This document shows positions 1 through 64,000 of a stretch of 64,000 nt of DNA, piece after piece. Origin of the DNA: Bacteroidales bacterium. GTDB taxonomy: Bacteria; Bacteroidota; Bacteroidia; Bacteroidales; UBA932. Position 1 is the first letter of the stretch, and the number at the start of each line of letters is the position of its first letter. The translations under genes were made by a program, and so were the position numbers. The stretch covers positions 62,001 to 126,000 of the forward strand of contig JAGCVJ010000010.1 of assembly GCA_017962375.1 (NCBI GenBank), read 5' to 3'. The notes below the pieces were generated by a model. That model saw only the letters and a list, made by a program, of their open reading frames with translations. It ran no database searches and was not told the origin of the DNA.

Positions 1-1
1 G

Positions 2-703
2 GACGTGGCTCTGGGAGGGCAGGGAGCCCCGCTGGTTCCGATAGGGGACAGGCATCTTTTCGGCTCTTACGACTACTGCCTGAATCTTGGAGGATTCTCC
101 AACATTTCCTCGGAAGGGGAGATTGGCGGAAAGCCTGCCAGAATTGCCCACGACATTTCTCCGGTAAATTATGTGCTGAACCATTACACCCGCCAGATAG
201 GCCTTGAATATGACAAAGACGGAGATATTGCCAGAAGCGGAAGTGTCTGCCGCTCTCTTCTTGAAAAGCTGAACAGCCTGCCGTTCTACACCCAGCAGGG
301 GCCTAAGTCTCTAGGAAGGGAATGGGTAGAAAACGAGGTGCTGCCTCTGATAGAAGCTGAAAGAGGCGAAGACGGTTCGCCGTTGAGCCTGGCAGACAAG
401 CTGGCCACCTTCGCCGAGCATACGGCATATCAGATATCGCTGAATATCAAGCAGAAAACCGCCGACAAGGCCAAAGTCCTCACTACCGGCGGCGGGGCTT
501 TCAACAAATACCTGCTGGAGAGAATGCGCTTCAACGCTCCCCAGGCCACTTTCATTGTTCCGGACGAGATTACGGTCAAGTTCAAGGAGGCTTTGATATT
601 TGCGTTTCTGGGCGCATTGTATGTTGCGGACCAGCCAAACTGCATGAGCAGCGTTACCGGAGCCCGGTACGACTGCATTGGCGGGGCTATGTACAAGGCG
701 TGA
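2..703 (+). CDS. anmK: Anhydro-N-acetylmuramic acid kinase, C-terminal part
   Basis: The gene is cut by the left window edge; its reading frame starts at base 2 and the true start lies outside. AnmK phosphorylates and opens anhydro-MurNAc for reuse in peptidoglycan recycling in the cytoplasm. The visible 233 residues open with the family stretch DVALGGQGAPLVPIGD, followed by NLGGFSNIS and, near the C-terminus, LTTGGGAFNKYL, which are typical ATP- and sugar-binding segments of the ASKHA-fold AnmK family. The family is usually about 350-400 residues, so roughly the C-terminal 60 percent is present. It is followed by the rplS promoter on the same strand. Confidence 0.93.
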   Translation, partial: DVALGGQGAPLVPIGDRHLFGSYDYCLNLGGFSNISSEGEIGGKPARIAHDISPVNYVLNHYTRQIGLEYDKDGDIARSGSVCRSLLEKLNSLPFYTQQGPKSLGREWVENEVLPLIEAERGEDGSPLSLADKLATFAEHTAYQISLNIKQKTADKAKVLTTGGGAFNKYLLERMRFNAPQATFIVPDEITVKFKEALIFAFLGALYVADQPNCMSSVTGARYDCIGGAMYKA

Positions 704-710
704 AATTATT

Positions 711-741
711 TTTGGAAGTTTGCAAATTAATTGTATTTTTG
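711..741 (+). promoter_or_regulatory. Promoter of rplS
   Basis: TTTG at 711-714 and TATTTTTG at 734-741 are separated by 19 bases, matching the Bacteroidota -33/-7 pattern. Initiation near 747 would give a leader of about 100 bases before rplS (851). I see no leader hairpin that I could assign to a named ribosomal-protein leader family. Confidence 0.75.
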
Positions 742-850
742 CAGTCCCAAAACCGAAGGCAACCTCTTGTATAGGCCAAGGCGGCCGTAAGACACTGAGA
801 ATGATGGTTAGTGCTTTTGGTACAATGTTGCTGATAAAATTTAGAAGAAA

Positions 851-1231
851 ATGGACTTAATTAAAGTAGCTCAGGAGGCTTTTGCCGGCGAGAAGAAAGA
901 GTTCCCTGCATTCAAGGCAGGTGATACCGTAACTGTTACCTACAAGATCAAGGAGGGTGACAAGGAAAGGCTGCAGAACTTCAAAGGCGTTTGCTTGCAG
1001 CGCAGAGGAGCTGGTGCAACCCAGACATTTACAGTTAGAAAGATTTCCAACGGCGTTGGAGTTGAGAGGATATTCCCTCTGAATTCTCCTTTCATCGAGA
1101 GGATTTCTGTTGACAAGGTAGGTAAGGTAAGAAGGGCAAGAATCTTCTACCTGAGAGACCTCACCGGAAAGAAGGCTCGCATCAAGGAAAAGAGCTTCGC
1201 AAGAACAGAGAAAAAGGAAGAGGCTGAATAA
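851..1231 (+). CDS. rplS: 50S ribosomal protein L19
   Basis: L19 lies at the 30S-50S interface of the ribosome. The protein is 126 residues, a normal length with a short charged C-terminal tail (KKEEAE). The segments [40 protein letters not shown] and [18 protein letters not shown] are diagnostic of the family. It has its own promoter and a long leader, and is followed 15 bases later by tRNA-Arg and then a terminator, so protein and tRNA are probably co-transcribed. Confidence 0.98.
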
Positions 1232-1246
1232 GTTTCATCCTTAACT

Positions 1247-1320
1247 GGCTCCGTAGCTCAATTGAATAGAGCATCTGACTACGGATCAGAAGGTTGCAGG
1301 TTTGAGCCCTGCCGGAGTCA
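1247..1320 (+). tRNA. tRNA-Arg (anticodon ACG)
   Basis: A cloverleaf can be drawn. Acceptor GGCTCCG pairs with CGGAGTC (one G-U), the anticodon arm is TCTGA/TCAGA with loop CTACGGA giving anticodon ACG, and the T arm contains TTTGAGC. The discriminator is A at 1320 and CCA is not encoded. It lies just downstream of rplS without a visible promoter of its own. Confidence 0.95.
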
Positions 1321-1325
1321 CTTAG

Positions 1326-1357
1326 AAACCCCGTTTGACAAACATCAAACGGGGTTT
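1326..1357 (+). terminator. Rho-independent terminator after rplS/tRNA-Arg
   Basis: A 13-base perfect stem (AAACCCCGTTTGA with TCAAACGGGGTTT) around a 6-base loop runs into TTTTCTTATT. It closes the rplS-tRNA unit and, with A-rich sequence on the other side, may also serve the convergent XRE gene. Confidence 0.88.
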
Positions 1358-1368
1358 TCTTATTCCTG

Positions 1369-1569
1369 CTAATCGCTTTCTTCCAGCTCAAATATGGATT
1401 CGGCGGGTTTCCCGAAGTATCTGGCAATCTTGAATGCCAGGACTGCGGAGGGAACATACCCTCCCGCTTCAATGGAATTGATGGTTTGCCGGCTCACGCC
1501 TACAGCGGCGGCCAGATCCTGCTGGGTGATGTCTTTGATTGCCCGTTCAACTTTGACAGTATTCTTCAT
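1369..1569 (-). CDS. Small XRE-family transcriptional regulator
   Basis: This 66-residue protein is almost entirely a helix-turn-helix of the Cro/CI type: ITQQDLAAAVGVSRQTINSIEAG is the two-helix signature, followed by PSAVLAFKIARYFGKPAESIF. It resembles the short YozG-like regulators that often sit next to a small membrane protein. Its start overlaps the stop of the upstream membrane gene by four bases (ATGA), indicating translational coupling. It probably represses its own operon; the target is not shown by the sequence. Confidence 0.88.
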   Translation of the reverse strand: MKNTVKVERAIKDITQQDLAAAVGVSRQTINSIEAGGYVPSAVLAFKIARYFGKPAESIFELEESD

Positions 1570-2012
1570 CGTGCTTCCCTCCTGATGTGACGCATCGTGG
1601 AATTAAACTTAAGGATATATACCAGGTAGAAAAGATAGAGCGCGATCAGGGCAAAGCTCAGGAAACTGAGTCCCATGATGAACAGAATTCCTAAAGCCAG
1701 GATGGCTGAAGTGAACCACAGGCTCCATACGAAGGACTGCATCCGGACGTGAGCGGTCATTTCATCTTCGTCCTTTTCGCGTGACAAGGCAATAAAGCAT
1801 AGTGAAACAAGCAGCCCCATCATACCTACCTCTGTCAACAGGTTGGCGTCCCCGGTATAGAAGAGTTTGTCTCCGAATGCTATCCAGGGAACCATAATCT
1901 CCGGAAGCCCGGCGTCAAACAGAAGGCATAGACATAAGGCGGCAAAAGGCAGAAACATCCACATGCCTACTTTCTTGTAGGTGTAGGGAAGAAGATAATT
2001 ACGTGTTTTCAT
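1566..2012 (-). CDS. Hypothetical four-helix membrane protein
   Basis: This is a 148-residue protein that I do not recognise beyond its layout. Hydrophobic segments fall at about residues 17-35, 62-78, 91-112 and 113-135, with a charged loop SREKDEDEMTAHVRMQ in the middle and a basic C-terminus (RHIRREAR). It is the first gene of a two-gene unit with the XRE regulator. Membrane-protein plus small XRE pairs are common in Firmicutes and Bacteroidota, where the membrane partner is usually of unknown function. A promoter lies at 2042-2072. Confidence 0.8.
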   Translation of the reverse strand: MKTRNYLLPYTYKKVGMWMFLPFAALCLCLLFDAGLPEIMVPWIAFGDKLFYTGDANLLTEVGMMGLLVSLCFIALSREKDEDEMTAHVRMQSFVWSLWFTSAILALGILFIMGLSFLSFALIALYLFYLVYILKFNSTMRHIRREAR

Positions 2013-2041
2013 AAAGCATACGTTTTAATCGTTTAGCAACG

Positions 2042-2072
2042 CAAAAGTAAAAATAACTTTCCAAAATGTCAA
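2042..2072 (-). promoter_or_regulatory. Promoter of membrane protein/XRE pair
   Basis: On the minus strand TACTTTTG (complement of 2042-2049) is preceded after 20 bases by TTG (complement of 2070-2072). This fits the -7/-33 pattern seen at other genes in the window. Confidence 0.65.
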
Positions 2073-2130
2073 GTAAATTTTACATTATTTTTCAAATAGA
2101 TAAATTCCTTTGTATTTAGATTTCTCTGCG

Positions 2131-2207
2131 AAAACTCTACAATCAATATTTCAAAACCCTACAAATTGGGTTTACAACATATTTCTGTGGGGTTTAAAAC
2201 TCTACAA
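2131..2207 (+). promoter_or_regulatory. Three direct repeats AAAACYCTACAA upstream of the phosphate operon
   Basis: Copies at 2131-2142, 2153-2164 and 2196-2207 begin 22 and 43 bases apart, i.e. about two and four helical turns, so they would face the same side of the DNA. The last copy ends 26 bases before the -7 element of the DUF47 operon. The arrangement suggests binding sites for a response regulator; a PhoB-like protein is a guess from the operon content. The rest of the 257-base gap (2013-2269) holds only the two promoters. Confidence 0.55.
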
Positions 2208-2233
2208 GAAGTATTTTGTTTGTTCTATTTGCA

Positions 2234-2241
2234 TATATTTG
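2234..2241 (+). promoter_or_regulatory. -7 element of the phosphate operon
   Basis: TATATTTG is a perfect match to the TAnnTTTG consensus and lies 28 bases before the DUF47 start. A -33 TTTG at the normal 19-base spacing is not evident, which fits a promoter that needs an activator bound upstream, such as at the direct repeats. Confidence 0.65.
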
Positions 2242-2269
2242 TATTGCAAAAACCAAAATATAAATAGGT

Positions 2270-2929
2270 ATGGGTTTGGCAGAAATATTTTCAAGGAAAT
2301 CGGCAAGGCTGGAAAAGAGCATAGGAGGGTTGATGGAAACAGTGGACCAGTCTCTGCTGGTATTCAAGGAAGGTGTCAAGAATTATCTGTACGGGGACGA
2401 GGAAAGTTTTGCCGAGAATCTTGCCAAGATGGCGTCTCTGGAAACGGAGGCCTCCTCCAGAATCAAGGAAATCGAGAATATCCTGTACTCTAGAGGATAT
2501 CTGATCCGTTCCAGGGGAGACATCATGAGGCTTCTGGAGAGGTTCGACCACATTTTCATCATAATCAGCACGGACCTGATCCAGTTTGAGATAGAATCTC
2601 CGAAGATTCCTTCAGAACTCAAGAGGGAGTTTGTAAAGCTCAGCGAGCTGGCTGCAATGGCCGCCGAGAGCACTATTCCCGGAACCAACGCATACTTCAC
2701 ATCTCCCAAAAACGTAGCGGCAACCACGGCTCAGGTTTATTTCTACGAGAAGGAGGCTGTGAAACTGTCCCAGTCCATAAAGAGAACCGTTTTCCACGAT
2801 ATGGATAATCTCAAGCTCAGCGAAAAGTTCCACCTCAGGTATTTTGCGCTGCATATCGAGGATCTTTCCAAGGCTGCCGTAAAGGTTGCCGAGCAGCTTT
2901 CCGTAATGACAATCAAGCGCGCCCTATAA
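2270..2929 (+). CDS. DUF47 family PhoU-like protein
   Basis: This is a 219-residue all-helical protein of the DUF47/PhoU-like family, which usually partners PiT-type phosphate transporters and acts on the cytoplasmic face of the membrane. Characteristic stretches are the N-terminal FSRKSARLEKSIGGLMETVDQS, ENLAKMASLETEASSRIKEIE and the C-terminal LRYFALHIEDLSKAAVKVAEQL. Length matches the family (about 210-220). It directly abuts the next gene (stop at 2929, ATG at 2930), and in this operon its partner is a PiT-like domain fused to an HTH. The role in phosphate control is inferred from family and context. Confidence 0.88.
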   Translation: MGLAEIFSRKSARLEKSIGGLMETVDQSLLVFKEGVKNYLYGDEESFAENLAKMASLETEASSRIKEIENILYSRGYLIRSRGDIMRLLERFDHIFIIISTDLIQFEIESPKIPSELKREFVKLSELAAMAAESTIPGTNAYFTSPKNVAATTAQVYFYEKEAVKLSQSIKRTVFHDMDNLKLSEKFHLRYFALHIEDLSKAAVKVAEQLSVMTIKRAL

Positions 2930-4534
2930 ATGGATAGCCTCCTGTACATAATCCTTTCCGTCGTTTTTGCCGGCACGATGCTGATGCTGCTGGACCTGCC
3001 TTATGTCAGTGGCAGCATATTGGCTTCCGGCGCGGGGGAGAGGATAGCTGTCAGGATTCTGGTTCCGGTTCTTCTGCTTGGCGGCATTGTCCTGCCGGTT
3101 CTCTCTCCGGAACATTTCACCCAGATGACACAGGGGCTTATGAAGCCGGAGGCTGTCTGCAATGTGCTCCCGGTGGGCATAGCTACTGCCGTTACGGCGG
3201 TAATTATCCTGGGATTCAGCCGTTATGCTGCAGTTCCGTTCGCCTTTGTGGCGGCTGTTGCCGGAATGGGGCTTGCCTGCGGAGGCTCTCTGGATTTTGC
3301 AGATGTGCTGCCTTATGTTTCCTCCTGGATTGCGGCTCCGCTGGTTTGCGCATTGGTGGCAGCCGGCATTTACAGCATTTTTGCGGCTACGGGGAGGAGG
3401 CGTGAGTCTCATTTTGCAGTTACGGAGAGGCGGTTCCTTTCTGTGGCGACAATAGTGGCTTTCTTGCTGGCCATTGCCGCGGCTGTGAACAATTCCATAG
3501 TGTTTGCGTTCCTGCCTTCAGGTCTGGGGGAAAATGCAGTATGGGTGGTTGGCGGTTCGGCTCTGGCTATTCTGCCTTTCGTTTTCCGCCATTTGACCAT
3601 GAGCAAATGGTACATCGCGGACTATGAACTGGATACTAATCCGCAGGCCATCATCAGCCTTATGCTGAGTATGCTGGTCTGCTTTGTCCTTTTTACCAGC
3701 CCGGCCCCGCTCAGCCTCGGGCTTTCAGCAACCCCGCTTCCGGCCGGAACGCTTTATCTGGCCGCCCTGGCAGGGATAAGCCTGCGCAGCAAACGTACCC
3801 TGGTGGACGGGCCTATTCTTCTGAAAGGAATCATTTCTTCTTACATATCTCCTGTTCTGGCCTTCCTCCTGGCTTTCTCTCTGGGAAGGATAATGGACGG
3901 AGAGCTGACTGGAACATTCATCGTCTTGGGTATCATAATACTGATTGCAGGGGTGATTGTCTATATGAGGGTCCAGAGCCAGAGGATAATCAATCAGCAG
4001 GTTGCCAGGGCCCACGAGCAGCAGGTGTATTCCACCAGGAAATCCCTCTCAGCTCTTGAAGTCAGGGCCGAGATGACCGAGAAAGACCTTCTGAACAAGC
4101 TGGATCTCAAACGTAAGGAACTTGTAGACTTTGCAGTTGGCATCAGCGACCAGAAAGAATATATGGAGAATGTCCTGGAGCAGCTCAAGCAGGTCCGCTG
4201 CACCAAGGACGGTGCGGAAAAGGATGCCAGGACAGACGCCCTCCTGCGGTCACTTCGGGAGAGAATGTACTTCACAAGGGAGATGAACGACTTCTACACC
4301 CGAAGCGAAGAGCTCCACAAGGACTTCAACGAGAGATTGGCTGAGAGTTTCCCTAAGCTTACGGAAAACGAGCGTAAGCTGGCTAACCTTCTCAGACAGG
4401 GCTTTTCCAGCAAATATATCGCATCGCTGATGAACATAACCCCTAAAAGCGTGGAAATAAACCGCTACCGCCTAAGGGCCAAACTTGGTCTGGCGCGCAG
4501 CGAAAACCTTATAAATTTCATTAAATCAATTTAA
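2930..4534 (+). CDS. PiT-like polytopic membrane domain fused to coiled coil and LuxR-type HTH
   Basis: This 534-residue protein has three parts. Residues about 1-350 form some ten hydrophobic helices whose layout recalls PiT phosphate transporters (for example VLPYVSSWIAAPLVCALVA and a second half starting near ERRFLSVATI), but the GANDVANA signatures of true PiT transporters are absent. Residues about 355-460 are charged, heptad-rich coiled coil. Residues about 475-534 are a GerE/LuxR-type HTH (LTENERKLANLLRQGFSSKYIA, then SVEINRYRLRAKLGL). I infer a membrane-anchored one-component regulator, perhaps a transporter turned sensor that signals with the DUF47 protein. It could alternatively still transport. 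The PiT relationship is by pattern only. Confidence 0.7.
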   Translation: MDSLLYIILSVVFAGTMLMLLDLPYVSGSILASGAGERIAVRILVPVLLLGGIVLPVLSPEHFTQMTQGLMKPEAVCNVLPVGIATAVTAVIILGFSRYAAVPFAFVAAVAGMGLACGGSLDFADVLPYVSSWIAAPLVCALVAAGIYSIFAATGRRRESHFAVTERRFLSVATIVAFLLAIAAAVNNSIVFAFLPSGLGENAVWVVGGSALAILPFVFRHLTMSKWYIADYELDTNPQAIISLMLSMLVCFVLFTSPAPLSLGLSATPLPAGTLYLAALAGISLRSKRTLVDGPILLKGIISSYISPVLAFLLAFSLGRIMDGELTGTFIVLGIIILIAGVIVYMRVQSQRIINQQVARAHEQQVYSTRKSLSALEVRAEMTEKDLLNKLDLKRKELVDFAVGISDQKEYMENVLEQLKQVRCTKDGAEKDARTDALLRSLRERMYFTREMNDFYTRSEELHKDFNERLAESFPKLTENERKLANLLRQGFSSKYIASLMNITPKSVEINRYRLRAKLGLARSENLINFIKSI

Positions 4535-4563
4535 TTTATTAACACACCTTTTAATTAACTACT

Positions 4564-5931
4564 ATGCGTAAAACATTATTATTACTGGCGATTTCCCTTC
4601 TGGCAGTCCAGACAGTATTCGCCCAGGAGAAAGTAAAGCGCAACCAGTACGGAGTAGCCGTTCAGTCAGACAGACTCGACGTTGAGGCTCAGGACGGTAT
4701 TCTGGTTTTTGAATCCCCTAACAGTGCCTACAAGCTCTGGTTCGACACCCGTATCCAGGCTGATGGAGCAGTTTTCTTCGGCCAGGACAAAGACTATGAC
4801 AACATCGGAAACGGAACCAGCATCCGCCGCGCCCGTTTTGCCATCAAAGGCCAGATCAACGAAAGTTGGTACGGTGAGTTCGATATGGACCTTGCAGATG
4901 GTCTGATCGAGCTTAAAGACGCTCTCGTACGTTACACCGGCGTTCCTAACCTGGAACTTCAGGCAGGTAACTTCAAGGAGAATTTCTCCCTGAACCGTAA
5001 CACCACCTCCCGTTACCTTCAGTTCATGGAAAGGCCTATGGTTACTTCCGCTCTGGCTCCAAGCCGTCATCTTGGTATCAACGCCAAGTATGCAAAGGAC
5101 TGGTTCTGGGGATCTCTGGGTGCTTTCACCCAGGAAGTTGCCGGTTCTGAGGAACTTACCTATGTTCAGGACAACAACAAGGACTATGGCCGCAACACCG
5201 GTTACTCAATTACCGGTAAGGTTATCTTCCGCCCTCTGTACAAGATGCAGAACGGAAGCCTCCACATCGGTCTGGCAGGATCTTACCGCAGGGCTCTTAC
5301 CAGCGTAGATCCTAAGGAGTATGGAGCTTACAGGGCAAGTGCACGTAACTCCACCAGCATCAACCGCAAGAAGTATCTGGATACCGACCTCCTTCCTGGC
5401 TACGACCACAACTTCTTGTGGACCGTAGAGCTTGCAGGTCACTATGAGGGACTCCGCTACGAGGCTGCATACATCGGCGACAACGTTCACTTCAAGAAGA
5501 CCGCTGCCGATCCTGCTACCAAGAACTTCGGCGGATGGTATGCTCAGGCTGGTTACCTTCTGTTCGGCGGAAGCCAGAACTATGACGCAAACGGTGGCAA
5601 GTACACCAAGGTTACCCGCGGCCGCAAGTGGGGCGATATCGAGCTCTGCGCACGCTACGAGTACTGCGACCTCAACTACAAGAACGTTTACGGCGGTTCA
5701 GCCGAGGCTTATACCGTAGGTCTTAACTGGCAGGTAAACAACAACGTGAAGATAGTTCTCAACTATCAGTACAACAACAACGACCGTTATGCAAACGGTA
5801 AGAACAAGCTCTTCGTAGGCCACGATGCAAGCGGCAACCCTACAAAGGATTACACAAAGGTTGTTGAAGGCAAGAACAAGGCCGGTGTAGACTACCATAT
5901 GCTTGGAATTCGTTTTGAGATTGACTTCTAA
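4564..5931 (+). CDS. Phosphate-selective porin O/P-type outer-membrane protein
   Basis: This 455-residue protein has a signal peptide (MRKTLLLLAISLLAVQTVFAQ) and an outer-membrane beta-barrel of the OprO/OprP porin family. Family features are the early SAYKLWFDTRIQADGAVFF, the SIRRARFAIKGQINESWYGEFDMDLADG block and LQAGNFKENFSL, with alternating aromatic beta-strands ending in GIRFEIDF. The C-terminal F is typical of barrel insertion. These porins admit phosphate or polyphosphate in Pseudomonas; here substrate is inferred from the family name and the neighbouring DUF47 and CYTH genes. Thirty bases separate it from the upstream regulator gene. Confidence 0.88.
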   Translation: MRKTLLLLAISLLAVQTVFAQEKVKRNQYGVAVQSDRLDVEAQDGILVFESPNSAYKLWFDTRIQADGAVFFGQDKDYDNIGNGTSIRRARFAIKGQINESWYGEFDMDLADGLIELKDALVRYTGVPNLELQAGNFKENFSLNRNTTSRYLQFMERPMVTSALAPSRHLGINAKYAKDWFWGSLGAFTQEVAGSEELTYVQDNNKDYGRNTGYSITGKVIFRPLYKMQNGSLHIGLAGSYRRALTSVDPKEYGAYRASARNSTSINRKKYLDTDLLPGYDHNFLWTVELAGHYEGLRYEAAYIGDNVHFKKTAADPATKNFGGWYAQAGYLLFGGSQNYDANGGKYTKVTRGRKWGDIELCARYEYCDLNYKNVYGGSAEAYTVGLNWQVNNNVKIVLNYQYNNNDRYANGKNKLFVGHDASGNPTKDYTKVVEGKNKAGVDYHMLGIRFEIDF

Positions 5932-5945
5932 AATTGACACAGATT

Positions 5946-6761
5946 ATGAAAAAGATATTTATAGCAGCATTTGCAATGCTTTTCGTATTCAGTTCTTGCG
6001 TTAAGGACAAGGTTTATTCAGTCCCTACCATTACTGGAGTTACCAATACCATAGCCTACGATGAGACAGAAGATGTAACCGTAACGGCTATAGTTTCTGC
6101 ACTCGTTCCTGTATCTGAGGTTAATCTTATTTACAAGGCCGGAAGCTCCGCTGCCGCCACTGTCAAGATGGAAGGACTCGGAGAGAGCTTCAAGGGAATC
6201 ATCCCTGCCCAGCCGATGGGAACCGAGGTTGTTTATTACATTGAGGCCTTTACCGATGGAGGAAATGCTATTTCAAAGGAAGCTTCCTATACCGTCGGAG
6301 TTATTCCTATCGACTTTACTGTTCTCAAGCTCAACGAGCTTAACGGAAACGACAAGTTCATCGAGATAGTTAACACCGGTAGAGAAAATGTCAATCTCAA
6401 GGGTCTGAAGATCCTCAAGGACACCAAGGATGTATGGACCGGTCCTAACCGCGAGCTTGCTGCAGGCGCATTCCTGCTTCTGTACAGCGAAGACGTAGTT
6501 GTTTCCGGCGGCGCTCAGGAAGGCTATGATCCAGAACTGGTATTCACATCAGGTCTGTCCGCAAAGAAGGCCGTCAGGGTTCAGCTCAACGACCCTGTAG
6601 GCAATCCTCTCGATGACTTCAACCTGGTAACAGTTTCCAAGACCGCTCCGGCTTCCTACAGCCGCGTTCCAGACGGAACAGGAAATTGGTTCTTCACTCC
6701 TGCCACCCCTGGTGTAAAGAACTCTACAGACAATTCAGATCCTGTAACCGGACTTATGTAA
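5946..6761 (+). CDS. Lamin-tail-domain lipoprotein
   Basis: The protein is 271 residues from the ATG at 5946, chosen because MKKIFIAAFAMLFVFSSC is a complete lipoprotein signal with the lipidated Cys at about residue 18; an in-frame upstream ATG at 5934 would add four residues ahead of it. An immunoglobulin-like segment (about 30-115) is followed by a lamin-tail domain (about 120-230): LKLNELNGNDKFIEIVNTG, then LKGLKIL and AAGAFLLLYSEDVV. Such domains decorate secreted nucleases and phosphatases, but no catalytic domain is present. It is co-transcribed with the porin 14 bases upstream and probably faces the periplasm or cell surface. Confidence 0.82.
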   Translation: MKKIFIAAFAMLFVFSSCVKDKVYSVPTITGVTNTIAYDETEDVTVTAIVSALVPVSEVNLIYKAGSSAAATVKMEGLGESFKGIIPAQPMGTEVVYYIEAFTDGGNAISKEASYTVGVIPIDFTVLKLNELNGNDKFIEIVNTGRENVNLKGLKILKDTKDVWTGPNRELAAGAFLLLYSEDVVVSGGAQEGYDPELVFTSGLSAKKAVRVQLNDPVGNPLDDFNLVTVSKTAPASYSRVPDGTGNWFFTPATPGVKNSTDNSDPVTGLM

Positions 6762-6780
6762 TAATTTAAATTTCAACGAT

Positions 6781-7419
6781 ATGGCAGAATTAAAAATCGG
6801 TGAAATAAGCAAGCCTAGATTTGAATTCCGCAGCTTCGGCCAGTGCTTCTGCAAGGCTCATCAGAGAATGGCGCGTCTTTCCGCTCCCGTTCCAGAGAAG
6901 GTTTGGGAGAGGCAGAGCGACGAGATTTACATCATCTCCGCAAAGAACGACATCAACAACACCAAGATCCGTGACGGCAAGATGGACATCAAGACTTTTG
7001 TCCAGAGTGTTGACGGTCTTGAGCAGTGGAACCCTCTGATGAAGGGCGAATTCCCTATCAGCCGCGAGGTTCTGGAGAAGGAAGTCTTCCCTGCATTCAT
7101 GGTCGAGATGCCTGCCCTTACAAAGGACACCTACACCTATGAGGAGTTCATCGCGATGGTAAAGGCCAACCCAGACCTTGCTGCAGTGAGAGTACACAAG
7201 CAGAGATTCGGATATATGGTCAACAATACCATCTGCGAGGTCGGAAATGTCCTTATCAACGGTGCCAAGGTTATGACAATCAACTCAGAGTCTACCGAGA
7301 TAGAGGATATCAAGAAGACCATCAAGGACGTGGGTCTCGAGGGCGTTGAGAACATCAACTACCTCCAGGCTATCAAGCGCGTTATCGGAATGAGTGACAA
7401 ACCTCTGGCAAACGAATAG
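6781..7419 (+). CDS. Divergent CYTH-like (triphosphate tunnel) protein
   Basis: This 212-residue protein does not carry the canonical ExExK start but shows the tunnel-enzyme pattern. Near the N-terminus are FEFRSFGQCF and EIYIISAKND, followed by TKIRDGKMDIK, which resembles the basic strand pairs of the VTC/CYTH superfamily. Later come VRVHKQRFGYMVNNTICEVG and INSESTEIEDIKKTIKDVGL, close to the K-x-R...E strand pattern and terminal helix of CYTH proteins. It lies two bases before a canonical CYTH gene, supporting the assignment. A polyphosphate- or triphosphate-binding role is inferred; no family hit has been computed. Confidence 0.6.
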   Translation: MAELKIGEISKPRFEFRSFGQCFCKAHQRMARLSAPVPEKVWERQSDEIYIISAKNDINNTKIRDGKMDIKTFVQSVDGLEQWNPLMKGEFPISREVLEKEVFPAFMVEMPALTKDTYTYEEFIAMVKANPDLAAVRVHKQRFGYMVNNTICEVGNVLINGAKVMTINSESTEIEDIKKTIKDVGLEGVENINYLQAIKRVIGMSDKPLANE

Positions 7420-7421
7420 TT

Positions 7422-7892
7422 ATGGGACAGGAAATAGAACGCAAATTCTTGGTAAAAGGCGACTTCAAAAACGCCGCCTTCAAGGCTACGCGCATCACTC
7501 AGGGATACCTTTGCAGCGTTCCTGAAAGAACTGTTCGCGTAAGAGTAAAGGGCGACAAGGGCTTCATCACCATCAAGGGCATCGGTTCCGACAGCGGAGC
7601 CAGCCGCTTCGAGTGGGAGAAGGAGATTCCTGTTGCCGAGGTTCAGGATCTTCTGAAGATCTGCGAGCCTGGCGTAATCGACAAGACCCGCTATCTGGTC
7701 AAGGCTGGAGAGCACACTTTCGAGGTTGACGAGTTCTACGGAGACAACGATGGACTCACCGTTGCCGAGGTAGAGCTTGGAAGCGAAAGCGAGGCTTTTG
7801 ACAAGCCTGAGTGGCTAGGTGAAGAGGTCACCGGAGACGTCAAGTACTACAACTCCATGTTGATGAAGAATCCGTACAAGAACTGGAAGTGA
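7422..7892 (+). CDS. CYTH domain protein (triphosphate tunnel metalloenzyme)
   Basis: The 156-residue protein opens with MGQEIERKFLV, the ExExK signature of the CYTH superfamily. Alternating basic/acidic tunnel strands follow: RTVRVRVKGDKGFITIKG, FEWEKEIP, DKTRYLV and FEVDEFYGDNDGLTVAEVEL. Length and sequence match the short bacterial tripolyphosphatase-type proteins (NeuTTM/CthTTM-like), which hydrolyse tripolyphosphate with divalent metal in the cytoplasm. It is coupled to its neighbours: two bases after the divergent CYTH-like gene, and its stop overlaps the next start by one base. Confidence 0.92.
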   Translation: MGQEIERKFLVKGDFKNAAFKATRITQGYLCSVPERTVRVRVKGDKGFITIKGIGSDSGASRFEWEKEIPVAEVQDLLKICEPGVIDKTRYLVKAGEHTFEVDEFYGDNDGLTVAEVELGSESEAFDKPEWLGEEVTGDVKYYNSMLMKNPYKNWK

Positions 7893-9466
7893 TGGATGTT
7901 CTAGACATGAACAACTACAAGATCGAGAAGCTGCCGAAGATGCAGAAATCCGGCTTCGAGCGGACCATGCAGCGCTTCGGCGGCCCTCTCGCTATCTTGG
8001 TGTTCATTCTTTTGTACTATGTGGTCAAGATTCCTTTCCTGGACAATCTTGACACTGATTCACTTACAGGTGCTGCGTCCAAGAGGCTGGGAGAGCTCGG
8101 AGTGGGTGACTTCATCCGGGCAAACTATGCGATGCTGGCCATTTTCGCGGCCGCTATCGTGCTGTGGATAACGGAAGCCATTCCTAATTATCTGACATCG
8201 CTGATAGTGATACTCGCGATAGTTTTGACCAACATCACTACGGACAAGACGGCATACGCCCAGCTCGGCCACCCTGTGATGTGGCTGAACATTCTCTCGT
8301 TCGTGCTTGCCTCGATGCTTGTTAAGACTCAGGCGGCCAAGCGCTTTGCGCTCTGGTTCGTGCTGAAATTCGGCAAGAATGCAGGCGGAGTGATTTTCAG
8401 CTTCATCATAATCAACCTTGTGCTTTCCGCCTTCATATCGGCCACAACGGCAAAGGCCGCCATTCTGCTTCCTATAATGATGGTGATTTGCGCCATCTAC
8501 GGGGCTACAGGCGGAGCAAACCGCAATAACTTCGGCCGAAACCTGATGCTCCAGAACCTTTTCCAGATTAATCTGGGAGCCAATGCCTTCCTTACCGGTT
8601 CAGGCGCCACCCTGCTTGCAGGAAGCCTTATTGCCGGAGCGATGGGCATAGGTTCATTCAGTTATCAGGACTGGTTCAAAGCAGCCTTCCCGATGAGCGT
8701 CATACTTATTCTCATTGGATGGTTCGTGGGCACCAGGATAATCTTCCCGATGAAGAAGGAAGAGACCAAGCCTCAGATTCCGGGAGGTATGGAAAGGCTG
8801 AGGGAAGAGCTCAAGGCTATGGGCAAGATGAAAGGCGAGGAATACAAGGCAATTGCCATCTTCCTGTGCGTGCTCATACTTTGGGCTACGGACAAGCAGC
8901 ACGGAATCAACCAGACAGCCGTGGCTTTCATCGGCGCCGTTGTGGCTCTGATGCCAAAGATCGGAGTGGTCAAGTGGAACGAAGTCGATATCCCTTGGCA
9001 TCTGCTCCTATTCTCGGCCGGAGCCTATACGCTGGGTGCCGGTCTGGACGCCACAGGTCTTCCTGGAACAGCCGTAAATGCGGCATTCTCGTCTTTGGGT
9101 ATCACTGCACAGACCCCATACTGGGCTTTGTATATGATACTTACGAGCACGATGCTGCTTAGCGCCCTGATTTTCCAGAGCAAGACCATGCAGACGCTGA
9201 TTTTTGTTCCTATTGCAATTGGCGTGGCACAGAGTTTCGGCTATCCGATAATGAGTCTGGCATTCCCGATCGCGATGCTGGTAGGACACGTTTACGTGCT
9301 TCCTTTCAACAGCAAGCCGGCGGCGCTGCTCTACACGACCAACCAGTACAGCTGGAGCGACACTTTCAAGTATGGCATCGTGATGATGTTCATCAGCTGG
9401 CTGATGATTCTGCTGTGGGGGCAGACCGTCCTTCACTGGTACGGATACACTCCTGGCCTGTTCTAA
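7892..9466 (+). CDS. SLC13/DASS-family sodium-coupled anion transporter
   Basis: This 524-residue inner-membrane protein has about 11-13 hydrophobic segments and the two DASS helical-hairpin motifs: ISATTAKAAILLPIMM in the first half and LPFNSKPAALLYTTNQY near the C-terminus, with LFSAGAYTLGAGLDATGLP between. DASS members carry dicarboxylates, citrate, sulfate or phosphate with sodium. Phosphate is suggested only by its place as last gene of the phosphate-themed operon. I chose ATG 7892, overlapping the CYTH stop by one base; GTG 7889 and ATG 7907 are alternatives. A terminator follows. Confidence 0.88.
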   Translation: MDVLDMNNYKIEKLPKMQKSGFERTMQRFGGPLAILVFILLYYVVKIPFLDNLDTDSLTGAASKRLGELGVGDFIRANYAMLAIFAAAIVLWITEAIPNYLTSLIVILAIVLTNITTDKTAYAQLGHPVMWLNILSFVLASMLVKTQAAKRFALWFVLKFGKNAGGVIFSFIIINLVLSAFISATTAKAAILLPIMMVICAIYGATGGANRNNFGRNLMLQNLFQINLGANAFLTGSGATLLAGSLIAGAMGIGSFSYQDWFKAAFPMSVILILIGWFVGTRIIFPMKKEETKPQIPGGMERLREELKAMGKMKGEEYKAIAIFLCVLILWATDKQHGINQTAVAFIGAVVALMPKIGVVKWNEVDIPWHLLLFSAGAYTLGAGLDATGLPGTAVNAAFSSLGITAQTPYWALYMILTSTMLLSALIFQSKTMQTLIFVPIAIGVAQSFGYPIMSLAFPIAMLVGHVYVLPFNSKPAALLYTTNQYSWSDTFKYGIVMMFISWLMILLWGQTVLHWYGYTPGLF

Positions 9467-9497
9467 CGCAAGCCTGAGAGAATTCACCATTGGACCG

Positions 9498-9526
9498 AAC
9501 CCCGAAGATTCCACAATCTCCGGGGT
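9498..9526 (+). terminator. Terminator between the transporter and trkH
   Basis: AACCCCG-a-AGATT pairs with AATCT-c-CGGGGTT around a short loop, followed by TTTTGTC. It sits between convergent genes and probably works on both strands. Confidence 0.75.
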
Positions 9527-9530
9527 TTTG

Positions 9531-10988
9531 TCATCTGATATAGGAACGCATTGACTTGAATACGTACAGGACGGGGAAGATTTCCAGACGGCCGATAATC
9601 ATTTCCACGATTCCGGTATATTTGAGGAAGACCGGAAACTCGGAATAGTTTGACATGGAGCCCACGTCTCCAAAACCGGGTCCCACATTGCCGATAAACG
9701 CAACAGAAGCTGTAACACCAGTTGTAAAATCCAGTCCGGCGGCAAAATTGACGGCCGCGAAAACAATCACAATAAGCAGATAGCAGAAAATGTAGATGAA
9801 GGCGTCATTGACTGTGGAGTCGGGGCGGATGCGGTTGTCTATCCTTATGTTTTTGACCATATGGGGACTGACGGCAAGGCTTGTCCTTCTGCTTATTCCC
9901 TTGAACGCCAAAATGGCCCTGTCTATTTTAATTCCTCCCGATGTAGAGCCTGTGCAGCCGCAGAAGAAGGAGCATAATAGAAGAATCGCGATGCTGAACC
10001 TTGGCCATAAAGTTGTGTCCTGGGTGGCAAAACCCGTTGTGGTTGACAGGGAGGCCACCTGAAAAGCGGCATCCCGAAAAGCTGTCCAGACAGACTCGTA
10101 GTTGCCGATTAAGAGCAGGTTGACAGTCACTCCCACAACTGCCATCGCTATCAGGGTCAGGAATACTCTTGCAGTTTCTGATTTCCAGATATAGAAAGGA
10201 GACTTTCTGACAAAAGCCAGGAACAAGATGCCGAAATTCAGAGCCGAAAGGGTCATAGCTATAGTAAGCACGATTTCAGCGGCAGGATTTGCATAGAAGG
10301 CGATGCTTGTGTTTTTTATGCAGAAGCCGCACGTGCTGCAGGCGCTCATCGCGTTGGTGAGTGAGTCAAACCACTCCATTCCGGTAAGTTTCAGGGCGAA
10401 GAGAGTCGTTGCCGTGAGAGATACATAGATAAGCAGCATTCGCTGGGTTAAGCTTGTCTTTTTTTCGACAGAAAACGATCTTCTGGCTATTTCTGAGATT
10501 TCAGCTCCGGAGAGGGTGGATTTGTTCAGGTTTCCAATCATTATCATTGAAAACAGGGTAATTATTCCTATTCCTCCCACCCATGCTGTGGATATCCTCC
10601 AGAACTGGAGACCTCGCGGAAGGCTTTCTACATCGGTGAGGATGGATGCACCCGTGGTGGTGAAACCCGAGACGCTTTCAAACAAGGCGTTGACGGTGGA
10701 AAACTCGTCTCCGTACAGAAGGAACGGCAGCATTCCGAAAAGGCAGGCTGCAACCCAGGCTCCTACAACTATTGTGTTGCCTTCCTTGAAGTTCAGTTTA
10801 TGGCTGCCTCTGCGCACGAACAGCAATGGGAAGATTCCTGTGGCTGCAGTGAGCAGAGTGGAGTAGGCGAGAATCATCCCGCTGTTGTCTCCAGGGGTAC
10901 AATACGCTATTATGCTGGATATGGCCATCAGCGATGACAGTAGCAGAAGAGTGGACCCGATATACCGTGTTATGATTCTCCAGTTCAT
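9531..10988 (-). CDS. trkH: TrkH-family potassium uptake channel subunit
   Basis: This 485-residue integral membrane protein has the four P-loop filters of the SKT superfamily in order: SGFTTTGAS, SACSTCGFC, LSTTTGFAT and FIGNVGPGFGDVG, plus CTGSTSGGIKIDR between the third and fourth. TrkH forms the potassium-conducting dimer that normally works with a cytoplasmic TrkA ring; no trkA is within the window. It is transcribed divergently from the LysR gene, so the 82-base gap may hold shared control. Confidence 0.94.
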   Translation of the reverse strand: MNWRIITRYIGSTLLLLSSLMAISSIIAYCTPGDNSGMILAYSTLLTAATGIFPLLFVRRGSHKLNFKEGNTIVVGAWVAACLFGMLPFLLYGDEFSTVNALFESVSGFTTTGASILTDVESLPRGLQFWRISTAWVGGIGIITLFSMIMIGNLNKSTLSGAEISEIARRSFSVEKKTSLTQRMLLIYVSLTATTLFALKLTGMEWFDSLTNAMSACSTCGFCIKNTSIAFYANPAAEIVLTIAMTLSALNFGILFLAFVRKSPFYIWKSETARVFLTLIAMAVVGVTVNLLLIGNYESVWTAFRDAAFQVASLSTTTGFATQDTTLWPRFSIAILLLCSFFCGCTGSTSGGIKIDRAILAFKGISRRTSLAVSPHMVKNIRIDNRIRPDSTVNDAFIYIFCYLLIVIVFAAVNFAAGLDFTTGVTASVAFIGNVGPGFGDVGSMSNYSEFPVFLKYTGIVEMIIGRLEIFPVLYVFKSMRSYIR

Positions 10989-11041
10989 AAATACAACGCA
11001 AAATTATTCCCCTCTGCATCATTTATCAATACAATTTTATT

Positions 11042-11065
11042 TATCTTTACATTGATTTTATCAAT
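11042..11065 (+). promoter_or_regulatory. Promoter and palindromic operator of the LysR gene
   Basis: TATCTTTA at 11042-11049 is a one-mismatch -7 element. It is immediately followed by ATTGAT-TTT-ATCAAT (11051-11065), a perfect inverted repeat containing the T-N11-A pattern of LysR boxes. Its position on the start site suggests negative autoregulation. Confidence 0.55.
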
Positions 11066-11076
11066 GATTATTGCCT

Positions 11077-12003
11077 ATGACACTTCAACAACTGCGGTAT
11101 ATTATTGCTATTGACCAGTATAGACATTTCGGAAAGGCCGCTGAGGCCTGCGGGCTGACTCAGTCTACTTTAAGCCTTATGGTCAAGAAACTGGAGGAAG
11201 AACTTGACGTTAACATCTTTGACAGGGACTCCCATCCTGTGGAACCTACTGAAATCGGGAGAAAGATAATTGACCAGGCCAAAGTTGTCCTTTACAATGT
11301 GTACCAGATTTCAGTGATGACGCGTTCGGAAAAGGAGCTGGTTTCAGGATCTTTAAAAATTGCCCTGATTTCTACGGTAGCTCCGGTGCTTGTTCCTGGA
11401 CTGTTTAAATATGTAGGGTCGCGATTTCCTTCCATTGACCTTAAAACTGAAGAGATGCTGACGGATACTGTCAAGTCCAAACTTCGTAAGGCTGAGGTAG
11501 ATATGGGCATACTTTCACACCCCGTCCAGGACAGCGACCTTCTGGAAATCCCGCTTTACAGCGAAAGTTTCTATGCCTATGTCTCGCCGGACAATCCGGC
11601 CTATTCGGGAAAGACAGTAAACCTGGACAGTCTTCAGGACAAGTCTATATGGATAATCAAGGACGGTATCAGAAAACTGGATGTTGACGAAATAAGGCAG
11701 AGCGGCAACAATACATACGAAAGTTTGTTTGAAGGAGGGCGTGTAGGCCTTCTGATCCAGATAGTGAATGATATCGGCGGTATGACAATCATCCCCGAAA
11801 CTCACCTGGGACTGATTCCCCAGAGTTTACGCAGCCATCTCCGCCAGATAGTGTCGCCAAAACTCAGCCGTACCATTTCGCTTGCAATCCGTAGCGACTA
11901 TATCCACGAGGCCAAGCTCAACGTTGTTGTGGATGCGATAAAAAGCATTGTTCCAAAGTCGCAGTGGGAGAATGTAATACGCAAAGAGCGACTTAAACTG
12001 TAA
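11077..12003 (+). CDS. LysR-family transcriptional regulator (OxyR-like)
   Basis: This 308-residue protein has an N-terminal winged HTH (MTLQQLRYIIAIDQYRHFGK, then AAEACGLTQSTLSLMVKKLEEEL) and a periplasmic-binding-like effector domain from about residue 90 (GSLKIALISTVAPVLVPGLF). The N-terminus resembles OxyR, but I cannot place OxyR's two redox cysteines: the only Cys visible is in the HTH, so peroxide sensing by that mechanism is unlikely. ATG 11077 is chosen over the upstream TTG 11071 because it starts with the family's MTLQQL. A palindrome lies at its promoter. Confidence 0.92.
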   Translation: MTLQQLRYIIAIDQYRHFGKAAEACGLTQSTLSLMVKKLEEELDVNIFDRDSHPVEPTEIGRKIIDQAKVVLYNVYQISVMTRSEKELVSGSLKIALISTVAPVLVPGLFKYVGSRFPSIDLKTEEMLTDTVKSKLRKAEVDMGILSHPVQDSDLLEIPLYSESFYAYVSPDNPAYSGKTVNLDSLQDKSIWIIKDGIRKLDVDEIRQSGNNTYESLFEGGRVGLLIQIVNDIGGMTIIPETHLGLIPQSLRSHLRQIVSPKLSRTISLAIRSDYIHEAKLNVVVDAIKSIVPKSQWENVIRKERLKL

Positions 12004-12062
12004 AAGACCGCCTTTTGTTCATATAAAATGCTTAAATTTACTTTCAAAGCAAATCTGTCGTT

Positions 12063-13427
12063 ATGAAACAATTGTTGGCTTTCCTTTTAGCGGTGAGTTT
12101 ACTGGCGCCCGTCTGCGCCCAGAACAGGGAAGATATACAGAAGCAGGCTGACGGTTACCAGTGGCCATCAGACAAGGCGGTGCTCGAGAAACTGGACCGG
12201 TGGCAGGACCTGAAGTTCGGAGTCCTGATGCACTGGGGCATTTACTCCGTGCCTGGAATCATAGAATCCTGGAGCATCTGCAACGAAGACTGGATCAGAA
12301 GGCCTGAAGGAAGCGTGTATGAAGACTACAAAAGGTGGTATTGGGGTCTCAGCGATGAATTCAATCCCACCAAATTCAATCCTGAGCAGTGGGCTGAGGT
12401 GTTCTCCCGCGCCGGCATGAAGTATATGATCTTCACCACCAAGCACCACGACGGTTTCTGCATGTTTGATTCTGAGTATTCAGATTACGGCATTGCTCAC
12501 GGACCTTTCAAGGATAATCCCAAGAAGGATGTTGCAAAATATGTCTTTGACGCTTTCCGCTCTAAAGGTTTTATGACAGGGGCGTATTTCTCCAAGCCTG
12601 ACTGGCACCACAAGGGTTTCTGGAACCCTTACTACGCCACTCCTAATCGTCATCCTAACTACAAGAAAGACAAGCACCCAGACTGGTGGCAGAGTTATGT
12701 TGACTATACTGGCAACCAGCTCAGGGAACTTACCGGCGGCAGATACGGCAGACTGGACATCCTCTGGCTGGACGGAGGCTGGATAACGGGAGATGAGGTG
12801 GGCATCAACGAGATACTTCCGGAGGCCAGGAAGGTCAGCCCAGGCCTTATATGCGTAGACCGCACAATCAAAGGCCCGAACGAGAACTACCAGACTCCGG
12901 AACAGTCAATCCCGAAAACTCAGATAAACCATCCTTGGGAATCCTGCATCACCCTGACAGACAGCTGGGGATGGGTTCCTGACGGAAACTTCAAGTCATC
13001 AAGGAAAGTTATCGGCATGCTCGCCGAGATAGTGGCAAAGGGCGGATGCCTGGTCTTGGGAGTCGGTCCCACTCCGGAAGGCCTTATAGAAGACAAGGCC
13101 ATCGCGATACTTGACGAAATAGGGGAATGGCTCAACCGTTGCGGAGAGGCCATCTATTCCACCCGCATCGCTGAGCATTACAATGAAGGAAACCTTTGGT
13201 TTTCAAAATCAAAAGACGGCAAGACCGTTTATGCTGTCTATGCCCTTGAAGACGGAAAAGAACTTCCATCAGAGCTTTCCTGGAGCGTAAATCTCCCTAG
13301 AGACAGCAAGGTTATCCTTCTTAATGCCGGAAAGAAGCTTAAAGCATCCGTTAAAGACGGCAAGGTTACTGTCAAGATTCCGAAGGGAATAGCTCCGGAA
13401 CCTCTTGCCTTAAAGATTGAGATATGA
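12063..13427 (+). CDS. Secreted alpha-L-fucosidase, GH29 family
   Basis: This 454-residue protein has a signal peptide ending at about VCAQ. It carries the GH29 barrel: FGVLMHWGIYSVPG, EWA-type segment NPEQWAEVFSRAGMKYMIFTTKHHDGFCMF, and LDILWLDGGW, whose Asp is the expected nucleophile. It would release fucose from glycans in the periplasm or outside, and the short C-terminal beta domain (about 370-454) is normal for the family. Its stop overlaps the ATG of the transglutaminase-like lipoprotein by four bases, so the two are co-expressed. An imperfect promoter TTTG-N21-TACTTTCA lies at 12014-12046. Confidence 0.94.
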   Translation: MKQLLAFLLAVSLLAPVCAQNREDIQKQADGYQWPSDKAVLEKLDRWQDLKFGVLMHWGIYSVPGIIESWSICNEDWIRRPEGSVYEDYKRWYWGLSDEFNPTKFNPEQWAEVFSRAGMKYMIFTTKHHDGFCMFDSEYSDYGIAHGPFKDNPKKDVAKYVFDAFRSKGFMTGAYFSKPDWHHKGFWNPYYATPNRHPNYKKDKHPDWWQSYVDYTGNQLRELTGGRYGRLDILWLDGGWITGDEVGINEILPEARKVSPGLICVDRTIKGPNENYQTPEQSIPKTQINHPWESCITLTDSWGWVPDGNFKSSRKVIGMLAEIVAKGGCLVLGVGPTPEGLIEDKAIAILDEIGEWLNRCGEAIYSTRIAEHYNEGNLWFSKSKDGKTVYAVYALEDGKELPSELSWSVNLPRDSKVILLNAGKKLKASVKDGKVTVKIPKGIAPEPLALKIEI

Positions 13428-15865
13428 GAAGAAAGATTAAATACATCGCTTCAGCGATTTTGATTTCCGTATTTACCCTTTCACTGTTTTCTTGTGATGA
13501 CAGCTGGAAGCCTGGTCCGGTTGAATCATACACTGACTTCCTTCTGGACAATATGTCTATTGCCGACAGTATAATTTACCCAAGGAGTTTCTGGACTAAA
13601 AACGTAGAGAAAACGCTTGAGGTAAGGGAAAAGATGGGGTGGAAGATTTCAGAGAGAGACTTCAAATACTTTGTTCTTCCATTAAGAGTGAACAATGAGA
13701 ATCTGGATGATTTCCGCACTGAGTGGGCAGATAAACTTTGCCATAGAGTCAAGGGATTGACAATGGAGCAGGCTGCTCTGGATATAAACCACTGGTGCCA
13801 CGAGATGGCAACATATCAGCCATCGGATGCCAGGACTTCTTCTCCGCTTGCCACAATCCGCAAAGGCACAGGCAGATGCGGCGAGGAGTCTGTGCTTGCC
13901 GTAGCGGCATTGAGAGCAGTTGGGCTTCCTGCCCGCCAGGTCTATACTCCGCGATGGGCCCATACCGATGACAATCACGCCTGGGTAGAAGTTCTCACCG
14001 ATGACGGCAAGTGGCATTTCATGGGAGCCTGCGAACCTGAACCGAAGCTGGATATGGCTTGGTTCAACGCTCCTGTCTCCAGGGCTATGCTTCTGCATAC
14101 AAAGGTTTTCGGCAAGGATTACAACGGCCCTGAAGAAGTCATACTGAGAACTCCGGCCTATACCGAAATCAACGTTACCGGCAATTATGTTCCGGTGGCA
14201 AAGAGATTTGTAAAAGTTGTGGATAAAGCCGGGAATCCTGTTGCAGGAGCTGAGGTTTCCTTCAAGATCTACAACTATGCTGAGTTCTATACTGTAGCTA
14301 CATACAAGACAGATTCTCGCGGAAACGCATCTCTTACAACAGGAGTAGGCGATATGCTGGTTATGGCATCAAAGGGCGATTTGTTCGGAGTTGCCAAAGC
14401 CTCCAAGGATAGTGTGCTTTTGACTGATTTTGGTAACATCTCCGCATTTCTCAAGGATGTTGATGGCAAAGAGGAAATAGAGATTGTTCTCGACAAAAAG
14501 ATAGGCCAAAACTATTCCTTTAATTTTGATATAGTTCCACCAACTGAAAATCCTATTCCTTCATCAGCCACAGAGGAGGAAATCGCTGAGAACAAAAGAA
14601 TGTTTGATGTTGAGAATGAGTTGCGTGAGCGCAGGTTAAAGTTTAATCCTGCTTTTTCAGCTTTAGACAGATATCTGGATGATAAGCAAAAAAATAGGGA
14701 GGCTGTAATATTATCGGAAAAGATAATAGCCTCATTATCTGAGAAAGACAAAAATGATGTCACGTTTGAGGTGTTGAGGGATGCTTTGGCCCATTCAGAG
14801 ATTCCATTTGACAAATGGAGAGATTGTCCAAGGGTAGAACTGGAATTTCTTTACCCATATTTTATGGAACTTACTAGAATTTCGGAGTTCCAGGATTTTA
14901 AGTCTCCGATTGATATAGCCAAGTGGACAGAAGATAATATTGAGACTGACAGCACAGGCAATCCCCAGAGTCTTAGGATTCCTCCTGTATTCGTAAAAGA
15001 TAGTCGTAAGGCGGATCCGCTTTCAAAGGACATATTCTTTGTCGCATTATGTAGAGCCAGAGGTTTTAGCGCCAGGATTGAGGAAGCCACCGGCAAGGCG
15101 CAGTACAAGCAGGGAGATGAGTGGATAGACCTCCATACAGGAGTTAAGGCTCCGCAAGGAAATCTTTTGGCCCTTAATTGCGACAAGTCTGATCCATTGT
15201 ATTACAAGCATTTCTCCATATCCAAGGTTGATGGCAGCAAGGCTGTGCAACTGGCTCTGGACGAGAATGTTGACATTCCTTTCAGCAAGATGTTCACACC
15301 GTCTTATGCTCTGGATTGCGGATATTATATGCTGACAACCGGTAACCGTATGGCAGATGGAAGCGTACTCTCTCATATAGAGTTCTTCTCGATTGAGGAG
15401 AACAAGACAACGGAGGTGAACTTTGTTCTCCGCAAGGCTGACAACAAGGTTTCGGTCATCGGATCAATGAATCCTGAAATGAAGTTCCTGAAGGATGGGA
15501 AAGAAGTTTCCATACTCAGCCAGACTGGCAGGGGGTATTTCCTGGTTTGCTGCCTGGGGTATAAGGATGAGCCTACCACCCACGCAGTGAGGCAGTTGAC
15601 TGCTATCGCCGATGCCATAAACAAGAAAGAACTCAAAGTTGTGGCATTGGGTCAGGCTCAGCCGCAGAATATCAACGGGCTTATAACGGGCACGGATAAA
15701 GACGGTGAAGTGATGAAGATGCTGATGAATGGCTGCAAAAAGGAAGGGGCAATTCTGCCTGTAATAGCTCTCTGCGACAGCTTCGGCAGGATTGTCTATT
15801 ACTCTCAGGGTTACAACACTTCTCTGGGAGAAGAACTCAAGAAAGTGCTCAAATCACTAGAATAA
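13424..15865 (+). CDS. Transglutaminase-like lipoprotein with C-terminal redoxin-like segment
   Basis: The 813-residue protein has a lipoprotein signal (Cys at about residue 24 in LFSCDD). A transglutaminase-like core lies at about 145-215: GTGRCGEESVLAVAALRAVG provides the Cys, DDNHAWVEV the His, and GKWHFMGACEPEP follows. An Ig-like segment is at about 262-355. A second, weaker transglutaminase-like stretch occurs near residue 530-570 (FFVALCRARGFSARIEEATG) with no clear catalytic His. The last 100 residues resemble a thioredoxin-fold domain. Bases about 14500-15050 are richer in A/T than the rest, so the middle may have a separate history. It probably works on glycopeptide material with the fucosidase; the substrate is unknown. 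Confidence 0.85.
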   Translation: MRRKIKYIASAILISVFTLSLFSCDDSWKPGPVESYTDFLLDNMSIADSIIYPRSFWTKNVEKTLEVREKMGWKISERDFKYFVLPLRVNNENLDDFRTEWADKLCHRVKGLTMEQAALDINHWCHEMATYQPSDARTSSPLATIRKGTGRCGEESVLAVAALRAVGLPARQVYTPRWAHTDDNHAWVEVLTDDGKWHFMGACEPEPKLDMAWFNAPVSRAMLLHTKVFGKDYNGPEEVILRTPAYTEINVTGNYVPVAKRFVKVVDKAGNPVAGAEVSFKIYNYAEFYTVATYKTDSRGNASLTTGVGDMLVMASKGDLFGVAKASKDSVLLTDFGNISAFLKDVDGKEEIEIVLDKKIGQNYSFNFDIVPPTENPIPSSATEEEIAENKRMFDVENELRERRLKFNPAFSALDRYLDDKQKNREAVILSEKIIASLSEKDKNDVTFEVLRDALAHSEIPFDKWRDCPRVELEFLYPYFMELTRISEFQDFKSPIDIAKWTEDNIETDSTGNPQSLRIPPVFVKDSRKADPLSKDIFFVALCRARGFSARIEEATGKAQYKQGDEWIDLHTGVKAPQGNLLALNCDKSDPLYYKHFSISKVDGSKAVQLALDENVDIPFSKMFTPSYALDCGYYMLTTGNRMADGSVLSHIEFFSIEENKTTEVNFVLRKADNKVSVIGSMNPEMKFLKDGKEVSILSQTGRGYFLVCCLGYKDEPTTHAVRQLTAIADAINKKELKVVALGQAQPQNINGLITGTDKDGEVMKMLMNGCKKEGAILPVIALCDSFGRIVYYSQGYNTSLGEELKKVLKSLE

Positions 15866-16471
15866 GCTGGTGCCGTGGAACTGAGGAGCCTTGGAATCAA
15901 GGGCTGTCTGCCTTAGATTCTGAGGCCTTATTCCTTTGCCTGCTATGACGGTTATTCTGCCGGCTGCCTGTTCTACAAGTTTTGCTATGTTGAATCTTCC
16001 GGTGAATGCGTCTTCACAATTTCCGGAAGTCAGAAGATGTGAGCATCCCAGATCAATAATCTCTTCCAGCGCTTTTTCTGGATTACTGACTTCGTCAAAT
16101 GCCCTGTGGAAAGTGACCGGCTTTCCGGAAACGGCCTCCATCAGCTTTTTCATTGCAGGAATGTCCACTTCATTTTCAGGAGTCAGGCATCCGAATACAA
16201 ATCCGTTGACAGGAAGGCTCTTGAATGTCTGGATATCCTCAATCATCCGGTTGATTTCATCCTCAGAATAGACGAAATTCCCGCCTCTTGGCCGGATCAT
16301 CACGTTTATCGGAATGGTTGAAACAGAAAGGGAATCCATAAGCAGTTCCTTGGATGGGGTTACTCCTCCAAGATCTATTCTCTCGCAGAGTTCAATGCGG
16401 CTTGCTCCGTTGTCGCAGGCCTCCTTGACCTCTTCCAGATTCGTGCAGCAGCTTTCCAGATAAAGTTTCAT
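15857..16471 (-). CDS. cutC: CutC family protein
   Basis: This 204-residue TIM-barrel protein has CutC signatures: LESCCTNLEEVKEACDNGASRIELCERIDLGG split across the N-terminus, NVMIRPRGGNFVYSEDEI, FVFGCLTPENEVDI and TFHRAFDEV, then LTSG and GKGIRPQNL. The name comes from a copper-tolerance phenotype in E. coli; the true enzymatic role is unsettled. It is shorter than typical members (about 240) because the C-terminus ends soon after the last barrel strand. Its end overlaps the convergent transglutaminase gene by nine bases. Confidence 0.92.
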   Translation of the reverse strand: MKLYLESCCTNLEEVKEACDNGASRIELCERIDLGGVTPSKELLMDSLSVSTIPINVMIRPRGGNFVYSEDEINRMIEDIQTFKSLPVNGFVFGCLTPENEVDIPAMKKLMEAVSGKPVTFHRAFDEVSNPEKALEEIIDLGCSHLLTSGNCEDAFTGRFNIAKLVEQAAGRITVIAGKGIRPQNLRQTALDSKAPQFHGTSLF

Positions 16472-16478
16472 TACGAAA

Positions 16479-16501
16479 AAAGACCGAATTTATCGGTCTT
16501 T
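16479..16501 (-). terminator. Terminator of tRNA-Leu
   Basis: On the minus strand AAAGACCGA pairs with TCGGTCTTT around TAAAT and is followed by a T run. It lies between tRNA-Leu and the cutC start codon, so cutC either needs read-through or a separate promoter that I cannot see. Confidence 0.8.
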
Positions 16502-16503
16502 CG

Positions 16504-16586
16504 TGCCCAGGACAAGAGTCGAACTTGCACACCATTGCTGGCACTAGTCCCTGAAACTAGCGTGTCTACCATTCCACCACCTGGGC
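16504..16586 (-). tRNA. tRNA-Leu (anticodon CAG)
   Basis: The minus strand folds as a class II tRNA of 83 bases with a long variable arm (TGCCAGCAATGGTGT region). Acceptor GCCCAGG pairs with CCTGGGC, the anticodon arm CTAGT/ACTAG encloses loop TTCAGGG giving CAG, and the T arm contains GTTCGACTC. The discriminator is A and CCA is not encoded. Confidence 0.95.
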
Positions 16587-16598
16587 AATCAGGGAGTG

Positions 16599-16629
16599 CA
16601 AAGATAGACAAAAATTCGCTATATGCAAA
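16599..16629 (-). promoter_or_regulatory. Promoter of tRNA-Leu
   Basis: On the minus strand TTTG (complement of 16626-16629), 19 bases, then TATCTTTG (complement of 16599-16606) is a perfect match to the Bacteroidota consensus, ending 12 bases before the tRNA. Confidence 0.85.
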
Positions 16630-17382
16630 TCAGAATTTCATTATTGCTTTTCCGGAGTAGACTTTGCCGTCATCGCCGTACAGTTTGATGGTAAACTCGT
16701 AGTCTCCTTTTGCTTCAGGAAGCTTTTCTACGTAGAATTCTCCGAAATAAGGAGAAACGAGGGTTAGATCTTCTTTGGTAAGTTCTGACACCTTTTTGTC
16801 AACAGGGAATACCGGAATCAAGTCGGAATTCTTGAAATCGAGATACATCATCAGATAGTAGCTTCCCAGGTAAACTCGGCCGTACACTTCATATAGGGCA
16901 GAAAGAGGATCATTTTTATTGAAAGTCTTCTTGTAGCCAGACTTGATATAAGGATATGGAGTACCTGAAATCAGGCGAACTATATCGTTGAGCAATGTTC
17001 CTGCAGGATGCTCTGAATTGTAGTCTTTGTTGCAGGAGATATCTATTTTCTGGAAGTCGGTTCCTATTGCCGTGTAGCCAACGTGGCTTGTCTTGCCCAC
17101 ATTTATCTTTCCATTAAAGTTAAGGTCGTTGTGCTTTTTGCAGAGGCTGTCATAGATATGGGTGTTCCAGAGTCCTCCCATCTTGGAGTGCTTGATATTG
17201 ACACTGATTCGCCTTGTTTCAAGCTGCCTGAATTCGATCTCGTCTATAGAGTCATATTGCTGGATGAAAGATCTGGCAGAAGAAGTTTCTGCAAAATCAT
17301 ACTTGTCGTGGTCTTTGTGGCAGGAACATATCACAAGTGCAGATATGATTATGACGCTAAATGTCAGTAGTGTTTTTTTCAT
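16630..17382 (-). CDS. Hypothetical lipoprotein
   Basis: This 250-residue protein is not recognised. It has a lipoprotein signal (MKKTLLTFSVIIISALVICSC, Cys 21) and is otherwise hydrophilic, with many Tyr and Lys residues and a beta-rich C-terminal third (GDYEFTIKLYGDDGKVYSGKA) that looks like an Ig-type fold. It follows another lipoprotein gene by 11 bases on the same strand, so the two form a unit; both look like envelope proteins of unknown function. Confidence 0.75.
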   Translation of the reverse strand: MKKTLLTFSVIIISALVICSCHKDHDKYDFAETSSARSFIQQYDSIDEIEFRQLETRRISVNIKHSKMGGLWNTHIYDSLCKKHNDLNFNGKINVGKTSHVGYTAIGTDFQKIDISCNKDYNSEHPAGTLLNDIVRLISGTPYPYIKSGYKKTFNKNDPLSALYEVYGRVYLGSYYLMMYLDFKNSDLIPVFPVDKKVSELTKEDLTLVSPYFGEFYVEKLPEAKGDYEFTIKLYGDDGKVYSGKAIMKF

Positions 17383-17393
17383 AGATAATGGAG

Positions 17394-17891
17394 CTATTTG
17401 ACTAGTTCTATGATAAAGGAAGGATGAGTCGTCTTGTAAGACTTTCCGTTAAGGGTGCAATTGCCTTTTTTGTTGTACTTTTTGTTATGGCAGGTTATCA
17501 CGTCGGATGAATTGTCTCTCCAGGTTATCCTGAAAGTTCCGTCAAAAGTATTCTCTCCACTAAACTCTCCGAAGTACAGGAAATAGCGCCCTTTGTTCTT
17601 TGTGTAATGATAAGTGTTCTTTATAAGCTTCAGGCCGTGAAAAGTTGGCATATAAGTCTTGGTGCGAAGTTCTTCCAGCTGGTCATCTACATTGTAAACG
17701 GTTCCGTTGTATTCGAATTTCAGCCCTTGGGCAAAGTTGTCAGGGTTATCCGGATCCAGAAGGTCGTTGCCGTTGGAATCATTTACAAATATGGCGAGTT
17801 CAACGGGAGTGTAATCCATAGCAACTGGGCATCCGCACAGAATGAACATAGCTGCAACAGCAACTGAAATATTTGCCAGGAGTCGTTTCAT
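17394..17891 (-). CDS. Hypothetical lipoprotein
   Basis: This is 165 residues from the ATG at 17891, chosen because it gives a proper lipoprotein signal (MKRLLANISVAVAAMFILCGC); an upstream in-frame ATG at 17927 lies before the -7 element. The mature part contains NGNDLLDPDNPDNF, a short Asp/Asn-rich stretch, then beta-strand-like sequence with Cys pairs (TCHNKKYNKKGNC). I do not recognise the family. It is the first gene of a two-lipoprotein unit. Confidence 0.72.
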   Translation of the reverse strand: MKRLLANISVAVAAMFILCGCPVAMDYTPVELAIFVNDSNGNDLLDPDNPDNFAQGLKFEYNGTVYNVDDQLEELRTKTYMPTFHGLKLIKNTYHYTKNKGRYFLYFGEFSGENTFDGTFRITWRDNSSDVITCHNKKYNKKGNCTLNGKSYKTTHPSFIIELVK

Positions 17892-17907
17892 ATCAAACTG
17901 CTTTTTG

Positions 17908-17915
17908 CAAATATA
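17908..17915 (-). promoter_or_regulatory. -7 element of the lipoprotein pair
   Basis: TATATTTG on the minus strand lies 16 bases before the ATG at 17891. No convincing -33 element is present. Confidence 0.55.
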
Positions 17916-17951
17916 CAAATAATGCATTAATTCATTAACTTAGCGTCTGAT

Positions 17952-18710
17952 ATGGATACCGCTCCTATTTTCAACGATATATCCGGGAACTACGACCGTT
18001 TCAACCATCTTTTTTCTATGAACATAGACAAGAGCTGGAGGAAAAGCTGCGCCCGCAGTGCCTTCAGGATTGCGTCAGACCTGGCCGCTTCCAGGGGAGT
18101 GGATGTCTCGGATATTAAGGTGCTGGACTTGGCATGCGGAACGGGGGATTTGAGCATTGCCCTGGCCAAGAAAGGGCTTGCCGTAGCAGGGGCGGATATC
18201 TCGGAAGGGATGCTTGATGTGGGAAGGAAGAAGATAGAAACGCTGTGGCAGAAGAAAATGGACGGATATCCTAAGCCAGAGCTAAGAAAGGGAGACGGAG
18301 CAAGCCTTCCGTTTGAAGACGGCTCTATAGACATTGTTACAATAGGCTATGGCATAAGGAATTTTGATGACAGGCCATCATCGCTGAGAGAAATCATGAG
18401 AGTGCTTTCTCCTTCAGGAGCGCTGCTGATACTGGAGTTCGGAGAGCCGAGAAACGCGTTTGTGCGATGGTTTTACAAGCCTTATTTCAAGTATATGATT
18501 CCCGGAATGGCATCGGCCCTGACCAAGGGGAAAGACAAGGCAGCCTACACTTACTTCATAAAATCGGTTGAAAAATTTCCTAAATTTGAAATGTTTTGCA
18601 GAGAACTGTCTCAGGCAGGATTTGAGAATGTAGGGTACAAGAGCCAGACAGGCGGAATCTCTGTATTGTACAAAGCCTTTAAACCAGATTCTAAAAACCT
18701 TCAGATATGA
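17952..18710 (+). CDS. menG: Demethylmenaquinone methyltransferase (UbiE/MenG)
   Basis: This 252-residue SAM-dependent methyltransferase performs the last step of menaquinone synthesis. The family segments are present: FNDISGNYDRFNHLFSMNIDKSWR at the N-terminus, VLDLACGTGDLSIALAKKG for SAM binding, DGASLPFEDGSIDIVTIGYGIRNF, and LILEFGEPRNAFVRWFYKPYF. Length is normal for the family. Its stop overlaps the ROK kinase start by four bases. Ubiquinone is not expected in Bacteroidota, so the menaquinone role is preferred. Confidence 0.94.
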   Translation: MDTAPIFNDISGNYDRFNHLFSMNIDKSWRKSCARSAFRIASDLAASRGVDVSDIKVLDLACGTGDLSIALAKKGLAVAGADISEGMLDVGRKKIETLWQKKMDGYPKPELRKGDGASLPFEDGSIDIVTIGYGIRNFDDRPSSLREIMRVLSPSGALLILEFGEPRNAFVRWFYKPYFKYMIPGMASALTKGKDKAAYTYFIKSVEKFPKFEMFCRELSQAGFENVGYKSQTGGISVLYKAFKPDSKNLQI

Positions 18711-19651
18711 AAAAGAATTATGTAGCCGGCGTTGATATCGGCGGCCAGACAGCCAAGATCGGCATTGTTGACAGAAAGGGCAACATCCTCTCCAGAAAGG
18801 TGATAAGCACCAAGTACAAAGACGCTGACAAGTTCATCACTTTGCTCAGCGACTCTATCCGTGAAATGACTGCAGACATAGGTCTGGACAACATCAACGG
18901 AGTAGGAGTGGGAGCTCCGGACGGAAACTACTACACCGGCGACATTGTTGAGGCAACCAACCTGATGTGGGCCAAGGGAAAGACCGTGCACTTTGCCAAC
19001 GACCTGTCCAAAAAGCTTGGCGGAATGAAAGTTACCATTACCAACGATGCCAATGCTGCAGCCATAGGCGAAATGAAGTACGGTGCCGCCAAGGGCATGA
19101 AGAACTTCATCGAGATAACCCTCGGAACCGGAGTGGGCAGTGGAATAGTGGTTGACGGGAAACTGGTTTACGGGCACGACGGATTTGCCGGCGAGCTGGG
19201 CCACACCTGCGCCATAAAAGGCGGAAGAGACTGCGGCTGCGGCCAGAAGGGCTGCCTGGAATGCTATTGCTCGGCTACTGGAGTTGCCCGCACAGCTGTG
19301 GAGATGCTTGAAAAATCCAAAGCACCAAGTCTTCTCCGAAAAGTAAAGAACATTACTTCAAAGGATGTGTTTGATGCGGCAGAACAGGGCGACAAGCTGG
19401 CAATCAAGATATTTGCCGATACCGGAAAGATTATGGGCGAGAAGTTTGCGGACTTTATCCCGTTCTCCGCTCCTGAAGCAATAATTCTCTTCGGAGGTCT
19501 GACTCACGCCAAGAACTATTTCATGGAGCAGCTGGTTGACGCCATGAACGAGAATGTGGTATTCCTATGGAAAGGCAAGGTTAAGGTGCTGGTAAGCGCC
19601 CTGAGCGAATCTGACGCGGCAATTTTGGGAGCTTCCGCTCTGGCCTGGTAA
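18707..19651 (+). CDS. ROK-family sugar kinase
   Basis: The 314-residue protein has the ROK layout: N-terminal phosphate loop AGVDIGGQTAKIGIVD, the catalytic region TNDANAAAIGE, ITLGTGVGSGIVVDGKLV, the GHTC motif and the zinc site CGCGQKGCLECYCS. It phosphorylates a hexose, probably glucose or an N-acetylated sugar, in the cytoplasm; sequence alone does not fix the substrate. It is translationally coupled to menG by a four-base overlap and followed 10 bases later by a hydroxyacid dehydrogenase. Confidence 0.92.
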   Translation: MKKNYVAGVDIGGQTAKIGIVDRKGNILSRKVISTKYKDADKFITLLSDSIREMTADIGLDNINGVGVGAPDGNYYTGDIVEATNLMWAKGKTVHFANDLSKKLGGMKVTITNDANAAAIGEMKYGAAKGMKNFIEITLGTGVGSGIVVDGKLVYGHDGFAGELGHTCAIKGGRDCGCGQKGCLECYCSATGVARTAVEMLEKSKAPSLLRKVKNITSKDVFDAAEQGDKLAIKIFADTGKIMGEKFADFIPFSAPEAIILFGGLTHAKNYFMEQLVDAMNENVVFLWKGKVKVLVSALSESDAAILGASALAW

Positions 19652-19661
19652 ATCAAGTGAT

Positions 19662-20600
19662 ATGAAGATAGTTTTTCTCGACGCGGCTTCCATTGGAGAG
19701 GATGTTTCTCTGGAGCCGATAGCATCTTTGGGCAAACTCGTGACTTATCCTTTCACTGCCCCCGAGCAGGTGGAGGAGAGAATCGGAGACTGTGATGTAC
19801 TCATAATCAACAAGGTGCAGATAAGAAAGCAGCAGATAGACTGGGGCAGAAACCTCAAGCTTATCTGCATAGCGGCTACAGGAACCAACAATGTGGATCT
19901 GGAATATGCAGCATCCAGGGGAATTCCCGTGAAGAACGTTGCCGGCTATTCCACTGAAAGCGTAGCCCAGGTAACTATGGCTATGCTTTTAGGCCTTAGC
20001 TGCCATACTGCATACTATGACAACAAAGTCAAGAGCGGGGAATACACGCGGGGAAACCTTGTGTCAGACGTCACCAGAAAATGGGGAGAGCTCTCTGGCC
20101 AGAGGCTTGGAATCATAGGTCTCGGCACAATAGGAAGCCGTGTAGCTGCCCTGGCGGAAGGATTCGGGATGGAAGTCTGCTACTATGCCACCAGCGGAAA
20201 GCCTCATTCAGACAAGTACCAGAGCCTGAGCCTGGAAGAACTTCTAAAAACAAGTGACTTCATCTCTGTCCATGCTCCTCTGAATGACAGGACCAACAAC
20301 CTTGTCACTTACGAAAAGTTAATGCTCTGCAAGCCAACTGCAAAGGTCATCAACATAGGAAGAGGTGGAATCATCAACGAGGAAGACCTTGTCAAAGCCC
20401 TCAACGACAACTTGATAGAAGGAATCGGAATAGACGTGTACTCCAAGGAGCCAATTCCTGAATCATCTCCTTACCTGAAGATCGAGGACAAGACCAAGGC
20501 CATTCTCCTGCCTCACATCGGCTGGACCAGCAGGCAGGCCCGCATACTCCTCGTCTCCAAGATCGCTGAGAATATAAAAGCTGCTAAAATAGTTATTTAG
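19662..20600 (+). CDS. D-2-hydroxyacid dehydrogenase (glycerate dehydrogenase/hydroxypyruvate reductase type)
   Basis: This 312-residue NAD(P)-dependent enzyme shows the Rossmann motif GLGTIGSRVAALAEGFGMEV and the catalytic trio of the family: Arg in NIGRGGIINEEDLV, Glu in DVYSKEPI and His in LLPHIGW. It oxidises or reduces 2-hydroxyacids in the cytoplasm; the HprA-like subgroup acts on glycerate/hydroxypyruvate, which I favour on length and the ATGTNNVD segment. It ends the menG-ROK unit and overlaps the convergent antitoxin gene by eight bases. Confidence 0.9.
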   Translation: MKIVFLDAASIGEDVSLEPIASLGKLVTYPFTAPEQVEERIGDCDVLIINKVQIRKQQIDWGRNLKLICIAATGTNNVDLEYAASRGIPVKNVAGYSTESVAQVTMAMLLGLSCHTAYYDNKVKSGEYTRGNLVSDVTRKWGELSGQRLGIIGLGTIGSRVAALAEGFGMEVCYYATSGKPHSDKYQSLSLEELLKTSDFISVHAPLNDRTNNLVTYEKLMLCKPTAKVINIGRGGIINEEDLVKALNDNLIEGIGIDVYSKEPIPESSPYLKIEDKTKAILLPHIGWTSRQARILLVSKIAENIKAAKIVI

Positions 20601-20901
20601 ATATAGTTATTGGTTTCAATTCGACCGAATACCCAAGTGCGTCAGCAATGCGAAAAAAGGCTCCTGCACTTGGGATTATTGCATCGTTTTCGATTCTGGA
20701 AATATAAGCAGCATCGGTTCCCAGTTTGGAAGCCAATTCATTTTGTGTCATATTCATTTTCTTCCTTGCATCTTTCAGGAGGAGACCTGAGTAATATGAA
20801 TATGCAGTTTCTTCTGCCTTTATACGTGTTTTTGTTCCAGTTTTTCCATACTTGGAATCAAGTATTTCATCAAAACTGCCAATATTATTCTTTGTTCTCA
20901 T
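20593..20901 (-). CDS. XRE-type antitoxin (HigA-like)
   Basis: This 102-residue protein carries a Cro/CI HTH at about 40-85 (LLLKDARKKMNMTQNELASK, then LGTDAAYISRIENDAIIPS). It follows the toxin gene with a 17-base overlap, giving the toxin-first order characteristic of HigBA loci. The antitoxin should neutralise the toxin and repress the operon through a palindrome at the promoter (21234-21249). Confidence 0.9.
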   Translation of the reverse strand: MRTKNNIGSFDEILDSKYGKTGTKTRIKAEETAYSYYSGLLLKDARKKMNMTQNELASKLGTDAAYISRIENDAIIPSAGAFFRIADALGYSVELKPITISK

Positions 20902-21217
20902 AATACTCTTTCTTTATGGTTTTCGCTTTTTCTATTTCATTTTGAGGCGTTTTCCTTGTTTTCTTCAAGAACCCATTCATTAAAAGCACTATATTGCCTT
21001 CATCGAAACAGTAGAAAAGTCTATAGTTATTTCTTTTGTATCTGGCTCTAAGTTCATATATACCCTCGTCTATGTGCTTAGTGAATCTTTCAGATAATCT
21101 ATTTTGAGACTTCAATAACATTAGTGCATAATCTATCTTCTCCTGCGCTTTTGCTTCAAGTCCATTATAGAAGTTCATGAAATAATCCTTGAAGTACAGT
21201 ATTTTCCTTTCTTCCAT
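20885..21217 (-). CDS. RelE/HigB-type toxin
   Basis: This 110-residue protein resembles the phage-derived Gp49/HigB family of mRNA interferases: FMNFYNGLEAKAQEKIDYALMLL, then LSERFTKHIDEGIYELRARYKRNNYRLFYCFDEGNIVLLMNGFLKKTRKT in sequence order, with Lys/Arg and Tyr residues in the usual places. It would cut mRNA on the ribosome when free of antitoxin. The A/T-rich codon use differs from the neighbouring housekeeping genes, in keeping with mobility. Confidence 0.9.
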   Translation of the reverse strand: MEERKILYFKDYFMNFYNGLEAKAQEKIDYALMLLKSQNRLSERFTKHIDEGIYELRARYKRNNYRLFYCFDEGNIVLLMNGFLKKTRKTPQNEIEKAKTIKKEYYENKE

Positions 21218-21219
21218 CG

Positions 21220-21250
21220 CAAATATAGAAAATTTGTATGATAATACAAT
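21220..21250 (-). promoter_or_regulatory. Promoter and operator of the toxin-antitoxin pair
   Basis: On the minus strand TATATTTG (complement of 21220-21227) is preceded after 19 bases by ATTG. The -33 region is embedded in the perfect inverted repeat TTGTAT-N4-ATACAA (21234-21249), placed so that antitoxin binding would block the promoter. Confidence 0.7.
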
Positions 21251-21352
21251 TTTTAATTAGCGATACAAAACTATAATACCCTTAGGTTCTCTTCCAAACC
21301 ATCCGGTAAAATTGACGTTATACAATCGTAGAATCGTACAAAAGTGGACAAA

Positions 21353-21376
21353 AAAAGAAGCCGTTTGGCTTCTTTT
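21353..21376 (-). terminator. Terminator after the SDR gene
   Basis: A ten-base stem AAAAGAAGCC/GGCTTCTTTT with a four-base loop ends in a T run on the minus strand, one base beyond the SDR stop codon. It closes the minus-strand unit that contains the sphingolipid genes. Confidence 0.85.
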
Positions 21377-21377
21377 C

Positions 21378-22202
21378 TTACTTCAGCGGGGAGTCAGGCT
21401 CCTTCTTCATGTAATTGTATTCCAGGCGGTCAACCAGCCTAGGAACAAACTTGTTGAGGAAGACGGTAAGTTTCCCGATAGGGGTGAGGATGACCTGAGA
21501 CTTGCGCTTGTAAACGGCTTTGGTGAGTTTCTTGGCGCAGGTTTCGGCACTCATCATCTTGCCTTCCTCTCTTGGAGTCTGGCCCTGTGGAGTGCCGTCA
21601 GCTGTAAGGGCGGCGAACCTCACGTTGGAAGCGGTGAAGCCCGGGGCGAAAATCAGCACATTCAGATTGTCTTTCAGGTGCTCGATTCTCAATGTGTCCA
21701 GGAATCCGTATATGGCAAACTTGGAAGACGAGTAGCCTGTTCTGGCAGGCAGGCCCTTGAAGCCGGCAATGGAGATCACCCCCACAACCGTTCCCTTGGT
21801 TTCAAGAAGGTATGGAAGGGCATATTTGGTGCAATAGACCGTTCCCCAAAAGTTCACGTCCATAAGCCTCTTGATCACGTCCAGTTCCAGGTCTTTGAAC
21901 ATGGCTCTCATTGAGATGCCGGCGTTGTTTACCAAAACGTCTATCTTGCCGAACTTTTCTATTGTGCAGTTTATCAGTTTCTTGCAGTCTTCCTCCTTGG
22001 ACACGTCGGTAGGCACGGCAAGAAAGCGGTTGCCTTCCTGGCCTCTGTTGGACAGTTCGCAGAAGGTCTGCTGGAGCTTGTCGGCGCTTCTGGCAGCCAG
22101 AACCACGCTGGCGCCTTCAGATGCGAACTGACGCGCAGCGGCCAGTCCGATACCCGAACTGGCCCCCGTAATAATGACGACTTTACCGTCAAATCTTCCC
22201 AT
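21378..22202 (-). CDS. Short-chain dehydrogenase/reductase, candidate 3-ketosphinganine reductase
   Basis: This 274-residue protein has the SDR nucleotide site TGASSGIGLAAARQF, the NNAG motif (VLVNNAGISM) and the catalytic YSSSK. The C-terminal extension with LTPIGKLTVFLNKFVPRLVDR could associate with membrane. It lies 23 bases downstream of serine palmitoyltransferase, so reduction of 3-ketosphinganine to sphinganine is an attractive job, but SDRs are promiscuous and this is inference from location. Confidence 0.85.
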   Translation of the reverse strand: MGRFDGKVVIITGASSGIGLAAARQFASEGASVVLAARSADKLQQTFCELSNRGQEGNRFLAVPTDVSKEEDCKKLINCTIEKFGKIDVLVNNAGISMRAMFKDLELDVIKRLMDVNFWGTVYCTKYALPYLLETKGTVVGVISIAGFKGLPARTGYSSSKFAIYGFLDTLRIEHLKDNLNVLIFAPGFTASNVRFAALTADGTPQGQTPREEGKMMSAETCAKKLTKAVYKRKSQVILTPIGKLTVFLNKFVPRLVDRLEYNYMKKEPDSPLK

Positions 22203-22225
22203 AAGTGTGTTTGTTGATGATGGTT

Positions 22226-23482
22226 CTAGTCAATAGCCTTGTCCTGGATGTCGGTATCTCCGCTGTAGTATCCGGCCTCGTGCTTCTTCTTGATCTCGGC
22301 CCAGGCCTTGAGGGTGTATTCTACGTGCTCCATCTGGTGCATCTGGGTGCAGATCAGGCGGAACATGATAACTCCCTGAGGAACAACAGGGTAAACAACT
22401 ACAGAACAGAAGATGTTGTAGTTCTCCCTGAGATCTACGAGCATGTTGGTGGCCTCCGGAACGGTTCCGTGAACGAATACAGGAGTGATGCAGGCTTCAG
22501 CCGGGCCGATGTCAAAGCCCAGATTCCTAAGGCCGTTCTGGAGAGCTCTTGCAACTTCAAACAGGTGCTTTCTTCTGTCATCTCCCTTGCGGATCAGATC
22601 CAGCCTCTTGAGGTTGCCCTCAACAAAAGGCATAGGGAGGCTCTTAGCGTAAATCTGGCTGCGGAGATTGTACCTGAGGTAGTTGATTATGTCCTTAGGA
22701 CCAGCCACAAATCCTCCGATAGAAGCCATTGCCTTGGCAAATGCTCCGAAATAGAGGTCTATGCCGTCCATGCAGTGCAGCTCCTCACTGGTTCCTCTTC
22801 CGTGCTCTCCCATAACTCCGAAACCGTGGGCATCGTCGATGAGTATTCTGAACTTGTATTTCTTTTTGAGCTCAACGATTTTGTCAAGGATTCCCAATGC
22901 GCCGGTCATTCCGTAAACGCCTTCGGTGACAAGCAGCACTCCGCCGCCCTGTTCCTCAGCTCTCTTGGTGGCCCTGGCAAGAACTTTTTCGCAGTCTGCA
23001 ATGTCGTTGTGAGCATATTTCATGCGGTATCCCAGATGGAGCCTCAGGCCGTCCATAATGCAGGCGTGGCACTCCTCGTCATAAACTGCAACGTCTCTTC
23101 TTGTAAGCAGAGAATCCAGCGTGGAAATCATTCCCTGGTATCCGAAATTGAACAGGAAGGCGTCTTCCTTGCACTCGAACTCGGCGAGTTCTCTTTCCAG
23201 CTGCTCGTGCAGTGAAGTGTGGCCGCTCATCATTCTGGCGCCCATAGGGTATGCCAGGCCCCATTTTGCAGCAGCCTCGGCGTCAACCTTTCTGACCTCA
23301 GGGTCATTAGCCAGTCCCAGATAGTTGTTGAATGTCCAGGTAAGCATCTTCTTGCCCTGGAATGTCATATAAGGCTGGATTTCTCCCTCTAGTTTAGGGA
23401 ACATGAAATATCCCTTGGCCCTTTTGCGGTACTGTCCGAGCGGACCGCCTTCGTTCTGTTGTATTCTTTCAAAAATATCCAT
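22226..23482 (-). CDS. spt: Serine palmitoyltransferase (alpha-oxoamine synthase)
   Basis: The 418-residue PLP enzyme condenses serine with an acyl-CoA as the first step of sphingolipid synthesis. It shows the oxoamine synthase fold: WTFNNYLGLANDPEVR, MGARMMSGHTSLHEQLE, DDAHGFGVMGEHGRGTSE and the PLP lysine in AFAKAMASIGGF. The sequence type matches the Bacteroides Spt subgroup rather than glycine C-acetyltransferase (Kbl) or BioF, which I judge from the N-terminal ENEGGPLGQ-like extension QQNEGGPLGQ. An SDR follows on the same strand. Confidence 0.88.
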   Translation of the reverse strand: MDIFERIQQNEGGPLGQYRKRAKGYFMFPKLEGEIQPYMTFQGKKMLTWTFNNYLGLANDPEVRKVDAEAAAKWGLAYPMGARMMSGHTSLHEQLERELAEFECKEDAFLFNFGYQGMISTLDSLLTRRDVAVYDEECHACIMDGLRLHLGYRMKYAHNDIADCEKVLARATKRAEEQGGGVLLVTEGVYGMTGALGILDKIVELKKKYKFRILIDDAHGFGVMGEHGRGTSEELHCMDGIDLYFGAFAKAMASIGGFVAGPKDIINYLRYNLRSQIYAKSLPMPFVEGNLKRLDLIRKGDDRRKHLFEVARALQNGLRNLGFDIGPAEACITPVFVHGTVPEATNMLVDLRENYNIFCSVVVYPVVPQGVIMFRLICTQMHQMEHVEYTLKAWAEIKKKHEAGYYSGDTDIQDKAID

Positions 23483-23507
23483 TGTAATGTTTGTTGTTGA
23501 TTATTCC

Positions 23508-26685
<3,178 letters not shown>

Positions 26686-26701
26686 TTAAAATTTTAACAA
26701 G

Positions 26702-26732
26702 CAAATTTAGGAAAAAATCACAACTTAATCAA
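26702..26732 (-). promoter_or_regulatory. Promoter of gyrB
   Basis: On the minus strand TAAATTTG (complement of 26702-26709) follows TTG (complement of 26730-26732) by 20 bases. The -33 lies inside the end of the upstream beta-barrel gene. Confidence 0.7.
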
Positions 26733-28550
26733 TACCCCAAGGCCAACATTTATGCCTCTTTCCACATACATTCCGTAGTTGATTCTTTTCGCATTGAAGA
26801 GGTTGCCTCCACTGACGTATGCAGTAAAGTGATTATCAATAACATACTGCGCGTAAACGCTAAAGTCTGCATAGCCTTTGTACTTGATTTTTTGGCCGTT
26901 GTAAAGGAACGGAGAAGCAGGGGTGGAACTGCGGGCGTAAAGAGTGGCTCCGACAAACAGTTTTTCGTTGAAATTTTTCTCCGCCCACAGGTTGGCTTCA
27001 AACGGAGGATAGCCGGCCGGTTTACCCTTCACGGCATAGTCTTCAGGATACGGGGCGGCAATAATGGTTCCGTCCAGGGCCTGGATGGCTCCGTTGTATT
27101 TTTCACCGTCTGTGTAGAATGAAAACTTGGCATCCGCCCCGGCAGCAAATCCGTCGTCTTTGTAGCTGAGCTTGGCGCCTATGAACCCTTCTGCATGGTT
27201 GGAATAAGTTGCGTTCAGAGGATTTCCCCAGAGCTGGAGCATGCCCTTGCGGTAAGCACCTCCGGCATAGACGTCAAAGTCCAGGTTTTGTGTGGCAACT
27301 CCCTTGATTCCGGCTTTAGCGTAAAGCGGGGTTCCGCTTTCCCTGATGTCAATCAGAGGATAAACGTACGGGAATCTCTCCAGAAGAGAAGCATAGCTGT
27401 TTATCACATTTCCTCCGTCAGCAATGGCGTAAAGCCAGGTCTTTCCGTCTTCCATCTTGTAGGTGATGTTCACCTTCGGCGATATGAAGTTGTGGTACTT
27501 GTCGCTTCCGTCCTTGTTGTTGAAGCAGAAGCTGATTCTGGCGCCCAGATCCATAGACAGGCGGTCTCTTCTGAGCCTGTAGACAAGCGTTCCTTCCAGA
27601 AGGCTCAGATGATAGTTCTGTGCTTCCTTGTAGAATGCCGTCTCGGACTTGATACCGGCCGTAACCATGGAGTATTTTCCTACGGTTGGCCCGGCCTCCA
27701 GGCCTAACTTGAGCAGATTTTCCTTGAGTTTTAACTTGTTGGTGGTGGCGTTAAGCAGACCGAACTTGGCATCATCTGCTGTAGAGGTGAATGAAAGGTT
27801 TCCGTTATAGTGGAATTTTCCGCTGTAGTTTTCCGAGTCTGTGGAACTTGCGTTCAGGGCAAGTTCAAACTGGTTGTAGGTGTGGCTGAGGTTATCGTTC
27901 ATGTAGTCCACGCTGCCCAGCAAATCAGGATCAGCAAACCAGCCAACCATTTGGTATTTTGCAAGGTCAATTCCGTAATAGGTGTTGTGGCCGTTGCGGA
28001 AGTTCAGGTCCGCATTCAGCTGGGCCTCTTTCCACAGATGAGTGTAGGATGTTCCTATGGTGTTCTTCCATTCCTTTGCCACGGCTTTGTCGGATGTAGC
28101 AAAAACTTTTCCCGATGAATTCACATCCGCCAGATTGGCCTTTCCGTGATAGGAATCGTGAGAAGCCTTGAGAGTTATAAAGTCTGTATCCACCTCAAGG
28201 GCAGGCTGGTACCAGAGGGCAAGGGTAGGGGCAAACGGGAAAGCCACTCCCGCCTTTGCCATAAATGAAGGCACTTCATCCTTGGCCTGGGAAGAAATTC
28301 TGGCAGAGGCCATCGGCGAGAAAGAATAAAGGTCTCTGAGCTGCCTGTCCTGAATACGGTAATCCATATTCAGGTCGAACTTCTTGAGAGTGTCCGAAAA
28401 ATCGATTTTCATCAGGCCTTTCTTTGCTCCCGTAAGGTCTGTCTGGTAGTCTTTCTTCACCTCCACCCTTCCGGTGGGATTCTGCGCAAATGCATTGACA
28501 GCCAGTAGTGTTGAGGCTGCCGCAATAATTATTCTCCCTTTCAGTTTCAT
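26718..28550 (-). CDS. Outer-membrane beta-barrel protein (TonB-receptor-like barrel without plug)
   Basis: This 610-residue protein has a signal peptide ending near NAFAQ. The mature protein is a string of amphipathic strands with a typical late segment (NFNEKLFVGATLYARSSTP, then FSVYAQYVIDNHFTAYVSGGNLFNAKR) like the C-terminus of TonB-dependent receptors. A plug domain and TonB box are not visible, so it is likely a structural or assembly barrel rather than an importer. It is ten bases downstream of the TPR gene and presumably works with it. Exact function unknown. Confidence 0.78.
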   Translation of the reverse strand: MKLKGRIIIAAASTLLAVNAFAQNPTGRVEVKKDYQTDLTGAKKGLMKIDFSDTLKKFDLNMDYRIQDRQLRDLYSFSPMASARISSQAKDEVPSFMAKAGVAFPFAPTLALWYQPALEVDTDFITLKASHDSYHGKANLADVNSSGKVFATSDKAVAKEWKNTIGTSYTHLWKEAQLNADLNFRNGHNTYYGIDLAKYQMVGWFADPDLLGSVDYMNDNLSHTYNQFELALNASSTDSENYSGKFHYNGNLSFTSTADDAKFGLLNATTNKLKLKENLLKLGLEAGPTVGKYSMVTAGIKSETAFYKEAQNYHLSLLEGTLVYRLRRDRLSMDLGARISFCFNNKDGSDKYHNFISPKVNITYKMEDGKTWLYAIADGGNVINSYASLLERFPYVYPLIDIRESGTPLYAKAGIKGVATQNLDFDVYAGGAYRKGMLQLWGNPLNATYSNHAEGFIGAKLSYKDDGFAAGADAKFSFYTDGEKYNGAIQALDGTIIAAPYPEDYAVKGKPAGYPPFEANLWAEKNFNEKLFVGATLYARSSTPASPFLYNGQKIKYKGYADFSVYAQYVIDNHFTAYVSGGNLFNAKRINYGMYVERGINVGLGVLIKL

Positions 28551-28560
28551 ATCTCTAATT

Positions 28561-31467
28561 TCATTTTTTGCTCATTTCTTCGGCCTGCTTTTTCTTGGAA
28601 GCGGCCATATCCTTTATCTGCTGGTCTCCATCGTATGAAGAACGAACGCTTTCGTAAACAGCCTTGGCCTGCTCGTAGTCTCCCAGTTCGTAATAGGAGT
28701 CGCCGAGAAGAAGATAGCATTTGGCCAGCCAGTACATCTGATTTGTCTTTCTCTCAGCGATGTCAAACACCAGCCTTTCCACCTTCTCGAACTTGCCCCT
28801 GTCAAACGCGTCTTTTACAAGCAGATAGGCAGCTTCTGCACCCTTCTCGTCCTCAATGTCTTCAGCCACGTCCAGAAGCAGGTCCACCGCCTTGTCCGAA
28901 TCTCCGGTTGCCAGATATGACTTGGCTATGTAGTATGAAGCTATTCTACGCGCATTGTCTGAATAGTCTCCCTCTATATATTTTGACGATTTCTCTATGA
29001 TTTTGTTGTATTCCTTGGCTTTGAAAAGCATTTCGAGCCCCCAAATGCTATACGCTTCACGAAGCTGGGTATCACCCCCGTTTGCAAGAGTAAGCGAGTC
29101 AAGATGATAGAAGGCTTGGGCAGCTCCGCTGTAATCATCGGTAGACTGGCGGGAAAACGCCAGATACAGCCAGGTTTTGCTTGGATTGTAATCCGGATAC
29201 TCGGCGATGAATTCCTCGAATGCCTTGGCAGCGGCATCGTATTTCTCTGCAAGGTAAACCTGCTCTGCCGAGTTGAACAGCAGCTTGACTTTCTCCTCCT
29301 GGCTGCCAGGGAGAACCTTGTCAGAAGAAGACAGAGACGATACCCAGCGGTGGAATTCATCCGGATTGCCTTCTTCGTTGCAGATATTCTGGTAGGCGTT
29401 CATTGCCGCCTGGGCTTCTTCCTGAGTGGTTGAAGAAGTGGCGGCTTTCTTGAAGTATTCTTTTGCCTTTGAGTTGTTTGCGGTGTTGGCATACAGCATT
29501 CCAAGTTCCATCAAAGCCTTGCCGTAGAAAGTGCTGTCAACTGGATTTTCTACCAGAGAGATGAATGTCTTTTCGGCAGCATTGTTGTCCTTGAGCTGAA
29601 CCAGCGTTCTTCCCAGTTCATAGACGGCTTCAGAGTATTTGTCAACACTTTTGAAACTAATGGAGGTATATGTTTTCAAAATCTCCGCCTTCTTCTTGAG
29701 ATTGCCCATAAGACCTTGGGCCAGAGCTTCCTGCAAAGGAGCGTAGAGCGACTCAAATTTCACGGTAGCAATATCTGAAACGGACTCGTAAAGCGCAGCC
29801 GCCGTCTTGAAATCTCTCTGCATGAACTTGCAGTCTGCCATTCTGAGCCTGGCTTCCTGGACATAATCTCCGTTATCTCCTGCAAGACTCAAATACTTTG
29901 AAAAATCTTTGTATGCGCCATCTATATCGTTGAGTCTAAACTTGTTGTATCCGCTGTTGAAAAAGGATACCGGATATTCTGAGGAAGCCTTGAAACGGTT
30001 GTCTTCCCTGAGCTTTGTCAAGATGCCAAGCGACTGGTCATACTTTTCCTGGCGGAACAGACTCTCAGCGAGCCAGAACTTTGCCAGATTGCCAATGACA
30101 GGATTGGCGGAGGACAGCCCGGCGGCTTTTTCCAGATATGTCTGTGCCAGAAGCGAACGACCTTTTTCAAGCAGATCCGCTCCCACGAAAAGGTTTGCCT
30201 TCTGCAGGTTTGAAATATCAGCCTTTGAAGGGGATGATATCTTTTCAAGCGCAGTGATAGCATCCTCGTACTTTTTGTCTTCCAGGCACTTGGCTGCTAT
30301 GTATCCGTATGTTTCATCTTTCTTGGAAGCTGTAGGATTGAAGGTTTCCAGGTAACGGTACAAATTGTCCGCATTGCCCCATATATCAAAGCCCAGCTTG
30401 GCATAGTTGAAGAAGGCGTCCTCCTTTACCTGAGGGTTGAAATCCATCTCGGATGCCTTGCGGAAAGCCTCGGCTGCGGAGACTTTGTCCTTCAGCTCGA
30501 TCAGGCATCTTCCCAGGCGGTACAGGGCATTCTGGCTCAGCGAGTCCGCATCGCCGAATTCCAGGCATTTTTCAAATTTCAGGGCAGCCTCTCCCCAGTT
30601 ACCCTGCTCGTAGGAAAGCATGCCGGAGTAGAAGTTGTCTGTCTTTGATAGCTCTTTCTGGTCTGAATATATCTTGAAGTAATGCTCTGCGTCTGAATTC
30701 AGCCCCAGAGCGTACGCCGATTCCGAAACTATCCTTGCAAAACGGGCCTTTTCCCCACCCTTGTAATTGTTTACCTCTGAGGCTCTTTCGCAAACGTAGA
30801 GATAATCCTTGAGCATGAAATGGCATTCGGCCATATAGAGCGGAACCTGAGGGTCATTGGATTTTGTGAAATAATCTATGGCCTCGGCGAAATTGCCCTG
30901 CTGATATTCCAGATAGCCGAGCTGGAACTGGGCCTGGCTGTAGAGCTTGCTTTTCTGGGGAATCTCCAGAAGGTGGTTCTGAGCCTCTATCGTCCGGCCT
31001 TCTTTCATCAGGCAGATTCCTTTTGTCAGAAGGTAACGGTCTCTGTCAGCGGCGTTTACGTCGGCCGGCTTCATTTCCTCCAGCAGACTCAGGGCGCTGT
31101 CGTATTTTTCGTCTTCAAAATAAGATGATGCGGCTTCAAAACGGATACTTGAGTTGAGGGCTGAGGTAGGGTGTTTCCTGATGTAGCCGAAAGCTTTTGC
31201 CCGGGAGTTTTCCTGCCCCAGCTTCAGAGCGCACAGCAGACTGTAGCCTTCGGCCTCCTCCATTGACGAGGCGTCCGCTGCTCCCTGGCTTTCAATCTGT
31301 CTTGCCGCTTTTTGGAAAAGCGCCATTGCGTTCTGGTACATCTTGTTGACATATAGCTGTTTGGCTTCTTTGAGATTCTCCTGCCAGCTTTGGGCGGAGA
31401 GAGAAATCGGAACCAGAACAAGGCAGATGGCTGCTATCGCTGAGAAAAAACGGTTGTATCTATGCAT
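28561..31467 (-). CDS. Exported tetratricopeptide-repeat protein
   Basis: This 968-residue protein has a signal peptide (cleavage near LSAQS) followed by tandem TPR-like helical pairs along the whole length, for example AIDYFTKSNDPQVPLYMAEC, YRLGRCLIELKDKVSAAEAF and AKCYLLLGDSYYELGDYEQA. Such solenoids act as protein-protein scaffolds; in the periplasm of Bacteroidota they often pair with an outer-membrane barrel, which is exactly the gene downstream. No enzyme domain is seen. The -7 TATTTTTG (complement of 31490-31497) precedes it. Confidence 0.85.
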   Translation of the reverse strand: MHRYNRFFSAIAAICLVLVPISLSAQSWQENLKEAKQLYVNKMYQNAMALFQKAARQIESQGAADASSMEEAEGYSLLCALKLGQENSRAKAFGYIRKHPTSALNSSIRFEAASSYFEDEKYDSALSLLEEMKPADVNAADRDRYLLTKGICLMKEGRTIEAQNHLLEIPQKSKLYSQAQFQLGYLEYQQGNFAEAIDYFTKSNDPQVPLYMAECHFMLKDYLYVCERASEVNNYKGGEKARFARIVSESAYALGLNSDAEHYFKIYSDQKELSKTDNFYSGMLSYEQGNWGEAALKFEKCLEFGDADSLSQNALYRLGRCLIELKDKVSAAEAFRKASEMDFNPQVKEDAFFNYAKLGFDIWGNADNLYRYLETFNPTASKKDETYGYIAAKCLEDKKYEDAITALEKISSPSKADISNLQKANLFVGADLLEKGRSLLAQTYLEKAAGLSSANPVIGNLAKFWLAESLFRQEKYDQSLGILTKLREDNRFKASSEYPVSFFNSGYNKFRLNDIDGAYKDFSKYLSLAGDNGDYVQEARLRMADCKFMQRDFKTAAALYESVSDIATVKFESLYAPLQEALAQGLMGNLKKKAEILKTYTSISFKSVDKYSEAVYELGRTLVQLKDNNAAEKTFISLVENPVDSTFYGKALMELGMLYANTANNSKAKEYFKKAATSSTTQEEAQAAMNAYQNICNEEGNPDEFHRWVSSLSSSDKVLPGSQEEKVKLLFNSAEQVYLAEKYDAAAKAFEEFIAEYPDYNPSKTWLYLAFSRQSTDDYSGAAQAFYHLDSLTLANGGDTQLREAYSIWGLEMLFKAKEYNKIIEKSSKYIEGDYSDNARRIASYYIAKSYLATGDSDKAVDLLLDVAEDIEDEKGAEAAYLLVKDAFDRGKFEKVERLVFDIAERKTNQMYWLAKCYLLLGDSYYELGDYEQAKAVYESVRSSYDGDQQIKDMAASKKKQAEEMSKK

Positions 31468-31489
31468 AAAGTAATTCTAAATAATCATC

Positions 31490-31525
31490 CAAAAATAAAT
31501 AAATCAAAACAACTTGCTAAATTTG
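31490..31525. promoter_or_regulatory. Divergent -7 elements between TPR gene and ftsE-like gene
   Basis: TATTTTTG on the minus strand (31490-31497) serves the TPR gene, and TAAATTTG on the plus strand (31518-31525) serves the ABC ATPase. The plus element overlaps an in-frame ATG at 31514, which excludes that ATG as the ATPase start. Confidence 0.6.
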
Positions 31526-31558
31526 TATGTTGTAAACAGTTTATTTGCTGAGAAAATT

Positions 31559-32320
31559 ATGCCACAATCGCATTCTAAAGGATTTATTACTGCAGAAGCT
31601 CTTCCGCTTGTCAAACTTGAGGGCGCGGATATCGTCAACGAGGACAATCTGGTGCTTTCAGACGTCAGTTTTGAGGTAAGCCGGGGAGAGCTGGTCTATC
31701 TTGTGGGAAAGGTGGGCAGCGGAAAAAGTTCCATACTCAAGACTCTGGACGCCGAGCTTCCGGTTATAAAGGGAAAGGTCAGGGTAGGCGACTTCGACCT
31801 CTCAAGGATAAAAGCCCGCCAGATACCTCTTCTGCGCAGGAATCTGGGAGTGGTTTTCCAGGATTTCCAGCTTCTTACGGACCGCAGCGTGGAGGAAAAC
31901 CTGATGTTTGTGCTCAAAGCCACCGGATGGGAGGATGTGCAGAAGATGAAAGACAGGTGTTCCAAGGTGCTGGATATGGTGGAGCTCAAGAACAAGGCCC
32001 ACAAGATGCCTCACCAGCTTTCCGGAGGAGAACAGCAGAGAATAGCCATTGCCAGGGCGCTTTTGAACAATCCGGATGTGATTCTGGCCGACGAGCCTAC
32101 CGGCAACCTCGATTCCGAGACCGCAGACGGCATAATGGCTCTTATGATGAAAATCCATCACGAGTACAAGCCTGCCATAATCATAGTCACCCATAACCGC
32201 ACCATCATAGACCGCTACCCGGGCAGGGTGATTCTATGCAAGGACGGCAAATGCCGGGAGGTGACTGAAGAAGTGAACACCTCCAAAGCCGAGGACCTGA
32301 AAGACGACATGCCGCTTTAG
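31559..32320 (+). CDS. ftsE: ABC transporter ATPase, FtsE-like
   Basis: This is 253 residues from ATG 31559, which leaves a leader of about 28 bases after the -7 element. It has Walker [10 protein letters not shown], the Q-loop VFQDFQLL, the ABC signature [15 protein letters not shown], Walker [13 protein letters not shown] and the switch His in IIVTHN. The sequence is closest to the FtsE/LolD class, and FtsE controls peptidoglycan hydrolases with FtsX during division; ftsX is not adjacent, so LolD-like function is possible. It abuts nth. Confidence 0.82.
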
Positions 32321-32321
32321 T

Positions 32322-32975
32322 ATGAAACGCTATCCCAAAAGGAACAGCCAGATAATCAGTTGGTTCAAGGAGAACGCCATCGCCGAGAAAAGCGAGCTGC
32401 ATTTCAGCAGCCCGTTTGAGCTGATTGTTGCCGTGATTCTCAGCGCACAGTGCACAGACAAGAGAGTGAATCTTGTAACTCCTTCTCTCCTGAAGGCTTA
32501 TCCAACGGCCCAGGCTATGAGCAAAGCCACCAATGAAGGCATCCTCAAGCATATCAAGTCTGTATCATACCCCAACAGCAAGGCCGACCATCTGCTGAAA
32601 ATGAGCCGGATGCTGCTCAGCGATTTCGGAGGAGAAGTGCCGGATAACATTGAAGATCTGATGAAACTTCCCGGAGTGGGGCGGAAGACGGCAAACGTGG
32701 TGGCTTCCATCTGCTTCAACGAGCCCGTGATAGCCGTGGACACCCACGTTTTCAGGGTGGCGCACCGCCTGGGGCTTTCCAAGGGCAAGACTCCTTACGA
32801 GGTAGAGCAGGATCTTGAAAACCAGATAGCTGTAGAAGACAGGGCCAGAGCTCACCACTGGCTTATTCTCCATGGCAGATATGTCTGCAAGGCCCAGAAG
32901 CCGGACTGCGGAAGCTGCGGGGTGAGCCATCTCTGCCCGAAACTTATGGAAGGAAGCAAACTCTCGTCCAGATGA
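32322..32975 (+). CDS. nth: Endonuclease III (DNA glycosylase/AP lyase)
   Basis: The 217-residue base-excision repair enzyme has the helix-hairpin-helix LPGVGRKTANVV with the catalytic Lys, the catalytic Asp in AVDTHVFRVAHRLGL, and the 4Fe-4S site C-x6-C-x2-C-x5-C near the C-terminus. All key residues are intact. It starts one base after the ftsE-like stop and overlaps the xerD start by four bases. Confidence 0.96.
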   Translation: MKRYPKRNSQIISWFKENAIAEKSELHFSSPFELIVAVILSAQCTDKRVNLVTPSLLKAYPTAQAMSKATNEGILKHIKSVSYPNSKADHLLKMSRMLLSDFGGEVPDNIEDLMKLPGVGRKTANVVASICFNEPVIAVDTHVFRVAHRLGLSKGKTPYEVEQDLENQIAVEDRARAHHWLILHGRYVCKAQKPDCGSCGVSHLCPKLMEGSKLSSR

Positions 32976-33931
32976 AATCTTCGTTCGAGACACATATTAA
33001 GGAATTCGCAGACCATCTGAGGCTTGAGAGAAGCTTGAGCAAGAACACCATATCTTCCTATTGCTCAGACCTTAAAACCTTTGCCGCATATCTGGATTCA
33101 AAAGGCGTCCCGTCCTTTGAAGAAGTTTCTTCCAAAGACGTGGAGGCTTTCATTTCAGAGAAATTCACGCCGGACACCTCGCCCCGAAGCCAGAGCCGCA
33201 TGCTCAGCACTCTGAAGGCTTTTTACAGGTTTCTCAACGTGGAGTACAACATCAAGGACAATCCTATGGAAAGCATTGATACGCCTAAGATTACAAGGCG
33301 GCTTCCGGACGTGCTTTCCGTTAAGGAGGTTTACAGCATCCTGGATACCTGCAACCTTTCCACCTACGAAGGCCTAAGGAATCGGGCCATGCTGGAGATG
33401 CTCTACAGCTGCGGGCTCAGGGTGAGCGAACTGATCAACCTCAAGATTTCCGACATTTTCTTCGCTTAGCAGTTTGTCAGGATTGTAGGCAAGGGAAACA
33501 AGCAGAGGCTGGTGCCGATAGGGGAGTACGCCATTGCCGCTGTCAAAAACTACATCCCCGCCCGCTGGGACTGCCTTCAGGCAGCCAAGTCCAGGGGAAC
33601 TACCTCCGCCCGCCTGGGCAAAAGCAAAAACATTGCAAAGATCTCGGAATCAGAGGATACTCTCTTCCTCAACCGCCGAGGAGGAAAGCTTACCAGGGTT
33701 ATGGTATTTACCATTGTCAAGAACCAGACAGCCCTTGCCGGCATAAAAAAAGATGTGCATCCACACACCTTCCGCCATTCATTTGCCACACATCTCGTGG
33801 AAAACGGGGCAGACCTCAGGGCCGTCCAGGACATGCTCGGCCACGAGAGCATCCTCACCACTGAAATCTACACTCACGTCAGCTCACAGCAGTGGATGAA
33901 GAACATCTTGGAGCATCATCCTCAGAGGTAA
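32972..33931 (+). pseudogene. xerD: xerD-like tyrosine recombinase interrupted by an in-frame TAG
   Basis: The frame encodes 319 codons of a XerC/D recombinase but has TAG at 33467-33469, after codon 165. The frame stays open on both sides with no shift: before the stop come the SAM-like domain (FADHLRLERSLSKNTISSY in form) and CGLRVSELINLKISDIFFA with the first catalytic Arg; after it come VGKGNKQR (Lys), [11 protein letters not shown] (His/Arg), [14 protein letters not shown] (His, Tyr nucleophile). In relatives a Glu usually stands at this place, so GAG to TAG would explain it. It may be a true lesion, a sequencing error, or read through. TAG ends other genes here, so recoding is unlikely. 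Its 3' end overlaps phzF by ten bases. Confidence 0.88.
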
Positions 33932-34728
33932 ACTTCAACCGCTCTTCCGCCTACAGTAACTCTATCTTTTCCAACCACAAGATGCAGTATTCCGCCTCTT
34001 GCAGATGCTTGATATGCAGTAAGTTCTTCCTTTCCCAGCCTTTCTGCCCACAGCGGTCCCAGAGTGCAGTGGGCGCTTCCTGTAACAGGATCTTCATCAA
34101 TAGCCTCCTTAGGGAAAAAGCATCGCGATGCAAAGTCATATTTGCCTCCTTTGGCCGTTATTAGAAGATTGTAAACTCCCCTCAGGGCGGCAATCTTTCC
34201 GAAGTCCGGCTTGAACTCGATTACATCTTCGGCATTCTTGAGCACAGCCACATAATCAATCCCCTTGAAAAGCGCTTCAATCTTCTCTCCAGTTTCTCCC
34301 AGAGCTTCTGCAACTTCCTTTAACTCAGCCTCGTCTGTAACCTCCTCCAGAGAATATGACGGGAAGTCCATCAGTATTACAAAGTCATCTGTTTTCCTTA
34401 CGTGAAGATCTCCGCTTCTGGACCTGAAATGCAATACCCGGGCATCGTTGAAAAAATGCTTGAAAAGGATGTAAGCCGTTGCCAGTGTGGCGTGTCCGCA
34501 CAGGTCTACCTCGCATCCCGGAGTGAACCACCGAATATGGAACTGAGGCTCAACAGAATCATTGCTCAGGCAAAGGCAGAATGCAGTTTCGGACAGGTTG
34601 TTCTCGAGCGCAATCTTCTGCATCTGAGCCTCTGACGGCCATTTGTCCACTATGCATACGGCAGCGGGATTGCCCTCATAGCCATCCTCGGCGAAGGAAT
34701 TTACCAGATATTGTCTTCGTGTTGTCAT
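33922..34728 (-). CDS. PhzF-family epimerase/isomerase
   Basis: The protein is 268 residues from ATG 34728; an in-frame ATG at 34740 sits within the promoter. PhzF-fold signatures are [17 protein letters not shown], the catalytic Glu in [23 protein letters not shown] and [17 protein letters not shown]. Apart from PhzF itself, most members have unknown substrates, so no reaction is assigned. It lies in a convergent overlap with xerD and a divergent promoter region with a lipoprotein gene. Confidence 0.9.
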
Positions 34729-34737
34729 TGATATTGA

Positions 34738-34766
34738 CAAAGATAAGATTTAAAATATTAACTTTG
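34738..34766. promoter_or_regulatory. Divergent promoters of phzF and lipoprotein
   Basis: TATCTTTG on the minus strand (34738-34745) is ten bases from the phzF ATG. TAACTTTG on the plus strand (34759-34766) serves the lipoprotein gene at 34801. The two elements form an imperfect inverted repeat (TTGACAAAG ... CTTTGATAGTCAA), so one protein could control both. Confidence 0.6.
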
Positions 34767-34800
34767 ATAGTCAAATGTATAACAGTTAAATCACATAGCT

Positions 34801-35331
34801 ATGAAAAGAATCGTTATTCTGCTTTCCGCATTTCTCTGCGTTTCAGTAATCCTGTCTTCTTGCAAAAACTCGGAAAAGACTCCTTCTGAGGCTCAGCCTC
34901 AGGCTGAAGAAGCAATTCAGGCATCTGAGCCAGAGGCCCAGGCAAATGACTTGTCCAGAGTTCCCGTTCATGAGAATACCGCGGAAGAAGACAAAGTTAT
35001 CATGGACTTCATCAAAGAAATGTTCGCCCAGTCCTCGTATACAGAAGACGAATTTCTGGAGAAGCATTGCACCCCAAATATGCTCGCACAGCTGAAAGAA
35101 GATTATGACTATGAAGGAGAAGGCTATGCCAACTGGGATTTCCGCTCTGAGAGCAACGACGGATTTGGCGACAACCATATCATCAACATCGAGAAAAAAG
35201 ACGGAAGGTATTATTACGAGGGAAATGACGGAGGCACAAAGTTCCGCAACATCATCTCCGCTTTCGTCAAAGACGGTGTAGTCATGTTTGACGGCATAAC
35301 CAGAGATATTACATATCCTGTCTCAGAGTAA
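34801..35331 (+). CDS. Hypothetical lipoprotein
   Basis: This 176-residue protein has a lipoprotein signal (Cys at 21 in ILSSCKNS), then a Glu/Ala/Gln-rich linker (about 25-60) and a compact acidic domain (about 65-176) with FIKEMFAQSSYTEDEFLEKHC, resembling small DUF3828-like lipoprotein domains of Bacteroidota. I do not assign a function. It has its own promoter and converges on guaA with a ten-base gap. Confidence 0.75.
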   Translation: MKRIVILLSAFLCVSVILSSCKNSEKTPSEAQPQAEEAIQASEPEAQANDLSRVPVHENTAEEDKVIMDFIKEMFAQSSYTEDEFLEKHCTPNMLAQLKEDYDYEGEGYANWDFRSESNDGFGDNHIINIEKKDGRYYYEGNDGGTKFRNIISAFVKDGVVMFDGITRDITYPVSE

Positions 35332-35341
35332 GGCTACAGGC

Positions 35342-36967
35342 CTATTCCCACTCAATAGTTGCAGGTGGTTTGGAGGAGATGTCGTAACATACTCTGTTAA
35401 CGCCTTTTACCTTGTTGATTATCTCGTTTGAGACTTTTGCCAGGAATTCGTATGGTATGTGTACCCAGTCTGCGGTCATTCCGTCGTTGGAGACCACAGC
35501 TCTGAGGGCTATTGTGTACTCGTACGTTCTCTCGTCTCCCATTACACCCACGCTTCTGACAGGAAGAAGTATGGTTCCCGCCTGCCAGATGGAGTCGTAC
35601 AGCGGCCTCATCTTCTTGCCGTTGATGACAACTTCCGATTCTTCCGCGGCAAAGCCGTTGGATGCAGGAGGAAGCTCGGTCATATAGGTTCTAAGGTTGG
35701 AGATGAAGATATGGTCGGCCTCTTTGAGTATGTCCAGCTTTTCTTTTGTTACTTCGCCGAGAACCCTGATTCCCAGGCCAGGACCGGGGAATGGATGCCT
35801 TGAGATCAGTTCTCTCTTTATGCCCAGGGCTCTGCCGGTACGTCTTACCTCGTCTTTGAAGAGAGACCTGAGAGGCTCAACAATCTTAAGGTTCATCTTC
35901 TCAGGCAGTCCGCCTACGTTGTGGTGAGACTTGATTGTGGCAGAAGGGCCTTTGACGCTATTGGACTCAATGACATCGGGATAGATTGTGCCCTGGGCCA
36001 GCCACTTGGCGCCGGTTATCTTCTGGGCCTCCGAGTCAAAAACGTCTATGAAGGTCTTGCCGATGGCCTTGCGCTTGCCTTCCGGGTCTGAAATGCCGCT
36101 CAGGGCCTCCAGGAAGCGGTCTGCGGCTCTTACACCAACAACATTAAGGCCCATGTCCTTGTACTGCTCCAGCACATCCTCAAACTCGTTTTTCCTGAGC
36201 AGGCCGTTGTCCACGAATATACAGTGGAGGCGGCTTCCGATTGCCTTGTTAAGCAGAACAGCTGCAACAGAAGAGTCCACGCCGCCGCTAAGCCCCAGTA
36301 TCACCTCGTCCTCTCCGAGCTTTTCCTTGAGTTCGGAAACGGTTGCCTCTATGAACGATTCCGTAGTCCAGTCTCCCTTGCAGCCGCAGATGCCCTTGAC
36401 AAAGTTTCTGAGCATTGTTCCGCCGTACTGGGTGTGAAACACCTCAGGATGGAACTGGAAAGCGTAGATATACTTTGAAGCAATCTTGTATGCGGCGTTT
36501 CTGACGGAAGAGGTGGAGGCAATCAGCTCTGCTCCCTCGGGCAGCCGGGTGATGGAATCGCCGTGGCTCATCCACACCTGCGATGTTTTAGGCACATCCC
36601 TGAAAATCGGCTCGTTTTCATCCGCGACAGTAAGCTCTGCCCTTCCGTATTCCCTTGTCTGCGAGGCTTCTACCATTCCTCCGCCGTTCTGGGCTATGAA
36701 CTGTGCCCCGTAGCAGATACCCAGTACAGGCACCTTGCCCACATAGTCGCCGATATTGACTTTAGGACTGTTTTCATCCCTTACGGAGAAAGGGCTTCCG
36801 GAAAAGATCACGCCCTTGATGTCTGAGGGAATTGTCTTCTTCAGCGAATCTTCGAACGGAAACTTGTTGAAAGGGTGAATTTCACAGTAAACATTGAGTT
36901 CTCTGACTCTTCTTCCGATGACTTGAGTCACCTGAGAGCCGAAATCAAGAATGATTATTTTTTCCAT
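35342..36967 (-). CDS. guaA: GMP synthase (glutamine-hydrolysing)
   Basis: This is 541 residues from ATG 36967, which begins the family's [12 protein letters not shown]; the ATG at 36985 lies before the promoter. It converts XMP to GMP with glutamine. The class I amidotransferase domain has the nucleophile in [10 protein letters not shown] and FHPEVFHT; the PP-loop ATP pyrophosphatase domain has [13 protein letters not shown]; the dimerisation domain follows with [15 protein letters not shown] and ends PPATIEWE. Its -7 element is only five bases from the ATG. Confidence 0.96.
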
Positions 36968-36971
36968 GTCA

Positions 36972-36979
36972 CAAATATA
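36972..36979 (-). promoter_or_regulatory. -7 element of guaA, almost on the start codon
   Basis: TATATTTG on the minus strand ends five bases before the guaA ATG, so the transcript probably starts at or within a few bases of the start codon (leaderless or nearly so). Confidence 0.6.
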
Positions 36980-37013
36980 ACTCATAAAGAGTTATGTCGA
37001 TAAAAAATTGCAC

Positions 37014-37021
37014 TATCTTTG
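37014..37021 (+). promoter_or_regulatory. -7 element of typA
   Basis: TATCTTTG ends eight bases before the typA ATG at 37030, implying a very short leader. It also shows that the longer reading frame from 36994 is not used. Confidence 0.6.
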
Positions 37022-37029
37022 CGGCCGTT

Positions 37030-38838
37030 ATGCAAAATATAAGGAATATAGCAATTGTGGCCCACGTAGACCACGGAAAAACCACGCTGGTAGACAAGAT
37101 GATCGCCCAGGCTAAGGTGACCAGGGAAAGCGAAAAGAACCCCGGACAGCTCATCCTGGACAACAATGACCTTGAACGAGAGAGAGGAATAACCATTTTG
37201 TCCAAGAACGTGAGCGTGCCTTACAAAGGCTACAAAATCAACATCATAGACACTCCTGGCCACGCCGATTTCGGAGGCGAGGTGGAGAGGGTGCTCAACA
37301 TGGCTGACGGCGTGCTGCTGCTGGTAGATGCCTTCGAGGGCTGTATGCCGCAGACCAGGTTCGTGCTCCAGAAAGCCCTGGACCTGGGAAAGAAGCCGCT
37401 TGTGGTAATCAACAAGGTGGACAAGCTCAACTGCCGTCCGGAAGAGGTGAACGACCAGGTGTTCGAGCTGATGTTCAACCTGAACGCCAACGACGACCAG
37501 CTCAACTTCAAGACCGTCTATGGCTGCGCCAAGCAGGGCTGGATGAGCCTGGACTGGAGAAAGCCAACCACAGACCTTACAACTCTGATGGATTTGATCA
37601 TCAGCGAGATACCAGGCCCTGAACAGGACTTGGAAGGAACTCCTCAGATGCTGATATCCTCTCTGGAATACTCTCCTTACGTAGGCAGAATCGCCATCGG
37701 AAGAGTTAAGAGGGGAATCCTCAAGGCAGGGCAGGAAATCACTCTTTGTCATCGCGACGGAACTCAGGTAAAGCAGAGGATCAAAGACCTTATGGTGTTC
37801 ACCGGAATTGAGAAAACCAAGGCCGAGACCGTTGAGAGCGGCGATATCTGCGCCGTTGTGGGAATTGAGGGCTTTGAGATAGGCGACACCATTGCAGACC
37901 ACGAGAATCCGGAGCCGCTGCCTCCAATCACCATAGACGAGCCTACGATGAGTATGCTCTTTTGCATCAACGATTCACCGTTCTTCGGCAGGGACGGCAA
38001 GTACGTGACTTCCCGCCACCTGAAGGAGAGGCTGGAGAAGGAACTGGAGAAGAATCTGGCCCTGAGAGTGAAGCCCGGCAAGACTTCAGACTCGTTCATA
38101 GTTTACGGAAGAGGCGTGCTGCACCTGTCAATCCTCATCGAGACAATGCGCAGAGAGGGATTTGAGCTGCAGATCGGCCAGCCTAAGGTCATAGACAAGA
38201 ACATAAACGGCGTCAGATGCGAGCCTATAGAACACCTTATTTTAGATGTGCCGGAGGAATATGTGGGAAGGGCAATCGAGATGACAACAAGAAGAAAAGG
38301 GGCCCTGCTGCACATGGATCATCGCGGAGACAGGGTGCATCTGGACTTTGACATACCTTCCAGAGGAATCATCGGCCTTAGGAGCAACCTGATTACAGCA
38401 ACCAGCGGAGAGGCCATCATGGCTCACAGGTTCAAGGACTACGAGCCTTACAAGGGAGAGATTGAGAAGAGGACAAACGGCTCCCTGGTAGCCTTGGAGA
38501 CCGGCCAGGCCATTGCCTATTCAATGTGGAAGCTTCTGGACAGGGGCAAGTGGATCATCAACCCAGGAGAAGACGTGTATGCCGGACAGGTGGTAGGCGA
38601 GTACACTAGGGCCATGGACCTGAACGTGAATGTATGCATAAAGAAGAAACTCACCAACGTAAGAGCTTCAGGTTCAGATGAGAAGGCCGTGCTTCCTCCG
38701 CCAATGCAGTTCACTTTGGAGGAGATGCTGGAATACATCCAGGACGACGAGCTGGTGGAGGTTACTCCTAAGCATCTTCGCATCCGTAAAATCTATCTGG
38801 ACGAGAACGAGAGGAAGAGGCACAAGATGCAGGGCTAA
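37030..38838 (+). CDS. typA: Ribosome-binding GTPase TypA/BipA
   Basis: This is 602 residues from ATG 37030. The translational GTPase domain has [14 protein letters not shown] (G1), RERGITI (G2 region), [16 protein letters not shown] (G3) and NKVDK (G4), followed by EF-G-like domains and the BipA-specific C-terminus ([20 protein letters not shown], then [20 protein letters not shown]). TypA assists ribosome assembly and stress growth. Length is normal. Confidence 0.97.
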
Positions 38839-38841
38839 CTC

Positions 38842-38871
38842 TTGCATATTGTAAAAAAGTTTGTATATTTG
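38842..38871 (+). promoter_or_regulatory. Promoter of the yceD-rpmF-fabH operon
   Basis: TTG at 38842-38844, 19 bases, TATATTTG at 38864-38871, and the ATG of the first gene at 38880. The leader would be only a few bases. Confidence 0.78.
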
Positions 38872-38879
38872 CGCCCCCT

Positions 38880-39407
38880 ATGGATTACAAGATTCACATA
38901 AGCGGACTTGCCCAAGGAAAGTACGAGTACGAGTTCCCGGTCAAGGGAGACCTTTTCAGGGAATTTGACAATCAGCAGATTATAGATGCTGACATACTTG
39001 TCAGGGTAGTGCTGGAGAAAGGCAGCGGATGGATGAATGCCACTGTACAGGGGCAGGGAACGGCAACCGTGGAGTGTGACAGGTGCCTGGACGAGCTTCA
39101 GGTTCCGGTTTCATTCAGCGAGAATCTGGCAATCCGCTCCGCCAGACTGGGAGAAGAGGCTGAAAGCTCAGACGAATTCATTATCGTAGACCCGTCTGAG
39201 GCCGAAGTAGACCTGAAGCAGTTCATTTACGACTACATCTGCGTGAACCTGCCTCTGGTTACGGTTCATCCCGATGGACAGTGTAATCCTCAGATGCTTG
39301 CAAAGCTGAATTCCCTGCAGGCCGAAGAGGGGAAAGGACAAAATGACAATGACGTTTATTCTCCGTTCAGCGGATTGAAGAACCTGCTGAAAGACAAGGA
39401 GAAATAA
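38880..39407 (+). CDS. yceD: DUF177/YceD family protein
   Basis: The 175-residue protein has the family pattern: an early beta-rich part, then VECDRCLDELQVPVSF with the conserved C-x2-C pair, and DLKQFIYDYICVNLPLVTVH. YceD family members accompany rpmF in most bacteria and have been linked to 23S rRNA maturation, although the mechanism is not settled. It heads the operon with rpmF 33 bases downstream and fabH after that. Confidence 0.92.
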   Translation: MDYKIHISGLAQGKYEYEFPVKGDLFREFDNQQIIDADILVRVVLEKGSGWMNATVQGQGTATVECDRCLDELQVPVSFSENLAIRSARLGEEAESSDEFIIVDPSEAEVDLKQFIYDYICVNLPLVTVHPDGQCNPQMLAKLNSLQAEEGKGQNDNDVYSPFSGLKNLLKDKEK

Positions 39408-39440
39408 AGCATAGAATTAAGAATTTTAAAATTATAAGAA

Positions 39441-39626
39441 ATGGCACATCCTAAACACAAGATCTCCAAGCAGAGGAGAGACAAGAGGAGAACACACGAC
39501 AAGGCAGAGCTGCCTACACTGGCTACTTGCTCTAACTGCGGTGCTACAGTAATGTATCATCACGTATGCCCTGAGTGCGGCTACTATCGTGGACGTCTCG
39601 TTATTGCAAAGGAAAATGCACAGTAA
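39441..39626 (+). CDS. rpmF: 50S ribosomal protein L32
   Basis: The 61-residue protein starts AHPKHKISKQRRDKRRTHDKA after the initiator Met, the L32 signature, and keeps four cysteines as two C-x2-C pairs (CSNCG, CPECG), so it is the zinc-binding form. It is embedded between yceD and fabH as in many bacteria. Confidence 0.97.
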   Translation: MAHPKHKISKQRRDKRRTHDKAELPTLATCSNCGATVMYHHVCPECGYYRGRLVIAKENAQ

Positions 39627-40611
39627 GCCAAGGGCTATAATAACCGGTATTGAGGCTTACATTCCTGAGTACGTTCTCACGAACGAAGAGCTCTCAACTA
39701 TGGTGGATACCTCGGACGAATGGATAATGTCCAGGGTAGGCATCAAGGAGAGGCATATACTCAAGGAAGATGGTCTGGGCACCTCGTTCATGGGCTCTAT
39801 AGCCGTGCAGAGGCTGCTCGAGGCCACCAAGACAGACCCGTCTGAAGTTCAGATGCTGGTCTGCCACACCGTTACGCCGGATATGGTGTTCACCGCCACT
39901 TCAAACATCATTTGCGACAAGTGCGGAATTAAGAACGCCTGGGGTTTCGACACCAACGCCGGCTGCAGCGGATTCCTCTTCACCTTTGAAACCATACGCC
40001 GTTTCATCGAGACAGGGGAATACAAGAAAATCATCATCGTCACGGGAGAGAGAATGTCCAGCATCGTGGACTATTCAGACCGCTCCACTTGCCCTCTGTT
40101 CGGAGACGCGGCGGTAGCGCTCATGATAGAGCCGAGCCAGGACGACAGCCTTGGATTCCAGGACTCTATCCTCCACGTAGACGGTATCGGAAGAAGGCAC
40201 CTCTACCAGACAGCTGGCGGAAGCCTTTATCCGGCAAGCCACGAGAACGTGGACAGGCACATGCACTTCATACATCAGGAAGGGCAGGGAGTGTTCAAGC
40301 ACGCAGTTGTAAGCATGGCAGACGTTTCTGAAGAAATGATGAAGCGCCACAGCCTGAAGGCTGAAGACATAGCGTTTCTGGTTCCTCATCAGGCTAACCT
40401 GAGAATCATTGACGCCACAGCCAGAAGGATGGGACTGAGCAAAGACAAGGTGCTGATCAACATAGACCGCTTCGGCAACACTGCCGGAACATCTATCCCT
40501 CTCACCCTTTGGGACTTCAAGAGCAGGTTCAAGAAGGGTGACAACCTGATTCTGAGTGCGTTCGGTGCCGGATTCACCTGGGGAAGCATATTCTACAGGT
40601 GGGCGTATTAG
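39616..40611 (+). CDS. fabH: 3-oxoacyl-ACP synthase III
   Basis: This is 331 residues from ATG 39616, overlapping the rpmF end; the in-frame TTG at 39589 would lie deep within rpmF. FabH starts fatty acid synthesis by condensing an acyl-CoA with malonyl-ACP. The catalytic triad is complete: Cys in DTNAGCSGFLF, His in VPHQANLRI and Asn in FGNTAGTSIPL. plsX, which often stands between rpmF and fabH, is missing here. A tRNA gene follows directly. Confidence 0.95.
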   Translation: MHSKPRAIITGIEAYIPEYVLTNEELSTMVDTSDEWIMSRVGIKERHILKEDGLGTSFMGSIAVQRLLEATKTDPSEVQMLVCHTVTPDMVFTATSNIICDKCGIKNAWGFDTNAGCSGFLFTFETIRRFIETGEYKKIIIVTGERMSSIVDYSDRSTCPLFGDAAVALMIEPSQDDSLGFQDSILHVDGIGRRHLYQTAGGSLYPASHENVDRHMHFIHQEGQGVFKHAVVSMADVSEEMMKRHSLKAEDIAFLVPHQANLRIIDATARRMGLSKDKVLINIDRFGNTAGTSIPLTLWDFKSRFKKGDNLILSAFGAGFTWGSIFYRWAY

Positions 40612-40618
40612 AAGGTTT

Positions 40619-40690
40619 GGTCCTATAGTTCAACGGATAGAACGGAAGTTTCCTAAACTTCAAATCTGGGTTCGATTCCCGGTGGGACTA
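40619..40690 (+). tRNA. tRNA-Arg (anticodon CCT)
   Basis: Acceptor GGTCCTA pairs with TGGGACT (G-U pairs included), anticodon arm GAAGT/ACTTC with loop TTCCTAA gives CCT, and the T arm is CTGGG-TTCGATT-CCCGG. It lies seven bases after fabH with no visible promoter and is probably cut out of the yceD-rpmF-fabH transcript. Confidence 0.93.
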
Positions 40691-40695
40691 CAAGC

Positions 40696-40718
40696 AAGCC
40701 GCTGAATTTCAGCGGCTT
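40696..40718. terminator. Terminator after tRNA-Arg, shared with the small convergent gene
   Basis: AAGCCGCTGA pairs with TCAGCGGCTT over ten bases around a three-base loop. T-rich sequence follows on the plus strand, and the stop codon of the convergent small gene (40717-40719) overlaps its edge. Confidence 0.8.
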
Positions 40719-40908
40719 ACTTATTTATTCCTTCCTGGAAGCCGGCTGAAAACGCTGCCCAGTTGGAGATGAGTTCCATTATGAACCAGGCAATTACGGC
40801 GGTGACTATGAGCCAGATTATCTGCTTTCGGTTTTCCTTGACGAATGCCTTTGCCTTTTGGATGAAGCTTTCTGCGCTGCTCTGCGACTTTTCTCTGTTG
40901 TCTTTCAT
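40717..40908 (-). CDS. Small single-helix membrane protein
   Basis: This 63-residue protein has a charged N-terminus (MKDNREKSQSSAESFIQKAK), a hydrophobic helix at about 30-48 (IIWLIVTAVIAWFIMELIS) and a short tail. I do not recognise it. The intact frame, membrane helix and terminator placement support a real gene, but no good promoter is visible. Confidence 0.55.
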   Translation of the reverse strand: MKDNREKSQSSAESFIQKAKAFVKENRKQIIWLIVTAVIAWFIMELISNWAAFSAGFQEGINK

Positions 40909-40990
40909 ATTCTTTTGAGTTTTAAGTGATTTTGCCGCAAGTTATCCTTGAATTTGAAAGGGCGGTTGCCAAAACGTAAATAAATTCAGT

Positions 40991-40998
40991 TACTTTTG
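40991..40998 (+). promoter_or_regulatory. -7 element of hydF
   Basis: TACTTTTG matches the consensus and lies 52 bases before the hydF ATG. The nearest TTG upstream (40966-40968) is 22 bases away, slightly long. Confidence 0.5.
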
Positions 40999-41049
40999 CA
41001 GAAATTGATAATCCTGGTGTTTCAGTTTTTTAGAAACGGATAATTGTCT

Positions 41050-42249
41050 ATGAATGAAGTCAAGAACATAGTTTTGCTGGGCCGCAGGAACGCCGGCAAG
41101 AGCACGCTGGTCAATCTGCTTGCAGGGCAGGATGTGGCCATAGTGTCTCCTGTTGCGGGAACCACCACCGATCCTGTAAAGAAGAGGATGGAAATCAAGG
41201 GCCTGGGCCCGTGCAACCTGATTGATACAGCCGGAATCGACGATGAGGGAGAAGTTGGAGGAATGAGGTCCGAGAGGAGTTTCAAGGAGGCTGACTTAGC
41301 TGACCTGGCGCTTCTGCTGTTTACATCGAACAGGTTCGGGGAGTATGAGCGCAACCTTGCCAATTATCTGAAAGGCAGGTCTGTGCCTTTTATTCTGGTG
41401 CATGGGAAAGAAGACTTGGAACCCCTGGACGAGAGCTTGAGGATGACTCTCGGCGATGAATTCGGATGCCCCATAATGAATGTGTCGTGCAAAAGGGTCT
41501 CGGACAGGGATCTTATGCTGGGCGCCATCGCCCGGATGCTGAGCGGCGAGAGCGAATCCAAGGCACTGGTTCCCAAGTCTCTGGCCGGAGAAGGGGACCG
41601 CGTGATTCTGGTATGCCCTATAGACAGAGGCGCTCCGGAAGGCCGTCTGATTCTGCCGCAGGTGAAGACTCTGAGAGCCCTTCTGGACAACAAGGCTATA
41701 GTTACTGTGGCTCAGCCGTCTGAGCTGGAGAAGATCTTTGCGTCAGGCCAGGACTATAAGGTTGTGATAACCGACAGCCAGGCGTTTTCAGAGGTGTCGG
41801 CAGCAGTTCCTGAAGGCATTCCTGTGGGAAGCTTCAGCATACTGATGGCAAGGCTCAAGGGGCCGTTCGGCCTCTTCCTGGAATCGGTGAAAAAGATAGA
41901 CAGCCTAAAGGACGGAGACCATGTGCTGATTCTGGAAAGCTGCACTCACAGAGCAAGTTGCGACGATATCGGCAGGGTGAAAATCCCTGCGATGCTCAAA
42001 AAATACACCGGAAAAGAGCTGTTGTTTGACTTTGTTTCCGGACTGGATGATGTGCCTCATAACAGATACTCCCTTGCAATTCAGTGCGGAGGATGCATGG
42101 CAACTGCCCGCCAGATTACATCCAGAGTCAATTCCATTGCAGAGAAAGGCGTTCCGGTTACCAATTACGGTCTGGCGATAGCTTTTGCCAAAGGCTTGTT
42201 CAGCGATGCCAATTTTAAAGCGTTTCTTAACTTAATCGCTGAAAAATAG
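41050..42249 (+). CDS. hydF: [FeFe]-hydrogenase maturation GTPase HydF
   Basis: The protein is 399 residues from ATG 41050. The N-terminal GTPase has GRRNAGKSTLVNLL (P-loop), AGTTTDPV, DTAGIDDEG and VHGKED; the middle dimerisation region and C-terminal iron-sulfur domain follow, with ESCTHRASCDDIGRVKIP and IQCGGCMATARQ. HydF carries the di-iron precursor to HydA. The usual HCxxC is QCxxC here. hydE, hydG and hydrogenase genes are not in the window. Confidence 0.9.
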   Translation: MNEVKNIVLLGRRNAGKSTLVNLLAGQDVAIVSPVAGTTTDPVKKRMEIKGLGPCNLIDTAGIDDEGEVGGMRSERSFKEADLADLALLLFTSNRFGEYERNLANYLKGRSVPFILVHGKEDLEPLDESLRMTLGDEFGCPIMNVSCKRVSDRDLMLGAIARMLSGESESKALVPKSLAGEGDRVILVCPIDRGAPEGRLILPQVKTLRALLDNKAIVTVAQPSELEKIFASGQDYKVVITDSQAFSEVSAAVPEGIPVGSFSILMARLKGPFGLFLESVKKIDSLKDGDHVLILESCTHRASCDDIGRVKIPAMLKKYTGKELLFDFVSGLDDVPHNRYSLAIQCGGCMATARQITSRVNSIAEKGVPVTNYGLAIAFAKGLFSDANFKAFLNLIAEK

Positions 42250-42271
42250 CGGAAATTCAGGAAATTTTATA

Positions 42272-42304
42272 TATTTTTGTGATTGGCCCTTGAAAATAGG
42301 GCCA
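42272..42304 (+). promoter_or_regulatory. -7 element and leader hairpin of ppdK
   Basis: TATTTTTG at 42272-42279 should start transcription near 42285. The first leader bases form a hairpin, TGGCCCT/AGGGCCA with a seven-base loop (42284-42304), that could protect the 5' end. About 50 further bases lead to the start codon. Confidence 0.6.
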
Positions 42305-42356
42305 GATTGATTATTGTAGAATTCATATTAATATCAATTATAATACTGACAAAACG

Positions 42357-45074
42357 ATGGCAGACGTTAAAAGAGTTTACCGCTTTGGCGGTGTAAATGC
42401 CGATGGTGACGGCTCTATGCGCAACCTTCTCGGCGGAAAAGGCGCTAACCTTGCAGAAATGTGCAAGCTTGGAATTCCTGTACCGGCTGGTTTCACAATC
42501 ACCACAGACACTTGCAACGAATATTACGATCTTGGATGCAAATTCCCTGAAGGCCTTGAGGCTGAGGTAAATGCAGCTTTGGCTGCAACTGAGCAGATCA
42601 TGGGCCGCAAGTTCGGCGATCCAAAGAATCCTCTCCTGGTTTCTTGCCGAAGCGGCGCAAGAAGCTCAATGCCTGGAATGATGGAGACCGTTCTGAACAT
42701 CGGTCTTTGCTCAGAGACAATTCCTGGCCTGATTGAGGCAACCAAGAACCCTCGTTTCGTATATGACGCTTACAGGCGCCTTATCATGATGTACTCCGAC
42801 GTAGTTATGGAGAAGGCTGAGGGCATCGAGCCTGAGGACGGAAACGGAATCCGCCAGCAGCTGGACCGTATGCTCGCAAAGGTAAAGGCAGAGAAGGGCT
42901 ATGCCTCTGACACTGACCTTACTGAGGAAGACCTGAAGGCTCTCTGCGAAGACTTCAAGATAAGAGTAAAGCAGGAACTTGGCAAGCCATTCCCAGACAA
43001 CGCTATGGATCAGCTCTGGGGCGGTATCGCTGCCGTGTTCAAGTCCTGGAACGGAAAGAGGGCTGTAGCCTACAGAAAGATTGAGGGTATTCCAGACACT
43101 TGGGGAACAGCAGTTTCCGTACAGAGTATGGTATTCGGAAACATGGGCGAGAATTCAGCAACCGGAGTTGCTTTCTCTCGTAACCCAGCAACCGGAGAGA
43201 ACAAGTTCTACGGCGAGTGGCTGATCAACGCTCAGGGTGAGGACGTTGTGGCAGGTATCCGCACTCCTAACCCTCTGAACGACGCCACCAAGAACGAGCA
43301 CAACCAGCATCTGCTTTCACTCGAGAAGGCTATGCCTGACGTATATCAGCAGCTGAACACTATCCAGCAGAATCTGGAACATCACTTCCATGATATGCAG
43401 GATCTGGAGTTCACCATTCAGGACGGCAAGCTCTGGATGCTCCAGTGCCGTGTAGGAAAGAGGACCGGTCTGGCCGCTCTGAATATGGCTATGGATATGT
43501 TGGCCGAGGGCCTGATCGACGAGAAGACCGCCGTCATGAGAGTGGCTCCTAAGCAGCTCGACGAGATTCTCCACCCAATTCTGGACTCTACTGCAGAAAA
43601 GAAGTTCAAGCCAATCGCTCAGGGACTTCCGGCAGGTCCTGGCGGATCTGTAGGTAAGATCGTCTTCACTCCGGAGGCTGCCGTTGAGGCTGCCAAGAGA
43701 AAGGAGAAGGTTATTCTCGTCCGCGAGGAGACCAACCCAGAGGACGTTGAGGGTATGAGGGCTGCAGACGGCCTTCTGACCGCAAGAGGAGGTATGACTT
43801 CCCACGCCGCTCTGGTTGCAAGAGGATGGGGCAAGTGCTGCATCGTAGGTTGCGACGCTGTTCACATCAACATGCTCACCAAGACTATGACCATCGGCGA
43901 CAAGGCTTACCAGGAAGGAGACATCTTCTCTTTGAATGGAAGCCGCGGACTGGTTTACGACGTTCCTGTTCCTACAGTGAACGCTTCTGAGAACAAGAGC
44001 TTTATCGATTACATGAAGATCGTTGACAAGTACAGAGTGCTTGGCGTAAGAACCAATGCTGACAACCCTGACGATGCACAGATGGCTCTCAACTTCGGCG
44101 CTGAGGGAATCGGTCTGTTCCGTATCGAGCACATGTTCTACGGAAAGAATTCCGAGGAACCTCTTGCTAAACTCCGCAAGATGATCCTTTCCAACACTCC
44201 AGCTGAGAGAAAGCTTGCTCTGGACGAGCTTGAGCCATACGTAACCGCTTCTGTAAGAGAGACCATGAAGGTTATGGACGGCAAGCCTGTTACCTTCCGT
44301 CTGCTCGACCCGCCTCTTCACGAGTTCGTTCCTCAGTCTGCCGAGAAGCGTCAGGAACTTGCCAAGGATCTGAACATCACCCTCAAGGATGTTGAGAGAA
44401 GAGGCGAGGCTCTGCACGAGGTTAACCCTATGATGGGTCATCGTGGAGTAAGACTTGGTATCTCTTATCCTGAAATCAGCGAGACTCAGTTCAGGGCTAT
44501 CTTCACTGCAACTGCGCAGCTGATCAAGGAAGGCTATCATCCACAGCCTGAGATCATGATTCCTGTAACTATCTCTTACAAGGAGCTTAACGACCAGAAA
44601 GCTATCTGCGAGGCCGCTTATGACCAGGTATTCCAGAAGTACGGCATCGAGATCAAGTACACCTTCGGAACAATGATCGAGATCCCTAGGGCAGCCATCA
44701 TGGCAGACCGTATGGCCAGAACCGCACAGTTCTTCTCATTCGGTACCAACGACCTTACTCAGATGACCTTCGGCTTCTCAAGAGACGATGTTGGAGCATT
44801 CATGCAGGACTACATCAACAAGAAGATCATCGCTGCCGACCCATTCCAGTCTATCGACCCTCACTCTGTAGGCAAGCTGGTTGAAATGGGCGTACAGAAG
44901 GGAAGGACCACCAACCCTAACCTCAAGTGCGGCGTCTGCGGAGAGCATGGCGGTGACCCTGCTTCCGTTGAACTCTTCCACAAGTTCGGCATGAACTACG
45001 TATCCTGCTCACCATTCCGCGTTCCAATCGCAAGGCTTGCAGCTGCCCAGGCAGCTATCAAGAGCTACAAGTAA
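42357..45074 (+). CDS. ppdK: Pyruvate, phosphate dikinase
   Basis: The 905-residue enzyme interconverts pyruvate + ATP + phosphate and PEP + AMP + pyrophosphate. The N-terminal ATP-grasp part has GGKGANLAEMCKLGIPVP; the swivelling phosphohistidine domain has GGMTSHAALVARGWGK with the catalytic His; the C-terminal PEP/pyruvate barrel includes GAEGIGLFRIEHMF, MMGHRGVRLGI, SFGTNDLTQMTFGFSRDD and CGEHGGDP with the catalytic Cys. Length and motifs are standard. A strong terminator follows, ending the housekeeping block. Confidence 0.97.
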   Translation: MADVKRVYRFGGVNADGDGSMRNLLGGKGANLAEMCKLGIPVPAGFTITTDTCNEYYDLGCKFPEGLEAEVNAALAATEQIMGRKFGDPKNPLLVSCRSGARSSMPGMMETVLNIGLCSETIPGLIEATKNPRFVYDAYRRLIMMYSDVVMEKAEGIEPEDGNGIRQQLDRMLAKVKAEKGYASDTDLTEEDLKALCEDFKIRVKQELGKPFPDNAMDQLWGGIAAVFKSWNGKRAVAYRKIEGIPDTWGTAVSVQSMVFGNMGENSATGVAFSRNPATGENKFYGEWLINAQGEDVVAGIRTPNPLNDATKNEHNQHLLSLEKAMPDVYQQLNTIQQNLEHHFHDMQDLEFTIQDGKLWMLQCRVGKRTGLAALNMAMDMLAEGLIDEKTAVMRVAPKQLDEILHPILDSTAEKKFKPIAQGLPAGPGGSVGKIVFTPEAAVEAAKRKEKVILVREETNPEDVEGMRAADGLLTARGGMTSHAALVARGWGKCCIVGCDAVHINMLTKTMTIGDKAYQEGDIFSLNGSRGLVYDVPVPTVNASENKSFIDYMKIVDKYRVLGVRTNADNPDDAQMALNFGAEGIGLFRIEHMFYGKNSEEPLAKLRKMILSNTPAERKLALDELEPYVTASVRETMKVMDGKPVTFRLLDPPLHEFVPQSAEKRQELAKDLNITLKDVERRGEALHEVNPMMGHRGVRLGISYPEISETQFRAIFTATAQLIKEGYHPQPEIMIPVTISYKELNDQKAICEAAYDQVFQKYGIEIKYTFGTMIEIPRAAIMADRMARTAQFFSFGTNDLTQMTFGFSRDDVGAFMQDYINKKIIAADPFQSIDPHSVGKLVEMGVQKGRTTNPNLKCGVCGEHGGDPASVELFHKFGMNYVSCSPFRVPIARLAAAQAAIKSYK

Positions 45075-45132
45075 TAGCGTGAATGAACAAAGAACGTAGC
45101 TGCAATTAGCAGATACACAGCATTAAAAGAAG

Positions 45133-45159
45133 AATGGTCTGGATTAATTCCAGGCCATT
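45133..45159. terminator. Terminator between ppdK and the accessory island
   Basis: An 11-base stem (AATGGTCTGGA with TCCAGGCCATT, one G-U) encloses a five-base loop and is followed by TTTTCTTTC on the plus strand, with an A-rich other side. It sits between the convergent ppdK and RhuM-like genes. Confidence 0.85.
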
Positions 45160-45171
45160 TTTCTTTCAAGT

Positions 45172-46062
45172 TCAGCCTTCGTTAATCTTAGCAAGTATCT
45201 CTGCTGAACTGATAAAACTCATCAGCGTAAACCCAAACCACTTCTTGCCCAGATCCTTTAAAGATGCCCCTATGTGATATACCTCATCATCTATCATAAG
45301 AAATCTGTCGTGACTCTTGTTGAAAGTCTCAACCTCAATGGCAGGATACTGACTGTTGTGCCTGGCAAGATCCAACTGTAGTTGCTGACTTATGCCATGA
45401 GTATATATCTTAGCCGATACTCCGGCTTTACGCTTGGCTAAAAGAACCAAGACAGATTCATCTACATAATTGTCGATCAGTGTTATAGACTTCTTAGCCT
45501 TCTTTATCAAATCACAAACAAAAGCATATGCATCAAATATCTGCCCGTCATAGAAGATCCCTTGAAGCGGCGGTAGAGATGTATTAATGAAGAAATCAAT
45601 TTTTTCTTCGGTTTTTGAAACCCTCTGTTCTAGGTGCTCAAGTCTATTGTTTACTGAGTATCCTTTCATCAAATAATCTCTCAATATACGAATAGCCCAT
45701 TGACGGAATAGTATACCTTGTTGAGTATTAACTCGATATCCAATTGAAATAATGACATCCAGATTGAATAATTCAACTTGACGGTTTACCAATCTCTTTC
45801 CCTCCTTTTGAACTAGTTCCAAAATGGAACTAGTTGCTTGCCTGTTCAATTCTTTTGTTTCAAAAATGTTTTTTAGGTGTTTGGTAATTGCTTGACGTTG
45901 TGTTCCAAAAAGCTCTGCCATCTGCGCTTGGGATAACCATACAGTTTCTTCCGCGATTCGAACTTCAAGCCGGATATCATTATTTGGCTGATATAAGACT
46001 ATTTCTCCTGAAAATTCTGTCTTTTCCCCAACAACGTTACTATTTACATTCTCTATTTCCAT
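45172..46062 (-). CDS. RhuM-family protein with C-terminal PLD-like segment
   Basis: The 296-residue protein has two parts. Residues about 18-165 match the RhuM family: IVLYQPNNDIRLEVRIAEETVW, LSQAQMAELFGTQRQAITKH and DVIISIGYRVNTQQGILFRQWA. Residues about 175-296 look like a single phospholipase-D-fold unit with SHDRFLMIDDEVYHIGASLKD, in which H-x-K of the canonical HKD motif is replaced by H-D-R. RhuM-like proteins are common in mobile and defence loci; their activity is not established. The PLD-like part could bind or cut nucleic acid, though the altered motif argues for caution. It stands at the island's left edge. Confidence 0.82.
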   Translation of the reverse strand: MEIENVNSNVVGEKTEFSGEIVLYQPNNDIRLEVRIAEETVWLSQAQMAELFGTQRQAITKHLKNIFETKELNRQATSSILELVQKEGKRLVNRQVELFNLDVIISIGYRVNTQQGILFRQWAIRILRDYLMKGYSVNNRLEHLEQRVSKTEEKIDFFINTSLPPLQGIFYDGQIFDAYAFVCDLIKKAKKSITLIDNYVDESVLVLLAKRKAGVSAKIYTHGISQQLQLDLARHNSQYPAIEVETFNKSHDRFLMIDDEVYHIGASLKDLGKKWFGFTLMSFISSAEILAKINEG

Positions 46063-46235
46063 CTCGTCTTAATAATATATTCAACCCACAAAGAAAGCCC
46101 AAACTCCATTCCGGCGGTTACCATTCGGTACATTTTACCCGCATCAATCCAAATCATTTACGATTCTGGAATCATTTAACACAATCCTGGATTATTCTCA
46201 GTGATTTTTTTCTGTGAATTGTGTCGATAATTTCT

Positions 46236-46243
46236 TAAATTTG
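46236..46243 (+). promoter_or_regulatory. -7 element in the gap before the motor operon
   Basis: TAAATTTG matches the consensus perfectly and predicts transcription from about 46249 into the structured RNA region and possibly on into the operon. A -33 candidate is weak. Confidence 0.5.
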
Positions 46244-46246
46244 AGA

Positions 46247-46475
46247 GCCGATACTGCAGAAATGCGGTCTCAGCGATAACATAAGAAAGCGTTTAGCTTT
46301 ATTCCTTACTGATGAATCTGGACAATTCACTGCAACGGGAAGAAAGTTATTCGCTCCATCTGGCTATATGTTGGCTCTGTCCAGTCTATAGCAGTGTGAG
46401 CGCATATACTTGTTCGTTGCGGGGCTGTCCAGAGCCTATCAGTAGAATAAGTTAAGTGGCTCACACTTTCTTTTT
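46247..46475 (+). ncRNA. Candidate structured RNA upstream of the motor operon
   Basis: The 461-base gap 46063-46523 has no open frame but carries a -7 element and about 225 bases rich in complementary segments. GGCTCTG (46373-46379) pairs with CAGAGCC (46430-46436). GTGTGAGC (46394-46401) pairs with GCTCACAC (46459-46466), which runs into TTTCTTTTT. CTGGACA (46318-46324) can pair with either copy of TGTCCAG (46378, 46426). The two main stems interleave, giving a pseudoknot or a switch. Size and terminator would also suit a 6S-type RNA; I cannot confirm a family. Left of the -7 element (46063-46235) I see nothing clear beyond the RhuM-like gene's upstream region. Confidence 0.5.
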
Positions 46476-46523
46476 ATTTATGGATTAATTTGTCATCGAG
46501 CAACTGACAAAATTCTATTTTTA

Positions 46524-47789
46524 GTGAAGACATCTTTAACATTTAGTTTTGGGGCATTATTAGGTGTGTTTGCCTTTATGGCCTATATTTTTTCATCCTG
46601 CTCTTCACCCATCAACAGCATTAATGACCCGCACTTCGACGAGAATGGTGTATATCTCGATAGTCTTGGTCCAACGTTCCATTCTGCGATGCCATCTTCC
46701 CTCGACTTCTTTGTGGAAGTGAGCGGGAGCATGAACGGCTTTTTCCGAGCGAATAGAGCGACTGCTTTCAAGACAGATGTTTGGGCAATTGTTTCGAATT
46801 TCGGTAATCCGGGCGTCTATGTGCCCTCAAACACAGGCGCTATTGCAGCTAAGTATAACGGCGAGCAGTTTAAGGTCAAGATGAATTCAGGTGGCTTTGT
46901 ATCGACCGTTGCAACCCAGGTGCCTGCTATGCTGGAAGCTATACTGTCCAATTTAGATTATGAGAATGGCGCTGTAGCTGTTTTGATTTCGGATATGAAG
47001 TATAGCCCTGTTGGCAATAAGGCAATGCCAGTTCTTCTTCAGCAGTATTCAACTGACATTAGGAATATTGTTGGCAAGTATCCTGGCTCGGCTTATAGTG
47101 TAGTTGGTGCTTATTCAGAGTATCTCGACGCAAAGGGCAATGTGGCTTGCGAAAAGTCTCCGTATTACTATGTCATTATCGGCAAAGATGTTTGCGTTGC
47201 CGAAATACGCAATTGCATTACCACGATTCTCTCTGACCGAGATAATTATCTAGACAATATCGAAACTGGCTTTGATTACAAGCGCCCTGCTTATAGCTTT
47301 GGTGTTCCGGATAATGTAATTCAACTTGATAATGAGCCTACTTTTTTCAATTACGACGTTTCATACTCTGATACTTGCAAGGTCGTACTGAACCTTGATT
47401 TGTCAGATTTCCGCTGGCACATAGCAAATGATGAAGATGTGCTAAGGGAATGCCTTAAGGTAAAGTCTGCATATGGTTCTGATATTGAGGTGGGTAAAAT
47501 CAATATAAATATAAATAACCATCATCAAAAAAAATTAGAAAGGCTCGCCGTCGCTTCTGTTGAGTTAAAACTTTGGAATATGCGAATGGATGCCGATGTC
47601 ATCGAGTGGACTCTGGATCATCCTGATTTTTACGTTACAGATGAATTCCTGAAGATTCAAAACGCCACTGCAGAGGCAGACCTTACAGGGTCTTTTTCCT
47701 TGTCCGATTTCATCAAGGGCGTTTTCCAGGCTGTCCAGAATCACTGGAACCAGGAGCCGAACCGAATCTTGATATCAAAAACCAATTAA
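46524..47789 (+). CDS. VWA-like lipoprotein, first gene of the motor/cytoskeletal operon
   Basis: The 421-residue protein starts at GTG 46524, the only start giving the export signal MKTSLTFSFGALLGVFAFMA followed by FSSC (Cys 26), a plausible lipidation site. From about residue 59 it reads as a von Willebrand A-type domain: LDFFVEVSGSMNGFF has the metal-site Ser-x-Ser but Glu where Asp is usual, and VAVLISDMKYSP is the later central strand. The C-terminal half (about 270-400) is beta-rich and unknown. A weak TATTTTTA lies at 46516-46523, directly before the GTG. I infer an envelope-anchored binding or sensing subunit of the operon's complex. The gene ends three bases before the next. Confidence 0.7.
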   Translation: MKTSLTFSFGALLGVFAFMAYIFSSCSSPINSINDPHFDENGVYLDSLGPTFHSAMPSSLDFFVEVSGSMNGFFRANRATAFKTDVWAIVSNFGNPGVYVPSNTGAIAAKYNGEQFKVKMNSGGFVSTVATQVPAMLEAILSNLDYENGAVAVLISDMKYSPVGNKAMPVLLQQYSTDIRNIVGKYPGSAYSVVGAYSEYLDAKGNVACEKSPYYYVIIGKDVCVAEIRNCITTILSDRDNYLDNIETGFDYKRPAYSFGVPDNVIQLDNEPTFFNYDVSYSDTCKVVLNLDLSDFRWHIANDEDVLRECLKVKSAYGSDIEVGKINININNHHQKKLERLAVASVELKLWNMRMDADVIEWTLDHPDFYVTDEFLKIQNATAEADLTGSFSLSDFIKGVFQAVQNHWNQEPNRILISKTN

Positions 47790-47792
47790 CAT

Positions 47793-48248
47793 ATGAAGAT
47801 TGTTGACATTTACGGATGGGGTCTTCCCAAGCAGGCGGATTTCCTCAATCACTTTAAAAACAATAATACGCTTTATAACCAAGCGCGTGTTCTATGGAGC
47901 AAACTTGACGCATGCACTGTTTGGTTTATTATCACTTTCATAGTCATAGCATTGTTATTTGCCATCATCTACTATGGGCCGTATAACAATAAGCCAGGCC
48001 GCCATTATAAAGTGAAACACTGGTTTCTCTGGATGATTATCTCTGCTGCTGTCACCTTTATTGTAACATTGGTGATTGGGCTGATATTGGTCAAGTCTCC
48101 TCTAGCTGCAAGAATCGGTATGATTCTAAGAATTAGCGGAATCAATATCCTTTACAGCATCGGAGTTTTTTTCATTGTGGCCCTTTTGGTCTGCAATGTT
48201 TCGTTCCTTAAGACAAATGCATATAGATTCCTTAAAATAGGCAAATAG
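47793..48248 (+). CDS. Small three-helix membrane protein of the motor operon
   Basis: This 151-residue protein has hydrophobic helices at about 42-62, 77-103 and 112-138, a soluble N-terminus (MKIVDIYGWGLPKQADFLNHF) and a short basic tail. I do not recognise a family. Its tight place between the VWA-like and tubulin-like genes (three and two bases) suggests it is a membrane subunit or adaptor of the same complex. Confidence 0.72.
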   Translation: MKIVDIYGWGLPKQADFLNHFKNNNTLYNQARVLWSKLDACTVWFIITFIVIALLFAIIYYGPYNNKPGRHYKVKHWFLWMIISAAVTFIVTLVIGLILVKSPLAARIGMILRISGINILYSIGVFFIVALLVCNVSFLKTNAYRFLKIGK

Positions 48249-48250
48249 AT

Positions 48251-49648
48251 ATGGCAAACAAAGTATTCGTTTTCTGCATTGGCGGAACTGGACTTCGAGT
48301 AATGAAAGCCATCACGATGCTTGCTGCATCTGGAGTAAAGGCTAATGGGTACACGATTGTCCCCATCATCATTGATCCTCACATTGACCTTGAAGAGAAG
48401 ACCAAGGTTGACAATCTTATCAATGACTATATTAGCATATATAAGTATGCGACGACCAGCGAAGGCCAACAGATGAATCCACTTGACGGATTCTTTAACA
48501 CGCAGTTTCTACGCTTATCTGAGATTGACGATGAGCAGAATAATACTAGTGCCAGTATGGCAGAGCGCCGCACCTTCGGTAATTATTTGAATGTCGGCAA
48601 CCTCAGCAATGATGACGTGAACAATTATTTCGTCCAGACATTGTTCTCAAATGAAAACCTCACCAACAGCCTTTCAGTTGGTTTCAAGGGTAATCCGAAT
48701 ATAGGAACAGTAGTCCTAAACGAAATGGTAAACGGGGCTGACTGGTACAACGCATTCACTCGTCACTGCGAGAATGGCGATCGTGTCTTCATTATCAGTT
48801 CCATCTTCGGCGGTACCGGTGCTTCTGGCTATCCGCTTATTGAGAAAAAGATTCGAGATGCTGAAGGTTTCCCTAACGTACAGCATGCTCTTATGGGTGC
48901 CGTAACGGTTCTTCCTTATTTTTCCCTGGAAGATCCAACAGTTTCCGGCAGTGACATCGATTCTTCCAGCTTCTTTACGAAGTCAAAATCCGCTCTTAGT
49001 TACTACGAGAATAACGTCAAATCAGACTATCTTTATTATGTCGGTGAGCAGACACTTCTCGCCAATTACAAGAACAATGAAAAAGAGCAGAAGGACCTGG
49101 CCCATTTTGTAGAGTTGGTAGCCGCTACTGCACTTTTCGACTTCCTCGCCAAACCAAAACCAGATGCACCTCAGGCACTTACTCGCGCCATTTATGATGA
49201 CAAGGTTGCCTTGGATCTCTCTTCTCTGGGCGCAGGATACAAAGGAATAGTCAAGAATGTGGCCGACATGATGTTGCTTGACCTTCTCGTAAAGATTCTC
49301 CCTGAGGAGTCACAGTTCCCGCTGAAGAAGGACCGAAATATGAACAAGGACTTTTACAGGGACCATGCTTTTGTTGCTCTAGACAATTTCACGAAAGGTT
49401 TCTATCAGTGGTACAAGGAATTGTCAGAGAATGCACGTGGGTTTACCCCTCTCAATCTTGTCGGACCTGGCAAGGAACTTACCGCTTGGGTGAAGGGCAA
49501 CACACTAAAAGGAAAGGATGAATCCTACTATCTCCTTGAAATGATTAAGGCAAGCAACAAGGGCAACGGGGAGAAACATGACAACCTCTTCCGTTACTTT
49601 ATGGAGTTTGCCTACAGCGCCATCAACGTGTACACCAAAAATCTGTAA
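48251..49648 (+). CDS. Tubulin/FtsZ-like GTPase
   Basis: The 465-residue protein has two motifs of the tubulin superfamily: FCIGGTGLRVMKA at about 9-20, resembling the first nucleotide loop, and IISSIFGGTGASGYPLIEKKI at about 181-201, matching the tubulin signature loop GGGTG[ST]G with GGTGASG. DP at 42-43 and a long middle of alternating helices are consistent. It resembles the Tubulin_2-type proteins found in conflict operons rather than FtsZ; the C-terminal activation domain is divergent. It probably binds GTP in the cytoplasm, and filament formation is possible but not shown. Confidence 0.72.
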   Translation: MANKVFVFCIGGTGLRVMKAITMLAASGVKANGYTIVPIIIDPHIDLEEKTKVDNLINDYISIYKYATTSEGQQMNPLDGFFNTQFLRLSEIDDEQNNTSASMAERRTFGNYLNVGNLSNDDVNNYFVQTLFSNENLTNSLSVGFKGNPNIGTVVLNEMVNGADWYNAFTRHCENGDRVFIISSIFGGTGASGYPLIEKKIRDAEGFPNVQHALMGAVTVLPYFSLEDPTVSGSDIDSSSFFTKSKSALSYYENNVKSDYLYYVGEQTLLANYKNNEKEQKDLAHFVELVAATALFDFLAKPKPDAPQALTRAIYDDKVALDLSSLGAGYKGIVKNVADMMLLDLLVKILPEESQFPLKKDRNMNKDFYRDHAFVALDNFTKGFYQWYKELSENARGFTPLNLVGPGKELTAWVKGNTLKGKDESYYLLEMIKASNKGNGEKHDNLFRYFMEFAYSAINVYTKNL

Positions 49649-49655
49649 TTATATT

Positions 49656-52600
49656 ATGAGTAGCATAGATATCAATATCATACAGAGAGGCATAACCAAC
49701 AACTTTGAGTGGTCAGCTGAACAAGGTCGCATCACCGCTGCAGATTTGGGTAAAATCGGCGAGCAGCGCACCGACAACTGCGGTGCTTTGAATGCACTGC
49801 CGACTCCTTTCGCTCGTTTCTTTGTGTTCAAGGAGGCTTTCCGTCGTGTACTGGAGCAGAAACTCGACCCCAAGAACAAGCCTGCAGGAAAAGCATACGA
49901 GCATCTGGTTTCCAATACGCTTGACGTATTTGAACTTCTTTATAATCTAAAATACCACGAGAATCGTTGGAAAAGCCAGGACCGCCGTATCGTCATCAAG
50001 GAGTGGAATTATGAGGAGCAGATGAAGGTTCTCAAAAAAGATGTCCCTATCCTAGGCAATGTCGTAGAGAGTTATTTCAATGAAGATCTTGGAGAGGTTT
50101 CCAAGAAACTGTTCTTCATTGTTCTGGAAGATAAAGGCAAAGAATGTCTTCTGGCAACAAGTTCTCCGATGACCGGTTTCATCACACCTCCTGATCTGGA
50201 CCTCAAGACAGTGACCAGGGCCGGAAGGAAAGAAGAAGATTTCATCGGTGCAATCTACCAATCACTTAACATTACGCCTCTCGCCAGAAAAGCAGGTGGC
50301 AAGTATTTCAAGGATATTCAGCTCTTCGAAAACAGAAGCGAGGATTTCAAGAACTACATGTACAACAAACTCTTCTCTGGCGGTGCTAAGATTGATTCCC
50401 GTTTCACGGAGTTGAGAAACTATATCCAGGCTTTCTCTGCTGATAGGCAGATTACAAATCGCTGGTCTGATGATAATCTGGAACCTGTTTTCTCCCTGGA
50501 CAATTCCCCGCTTGATGTGAATGGCATCCCTATTTATTGCAGCAAAGCGACCGATGTCATCAATTATCTTACCGATGCCATCATCCGTCTGCCTTATAAG
50601 ATTGATTCAGATAAGTTCATAACGCTCATCTTCACTCCAGACAGCGCTGATAGGGATTATGATTATCTCCTTCCTTTGACCAAAGTAGGTCTTGAGCATC
50701 TTAAGGCCGGCGATCTCAAGATAACAGGTACAAAGAAGTCATATGGTGATGTGGCCGTTGCATTAGAGTGCAATGGAAAGAAGCACGAGCGCTACTATAC
50801 GACCGATAAGAATCCGAGTGTCGGGAAAGGCACCGTTCTTGACTTGTCCTTGGCCAAAATCAATTTTGACATCGCACTCTTCCCGAACGTCCTCTCGTAT
50901 AAGGCAAAGGAGAATAATTTCTTTAAGATTCTTGTGGCCGCGACCGACCAGAACGAGAATAAGACTTTCTCTATTGCCAATCTTGACTTGGAGTTCTATG
51001 CTGCTGACAAGGATGGAAAGTATATCCATGTTGAAGAAGCAACAGATGATACGTTTGAGAATGGCGTAAAAGAGCCTTTTACCCGCTCCCAGCAGGACAG
51101 CGACAATGATTGCGGCACCAAGTATTACGAGGTGTTCAATACGCCTTTCGATGCCATTTGTGCCGAACTGTATCTGGAAGGAAAGACCTATCCGTTTGCC
51201 ATTATTCCCAAATGGGATAAGTCTGAGCCTTCTGAGAAAAAGTTCTCTTATGCCATTGACCTTGGTACGTCAAACACGTACATTTCACGGAGGGAGAGCG
51301 GCAAGATGACTGAGCCTCAGCAGTTGAAGATGGATCAGCAAATTGTCAACTATCTCCATGCAAAAGATGAATCTGTCCAGAAAGGCCTGACTTCCAGAAT
51401 CGAAGGAAAGATTCCAGAGGCGTTCAAGACTCTTGTAAAGACCGAGTTCGTTCCTGCGCTTATTGATGATAAGATATATCGGTTCCCGATTCGTACAGCT
51501 TTGTGCGTCACCGGTGAAGATACCCGGAAACCTATGCTATTCGACAATAGCAACATAGCTTTCTTCTATGAGAAATTTCGTGCTGCCGGCAACCAGACCG
51601 TCATCACCAATATCAAATGGGCAGAGGATGAGAAGAATCTTCGTGTATTCATCCGTGAGATCCTCCTTCTCATCAAGGCTGACATTCTTCAGGAGAATGG
51701 TGTCATTTCCGGCACGGAGGTCATTTGGTTCCGCCCGCTAAGCTTCAAAGAGAGCATCCGTAGGAGTTTTGAGAAGATTTGGAAAGATGAGGCTTCCAAT
51801 ATCTTGAATCTTGATTCCGCCGACCAGCAACTGAAGTGTTATACCGAATCCGAGGCACCTTACTACTACTTTGCAACCAAGGCTGCTTTCCAAAATGTTG
51901 AATCCGTAGCTGTGATGGACATAGGTGGTGGTTCGACCGATATTGTGTACTACGCAAAGGGAGATGCCAAGATTGCCAACTCCGTTCACTTCGGTTGCGA
52001 TGTGCTTTGGGAGAACGGTTATAATCAATTCGTAAATGCCCGTGACAATGGTATCTTTAAGCACTATAAGGATAAGATAACTTTCGAAACGCCTGAGCTA
52101 AAAAATCTGTATGCGGCGATGCTTAAGTCGAACCATACTTCGACCCGTGACATCATTAATCTTTGGATCAGCAATGACAAAGAGACCGAGATTTCCAAAA
52201 AACTGAGGACGGATCATATTTCGACCTTCGTCTATCATTACACTGCTCTCGTTTACTACATGGCGTCCATGTTCAAGGCAAACGAGCTGCCTTATCCGAG
52301 GACCATCATCTTCAGTGGTAACGGCAGTAAGTACATTGACAACTACATTACGGATACCTTAATGTTATTGAAGCAGATTACCGAACTGGTTGTATCCAAA
52401 GTATATGGCAAGGTTATCTCAGACATCGAACTGGTTCTTCCGAACGAACGCAAGGAAAGCACTTGCTACGGCGGTCTTTATCATCGCGCCGGTGCAGTCG
52501 AGCCAAAGCCGGTTGTGTATCTGGGAGATGGTGAGAATAAGGAGTATAAGGATGTCGAGGCCGTCAATAAGGCTTACACTTCTGGTATGAAAGACAAACT

Positions 52601-52856
52601 CGGTCGTGAGATCACCGCGATGAACAGAATTTACAAGGAAGTTCTGGATGTTCTCATCCAACAGTCCGTTATTGAGCAGGTTGATTCCGCCAAGATGAAG
52701 GAGGTAGTGGATTCTGTTGTCAAGGATGCGCTGGTTTCCAAGTTCCAGACTGAGATTCTTGACAAGTATATGCTCCAGGAGCCGTTCAACGATACACTGT
52801 TCTTCCTGCCGGTTGTAGAGGCAATCTTGAAACTGACAGGCATTTATAAGCGATAA
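49656..52856 (+). CDS. Large protein with C-terminal actin/Hsp70-type ATPase domain
   Basis: This is 1066 residues from ATG 49656; an earlier in-frame ATG (49578) lies inside the tubulin-like gene. Residues about 1-530 match nothing I recognise and look like several alpha/beta and beta-sandwich modules. From about 531 the ASKHA fold is clear: FSYAIDLGTSNTYISRR (phosphate-1), VAVMDIGGGSTDIVYYAKGD at about 752 (phosphate-2) and RTIIFSGNGSKYIDNY at about 882 (adenosine motif). The domain is longer than in MreB or ParM and closer in style to Hsp70-like conflict proteins. It would bind ATP in the cytoplasm, next to a tubulin-like partner. Confidence 0.8.
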   Translation: MSSIDINIIQRGITNNFEWSAEQGRITAADLGKIGEQRTDNCGALNALPTPFARFFVFKEAFRRVLEQKLDPKNKPAGKAYEHLVSNTLDVFELLYNLKYHENRWKSQDRRIVIKEWNYEEQMKVLKKDVPILGNVVESYFNEDLGEVSKKLFFIVLEDKGKECLLATSSPMTGFITPPDLDLKTVTRAGRKEEDFIGAIYQSLNITPLARKAGGKYFKDIQLFENRSEDFKNYMYNKLFSGGAKIDSRFTELRNYIQAFSADRQITNRWSDDNLEPVFSLDNSPLDVNGIPIYCSKATDVINYLTDAIIRLPYKIDSDKFITLIFTPDSADRDYDYLLPLTKVGLEHLKAGDLKITGTKKSYGDVAVALECNGKKHERYYTTDKNPSVGKGTVLDLSLAKINFDIALFPNVLSYKAKENNFFKILVAATDQNENKTFSIANLDLEFYAADKDGKYIHVEEATDDTFENGVKEPFTRSQQDSDNDCGTKYYEVFNTPFDAICAELYLEGKTYPFAIIPKWDKSEPSEKKFSYAIDLGTSNTYISRRESGKMTEPQQLKMDQQIVNYLHAKDESVQKGLTSRIEGKIPEAFKTLVKTEFVPALIDDKIYRFPIRTALCVTGEDTRKPMLFDNSNIAFFYEKFRAAGNQTVITNIKWAEDEKNLRVFIREILLLIKADILQENGVISGTEVIWFRPLSFKESIRRSFEKIWKDEASNILNLDSADQQLKCYTESEAPYYYFATKAAFQNVESVAVMDIGGGSTDIVYYAKGDAKIANSVHFGCDVLWENGYNQFVNARDNGIFKHYKDKITFETPELKNLYAAMLKSNHTSTRDIINLWISNDKETEISKKLRTDHISTFVYHYTALVYYMASMFKANELPYPRTIIFSGNGSKYIDNYITDTLMLLKQITELVVSKVYGKVISDIELVLPNERKESTCYGGLYHRAGAVEPKPVVYLGDGENKEYKDVEAVNKAYTSGMKDKLGREITAMNRIYKEVLDVLIQQSVIEQVDSAKMKEVVDSVVKDALVSKFQTEILDKYMLQEPFNDTLFFLPVVEAILKLTGIYKR

Positions 52857-52859
52857 ACT

Positions 52860-54518
52860 ATGAGTTTCTTCCAGTTTCTCGACTCGAATCCTTGGGTAAC
52901 TGTTGCTGCTTTTTTTGCAGTACAGCTCGGGTTCTTCATTCATACTTATCTGAAACTGAACGAATTGAGTCTTTTCTTTCCTTCAAAGAAATGGCAGACT
53001 AAGGAGAATGAAGACAACCTGACGCTGATTGCAGAGCCGGAGAGTTCTAAGAATGCCCAGGATTTGGTGAGCGAGATAAATGACTACATTTCCAAAACCA
53101 GCGGTGCCGTTGAATATGCGGTAATTAAGGATAAAACTGAACGTAAGATTGATTCTCTCTTTGAGTTCGCCACATCCAAGGTCTCCTTCCCGACTTACCT
53201 TGGTCTGATGGGAACCTTCTTTGGCGTATACATCGGCTTGAAGTGTTTCAACGCTGGTCTCGGAGAGGGAGATGGCGGTATCACGGACCAGATGGTCAAG
53301 GAACTGATTGGCGGAATCATCGTGTCGATGGTTACCTCCCTGATTGGTCTCCTTTTGATGACCATCAGCAACATCCACGCGAGCCATGTCCAGAAGAAGG
53401 TTGATGCCCAGAAGGATGAGTTCTTTGAGTTCATCCAGATGGAGGTTATTCCTACCCTGGGAACTAATATATCTTCTTCTCTGAACCGTCTGCGCAGTAC
53501 TATCGGCAAGTTCGAACCATCTTTCCGGGCTGTTATCGACGAATTCAAGGCTGCTTTCCGTGATTGTACGGATATGTTCAAGGGAACGTTTGCTGAGAAT
53601 GCAGAAGTCCTTACCAAGGCCGTGGCCGAGATGGGCAGCAATATGACGCTCATCAACGAGAACATCCAGAAGCAGGACCAGCTTTTGAAGACGCTGCAGC
53701 AGGATGAAATGGTCGTTACTCTGGACAAGTTCGTCACTGCTGCCAACAGTTTCGATTCCGTCACTACGTCCATCCAGAAACTGGAAGAGGCCAAGGAGCG
53801 CATCATCGCTTCCACCAACACCCTTGCCGAAAAGCAAGAGTCTTACAACCAGTCGCTTGAGATTCCTACCAGGCTGCTGCAGCAAATCAACTCTATTCTT
53901 GATCGTGTCACCACCTTTGAAAAGAGCATCAATGCCCTGGGCGTGAATATCGCTCAAACCCAGCTACTTGGTAACACGCAGATTAACGCCATTGAGGAGC
54001 AACTGAACGCCCTCAAGACAAAGCACAGTCTCGTTTACCGATATCAGGATACTCAGGTAGAGGAACTTGACAAGATTTACCAAGAGCAGACCAAGGCCGT
54101 AAATGACCTATCCGAAGCCTTCCGCCGTGCCGTTTCCCAGAACAGGGACGATATTGAAAAGGCGATGCAGGATTTCAAGACGGCTTACGATACAATTGTC
54201 CGCGATTGCAAGATTGGCGTTGAACAGAAACTTGAAGAGTTCATCAAGGCTCTTAACAAGACGCTTGATGTCGAGGATGCCAACCGGAAACTGTCCAACC
54301 TTGACCGTCTGCAGGCACTTGAAAGCGGCCTCGGTGAAATCAAAACAGCCATTGCGGACAAGTCTGCGATTTCTGACGTTTCCAGAGCCGTGCGCGAAGG
54401 TAATGCTAAGATTGATGAATTGGCCCACCGTCCTATCAAAGTCCAGTGTACCGTTAGCGGTTCTAAAGGCGAAGAAAAGCCAAGAAAGCGTGGCATCTGG
54501 CCTTTCGGGCGTAAGTAA
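52860..54518 (+). CDS. MotA/TolQ/ExbB-type channel with long coiled-coil tail (ZorA-like)
   Basis: The 552-residue protein has a transmembrane helix at about 11-30, a cytoplasmic loop, then two helices at about 111-131 (LGLMGTFFGVYIGLKCF) and 148-171 (GGIIVSMVTSLIGLLLMTIS), the conserved core of the proton-channel family. Residues about 180-510 are almost wholly helical and heptad-like, forming a long intracellular tail, and the end is basic (KPRKRGIWPFGRK). The channel-plus-tail layout is that of ZorA in Zorya. With the following MotB-like gene it should form an ion-driven rotary unit in the inner membrane. Confidence 0.88.
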   Translation: MSFFQFLDSNPWVTVAAFFAVQLGFFIHTYLKLNELSLFFPSKKWQTKENEDNLTLIAEPESSKNAQDLVSEINDYISKTSGAVEYAVIKDKTERKIDSLFEFATSKVSFPTYLGLMGTFFGVYIGLKCFNAGLGEGDGGITDQMVKELIGGIIVSMVTSLIGLLLMTISNIHASHVQKKVDAQKDEFFEFIQMEVIPTLGTNISSSLNRLRSTIGKFEPSFRAVIDEFKAAFRDCTDMFKGTFAENAEVLTKAVAEMGSNMTLINENIQKQDQLLKTLQQDEMVVTLDKFVTAANSFDSVTTSIQKLEEAKERIIASTNTLAEKQESYNQSLEIPTRLLQQINSILDRVTTFEKSINALGVNIAQTQLLGNTQINAIEEQLNALKTKHSLVYRYQDTQVEELDKIYQEQTKAVNDLSEAFRRAVSQNRDDIEKAMQDFKTAYDTIVRDCKIGVEQKLEEFIKALNKTLDVEDANRKLSNLDRLQALESGLGEIKTAIADKSAISDVSRAVREGNAKIDELAHRPIKVQCTVSGSKGEEKPRKRGIWPFGRK

Positions 54519-54532
54519 TCCTTATCAGTATA

Positions 54533-55237
54533 ATGCGTAAGAAAGGCGACAAAGACTCATTCTGGCCAAGTTATGTGGACATAGTCACTACCTTGTTTGC
54601 AATTATGGTGGTGTTATTTGCTGTATCTTATAGCCGATTCCGTGTGAAGGAAAGAGAATTGAGAAAAATCGTTGACAAATACGAAGAAATCAAGAAGATT
54701 TATCAGACAGTTGAGAATATCGATCCAACCTATTTTGAGTTCGATTCTACTTATGTAAAGCATATCTTCAAGATACAAGTTACCTACCAGAAAGGTGAGT
54801 TTGATCTGTATAAACTTATGGTTGATCGCGCGAATAAGATGGCTGCTGACTCTCTTCGAGAGCGTATTATTGCAGCTGGTCAGGAGATACAAAAGACTGT
54901 GCGAAACTTGCAGAATATGCACGATAAGAAGCAGGACATTAAGTATTTGGTAGTCATTGAGGGGCAGGCATCTGCCGATGGATATTACATCAATCCCTAC
55001 TTCAACAATGATGTCCTGAGTTACCAACGTGCTCTTGCACTTCATCAATTTTGGCGAAAAAATGGCATCGATTTTTCTTCAATGCTTAAGTGCGAACTAG
55101 TAATCTGCGGAAGCGGAGAGGGCGGAGTGCCGAGAGATACGACTCGAGAGGAATTCAACCAACGATTCCTAATACATATTGTTCCTGTTATCGGCAACAT
55201 CCGTATGGATAATTCACAAAAAGCCCATTCTTTTTAA
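54533..55237 (+). CDS. MotB/OmpA-type stator partner (ZorB-like)
   Basis: The 234-residue protein has a short cytoplasmic N-terminus, a single transmembrane helix at about 12-32 (WPSYVDIVTTLFAIMVVLFA) carrying Asp 16, the likely ion-binding residue as in MotB and ZorB, a linker helix (36-62), and a C-terminal OmpA-like domain (VIEGQASADGYY at 141, SYQRALALHQFWRKNGID, and EFNQRFLIHIV) for peptidoglycan. It lies 14 bases after the channel gene and completes a channel/stator pair. The OmpA peptidoglycan ligands are not fully canonical. Confidence 0.85.
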   Translation: MRKKGDKDSFWPSYVDIVTTLFAIMVVLFAVSYSRFRVKERELRKIVDKYEEIKKIYQTVENIDPTYFEFDSTYVKHIFKIQVTYQKGEFDLYKLMVDRANKMAADSLRERIIAAGQEIQKTVRNLQNMHDKKQDIKYLVVIEGQASADGYYINPYFNNDVLSYQRALALHQFWRKNGIDFSSMLKCELVICGSGEGGVPRDTTREEFNQRFLIHIVPVIGNIRMDNSQKAHSF

Positions 55238-55239
55238 TA

Positions 55240-56010
55240 ATGTTACGGTTATCTGTTATTGGTGTTATCTTAATATTCATCCTGCATGCAACAGTATGTT
55301 GCATTAGCTATCCGAATTCAGATGGTGATGTTAAAATTGAACTTCCTTCTCAAAGTGAAATAAATAGAACCATATATTATTCAGACTATACTTTGTCTTA
55401 TGATATAATGAGCAAAATCCCTGTATGGGTTTCATATGAATTAGTATCAGAGCATACAGATGGTCCATATAGTAGAAAACATTTGAAATTTATACCAGAT
55501 GAACACATCGGTTTAATCCAGGCGGATGATACTGATTATAGAGGTTCTGGTTGGTCTAGAGGTCATATGGCGCCGGCAGGAGATTTCAAGTGGACGGAGA
55601 AAGGAATGCAGGAAACATTCTATTATACAAATTGTTGTCCTCAAAACGAAACACTTAATAATGGCAGTTGGCATTCTTTAGAGAAAAGAGTTAGATATTG
55701 GGCAAATAAATATGGAAAGATATATGTAGCGACAGGGCCAATTATTGGGACAAATCGTTTTGGAACAATAGGGCCACATAAAATTATTGTTCCTGATGGC
55801 TTCTTTAAGGCTCTACTTGTTTGTGTTGATGGAAAGTATCATGCTATTGGATTCTATATGCAAAATATTCCTGATAGACAATCGATGAAAGATTGTTACA
55901 TGACCATAGACGAACTTGAAACATTATCGGGAATAGATTTCTTTCCTTCTTTGGAGGATACTGTAGAGAAGATGGTTGAGGTTGAGGTTAATACATGTAT
56001 CTGGTTCTGA
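55240..56010 (+). CDS. Exported DNA/RNA non-specific endonuclease (NUC, beta-beta-alpha metal)
   Basis: The 256-residue protein has a hydrophobic export signal (MLRLSVIGVILIFILHATVC, possibly lipidated at Cys 20/21) and a NUC domain from about 45. The active-site stretch is WSRGHMAPAGDFKW: catalytic His 109 is present, with Ser in place of the usual Asp of DRGH. Later YTNCCPQNETLNNGSWHSLE supplies the metal-binding Asn. It should act in the periplasm or on incoming DNA. Codons are much more A/T-rich than in the six genes before it, and it starts two bases after the stator gene, so it looks like a recently joined effector. A terminator follows. Confidence 0.87.
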   Translation: MLRLSVIGVILIFILHATVCCISYPNSDGDVKIELPSQSEINRTIYYSDYTLSYDIMSKIPVWVSYELVSEHTDGPYSRKHLKFIPDEHIGLIQADDTDYRGSGWSRGHMAPAGDFKWTEKGMQETFYYTNCCPQNETLNNGSWHSLEKRVRYWANKYGKIYVATGPIIGTNRFGTIGPHKIIVPDGFFKALLVCVDGKYHAIGFYMQNIPDRQSMKDCYMTIDELETLSGIDFFPSLEDTVEKMVEVEVNTCIWF

Positions 56011-56046
56011 CTTAGATAGCGTCTGAATCTTGTAATAGAAAGTCTG

Positions 56047-56083
56047 AGAAACCGGTTTCAAAATGCGACGGGTTTCTTTTTTT
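56047..56083 (+). terminator. Terminator of the motor operon
   Basis: AGAAACC (56047-56053) pairs with GGTTTCT (56071-56077) around a 17-base loop and is followed by a run of T. Confidence 0.7.
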
Positions 56084-56095
56084 AGCAGTCATTAT

Positions 56096-56126
56096 TTTGT
56101 TATCTCAATATGTTTTCATATATTTG
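56096..56126 (+). promoter_or_regulatory. Promoter of the RHH/PIN pair
   Basis: TTTG (56096-56099), 19 bases, TATATTTG (56119-56126): a perfect consensus promoter. It ends eight bases before the ATG at 56135, so that start would be nearly leaderless. Confidence 0.85.
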
Positions 56127-56134
56127 TAACATAA

Positions 56135-56470
56135 ATGTATAACAGAGAGTATAACGCAAGTAGAATGGATAGGACTGAAACAAACAGAAATGCTAAGATT
56201 CAGACCGCTTTCAGGTTTGAGCCCCTGTTGCTCGATCGGGTGAAGGAAGCGGCTAAACAAAATGGAGTTAGCGTTAACGAGTATGTGAGCAATGTACTAG
56301 TTGAGGCTACGAAGGAAATTATAACTGAAAAAGAAATGGAAGAAAGAAGAAGAGAAACGGAAGAATTCCTGGCGGCTGTTGCCGGGAAATGGGTGGACGA
56401 AGGGACCACTGAAGAGATTATGAAGAGGATTAGGGAGGATAGAACGCCATGGAAGATCAGAGAGTGGTAG
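56135..56470 (+). CDS. Ribbon-helix-helix antitoxin
   Basis: This is 111 residues from ATG 56135; ATG 56165 (MDRTETNRNAK) is an alternative giving 101. The RHH fold is seen in KIQTAFRFEPLLLDRVKEAAKQNGVSVNEYVSNVLVEAT. The C-terminal charged part (EEIMKRIREDRTPWKIREW) probably wraps the toxin. It overlaps the PIN toxin gene by 22 bases, standard for VapBC-like pairs. Confidence 0.88.
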   Translation: MYNREYNASRMDRTETNRNAKIQTAFRFEPLLLDRVKEAAKQNGVSVNEYVSNVLVEATKEIITEKEMEERRRETEEFLAAVAGKWVDEGTTEEIMKRIREDRTPWKIREW

Positions 56471-56865
56471 CTAAGTATCTTCTTGATACCGATATGGTTA
56501 TAGACCTTATAAGGTCATCTTCATCTGTAGTTGCCCAGAAGGTTAGGGAAGTCACGATGGCGATGTGCGCTATCGCTGACATTACCCTGTATGAGCTTTA
56601 TTGCGGTGCAGTTGCCAGCAAAGAATCTTCTGTAAACATTGCTATCGTTGATTTTATTAAGTCCAAGTTTACAGTACTAAACAGTTCTGAGGCCTATTTG
56701 GAGGCCGCGCGGCAGAAGAAAAGGCTTAAGGAACTGGGAATGGCAATTGAGGACAAGGATCTTCTGATTGGTTGCACTGCAAAAGTCAATGGCCTTGTGG
56801 CTGTTACGGGCAATGCAAAACATCTAGGCCGGATTGAGGGCCTAGATGTATGCAGTTGGAGGTGA
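56449..56865 (+). CDS. PIN-domain toxin (VapC-like)
   Basis: This 138-residue PIN-domain ribonuclease has the acidic centre spread over [24 protein letters not shown] and IEDKDLLIGCTAKVNGLVAVTGNAKHLGRIEGL. Four conserved acidic positions are kept. As a VapC toxin it would cleave tRNA or other RNA when not bound by the antitoxin. The pair stands at the right edge of the island, next to housekeeping phoH, and could stabilise the island. Confidence 0.9.
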   Translation: MEDQRVVAKYLLDTDMVIDLIRSSSSVVAQKVREVTMAMCAIADITLYELYCGAVASKESSVNIAIVDFIKSKFTVLNSSEAYLEAARQKKRLKELGMAIEDKDLLIGCTAKVNGLVAVTGNAKHLGRIEGLDVCSWR

Positions 56866-56900
56866 TATTGCAGGCAGTGTTAATTGCCTGTTGCTAAGTA

Positions 56901-58409
56901 TTATAGTTTCTTGCCGGCAAGTTCGCTCAGGCGGCTTCTTTCGCCCATTATCAGGTTTACGTGCTCAAAGAGTTTTTCTCCGTAGAGCTTGTCGCTGATA
57001 TGGGTAAGGCCGTTGGAGTACTTGTCAAGGTATGGCTGGTCAATCTGCTGAACGTCACCTGTAAAGACAATCTTGGTGCCTTCTCCGGCACGGGTGATGA
57101 TGGTCTTAACTTCGTGAGGGGTAAGGTTCTGAGCCTCATCGATGATGAAATAAGTCTTCTGGAGGCTTCTGCCCCTGATATAGGCCAGAGGGGCGATTTC
57201 CAGCTTCTTGGTTCTAAGCATCTCCTCAATCTTGATGTTCTCCTTGGCGGAAGGGCCGAAGTTCTTCTTGATGACGGCAATGTTGTCATACAGAGGCTGC
57301 ATGAACGGGGCCAGTTTCTCCTGCACGTCTCCAGGAAGGAATCCCATTTCTTCGTTCTGGAGAGTAATAACCGGCCTTGCCACCAGAATCTGCTCGTAGT
57401 GGTCTGCCTGGGCTAATGCTCCGGCCACGGCTATCAGAGTCTTGCCGGTTCCGGCGGTTCCTGTAAGTGACACAAGCTCAACGTCTCTGTTCATAACGGC
57501 ATCCATGGCGAACACTTGCTCCTCGTTTCTAGGAGAAACTCCGTACTGAGTCTGAGGGAGCACCCTTATGACCTTGCCGCTGCGGGCGTCGAAACGGGCC
57601 AGGATGATGCTGTCGCGGATAGGGTCGCGGTCGTTCCAGTTCATGTTCAGGTATTCATCCTCGCCATCGTTGGTGTCCACGTCGGTGTGCTTGGTAGGAA
57701 TCCTGAAGAGCTGGTTGAAAGCCGGCTTTACCTTTAGTTTCAGGTCTTTATAGTCTACGCCGATGCCGCTCATCAGGTTGTTGATGGCTTTTTCCGGCAC
57801 ATTGACAAGCTGGATGACGCGGTCATAGTCCTGTGTGAACTTCTCTTCCTTGATATGGTCGTTGAGGTAGTCCTGGGTGAACATTCCCAGAGCCTTGGCC
57901 TTGAGCCTGAGGTTCACGTCCTTGGTAACCAGGCAAACGGTGCGGTCCGGATACTGGTTCTTGTACCAGATGGCGGTTGCGAGTATCCTGTGGTCCGGCA
58001 CGTCGTTGGAGAAGCAGCCTGCAAGATCAGGCGGGAAAGGCCTGTTCAGAGAAACCTTTATTGTTCCAAGTCCCTGGCCAAGAGGGTAACCTTTCTCAGG
58101 ATCATAGAGCCTGAGTTCGGAGATCTCGTCAGCCTTCCTGACAAATTCCCTTGCATTGTAGTTGATTGTGCCGTCTCCTTTCTTGAATTTGTCCAGCTCC
58201 TCTATAACAGCCAGAGGAATAACCAGATCGTTCTCCTGGAACTTGAATATGCATCTCCAGTCATGGAGGAGCACATTTGTATCCAGCACAAAAATCTTAG
58301 GCTTGCGGGTTCTGACCTTAATCACCTGTTCCAGACTGACCAGCTTCTTGGACTTTGTCTTAGAGCTCTTTGAAGCAGTCTTTCTTCTATCCGTCTTTGT
58401 CTCTTTCAT
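56901..58409 (-). CDS. PIN-PhoH fusion protein (PhoH2-type ATPase)
   Basis: This is 502 residues from ATG 58409; the longer frame to 58463 would enter purL. After a basic N-terminus comes a PIN domain (about 38-185: KIFVLDTNVLLHDWRCIF, IPLAVIEELDKFKKG) followed by a PhoH ATPase (about 290-502: LTGTAGTGKTLIAVAGAL Walker A, FIIDEAQNLTP Walker B, FTGDVQQID). Such PhoH2 proteins have been described as RNA-unwinding and cleaving enzymes. It is separated from purL by 29 bases on the same strand. Confidence 0.93.
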   Translation of the reverse strand: MKETKTDRRKTASKSSKTKSKKLVSLEQVIKVRTRKPKIFVLDTNVLLHDWRCIFKFQENDLVIPLAVIEELDKFKKGDGTINYNAREFVRKADEISELRLYDPEKGYPLGQGLGTIKVSLNRPFPPDLAGCFSNDVPDHRILATAIWYKNQYPDRTVCLVTKDVNLRLKAKALGMFTQDYLNDHIKEEKFTQDYDRVIQLVNVPEKAINNLMSGIGVDYKDLKLKVKPAFNQLFRIPTKHTDVDTNDGEDEYLNMNWNDRDPIRDSIILARFDARSGKVIRVLPQTQYGVSPRNEEQVFAMDAVMNRDVELVSLTGTAGTGKTLIAVAGALAQADHYEQILVARPVITLQNEEMGFLPGDVQEKLAPFMQPLYDNIAVIKKNFGPSAKENIKIEEMLRTKKLEIAPLAYIRGRSLQKTYFIIDEAQNLTPHEVKTIITRAGEGTKIVFTGDVQQIDQPYLDKYSNGLTHISDKLYGEKLFEHVNLIMGERSRLSELAGKKL

Positions 58410-58438
58410 ATTGTATGTTTTTGAATATTTCTCAGCGA

Positions 58439-61400
58439 TTATTTTCTGTTTTCCAGGCACCATTTTACTCCGGCGGTGAACATCTCAATCCAAGGAGTTA
58501 CAGTGTCCTTATCTTTTCTTGAAGTAGGGTAGTATGCCCAGTTCCAAGGCCTTATGCACCTTTCCGGATGAGGCATCATAGCCAGGTGCCTTCCGTCAGG
58601 AGAGCAAACGCCGGCTATGCCGAACGGAGAGCCGTTAGGGTTTGCCGGATACTCATTGTATGAATATCTGAGGGCCACTTCCATATCTTGGATCTTGCCG
58701 CTTGGCTTGAGGTTGCCGGCAGGGAAATTGAACCTTCCTTCCCCATGGGCTACCCAGATGCCCAACTTGCTTCCCTGCAGGTCTTTGAGAAGTATGGAGT
58801 TGCTGCGGGGAACCTCCACGCCCACGAATCCGCTCTCGAACTTGTGAGACAGGTTGTGGAGCATCTTCGGCGACTTGCTCCTGTCCTCAGGAGTTATCAG
58901 CCCGAGTTCCGCCATCAGCTGACAGCCGTTGCAGATGCCAAGAGAGAGGGTGTCTTTCCTGGCGTAGAAGTCGTTGAGAGCCTTGTTGGCCTTCTCGTTA
59001 TATAGGAAGGCTCCGGCCCAGCCCTTGGCGCTTCCCAGAGTGTCAGCGTTGGAGAAACCTCCCACAAACACAATCATCTGCACGTCTTTGAGGGTTTCCC
59101 TTCCGCTGGTCAGGTCCGTCATGTGCACGTCCTTAACCCTAAAGCCCGCCATATACAGGCACCAGGCCATCTCGCGGTCTCCGTTGCTGCCTTTTTCGCG
59201 GATGATTGCGGCAACGGGAGCCTTCTTCCTGTCGGCTTCAGTTATGGCTGCAGGGGCTTTTCCGCCGAATCCCTTCGGGAACTTGAACTCCAGAGGCTGC
59301 TTCTTGAAGTTGGCGGCTCTCTGGCGGGCGCTCCTGGCGTTTGTCTGGCGGAGTTCCATCTGATACGAGGTAGAATACCAGACATCTCTTGCCTTGTCTA
59401 TATCTATCTTTATGGTATTCAGTATATTGATTCGTCTTTTAGGAGAGATGCGCCCTATGGCCATCATCTGGACTCCTTCAGGATGCTTTTCATCTGCGAA
59501 GGATGCCAGAGCCTTGTCCACGGCCCTGAGCTTGCTGTCTGCAACCTGGAGCAGAACGCCAGGCTTTTCGCTGAAGAAGAACTCGGTCATTGGAAGGCTG
59601 ATTCCCTTGATGTCTATTCCGCCGTTGCGGTTTGCAAAGCACATTTCAAGAAGGGATGTTATCAATCCGCCGGATCCTATATCGTGGCCGGCAAGTATGA
59701 GTTTCTCTTTCACAAGACGCTGCACGGCATTGAAGCACAGGCCGAAATACCCGGCGTCATTCACATCCGGAGCCTTGTCGCCGATCTGGCCGAGAACCTG
59801 TGCGAACGCGCTTCCGCCAAGTTCAGGAGAGCTCTGGCTGAAAGGAATGAACACGATGGAACTCTTTTCTACAGGTTTCAGGACAGGGGAAACGGTGTTG
59901 TTCACATCTTCAACAGGCGCAGCCGCTGAAATGATAACCGTACCCGGAGCCAGGACTTTCTCGCCGTCCGGATAGGCCTGAGTCATGCTCATTGAGTCTT
60001 TGCCCGTAGGAACATTGATCTCCAGCTCAACGGCAAAGTCGCTGACCGCCTTCACGGCTTTGTAGAGCCTTGCGTCCTCGCCCGGATTGCGGCTAGGCCA
60101 CATCCAGTTGGCCGACAGGGAAACGCCTTTCAGTCCGCCGGAAAGCGGAGCCCAAACAATATTTGTAAGAGCCTCAGCCATGGCCAGGCGGCTGCCTGCG
60201 GCGGAGTCTATCAGTCCGGCAACCGGGGCGTGCCCCAGAGACGTTGCGATTCCTTCCTTGTTGTCATATCCTATGGCGGTGACTGCCAGATTGTTGAGCG
60301 GGAGCTGAATCTCGCCGCAGCACTGCTGCAGGGCTATAAGTCCGGTAACCGAGCGGTCCACCTTGTCCGTAAGCCAGTCTTTGCAGGCTACGCTTTCCAG
60401 ACGGAGCACCTGGTTCAGATAATCGGTGAATTTCTCAGTGCTGAACTTGAGCGGATTGAACTTGTACTCGGCGGTTTCTCCCTTCATATAAGTCTTAGGG
60501 GCGCTGCCGAACATGTCTTTCATTTCCAGGTCAATGGCGCTTTCTCCCTTCTTTTCGTCGCGGAGCACAAACCTATGGTCTTCAGTAACTTGGCCGATTT
60601 CATAGAACGGAGCTCTTTCTCTCTCGGCGATTGTCTTGAGCAGTGCCACGTCTTTTTCCTTGAGCGCCAGGCCCATTCTCTCCTGGCTCTCGTTGCCTAT
60701 GATCTCTTTCAGTGAAAGGGTAGGGTCGCCGATAGGGAGCTTGCTTATATCCACCTTGCCGCCGGTTTCTTCCACCAGCTCGGAAAGGCAGTTCAGATGG
60801 CCGCCGGCCCCGTGGTCGTGTACGGAGATGATAGGGTTCTTGTCCATTTCGCTGAGTGCACGGATGGCGTTGTAGTCTCTTTTCTGCATCTCGGCGTTTG
60901 CTCTCTGGATGGCGTTGAGTTCAATCTCGTTGCCGTACTGGCCTGTGTTGACTGAACTTACGGCTCCGCCGCCCATTCCGATGCGGTAGTTGTCACCGCC
61001 AAGCAGCACCAGGCGGTCGCCTTTCTCGGGAACTTCCTTGGCGGCATCTGCCTTCTTTGCATATCCCACTCCGCCGGCCAGCATTATGACTTTGTCGTAG
61101 CCGAACTTAGGGTTGTCTTTCTCCACGCCTTTCTGCTTTGCGGCGTGCTCAAAGGTGAGCAGCGAGCCGCAGATTATCGTCTGGCCGAACTTGTTGCCAA
61201 AGTCGCTGGCTCCGTTGGATGCCTTTGTCAGTATCTCTTCTGGGCTCTGGTACAGCCATTTGCGTGGCTTGTCCTTCTGCCATGGCCTCTCGATAGGCTT
61301 AGCATTTGAGGCATCAAACCTCGGATAGCTGGTCATATAGACAGCGGTTCCGGCAATCGGGAAACTGCCCTTGCCGCCAGCCATTCTGTCTCTGATCTCT

Positions 61401-62197
61401 CCGCCGGTTCCGGTTGCCGCTCCGTTGAACGGCTCCACGGTAGTCGGGAAGTTGTGAGTCTCGGCCTTGAGGCTTATTACGGTTTCTCTCTCCTTTGTCT
61501 TGAAGAACGATGGCTTCTCCGGCTTTTCCGGGTAAAACATCTTAACCTTCGGCCCCTGGAGGAAGGCGCAGTTGTCTTTGTAGGCGCTTATCACCAGGTT
61601 CGGGTTGAGCTTGGTGGTCTTCTTTATCATCTGGAACAGAGACGATTCCATCTCCTTCCCGTCTATGATGAATGTTCCGTTGAAAATCTTGTGGCGGCAG
61701 TGCTCGCTGTTCACCTGGCTGAATCCGAACACCTCGCTGTCTGTGAGCGGACGGCCGATCTTCTTGGCAATTCCGTTCAGGTACTCGATCTCGTCTTTGC
61801 TCAGAGCCAGTCCCTCTTTCTTGTTGTATGATGCCAGATTCTTGATGTAGACCACCTTGTCAGGCTTCTTGTTCACCGTGAATATCTCCTGGTCCAGCCC
61901 GCTGTAGAGCCTCTGCAGCATCTTGTCATAAACCGGAGTGCCGCGGTACGGGAAGTATTCCTCCATTCTCTCGATTCCTGAGATGTTCATATTCTGGGTA
62001 ATCTCTACTGCAGTTGTGCTCCAAGGGGTTATCATCTCCCTTCTCGGGCCGGTGAAATTGCCATTGACGGTCTCTCCCTTTATCAGAGAGGCATCGCCGA
62101 GAAGCCATTTGAGCGCATTAATATTATCGTCGGAGAGCCCAGCGGAACTCTTTACAGCCACCACGCTGCCAGATTTTGATTTGAAGAAGATAATCAT
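58439..62197 (-). CDS. purL: Phosphoribosylformylglycinamidine synthase, large single-chain form
   Basis: The 1252-residue purine enzyme makes FGAM from FGAR, glutamine and ATP. The N-terminal and PurM-like domains include FGFSQVNSEHCRHKIFNG, KAETHNFPTTVEPFNGAATGTGGEIRD and SVHDHGAGGHLNCLSEL. The C-terminal class I glutaminase has the nucleophile in LGICNGCQLMAELGL and ends with MMPHPERCIRPWNWAYY. Length matches the fused PurL/PurQ form. A 19-base palindrome in the divergent gap could be its operator. Confidence 0.97.
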   Translation of the reverse strand: MIIFFKSKSGSVVAVKSSAGLSDDNINALKWLLGDASLIKGETVNGNFTGPRREMITPWSTTAVEITQNMNISGIERMEEYFPYRGTPVYDKMLQRLYSGLDQEIFTVNKKPDKVVYIKNLASYNKKEGLALSKDEIEYLNGIAKKIGRPLTDSEVFGFSQVNSEHCRHKIFNGTFIIDGKEMESSLFQMIKKTTKLNPNLVISAYKDNCAFLQGPKVKMFYPEKPEKPSFFKTKERETVISLKAETHNFPTTVEPFNGAATGTGGEIRDRMAGGKGSFPIAGTAVYMTSYPRFDASNAKPIERPWQKDKPRKWLYQSPEEILTKASNGASDFGNKFGQTIICGSLLTFEHAAKQKGVEKDNPKFGYDKVIMLAGGVGYAKKADAAKEVPEKGDRLVLLGGDNYRIGMGGGAVSSVNTGQYGNEIELNAIQRANAEMQKRDYNAIRALSEMDKNPIISVHDHGAGGHLNCLSELVEETGGKVDISKLPIGDPTLSLKEIIGNESQERMGLALKEKDVALLKTIAERERAPFYEIGQVTEDHRFVLRDEKKGESAIDLEMKDMFGSAPKTYMKGETAEYKFNPLKFSTEKFTDYLNQVLRLESVACKDWLTDKVDRSVTGLIALQQCCGEIQLPLNNLAVTAIGYDNKEGIATSLGHAPVAGLIDSAAGSRLAMAEALTNIVWAPLSGGLKGVSLSANWMWPSRNPGEDARLYKAVKAVSDFAVELEINVPTGKDSMSMTQAYPDGEKVLAPGTVIISAAAPVEDVNNTVSPVLKPVEKSSIVFIPFSQSSPELGGSAFAQVLGQIGDKAPDVNDAGYFGLCFNAVQRLVKEKLILAGHDIGSGGLITSLLEMCFANRNGGIDIKGISLPMTEFFFSEKPGVLLQVADSKLRAVDKALASFADEKHPEGVQMMAIGRISPKRRINILNTIKIDIDKARDVWYSTSYQMELRQTNARSARQRAANFKKQPLEFKFPKGFGGKAPAAITEADRKKAPVAAIIREKGSNGDREMAWCLYMAGFRVKDVHMTDLTSGRETLKDVQMIVFVGGFSNADTLGSAKGWAGAFLYNEKANKALNDFYARKDTLSLGICNGCQLMAELGLITPEDRSKSPKMLHNLSHKFESGFVGVEVPRSNSILLKDLQGSKLGIWVAHGEGRFNFPAGNLKPSGKIQDMEVALRYSYNEYPANPNGSPFGIAGVCSPDGRHLAMMPHPERCIRPWNWAYYPTSRKDKDTVTPWIEMFTAGVKWCLENRK

Positions 62198-62241
62198 AGT
62201 TTGCGAATTTACGCATAATACTTGTACGTTCGGTACCTCAA

Positions 62242-62260
62242 TAACCTTCTTAGAAGGTTA
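62242..62260. promoter_or_regulatory. Perfect palindrome between purL and folC
   Basis: TAACCTTCT-t-AGAAGGTTA has nine-base arms and a one-base centre, too tight for a hairpin but ideal for a dimeric repressor. It is upstream of purL (TAAATTCG near 62205-62212 is a weak -7) and 58 bases before the folC -7. The protein that binds it is unknown. Confidence 0.55.
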
Positions 62261-62317
62261 ATTTATCAACCGCCGGGTGTTGAAAAACCATCCAAGAGCA
62301 AATAAAGCGGAAATGCT

Positions 62318-62325
62318 TAAATTTG
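62318..62325 (+). promoter_or_regulatory. -7 element of folC
   Basis: TAAATTTG ends six bases before the ATG at 62332, so folC mRNA should have almost no leader. It contains the in-frame TTG at 62323, which is therefore not a start codon. Confidence 0.65.
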
Positions 62326-62331
62326 TATGTT

Positions 62332-63735
62332 ATGACAGATATCGAGTATAACAGGATGCTGGAGGAAATCTACCAGAGGTTTCCGTCTTTCCAGGTGGTG
62401 GGGGACAGGGCTTTCAAGCCCGGCCTTGGAAACATGCTGGCTCTGGATGAGGCTTTGGGCCATCCGTCCAAGGACTTCAAAACCGTTCACATAGCTGGAA
62501 CCAACGGCAAAGGCTCTGTCAGCCACATGATTGCCTCGGCGCTGATGTCTTTTCCAGGCCAGTCAGGAAATCTGCGGGTAGGGCTTTACACTTCGCCTCA
62601 TCTGGTGGATTTCAGGGAGAGGATCAAGGTGGACGGCCAGATGGTGGAAAAGGAGTGGGTATTCAACTTCCTAAAAGACCACACGGAACTTTTCGAGAAG
62701 ACCGACGCTTCTTTCTTCGAGATTACTACCGCCATGGCGTTCAGCTACTTCTCCTACCGCAACGTGGATGTGGCCGTTGTTGAGTGCGGACTCGGCGGAA
62801 GACTGGATTCCACCAACATCATCAGTCCTTTGGCCAGCGTCATAACCAATATCGGCTTTGACCACATGCAGTATCTGGGCAACAGCCTGGAGGAAATTGC
62901 AACGGAAAAGGCCGGCATCATCAAGCCTGGTATCCCGGCAATCATCGGAGAAACCTCCGGTGTGGAGAGAGTCTTCATAGACAAGGCATCTGACTGCTGT
63001 ACAGACATATACTTCGCTGAGAAGCTCAATCCTTACAATCTCAGCCCGGACGGGGCTTTCCGCAGTTTTTCTCATCGCGATATAGATGCAAGGGAAGAAT
63101 CCCTGAAGTCTGTCGTAACTCTCGCCACCTGCCTTCTGGCCAGCGTGGACCCAGGCCGGATGGACCTCAAGGGAGACTGCCAGAAAAAGAACATCAAGAC
63201 CGTCTGCACAGCTCTTGCCGTTGTCCTTCGAAAGATGCTGGACGAAAGCCAGAAAGACCTCTCTGAAAGCACCCTCGCCGATATGGTGGAGGCCATAGAG
63301 AACGCTGCCCATATAACAGGTCTGAGGGGCAGATGGGAGAAACTCGGCGACACTCCTCTTGTCATCTGCGATATCGGACACAATTCCCACGGTATGAAGG
63401 TCCTGATGCCTCAGGTGGAGCGAACCTATAAAGAGCATAATAACGGCAGGCTGATTATGTTTTTCGGAGTGATGAAAGACAAGGACCTTGCCGCTGAAGT
63501 TGAATTCCTGCCGATAGACGCCCACTACCTGTATGTAAACGCATCCACTCCAAGAGCCCTTCCGGCAGCGGATCTCAAAGCCAGGATGGACGAATCCGGT
63601 TTCAATGGAGAAATCCCCGGAGATGGAAGCATAGCAGCTGGTTTACAGTGGATTAAGAATAATGCAAAACCAGAAGACTTTGTGTTCATTGGCGGCAGTT
63701 CATACGTAGTAGCCGAGGTGCTTAAGTTTTTCTGA
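62332..63735 (+). CDS. folC: Dihydrofolate/folylpolyglutamate synthase
   Basis: This is 467 residues from ATG 62332. The Mur ligase-like fold has P-loop HIAGTNGKGSVSHMIASAL, GLYTSPHLVDFRERI, EITTAMAFSYF, ECGLGGRLDSTNIISP and, in the C-terminal domain, LRGRWEKLGDTPLVICDIGHNSHG. It joins glutamate to dihydropteroate or folate in the cytoplasm. Length is slightly above the average of about 430. It is transcribed divergently from purL. Confidence 0.95.
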   Translation: MTDIEYNRMLEEIYQRFPSFQVVGDRAFKPGLGNMLALDEALGHPSKDFKTVHIAGTNGKGSVSHMIASALMSFPGQSGNLRVGLYTSPHLVDFRERIKVDGQMVEKEWVFNFLKDHTELFEKTDASFFEITTAMAFSYFSYRNVDVAVVECGLGGRLDSTNIISPLASVITNIGFDHMQYLGNSLEEIATEKAGIIKPGIPAIIGETSGVERVFIDKASDCCTDIYFAEKLNPYNLSPDGAFRSFSHRDIDAREESLKSVVTLATCLLASVDPGRMDLKGDCQKKNIKTVCTALAVVLRKMLDESQKDLSESTLADMVEAIENAAHITGLRGRWEKLGDTPLVICDIGHNSHGMKVLMPQVERTYKEHNNGRLIMFFGVMKDKDLAAEVEFLPIDAHYLYVNASTPRALPAADLKARMDESGFNGEIPGDGSIAAGLQWIKNNAKPEDFVFIGGSSYVVAEVLKFF

Positions 63736-63754
63736 AAAATTTTTCGGAAAAGAC

Positions 63755-63784
63755 TTGCAAGTTTGAAAAATTGCACTACCTTTG
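63755..63784 (+). promoter_or_regulatory. Promoter of tRNA-Val
   Basis: TTG (63755-63757), 19 bases, TACCTTTG (63777-63784). The following GCAGTCCCAA is identical to the bases after the rplS -7 element. A small GGCC...GGCC motif lies in the short leader. Confidence 0.85.
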
Positions 63785-63816
63785 CAGTCCCAATTCGGCC
63801 GTAGTGGCCACGATTC

Positions 63817-63891
63817 GGGAGCATAGCTCAGTTGGTTTAGAGCATCTGCCTTACAAGCAGAGGGTCATAGGTTCGACTCCTATTGCTCCCA
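63817..63891 (+). tRNA. tRNA-Val (anticodon TAC)
   Basis: Acceptor GGGAGCA pairs with TGCTCCC, anticodon arm TCTGC/GCAGA with loop CTTACAA gives TAC, and the T arm carries GGTTCGACTCC. Discriminator A at 63891, CCA not encoded. Confidence 0.96.
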
Positions 63892-63893
63892 CT

Positions 63894-63930
63894 AAAAAAG
63901 CCTTTCAGATACTTCTGAGAGGCTTTTTTC
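63894..63930 (+). terminator. Terminator of tRNA-Val
   Basis: AAAAAGCCTTTCAG pairs with CTGAGAGGCTTTTTT around ATACTT, followed by CTTTT. The remaining bases to 64000 show nothing I can support. Confidence 0.88.
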
Positions 63931-64000
63931 TTTTATACTTCTTCTATACTTCTATTATCGTGGGGGTGTGGCCGGAAAGCTGGGGAATCTTCAGCAGAAT

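Follow-up and report, generated by a model that had tools for sequence, protein, structure and literature searches.

The window, a stretch of 64,000 nucleotides from a gut Bacteroidales bacterium, carries a run of seven genes at 46524..56010 on the + strand. The first-pass annotation had described such a closely spaced run and this was borne out, with all of the ORFs present and intergenic gaps of 2–14 bases (in order 3, 2, 4, 3, 14 and 2). The first gene (46524..47789, GTG start) encodes a 421 residue vWA-like lipoprotein with a hydrophobic N-terminus, a lipobox cysteine (Cys26) and an E-x-S-x-S-M motif. It is followed by genes for a small membrane protein of 151 residues with approximately three transmembrane helices (47793..48248), a putative GTPase of the FtsZ-like/Tubulin_2 group (48251..49648, 465 residues, with the loops GGTG at residues 11–14 and GGTGA[SA]G at 187–193), and an actin-like protein of 1067 residues (49653..52856), whose C-terminal half has actin/Hsp70-type ATPase motifs and whose N-terminal ~520 residues have no assignment. 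The start of the actin-like gene was set at the ATG at 49653, matching that of the relative L147. The last three genes encode a MotA/TolQ/ZorA-like channel subunit with a helical tail of ~380 residues (52860..54518, 552 residues), its MotB/ZorB-like partner with one transmembrane helix containing Asp16 and an OmpA-type domain (54533..55237, 234 residues), and a NUC (DNA/RNA non-specific endonuclease) protein with an SRGH motif (55240..56010, 256 residues), which is exported or membrane-anchored and is the probable effector.

Two further features lie outside the operon. Upstream, on the - strand, is an accessory gene (45172..46062), which we take to be RhuM-type; in L145, L148 and L152, where the operon is missing, its relatives come after ppdK (L152 is truncated by the end of its contig). 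Downstream, on the + strand, is a toxin-antitoxin pair (56135..56865), presumably VapBC-type, which L144 and L149 have in the absence of the operon.

Comparison of the window proteins with Pfam and PADLOC profiles showed that the nuclease alone among the operon proteins passed its curated Pfam cut-off (PF01223, E=7.2e-50). The other domain assignments were sub-threshold in the window proteins and are proposed on the basis of relatives, motifs and gene order. The tubulin-like protein matched PF00091 at E=1.2e-4 and Tubulin_2 weakly (E=0.44), and among 13 members of its family PF00091 was matched by all and Tubulin_2 by nine at E<=0.01 (best 3.2e-8). The GGTG and GGTGA-x-G loops were invariant in 67 tubulin-like sequences, and on these profile and motif grounds the protein is assigned to the FtsZ-like/Tubulin_2 group. 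Its AlphaFold model (pLDDT 88.5, pTM 0.91) is predicted to be mainly helical after residue 275, rather than to form the FtsZ/tubulin C-terminal domain. The actin-like protein matched Ppx-GppA (1.2e-5) and MreB (0.031) in Pfam. The vWA assignment is the weakest of the domain calls and the vWA fold is a candidate: the window protein had no Pfam match, VWA_2 was matched in one of ten relatives (E=0.052), and a profile search against the PDB returned nothing at E<=1. In this protein E65 and D157 were invariant in 66 sequences, and its MIDAS-type motif has a Glu in place of the first Asp.

The MotA-like protein matched PF01618 at 2e-3, which is below the Pfam cut-off, and PADLOC ZorA2 at 1.4e-6; its best PADLOC match was JetC1 (2.8e-7), located on the coiled-coil tail, and its PDB profile search returned only coiled-coil proteins and similar. 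The MotB-like protein, whose Asp16 was invariant in six of six sequences, matched OmpA in Pfam (4.4e-4) and PADLOC ZorB1 (3.6e-8), and the best PDB match to its profile was 8qyd_F (6.6e-8), which we take to be ZorB. The NCBIfam ZorB1 equivalog, which has a cut-off of 400, gave 20.1 bits, and flagellar MotD scored higher. A flagellar motor was rejected, as the MotD match (E=1.2e-4, 21.9 bits) was far under its cut-off of 283, and so was a type IX motor, with GldL/PorL at E=0.55 and 10.1 bits against a cut-off of 68.3. None of the other five operon proteins matched a PADLOC family at E<=1. The PADLOC profiles therefore supported the first-pass annotation in its proposal of a ZorA/ZorB-like pair in an operon without ZorC, ZorD and ZorE, just as profile matches and motifs supported its pairing of a tubulin fold with an actin fold in one operon, and PF01223 together with an export signal or anchor upheld its exported nuclease.

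A survey of the seven-gene neighbourhood, which had been suggested as a check on these proposals, found that the genes co-occur with their order retained. A genome scan that used the tubulin-like protein as query left 80 loci after filtering, and the quartet of vWA-like lipoprotein, small membrane protein, tubulin-like and actin-like genes was present in 77–80 of them (77, 78, 78 and 80, respectively). The MotA-like gene was found in 62 and the MotB-like gene in 58, and 58 loci had both motor genes as well. Exactly the order vwa-tm3-tub-act-motA-motB was seen in 52 of the 80, with median gaps of 3–10 bases except between act and motA, and the distance matrices of the six proteins across 52 loci correlated with r of 0.83–0.97, values that none of 999 permutations reached for any pair. 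Ten of the 80 loci had the core and at least 2.5 kb of downstream sequence and no MotA-like gene; the wider family can therefore do without the motor. Together, these data showed that the core of vWA-like protein, membrane protein, tubulin and actin-fold ATPase is inherited as a unit, with a ZorAB-like motor in most Bacteroidota loci. Because gene order is retained in relatives whose tubulin-like protein is only about one third identical, the operon goes beyond chance. That the genes are loosely linked and do not form one machine is extremely unlikely given the conserved order, short gaps and distance correlations, even with part of the loci having neither motor nor hydrolase.

The last position of the operon was occupied in relatives by enzymes of unrelated folds: NUC, SNase, trypsin-like, retropepsin-like and, once, EEP proteins. 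Among the 54 loci with both motor genes and 1 kb or more of sequence downstream, we counted NUC in 19, trypsin-like proteins in nine, retropepsin in three, retropepsin with SNase in two, SNase in one, SNase with trypsin in one and none in 19. Three of these last 19 (L049, L115 and L114) had NUC, SNase or EEP nearby, giving 38 of 54 loci with a hydrolase and 16 without a recognised one. Catalytic motifs were mostly retained and the effectors bear export signals or anchors. Hydrolase matches numbered 47 among the 221 ORFs within the operon or immediately following it and five among 550 others (Fisher p 4.5e-22); since the HMMs were built from operon-adjacent proteins, this ties these particular subfamilies to the operon and does not show a general enrichment of hydrolases. 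The effector classes follow the branching of the tubulin tree in part: 10 changes were counted on 37 rows, compared with 13–20 in 200 shuffles. The window nuclease was 53% identical to those of three relatives whose tubulins were 92–95% identical, a divergence that could also reflect gene replacement. In a comparison with L063, which is more distant, the nuclease was 50% identical, above the membrane protein (45%) and the MotA-like protein (47%), so it is not the most diverged part there, and with pS near saturation the dN comparison is no test for selection. Exported nucleases and proteases beside a motor would also suit the scavenging of DNA or protein, in which the motor would drive uptake and a surface nuclease or protease would digest polymers. 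We consider this very unlikely, as no transporter or outer-membrane receptor family was above the cut-off in Pfam for the seven window proteins, and uptake needs no cytoplasmic tubulin or actin folds.

The tubulin-like gene was found in two of 37 genomes of the genus, many of them incomplete, in 18 of 295 genomes of the order at E<=1e-3 and in 13 of 395 of the phylum at E<=1e-10. In two relatives, ppdK directly adjoins phoH. Based on the genus count and this adjacency, the operon is accessory, and both observations, with the gene not found in 35 of the 37 genomes, disfavour housekeeping cell division or motility. They also weigh against a machine for membrane remodelling or envelope maintenance, in which cytoskeletal NTPases and the motor would remodel or mend the envelope, with the hydrolases trimming polymers at the cell surface or outside the cell, as does the filling of one position by unrelated nucleases and proteases. 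In favour of such a machine are the operon parts that face membrane and peptidoglycan, the presence of the core on a cyanobacterial plasmid, and a published proposal concerning operons with vWA and OmpA neighbours (PMC2875224); overall, we regard it as rather unlikely.

With regard to mobility, no match indicating phage origin was found among 50,697 phage records. Relatives were present on four IMG/VR contigs, including L158, in which the neighbouring genes are a resolvase and a ParB/methylase. Plasmid matches were limited to six of 72,556 records, all below 60% identity, from Picosynechococcus (three), Synechococcus, Gloeothece and Prevotella (one each, the last on a 1.77-Mb replicon). The flanks of the 22 window-like loci (L043–L064; up to three ORFs upstream and two downstream, each at least 130 residues) comprised 90 ORFs, of which 73 from 21 loci were scanned, leaving out 14 genes beside motB, the L044 ppdK and a single ORF from each of L053 and L057; these 73 were a mixture of defence-type and housekeeping genes. 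Toxin-antitoxin-type genes occupy the same chromosomal site in relatives. This site, along with effectors that have export signals or anchors and an anatomy that would be the same as for defence against phages, is consistent with defence against bacteria, plasmids or conjugation, where the motor would sense puncture by a mating channel or a contact-dependent weapon, and whatever reached the periplasm would be attacked by the anchored nuclease or protease. No evidence sets this apart from an anti-phage role, and we consider it distinctly unlikely.

Many bacteria have the same gene set, in which other nucleases or proteases stand in for the exported enzyme, and this suggests an undescribed cell-envelope defence machine. 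With ZorC, ZorD and ZorE absent from the operon it is not Zorya. The preferred reading, to which we give an about even chance, is an accessory trans-envelope conflict system that has a Zorya-like motor and its effector outside the cytoplasm and is predicted to be most likely anti-phage. In favour of it are the co-occurrence, gene order and distance correlations, the unrelated folds in the last position, the divergence of the nuclease from its three closest counterparts, the accessory distribution and the PDB match of the MotB-like profile. Weighing against it are the weak ZorA/ZorB similarity, the loci that lack a motor or a recognised hydrolase, the effector classes partly in step with the tubulin tree, the L063 comparison, the mixed flanks and the lack of matches in phage records. 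For such a system we infer a relay from an envelope trigger to the nuclease, in that signalling direction. The MotB-like subunit would engage peptidoglycan upon disturbance of the wall, opening the channel, and rotation of the long MotA-like tail would be coupled to NTP-driven assembly of the tubulin-like and actin-like proteins at the membrane. A signal passing via the small membrane protein and the vWA-like lipoprotein might then release or activate the anchored nuclease, which would destroy incoming DNA outside the cytoplasm or kill the infected cell; in relatives a protease, or a nuclease with a protease, would replace the nuclease as the output. More tentatively, it is possible that these operons form a widespread undescribed envelope immunity, in which tubulin- and actin-fold NTPases would together act in the cytoplasm as the switch for a rotary motor of ZorAB type with a swappable nuclease or protease output outside the cytoplasm, a relative of Zorya turned inside out and based on an ancient vWA/FtsZ-like core. 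If this is correct, one defence system would unite an ion-driven motor with both cytoskeletal folds, and immunity based on motors would come to include effectors that act outside the cytoplasm. The tie of FtsZ-like/Tubulin_2 proteins to an actin-fold partner, an optional motor and swappable hydrolases makes their function directly testable.

The first-pass annotation had matched the operon to no named system, and this did not hold: the tubulin-like protein is a member of the FtsZ-like/Tubulin_2 group, for which neighbours of vWA and OmpA type are on record, and GTPase-based conflict systems with tubulin, HSP70 and vWA proteins had been predicted in 2020. Makarova and Koonin in 2010 described FtsZ-like 1 (FtsZl1, Pfam Tubulin_2) with such operon neighbours, and proposed a membrane-remodelling role (PMC2875224). 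The likeness lies in the tubulin group (GTP loops and a helical C-terminal part) and in a vWA protein (vWA-like in the window operon) and an OmpA-type protein within one operon. The main text of that paper contains no MotA, MotB, Hsp70 or trypsin, no exchangeable nuclease or protease was found in the text compared, and the P-loop GTPase and kinase partners it gives are absent from the window operon; the actin-like gene may be among the associated families A1-A2 and B1-B9, which the paper leaves unlabelled.

The likeness to Zorya consists of a MotA-like protein with a long helical tail and a MotB/OmpA partner with an in-membrane Asp, with profile similarity that is weak and repeated. Unlike Zorya, the window operon has tubulin and actin folds and a predicted extracytoplasmic nuclease, and membership was rejected as ZorC, ZorD and ZorE are absent from it. 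The GTPase-centric GAP1-N2 conflict systems predicted by Kaur et al. 2020 share a tubulin, an Hsp70-type protein, a vWA protein (vWA-like in the window operon) and a predicted conflict role, but in the text available are centred on TRAFAC GTPases and FNIII proteins, have their tubulin theme in firmicutes and actinobacteria, and appear with no mention of MotA, TolQ or a stator (PMC7159879). No TRAFAC GTPase was found in the operon, as none of the seven proteins matched a P-loop GTPase family at E<=1. The vWA force transducers with TolQ-like motors reported in 2025, with function unknown there, likewise combine vWA with a 5:2-type motor, but their vWA protein itself bears the in-pore helix and the accessible text mentions neither tubulin nor FtsZ (PMC12204202). 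The literature searched, from which most subscription papers were out of reach, yielded no description of the whole combination and no tested function for FtsZ-like/Tubulin_2 proteins. The core is thus partly known from the vWA/OmpA operons of 2010 (PMC2875224), and what is new is the constant actin-fold partner, the optional Zorya-like motor module and the last position with its varied extracytoplasmic hydrolases.

The seven close-set genes that the first-pass annotation had described on one strand were present at 46524–56010 (+), with intergenic gaps of 2–14 bases. Profile matches to the window proteins indicated a tubulin-superfamily GTPase for the third gene, an actin/Hsp70-type ATPase domain in the C-terminal half of the 1067-aa fourth product, a MotA/TolQ/ZorA-type channel for the fifth gene, a MotB/ZorB/OmpA-type partner for the sixth, and a DNA/RNA non-specific endonuclease (NUC) for the last. 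The nuclease was the only one of the window's own proteins to pass the curated Pfam cut-off; the other domain calls are supported by relatives, motifs and gene order. The first protein gave no significant match in profile searches and is labeled vWA-like because of a Glu-x-Ser-x-Ser-Met motif, an invariant Asp157 (alignment of 66 sequences) and a lipobox cysteine. Hydropathy analysis gave about three helices for the small membrane protein, one for the MotB-like protein, two for the MotA-like protein (a candidate third, at ~109–130, was read from the sequence), an N-terminal hydrophobic segment in both the vWA-like protein and the nuclease, and no membrane helix in the tubulin- and actin-like proteins.

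The AlphaFold model of the tubulin-like protein was confident (mean pLDDT 88.5, pTM 0.91); its N-terminal half is beta-alpha and its C-terminal half mostly helical, which agrees with the description of FtsZ-like 1 (FtsZl1) proteins in PMC2875224. In searches of structure-database profiles, the actin-like family matched MreB and FtsA (5e-4 to 0.03) and the tubulin family matched one Tubulin/FtsZ entry (0.04). Matches of the MotB-like family were 8qyd_F (6.6e-8), from a structure we take to be ZorAB, and 8vvn_B (1.8e-6); those of the MotA-like family were only coiled-coil proteins and the like. The likeness of the MotA-like protein to ZorA is weak, JetC1 outscoring it on the tail.

A tubulin-like profile scan of the genome collection confirmed at least 539 relatives, of which the best 80 loci were kept. 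Nearly all of these 80 are Bacteroidota by title; the three titled Roseburia, Lachnospiraceae and Oscillibacter are perhaps mis-binned. Operon HMMs matched the actin-like protein in 80, the small membrane and tubulin-like proteins in 78 each, the vWA-like in 77, the MotA-like in 62, the MotB-like in 58 and NUC in 22. The neighborhood survey proposed with the first-pass annotation found that the genes recur together, with the exact order vwa-tm3-tub-act-motA-motB in 52 of the best 80 loci and nothing but the first four genes (the core) in 16. Pairwise distances of the six proteins correlated (r 0.83–0.97, 52 single-copy loci), a level that none of 999 permutations reached for any pair. By these sequence comparisons, the operon is a conserved unit. 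The MotA-like gene was missing from 18 of the 80 loci; eight had less than 2.5 kb beyond the core, and ten had more, and therefore the motor is an optional module.

The core, or a set resembling it, was also found elsewhere. A Picosynechococcus plasmid (L154:6997–15839) kept its order (vWA-like 1e-16, tubulin-like 5e-48, actin-like 1e-38), with a 170-aa membrane-type gene, unmatched by the small-membrane-protein HMM, at second place; there was no motor match, and lipoprotein/coiled-coil-type genes followed the core instead. A Prevotella replicon carried all four core genes, with no MotA-like match within the stretch examined. The IMG/VR contig locus L158:755–15322 encoded a tubulin-like (6e-38; Tubulin_2 6.3e-6) and a 1504-aa actin-like protein (2e-15), preceded by a lipoprotein-type and a 154-aa gene that match no operon HMM; this set adjoins a resolvase and a ParB/methylase gene and had no MotA-like match. 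On a Gloeothece plasmid, a relative annotated as a tubulin-like domain protein is preceded by a small gene and followed by a 3.3-kb gene. Two other IMG/VR contigs (L155 and L156:4304–17343) hold very similar whole-operon copies, and at the start of each locus is a gene that by eye resembles DUF1848. Separately, the protein at L033:10487–12202, downstream of a distant tubulin/actin-like pair, looks ParA-like by eye, having KGGVGRT close to its N-terminus.

The gene after motB, often lipoprotein-type by reading, belonged to one of several hydrolase families: NUC (PF01223), SNase (PF00565), trypsin-like (PF13365), retropepsin-like (PF13975) and, in one locus, EEP (PF03372). Among 54 loci that have motA, motB and 1 kb or more of downstream sequence, we counted NUC in 19, trypsin-like in nine, retropepsin in three, retropepsin plus SNase in two, SNase in one, SNase plus trypsin in one and none in 19; three of the last have a NUC (L049) or SNase (L115) nearby in the other orientation or an EEP protein (L114), giving 38 of 54 hydrolase-bearing loci. 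Forty-seven hydrolase HMM matches begin inside the operon or, on its strand, no more than 2.5 kb past its end, and the remaining five lie 0.1–0.73 kb from the core. Catalytic-type motifs were largely intact: the NUC Gly-His pair in 21 of 23 matches (both misses are pieces of the split L098 gene), N..PQ....N in 22 of 24, window included, retropepsin DTGA in 10 of 11 (a 93-aa fragment at L091 lacks it), SNase DGDT in 6/6, and the trypsin-like His motif and GSSG in 12/12 as listed. NUC was found in 17 of the 22 window-like loci (L043–L064). The effector classes are inherited yet turn over, because the tubulin tree requires at least 10 changes over 37 labeled rows, fewer than in all 200 shuffles (13–20, mean 17.6). 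A further gene (cluster 1) stands just after motB in 12 loci, with DUF4357 in the one member scanned (L064:16942–18453) and in the IMG/VR copy L155; the window has no gene of this type. By eye, a terminal protein with a retropepsin-like C-terminus (L098:17424–18170) has an N-terminal stretch resembling SNase, and proteins after the core in some loci (L025:2981–3388, L071:18875–21248) have zinc-ribbon-like CxxC pairs near the N-terminus.

Compared with its three nearest relatives (L043/L044/L045), the window had identities of 95/94/92% for the tubulin-like, 91/90/85% for the actin-like, 86/85/88% for the MotA-like, 88/88/80% for the MotB-like, 81/83/83% for the membrane and 83/74/78% for the vWA-like protein, versus 53/53/53% for the nuclease (dN 0.36–0.41, versus 0.03–0.05 for tubulin). 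Against the more distant L063 (tubulin 66%), the nuclease (50%) was no longer an outlier beside the membrane (45%) and MotA-like (47%) proteins, which suggests either rapid early change in the nuclease or its replacement. Between the window and L043 the operon is common (78% DNA identity) but none of the flanks compared is; L044 has the ppdK flank in common with the window.

In the window the operon lies between ppdK (42357–45074) and phoH (56901–58463). The tubulin-like gene was present in two of 37 genomes of the genus (the window's own plus 36, completeness 73–96%), the other being G325, the genome of L044, whose operon follows ppdK on a contig that ends before any phoH. G320, a relative with 96% identity across the ppdK stretch, lacks the operon at that site (L144). 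In two relatives ppdK and phoH are only ~80 and ~100 bases apart (L146, L150); elsewhere the interval holds a VapBC-type pair (L144, L149), a RhuM-type gene (L145, L148, L152) or a 571–578-aa gene (L144, L145, L149, L151). This interval (window 45073–56901; L144–L152) looks like an accessory-gene hotspot in the genus. More widely, 18 of 295 genomes sampled across the order (E≤1e-3) and 13 of 395 across the phylum (E≤1e-10) gave a match.

Anti-phage function is our best guess for the operon, given its spread as an accessory locus, the exchange of its effectors, the genes that share its site and the ZorAB-like motor. We give about an even chance to its being an accessory trans-envelope conflict system, most likely anti-phage. 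More tentatively, it may represent a class of envelope immunity in which tubulin- and actin-fold NTPases switch a ZorAB-type motor whose exchangeable hydrolase output lies outside the cytoplasm. Confidence in both readings is tempered by the weak ZorA-likeness (JetC1 scores higher on the tail), by the nuclease being no outlier against L063, and by the G325 contig ending short of phoH.

The literature searched contained no published description of the tubulin/actin/motor/hydrolase combination. The passages seen of PMC8195603 contain no tubulin, those of PMC12204202 describe other vWA/5:2-motor sets, and those of PMC7159879 predict GTPase-centered conflict systems that include tubulin, HSP70 and vWA. 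In the Zorya model, as excerpted from PMC11890865, ZorB senses peptidoglycan, with ion flow, tail rotation and nuclease recruitment; carried over by analogy, the operon would work as a motor of the Zorya type linked to a core of cytoskeletal NTPases, its effector acting outside the cytoplasm. Membership of Zorya itself was rejected, as ZorC, ZorD and ZorE are absent from the operon. PMC2875224 reports FtsZl1 operons that also encode vWA, OmpA, GTPase and kinase proteins and suggests for them a role in remodelling membranes, and PMC9871819 equates FtsZl1 with Pfam Tubulin_2. The first-pass annotation could match the operon to no named system; in our judgement, it is probably a Bacteroidota variant, equipped with a motor, of this FtsZ-like/Tubulin_2 operon group.
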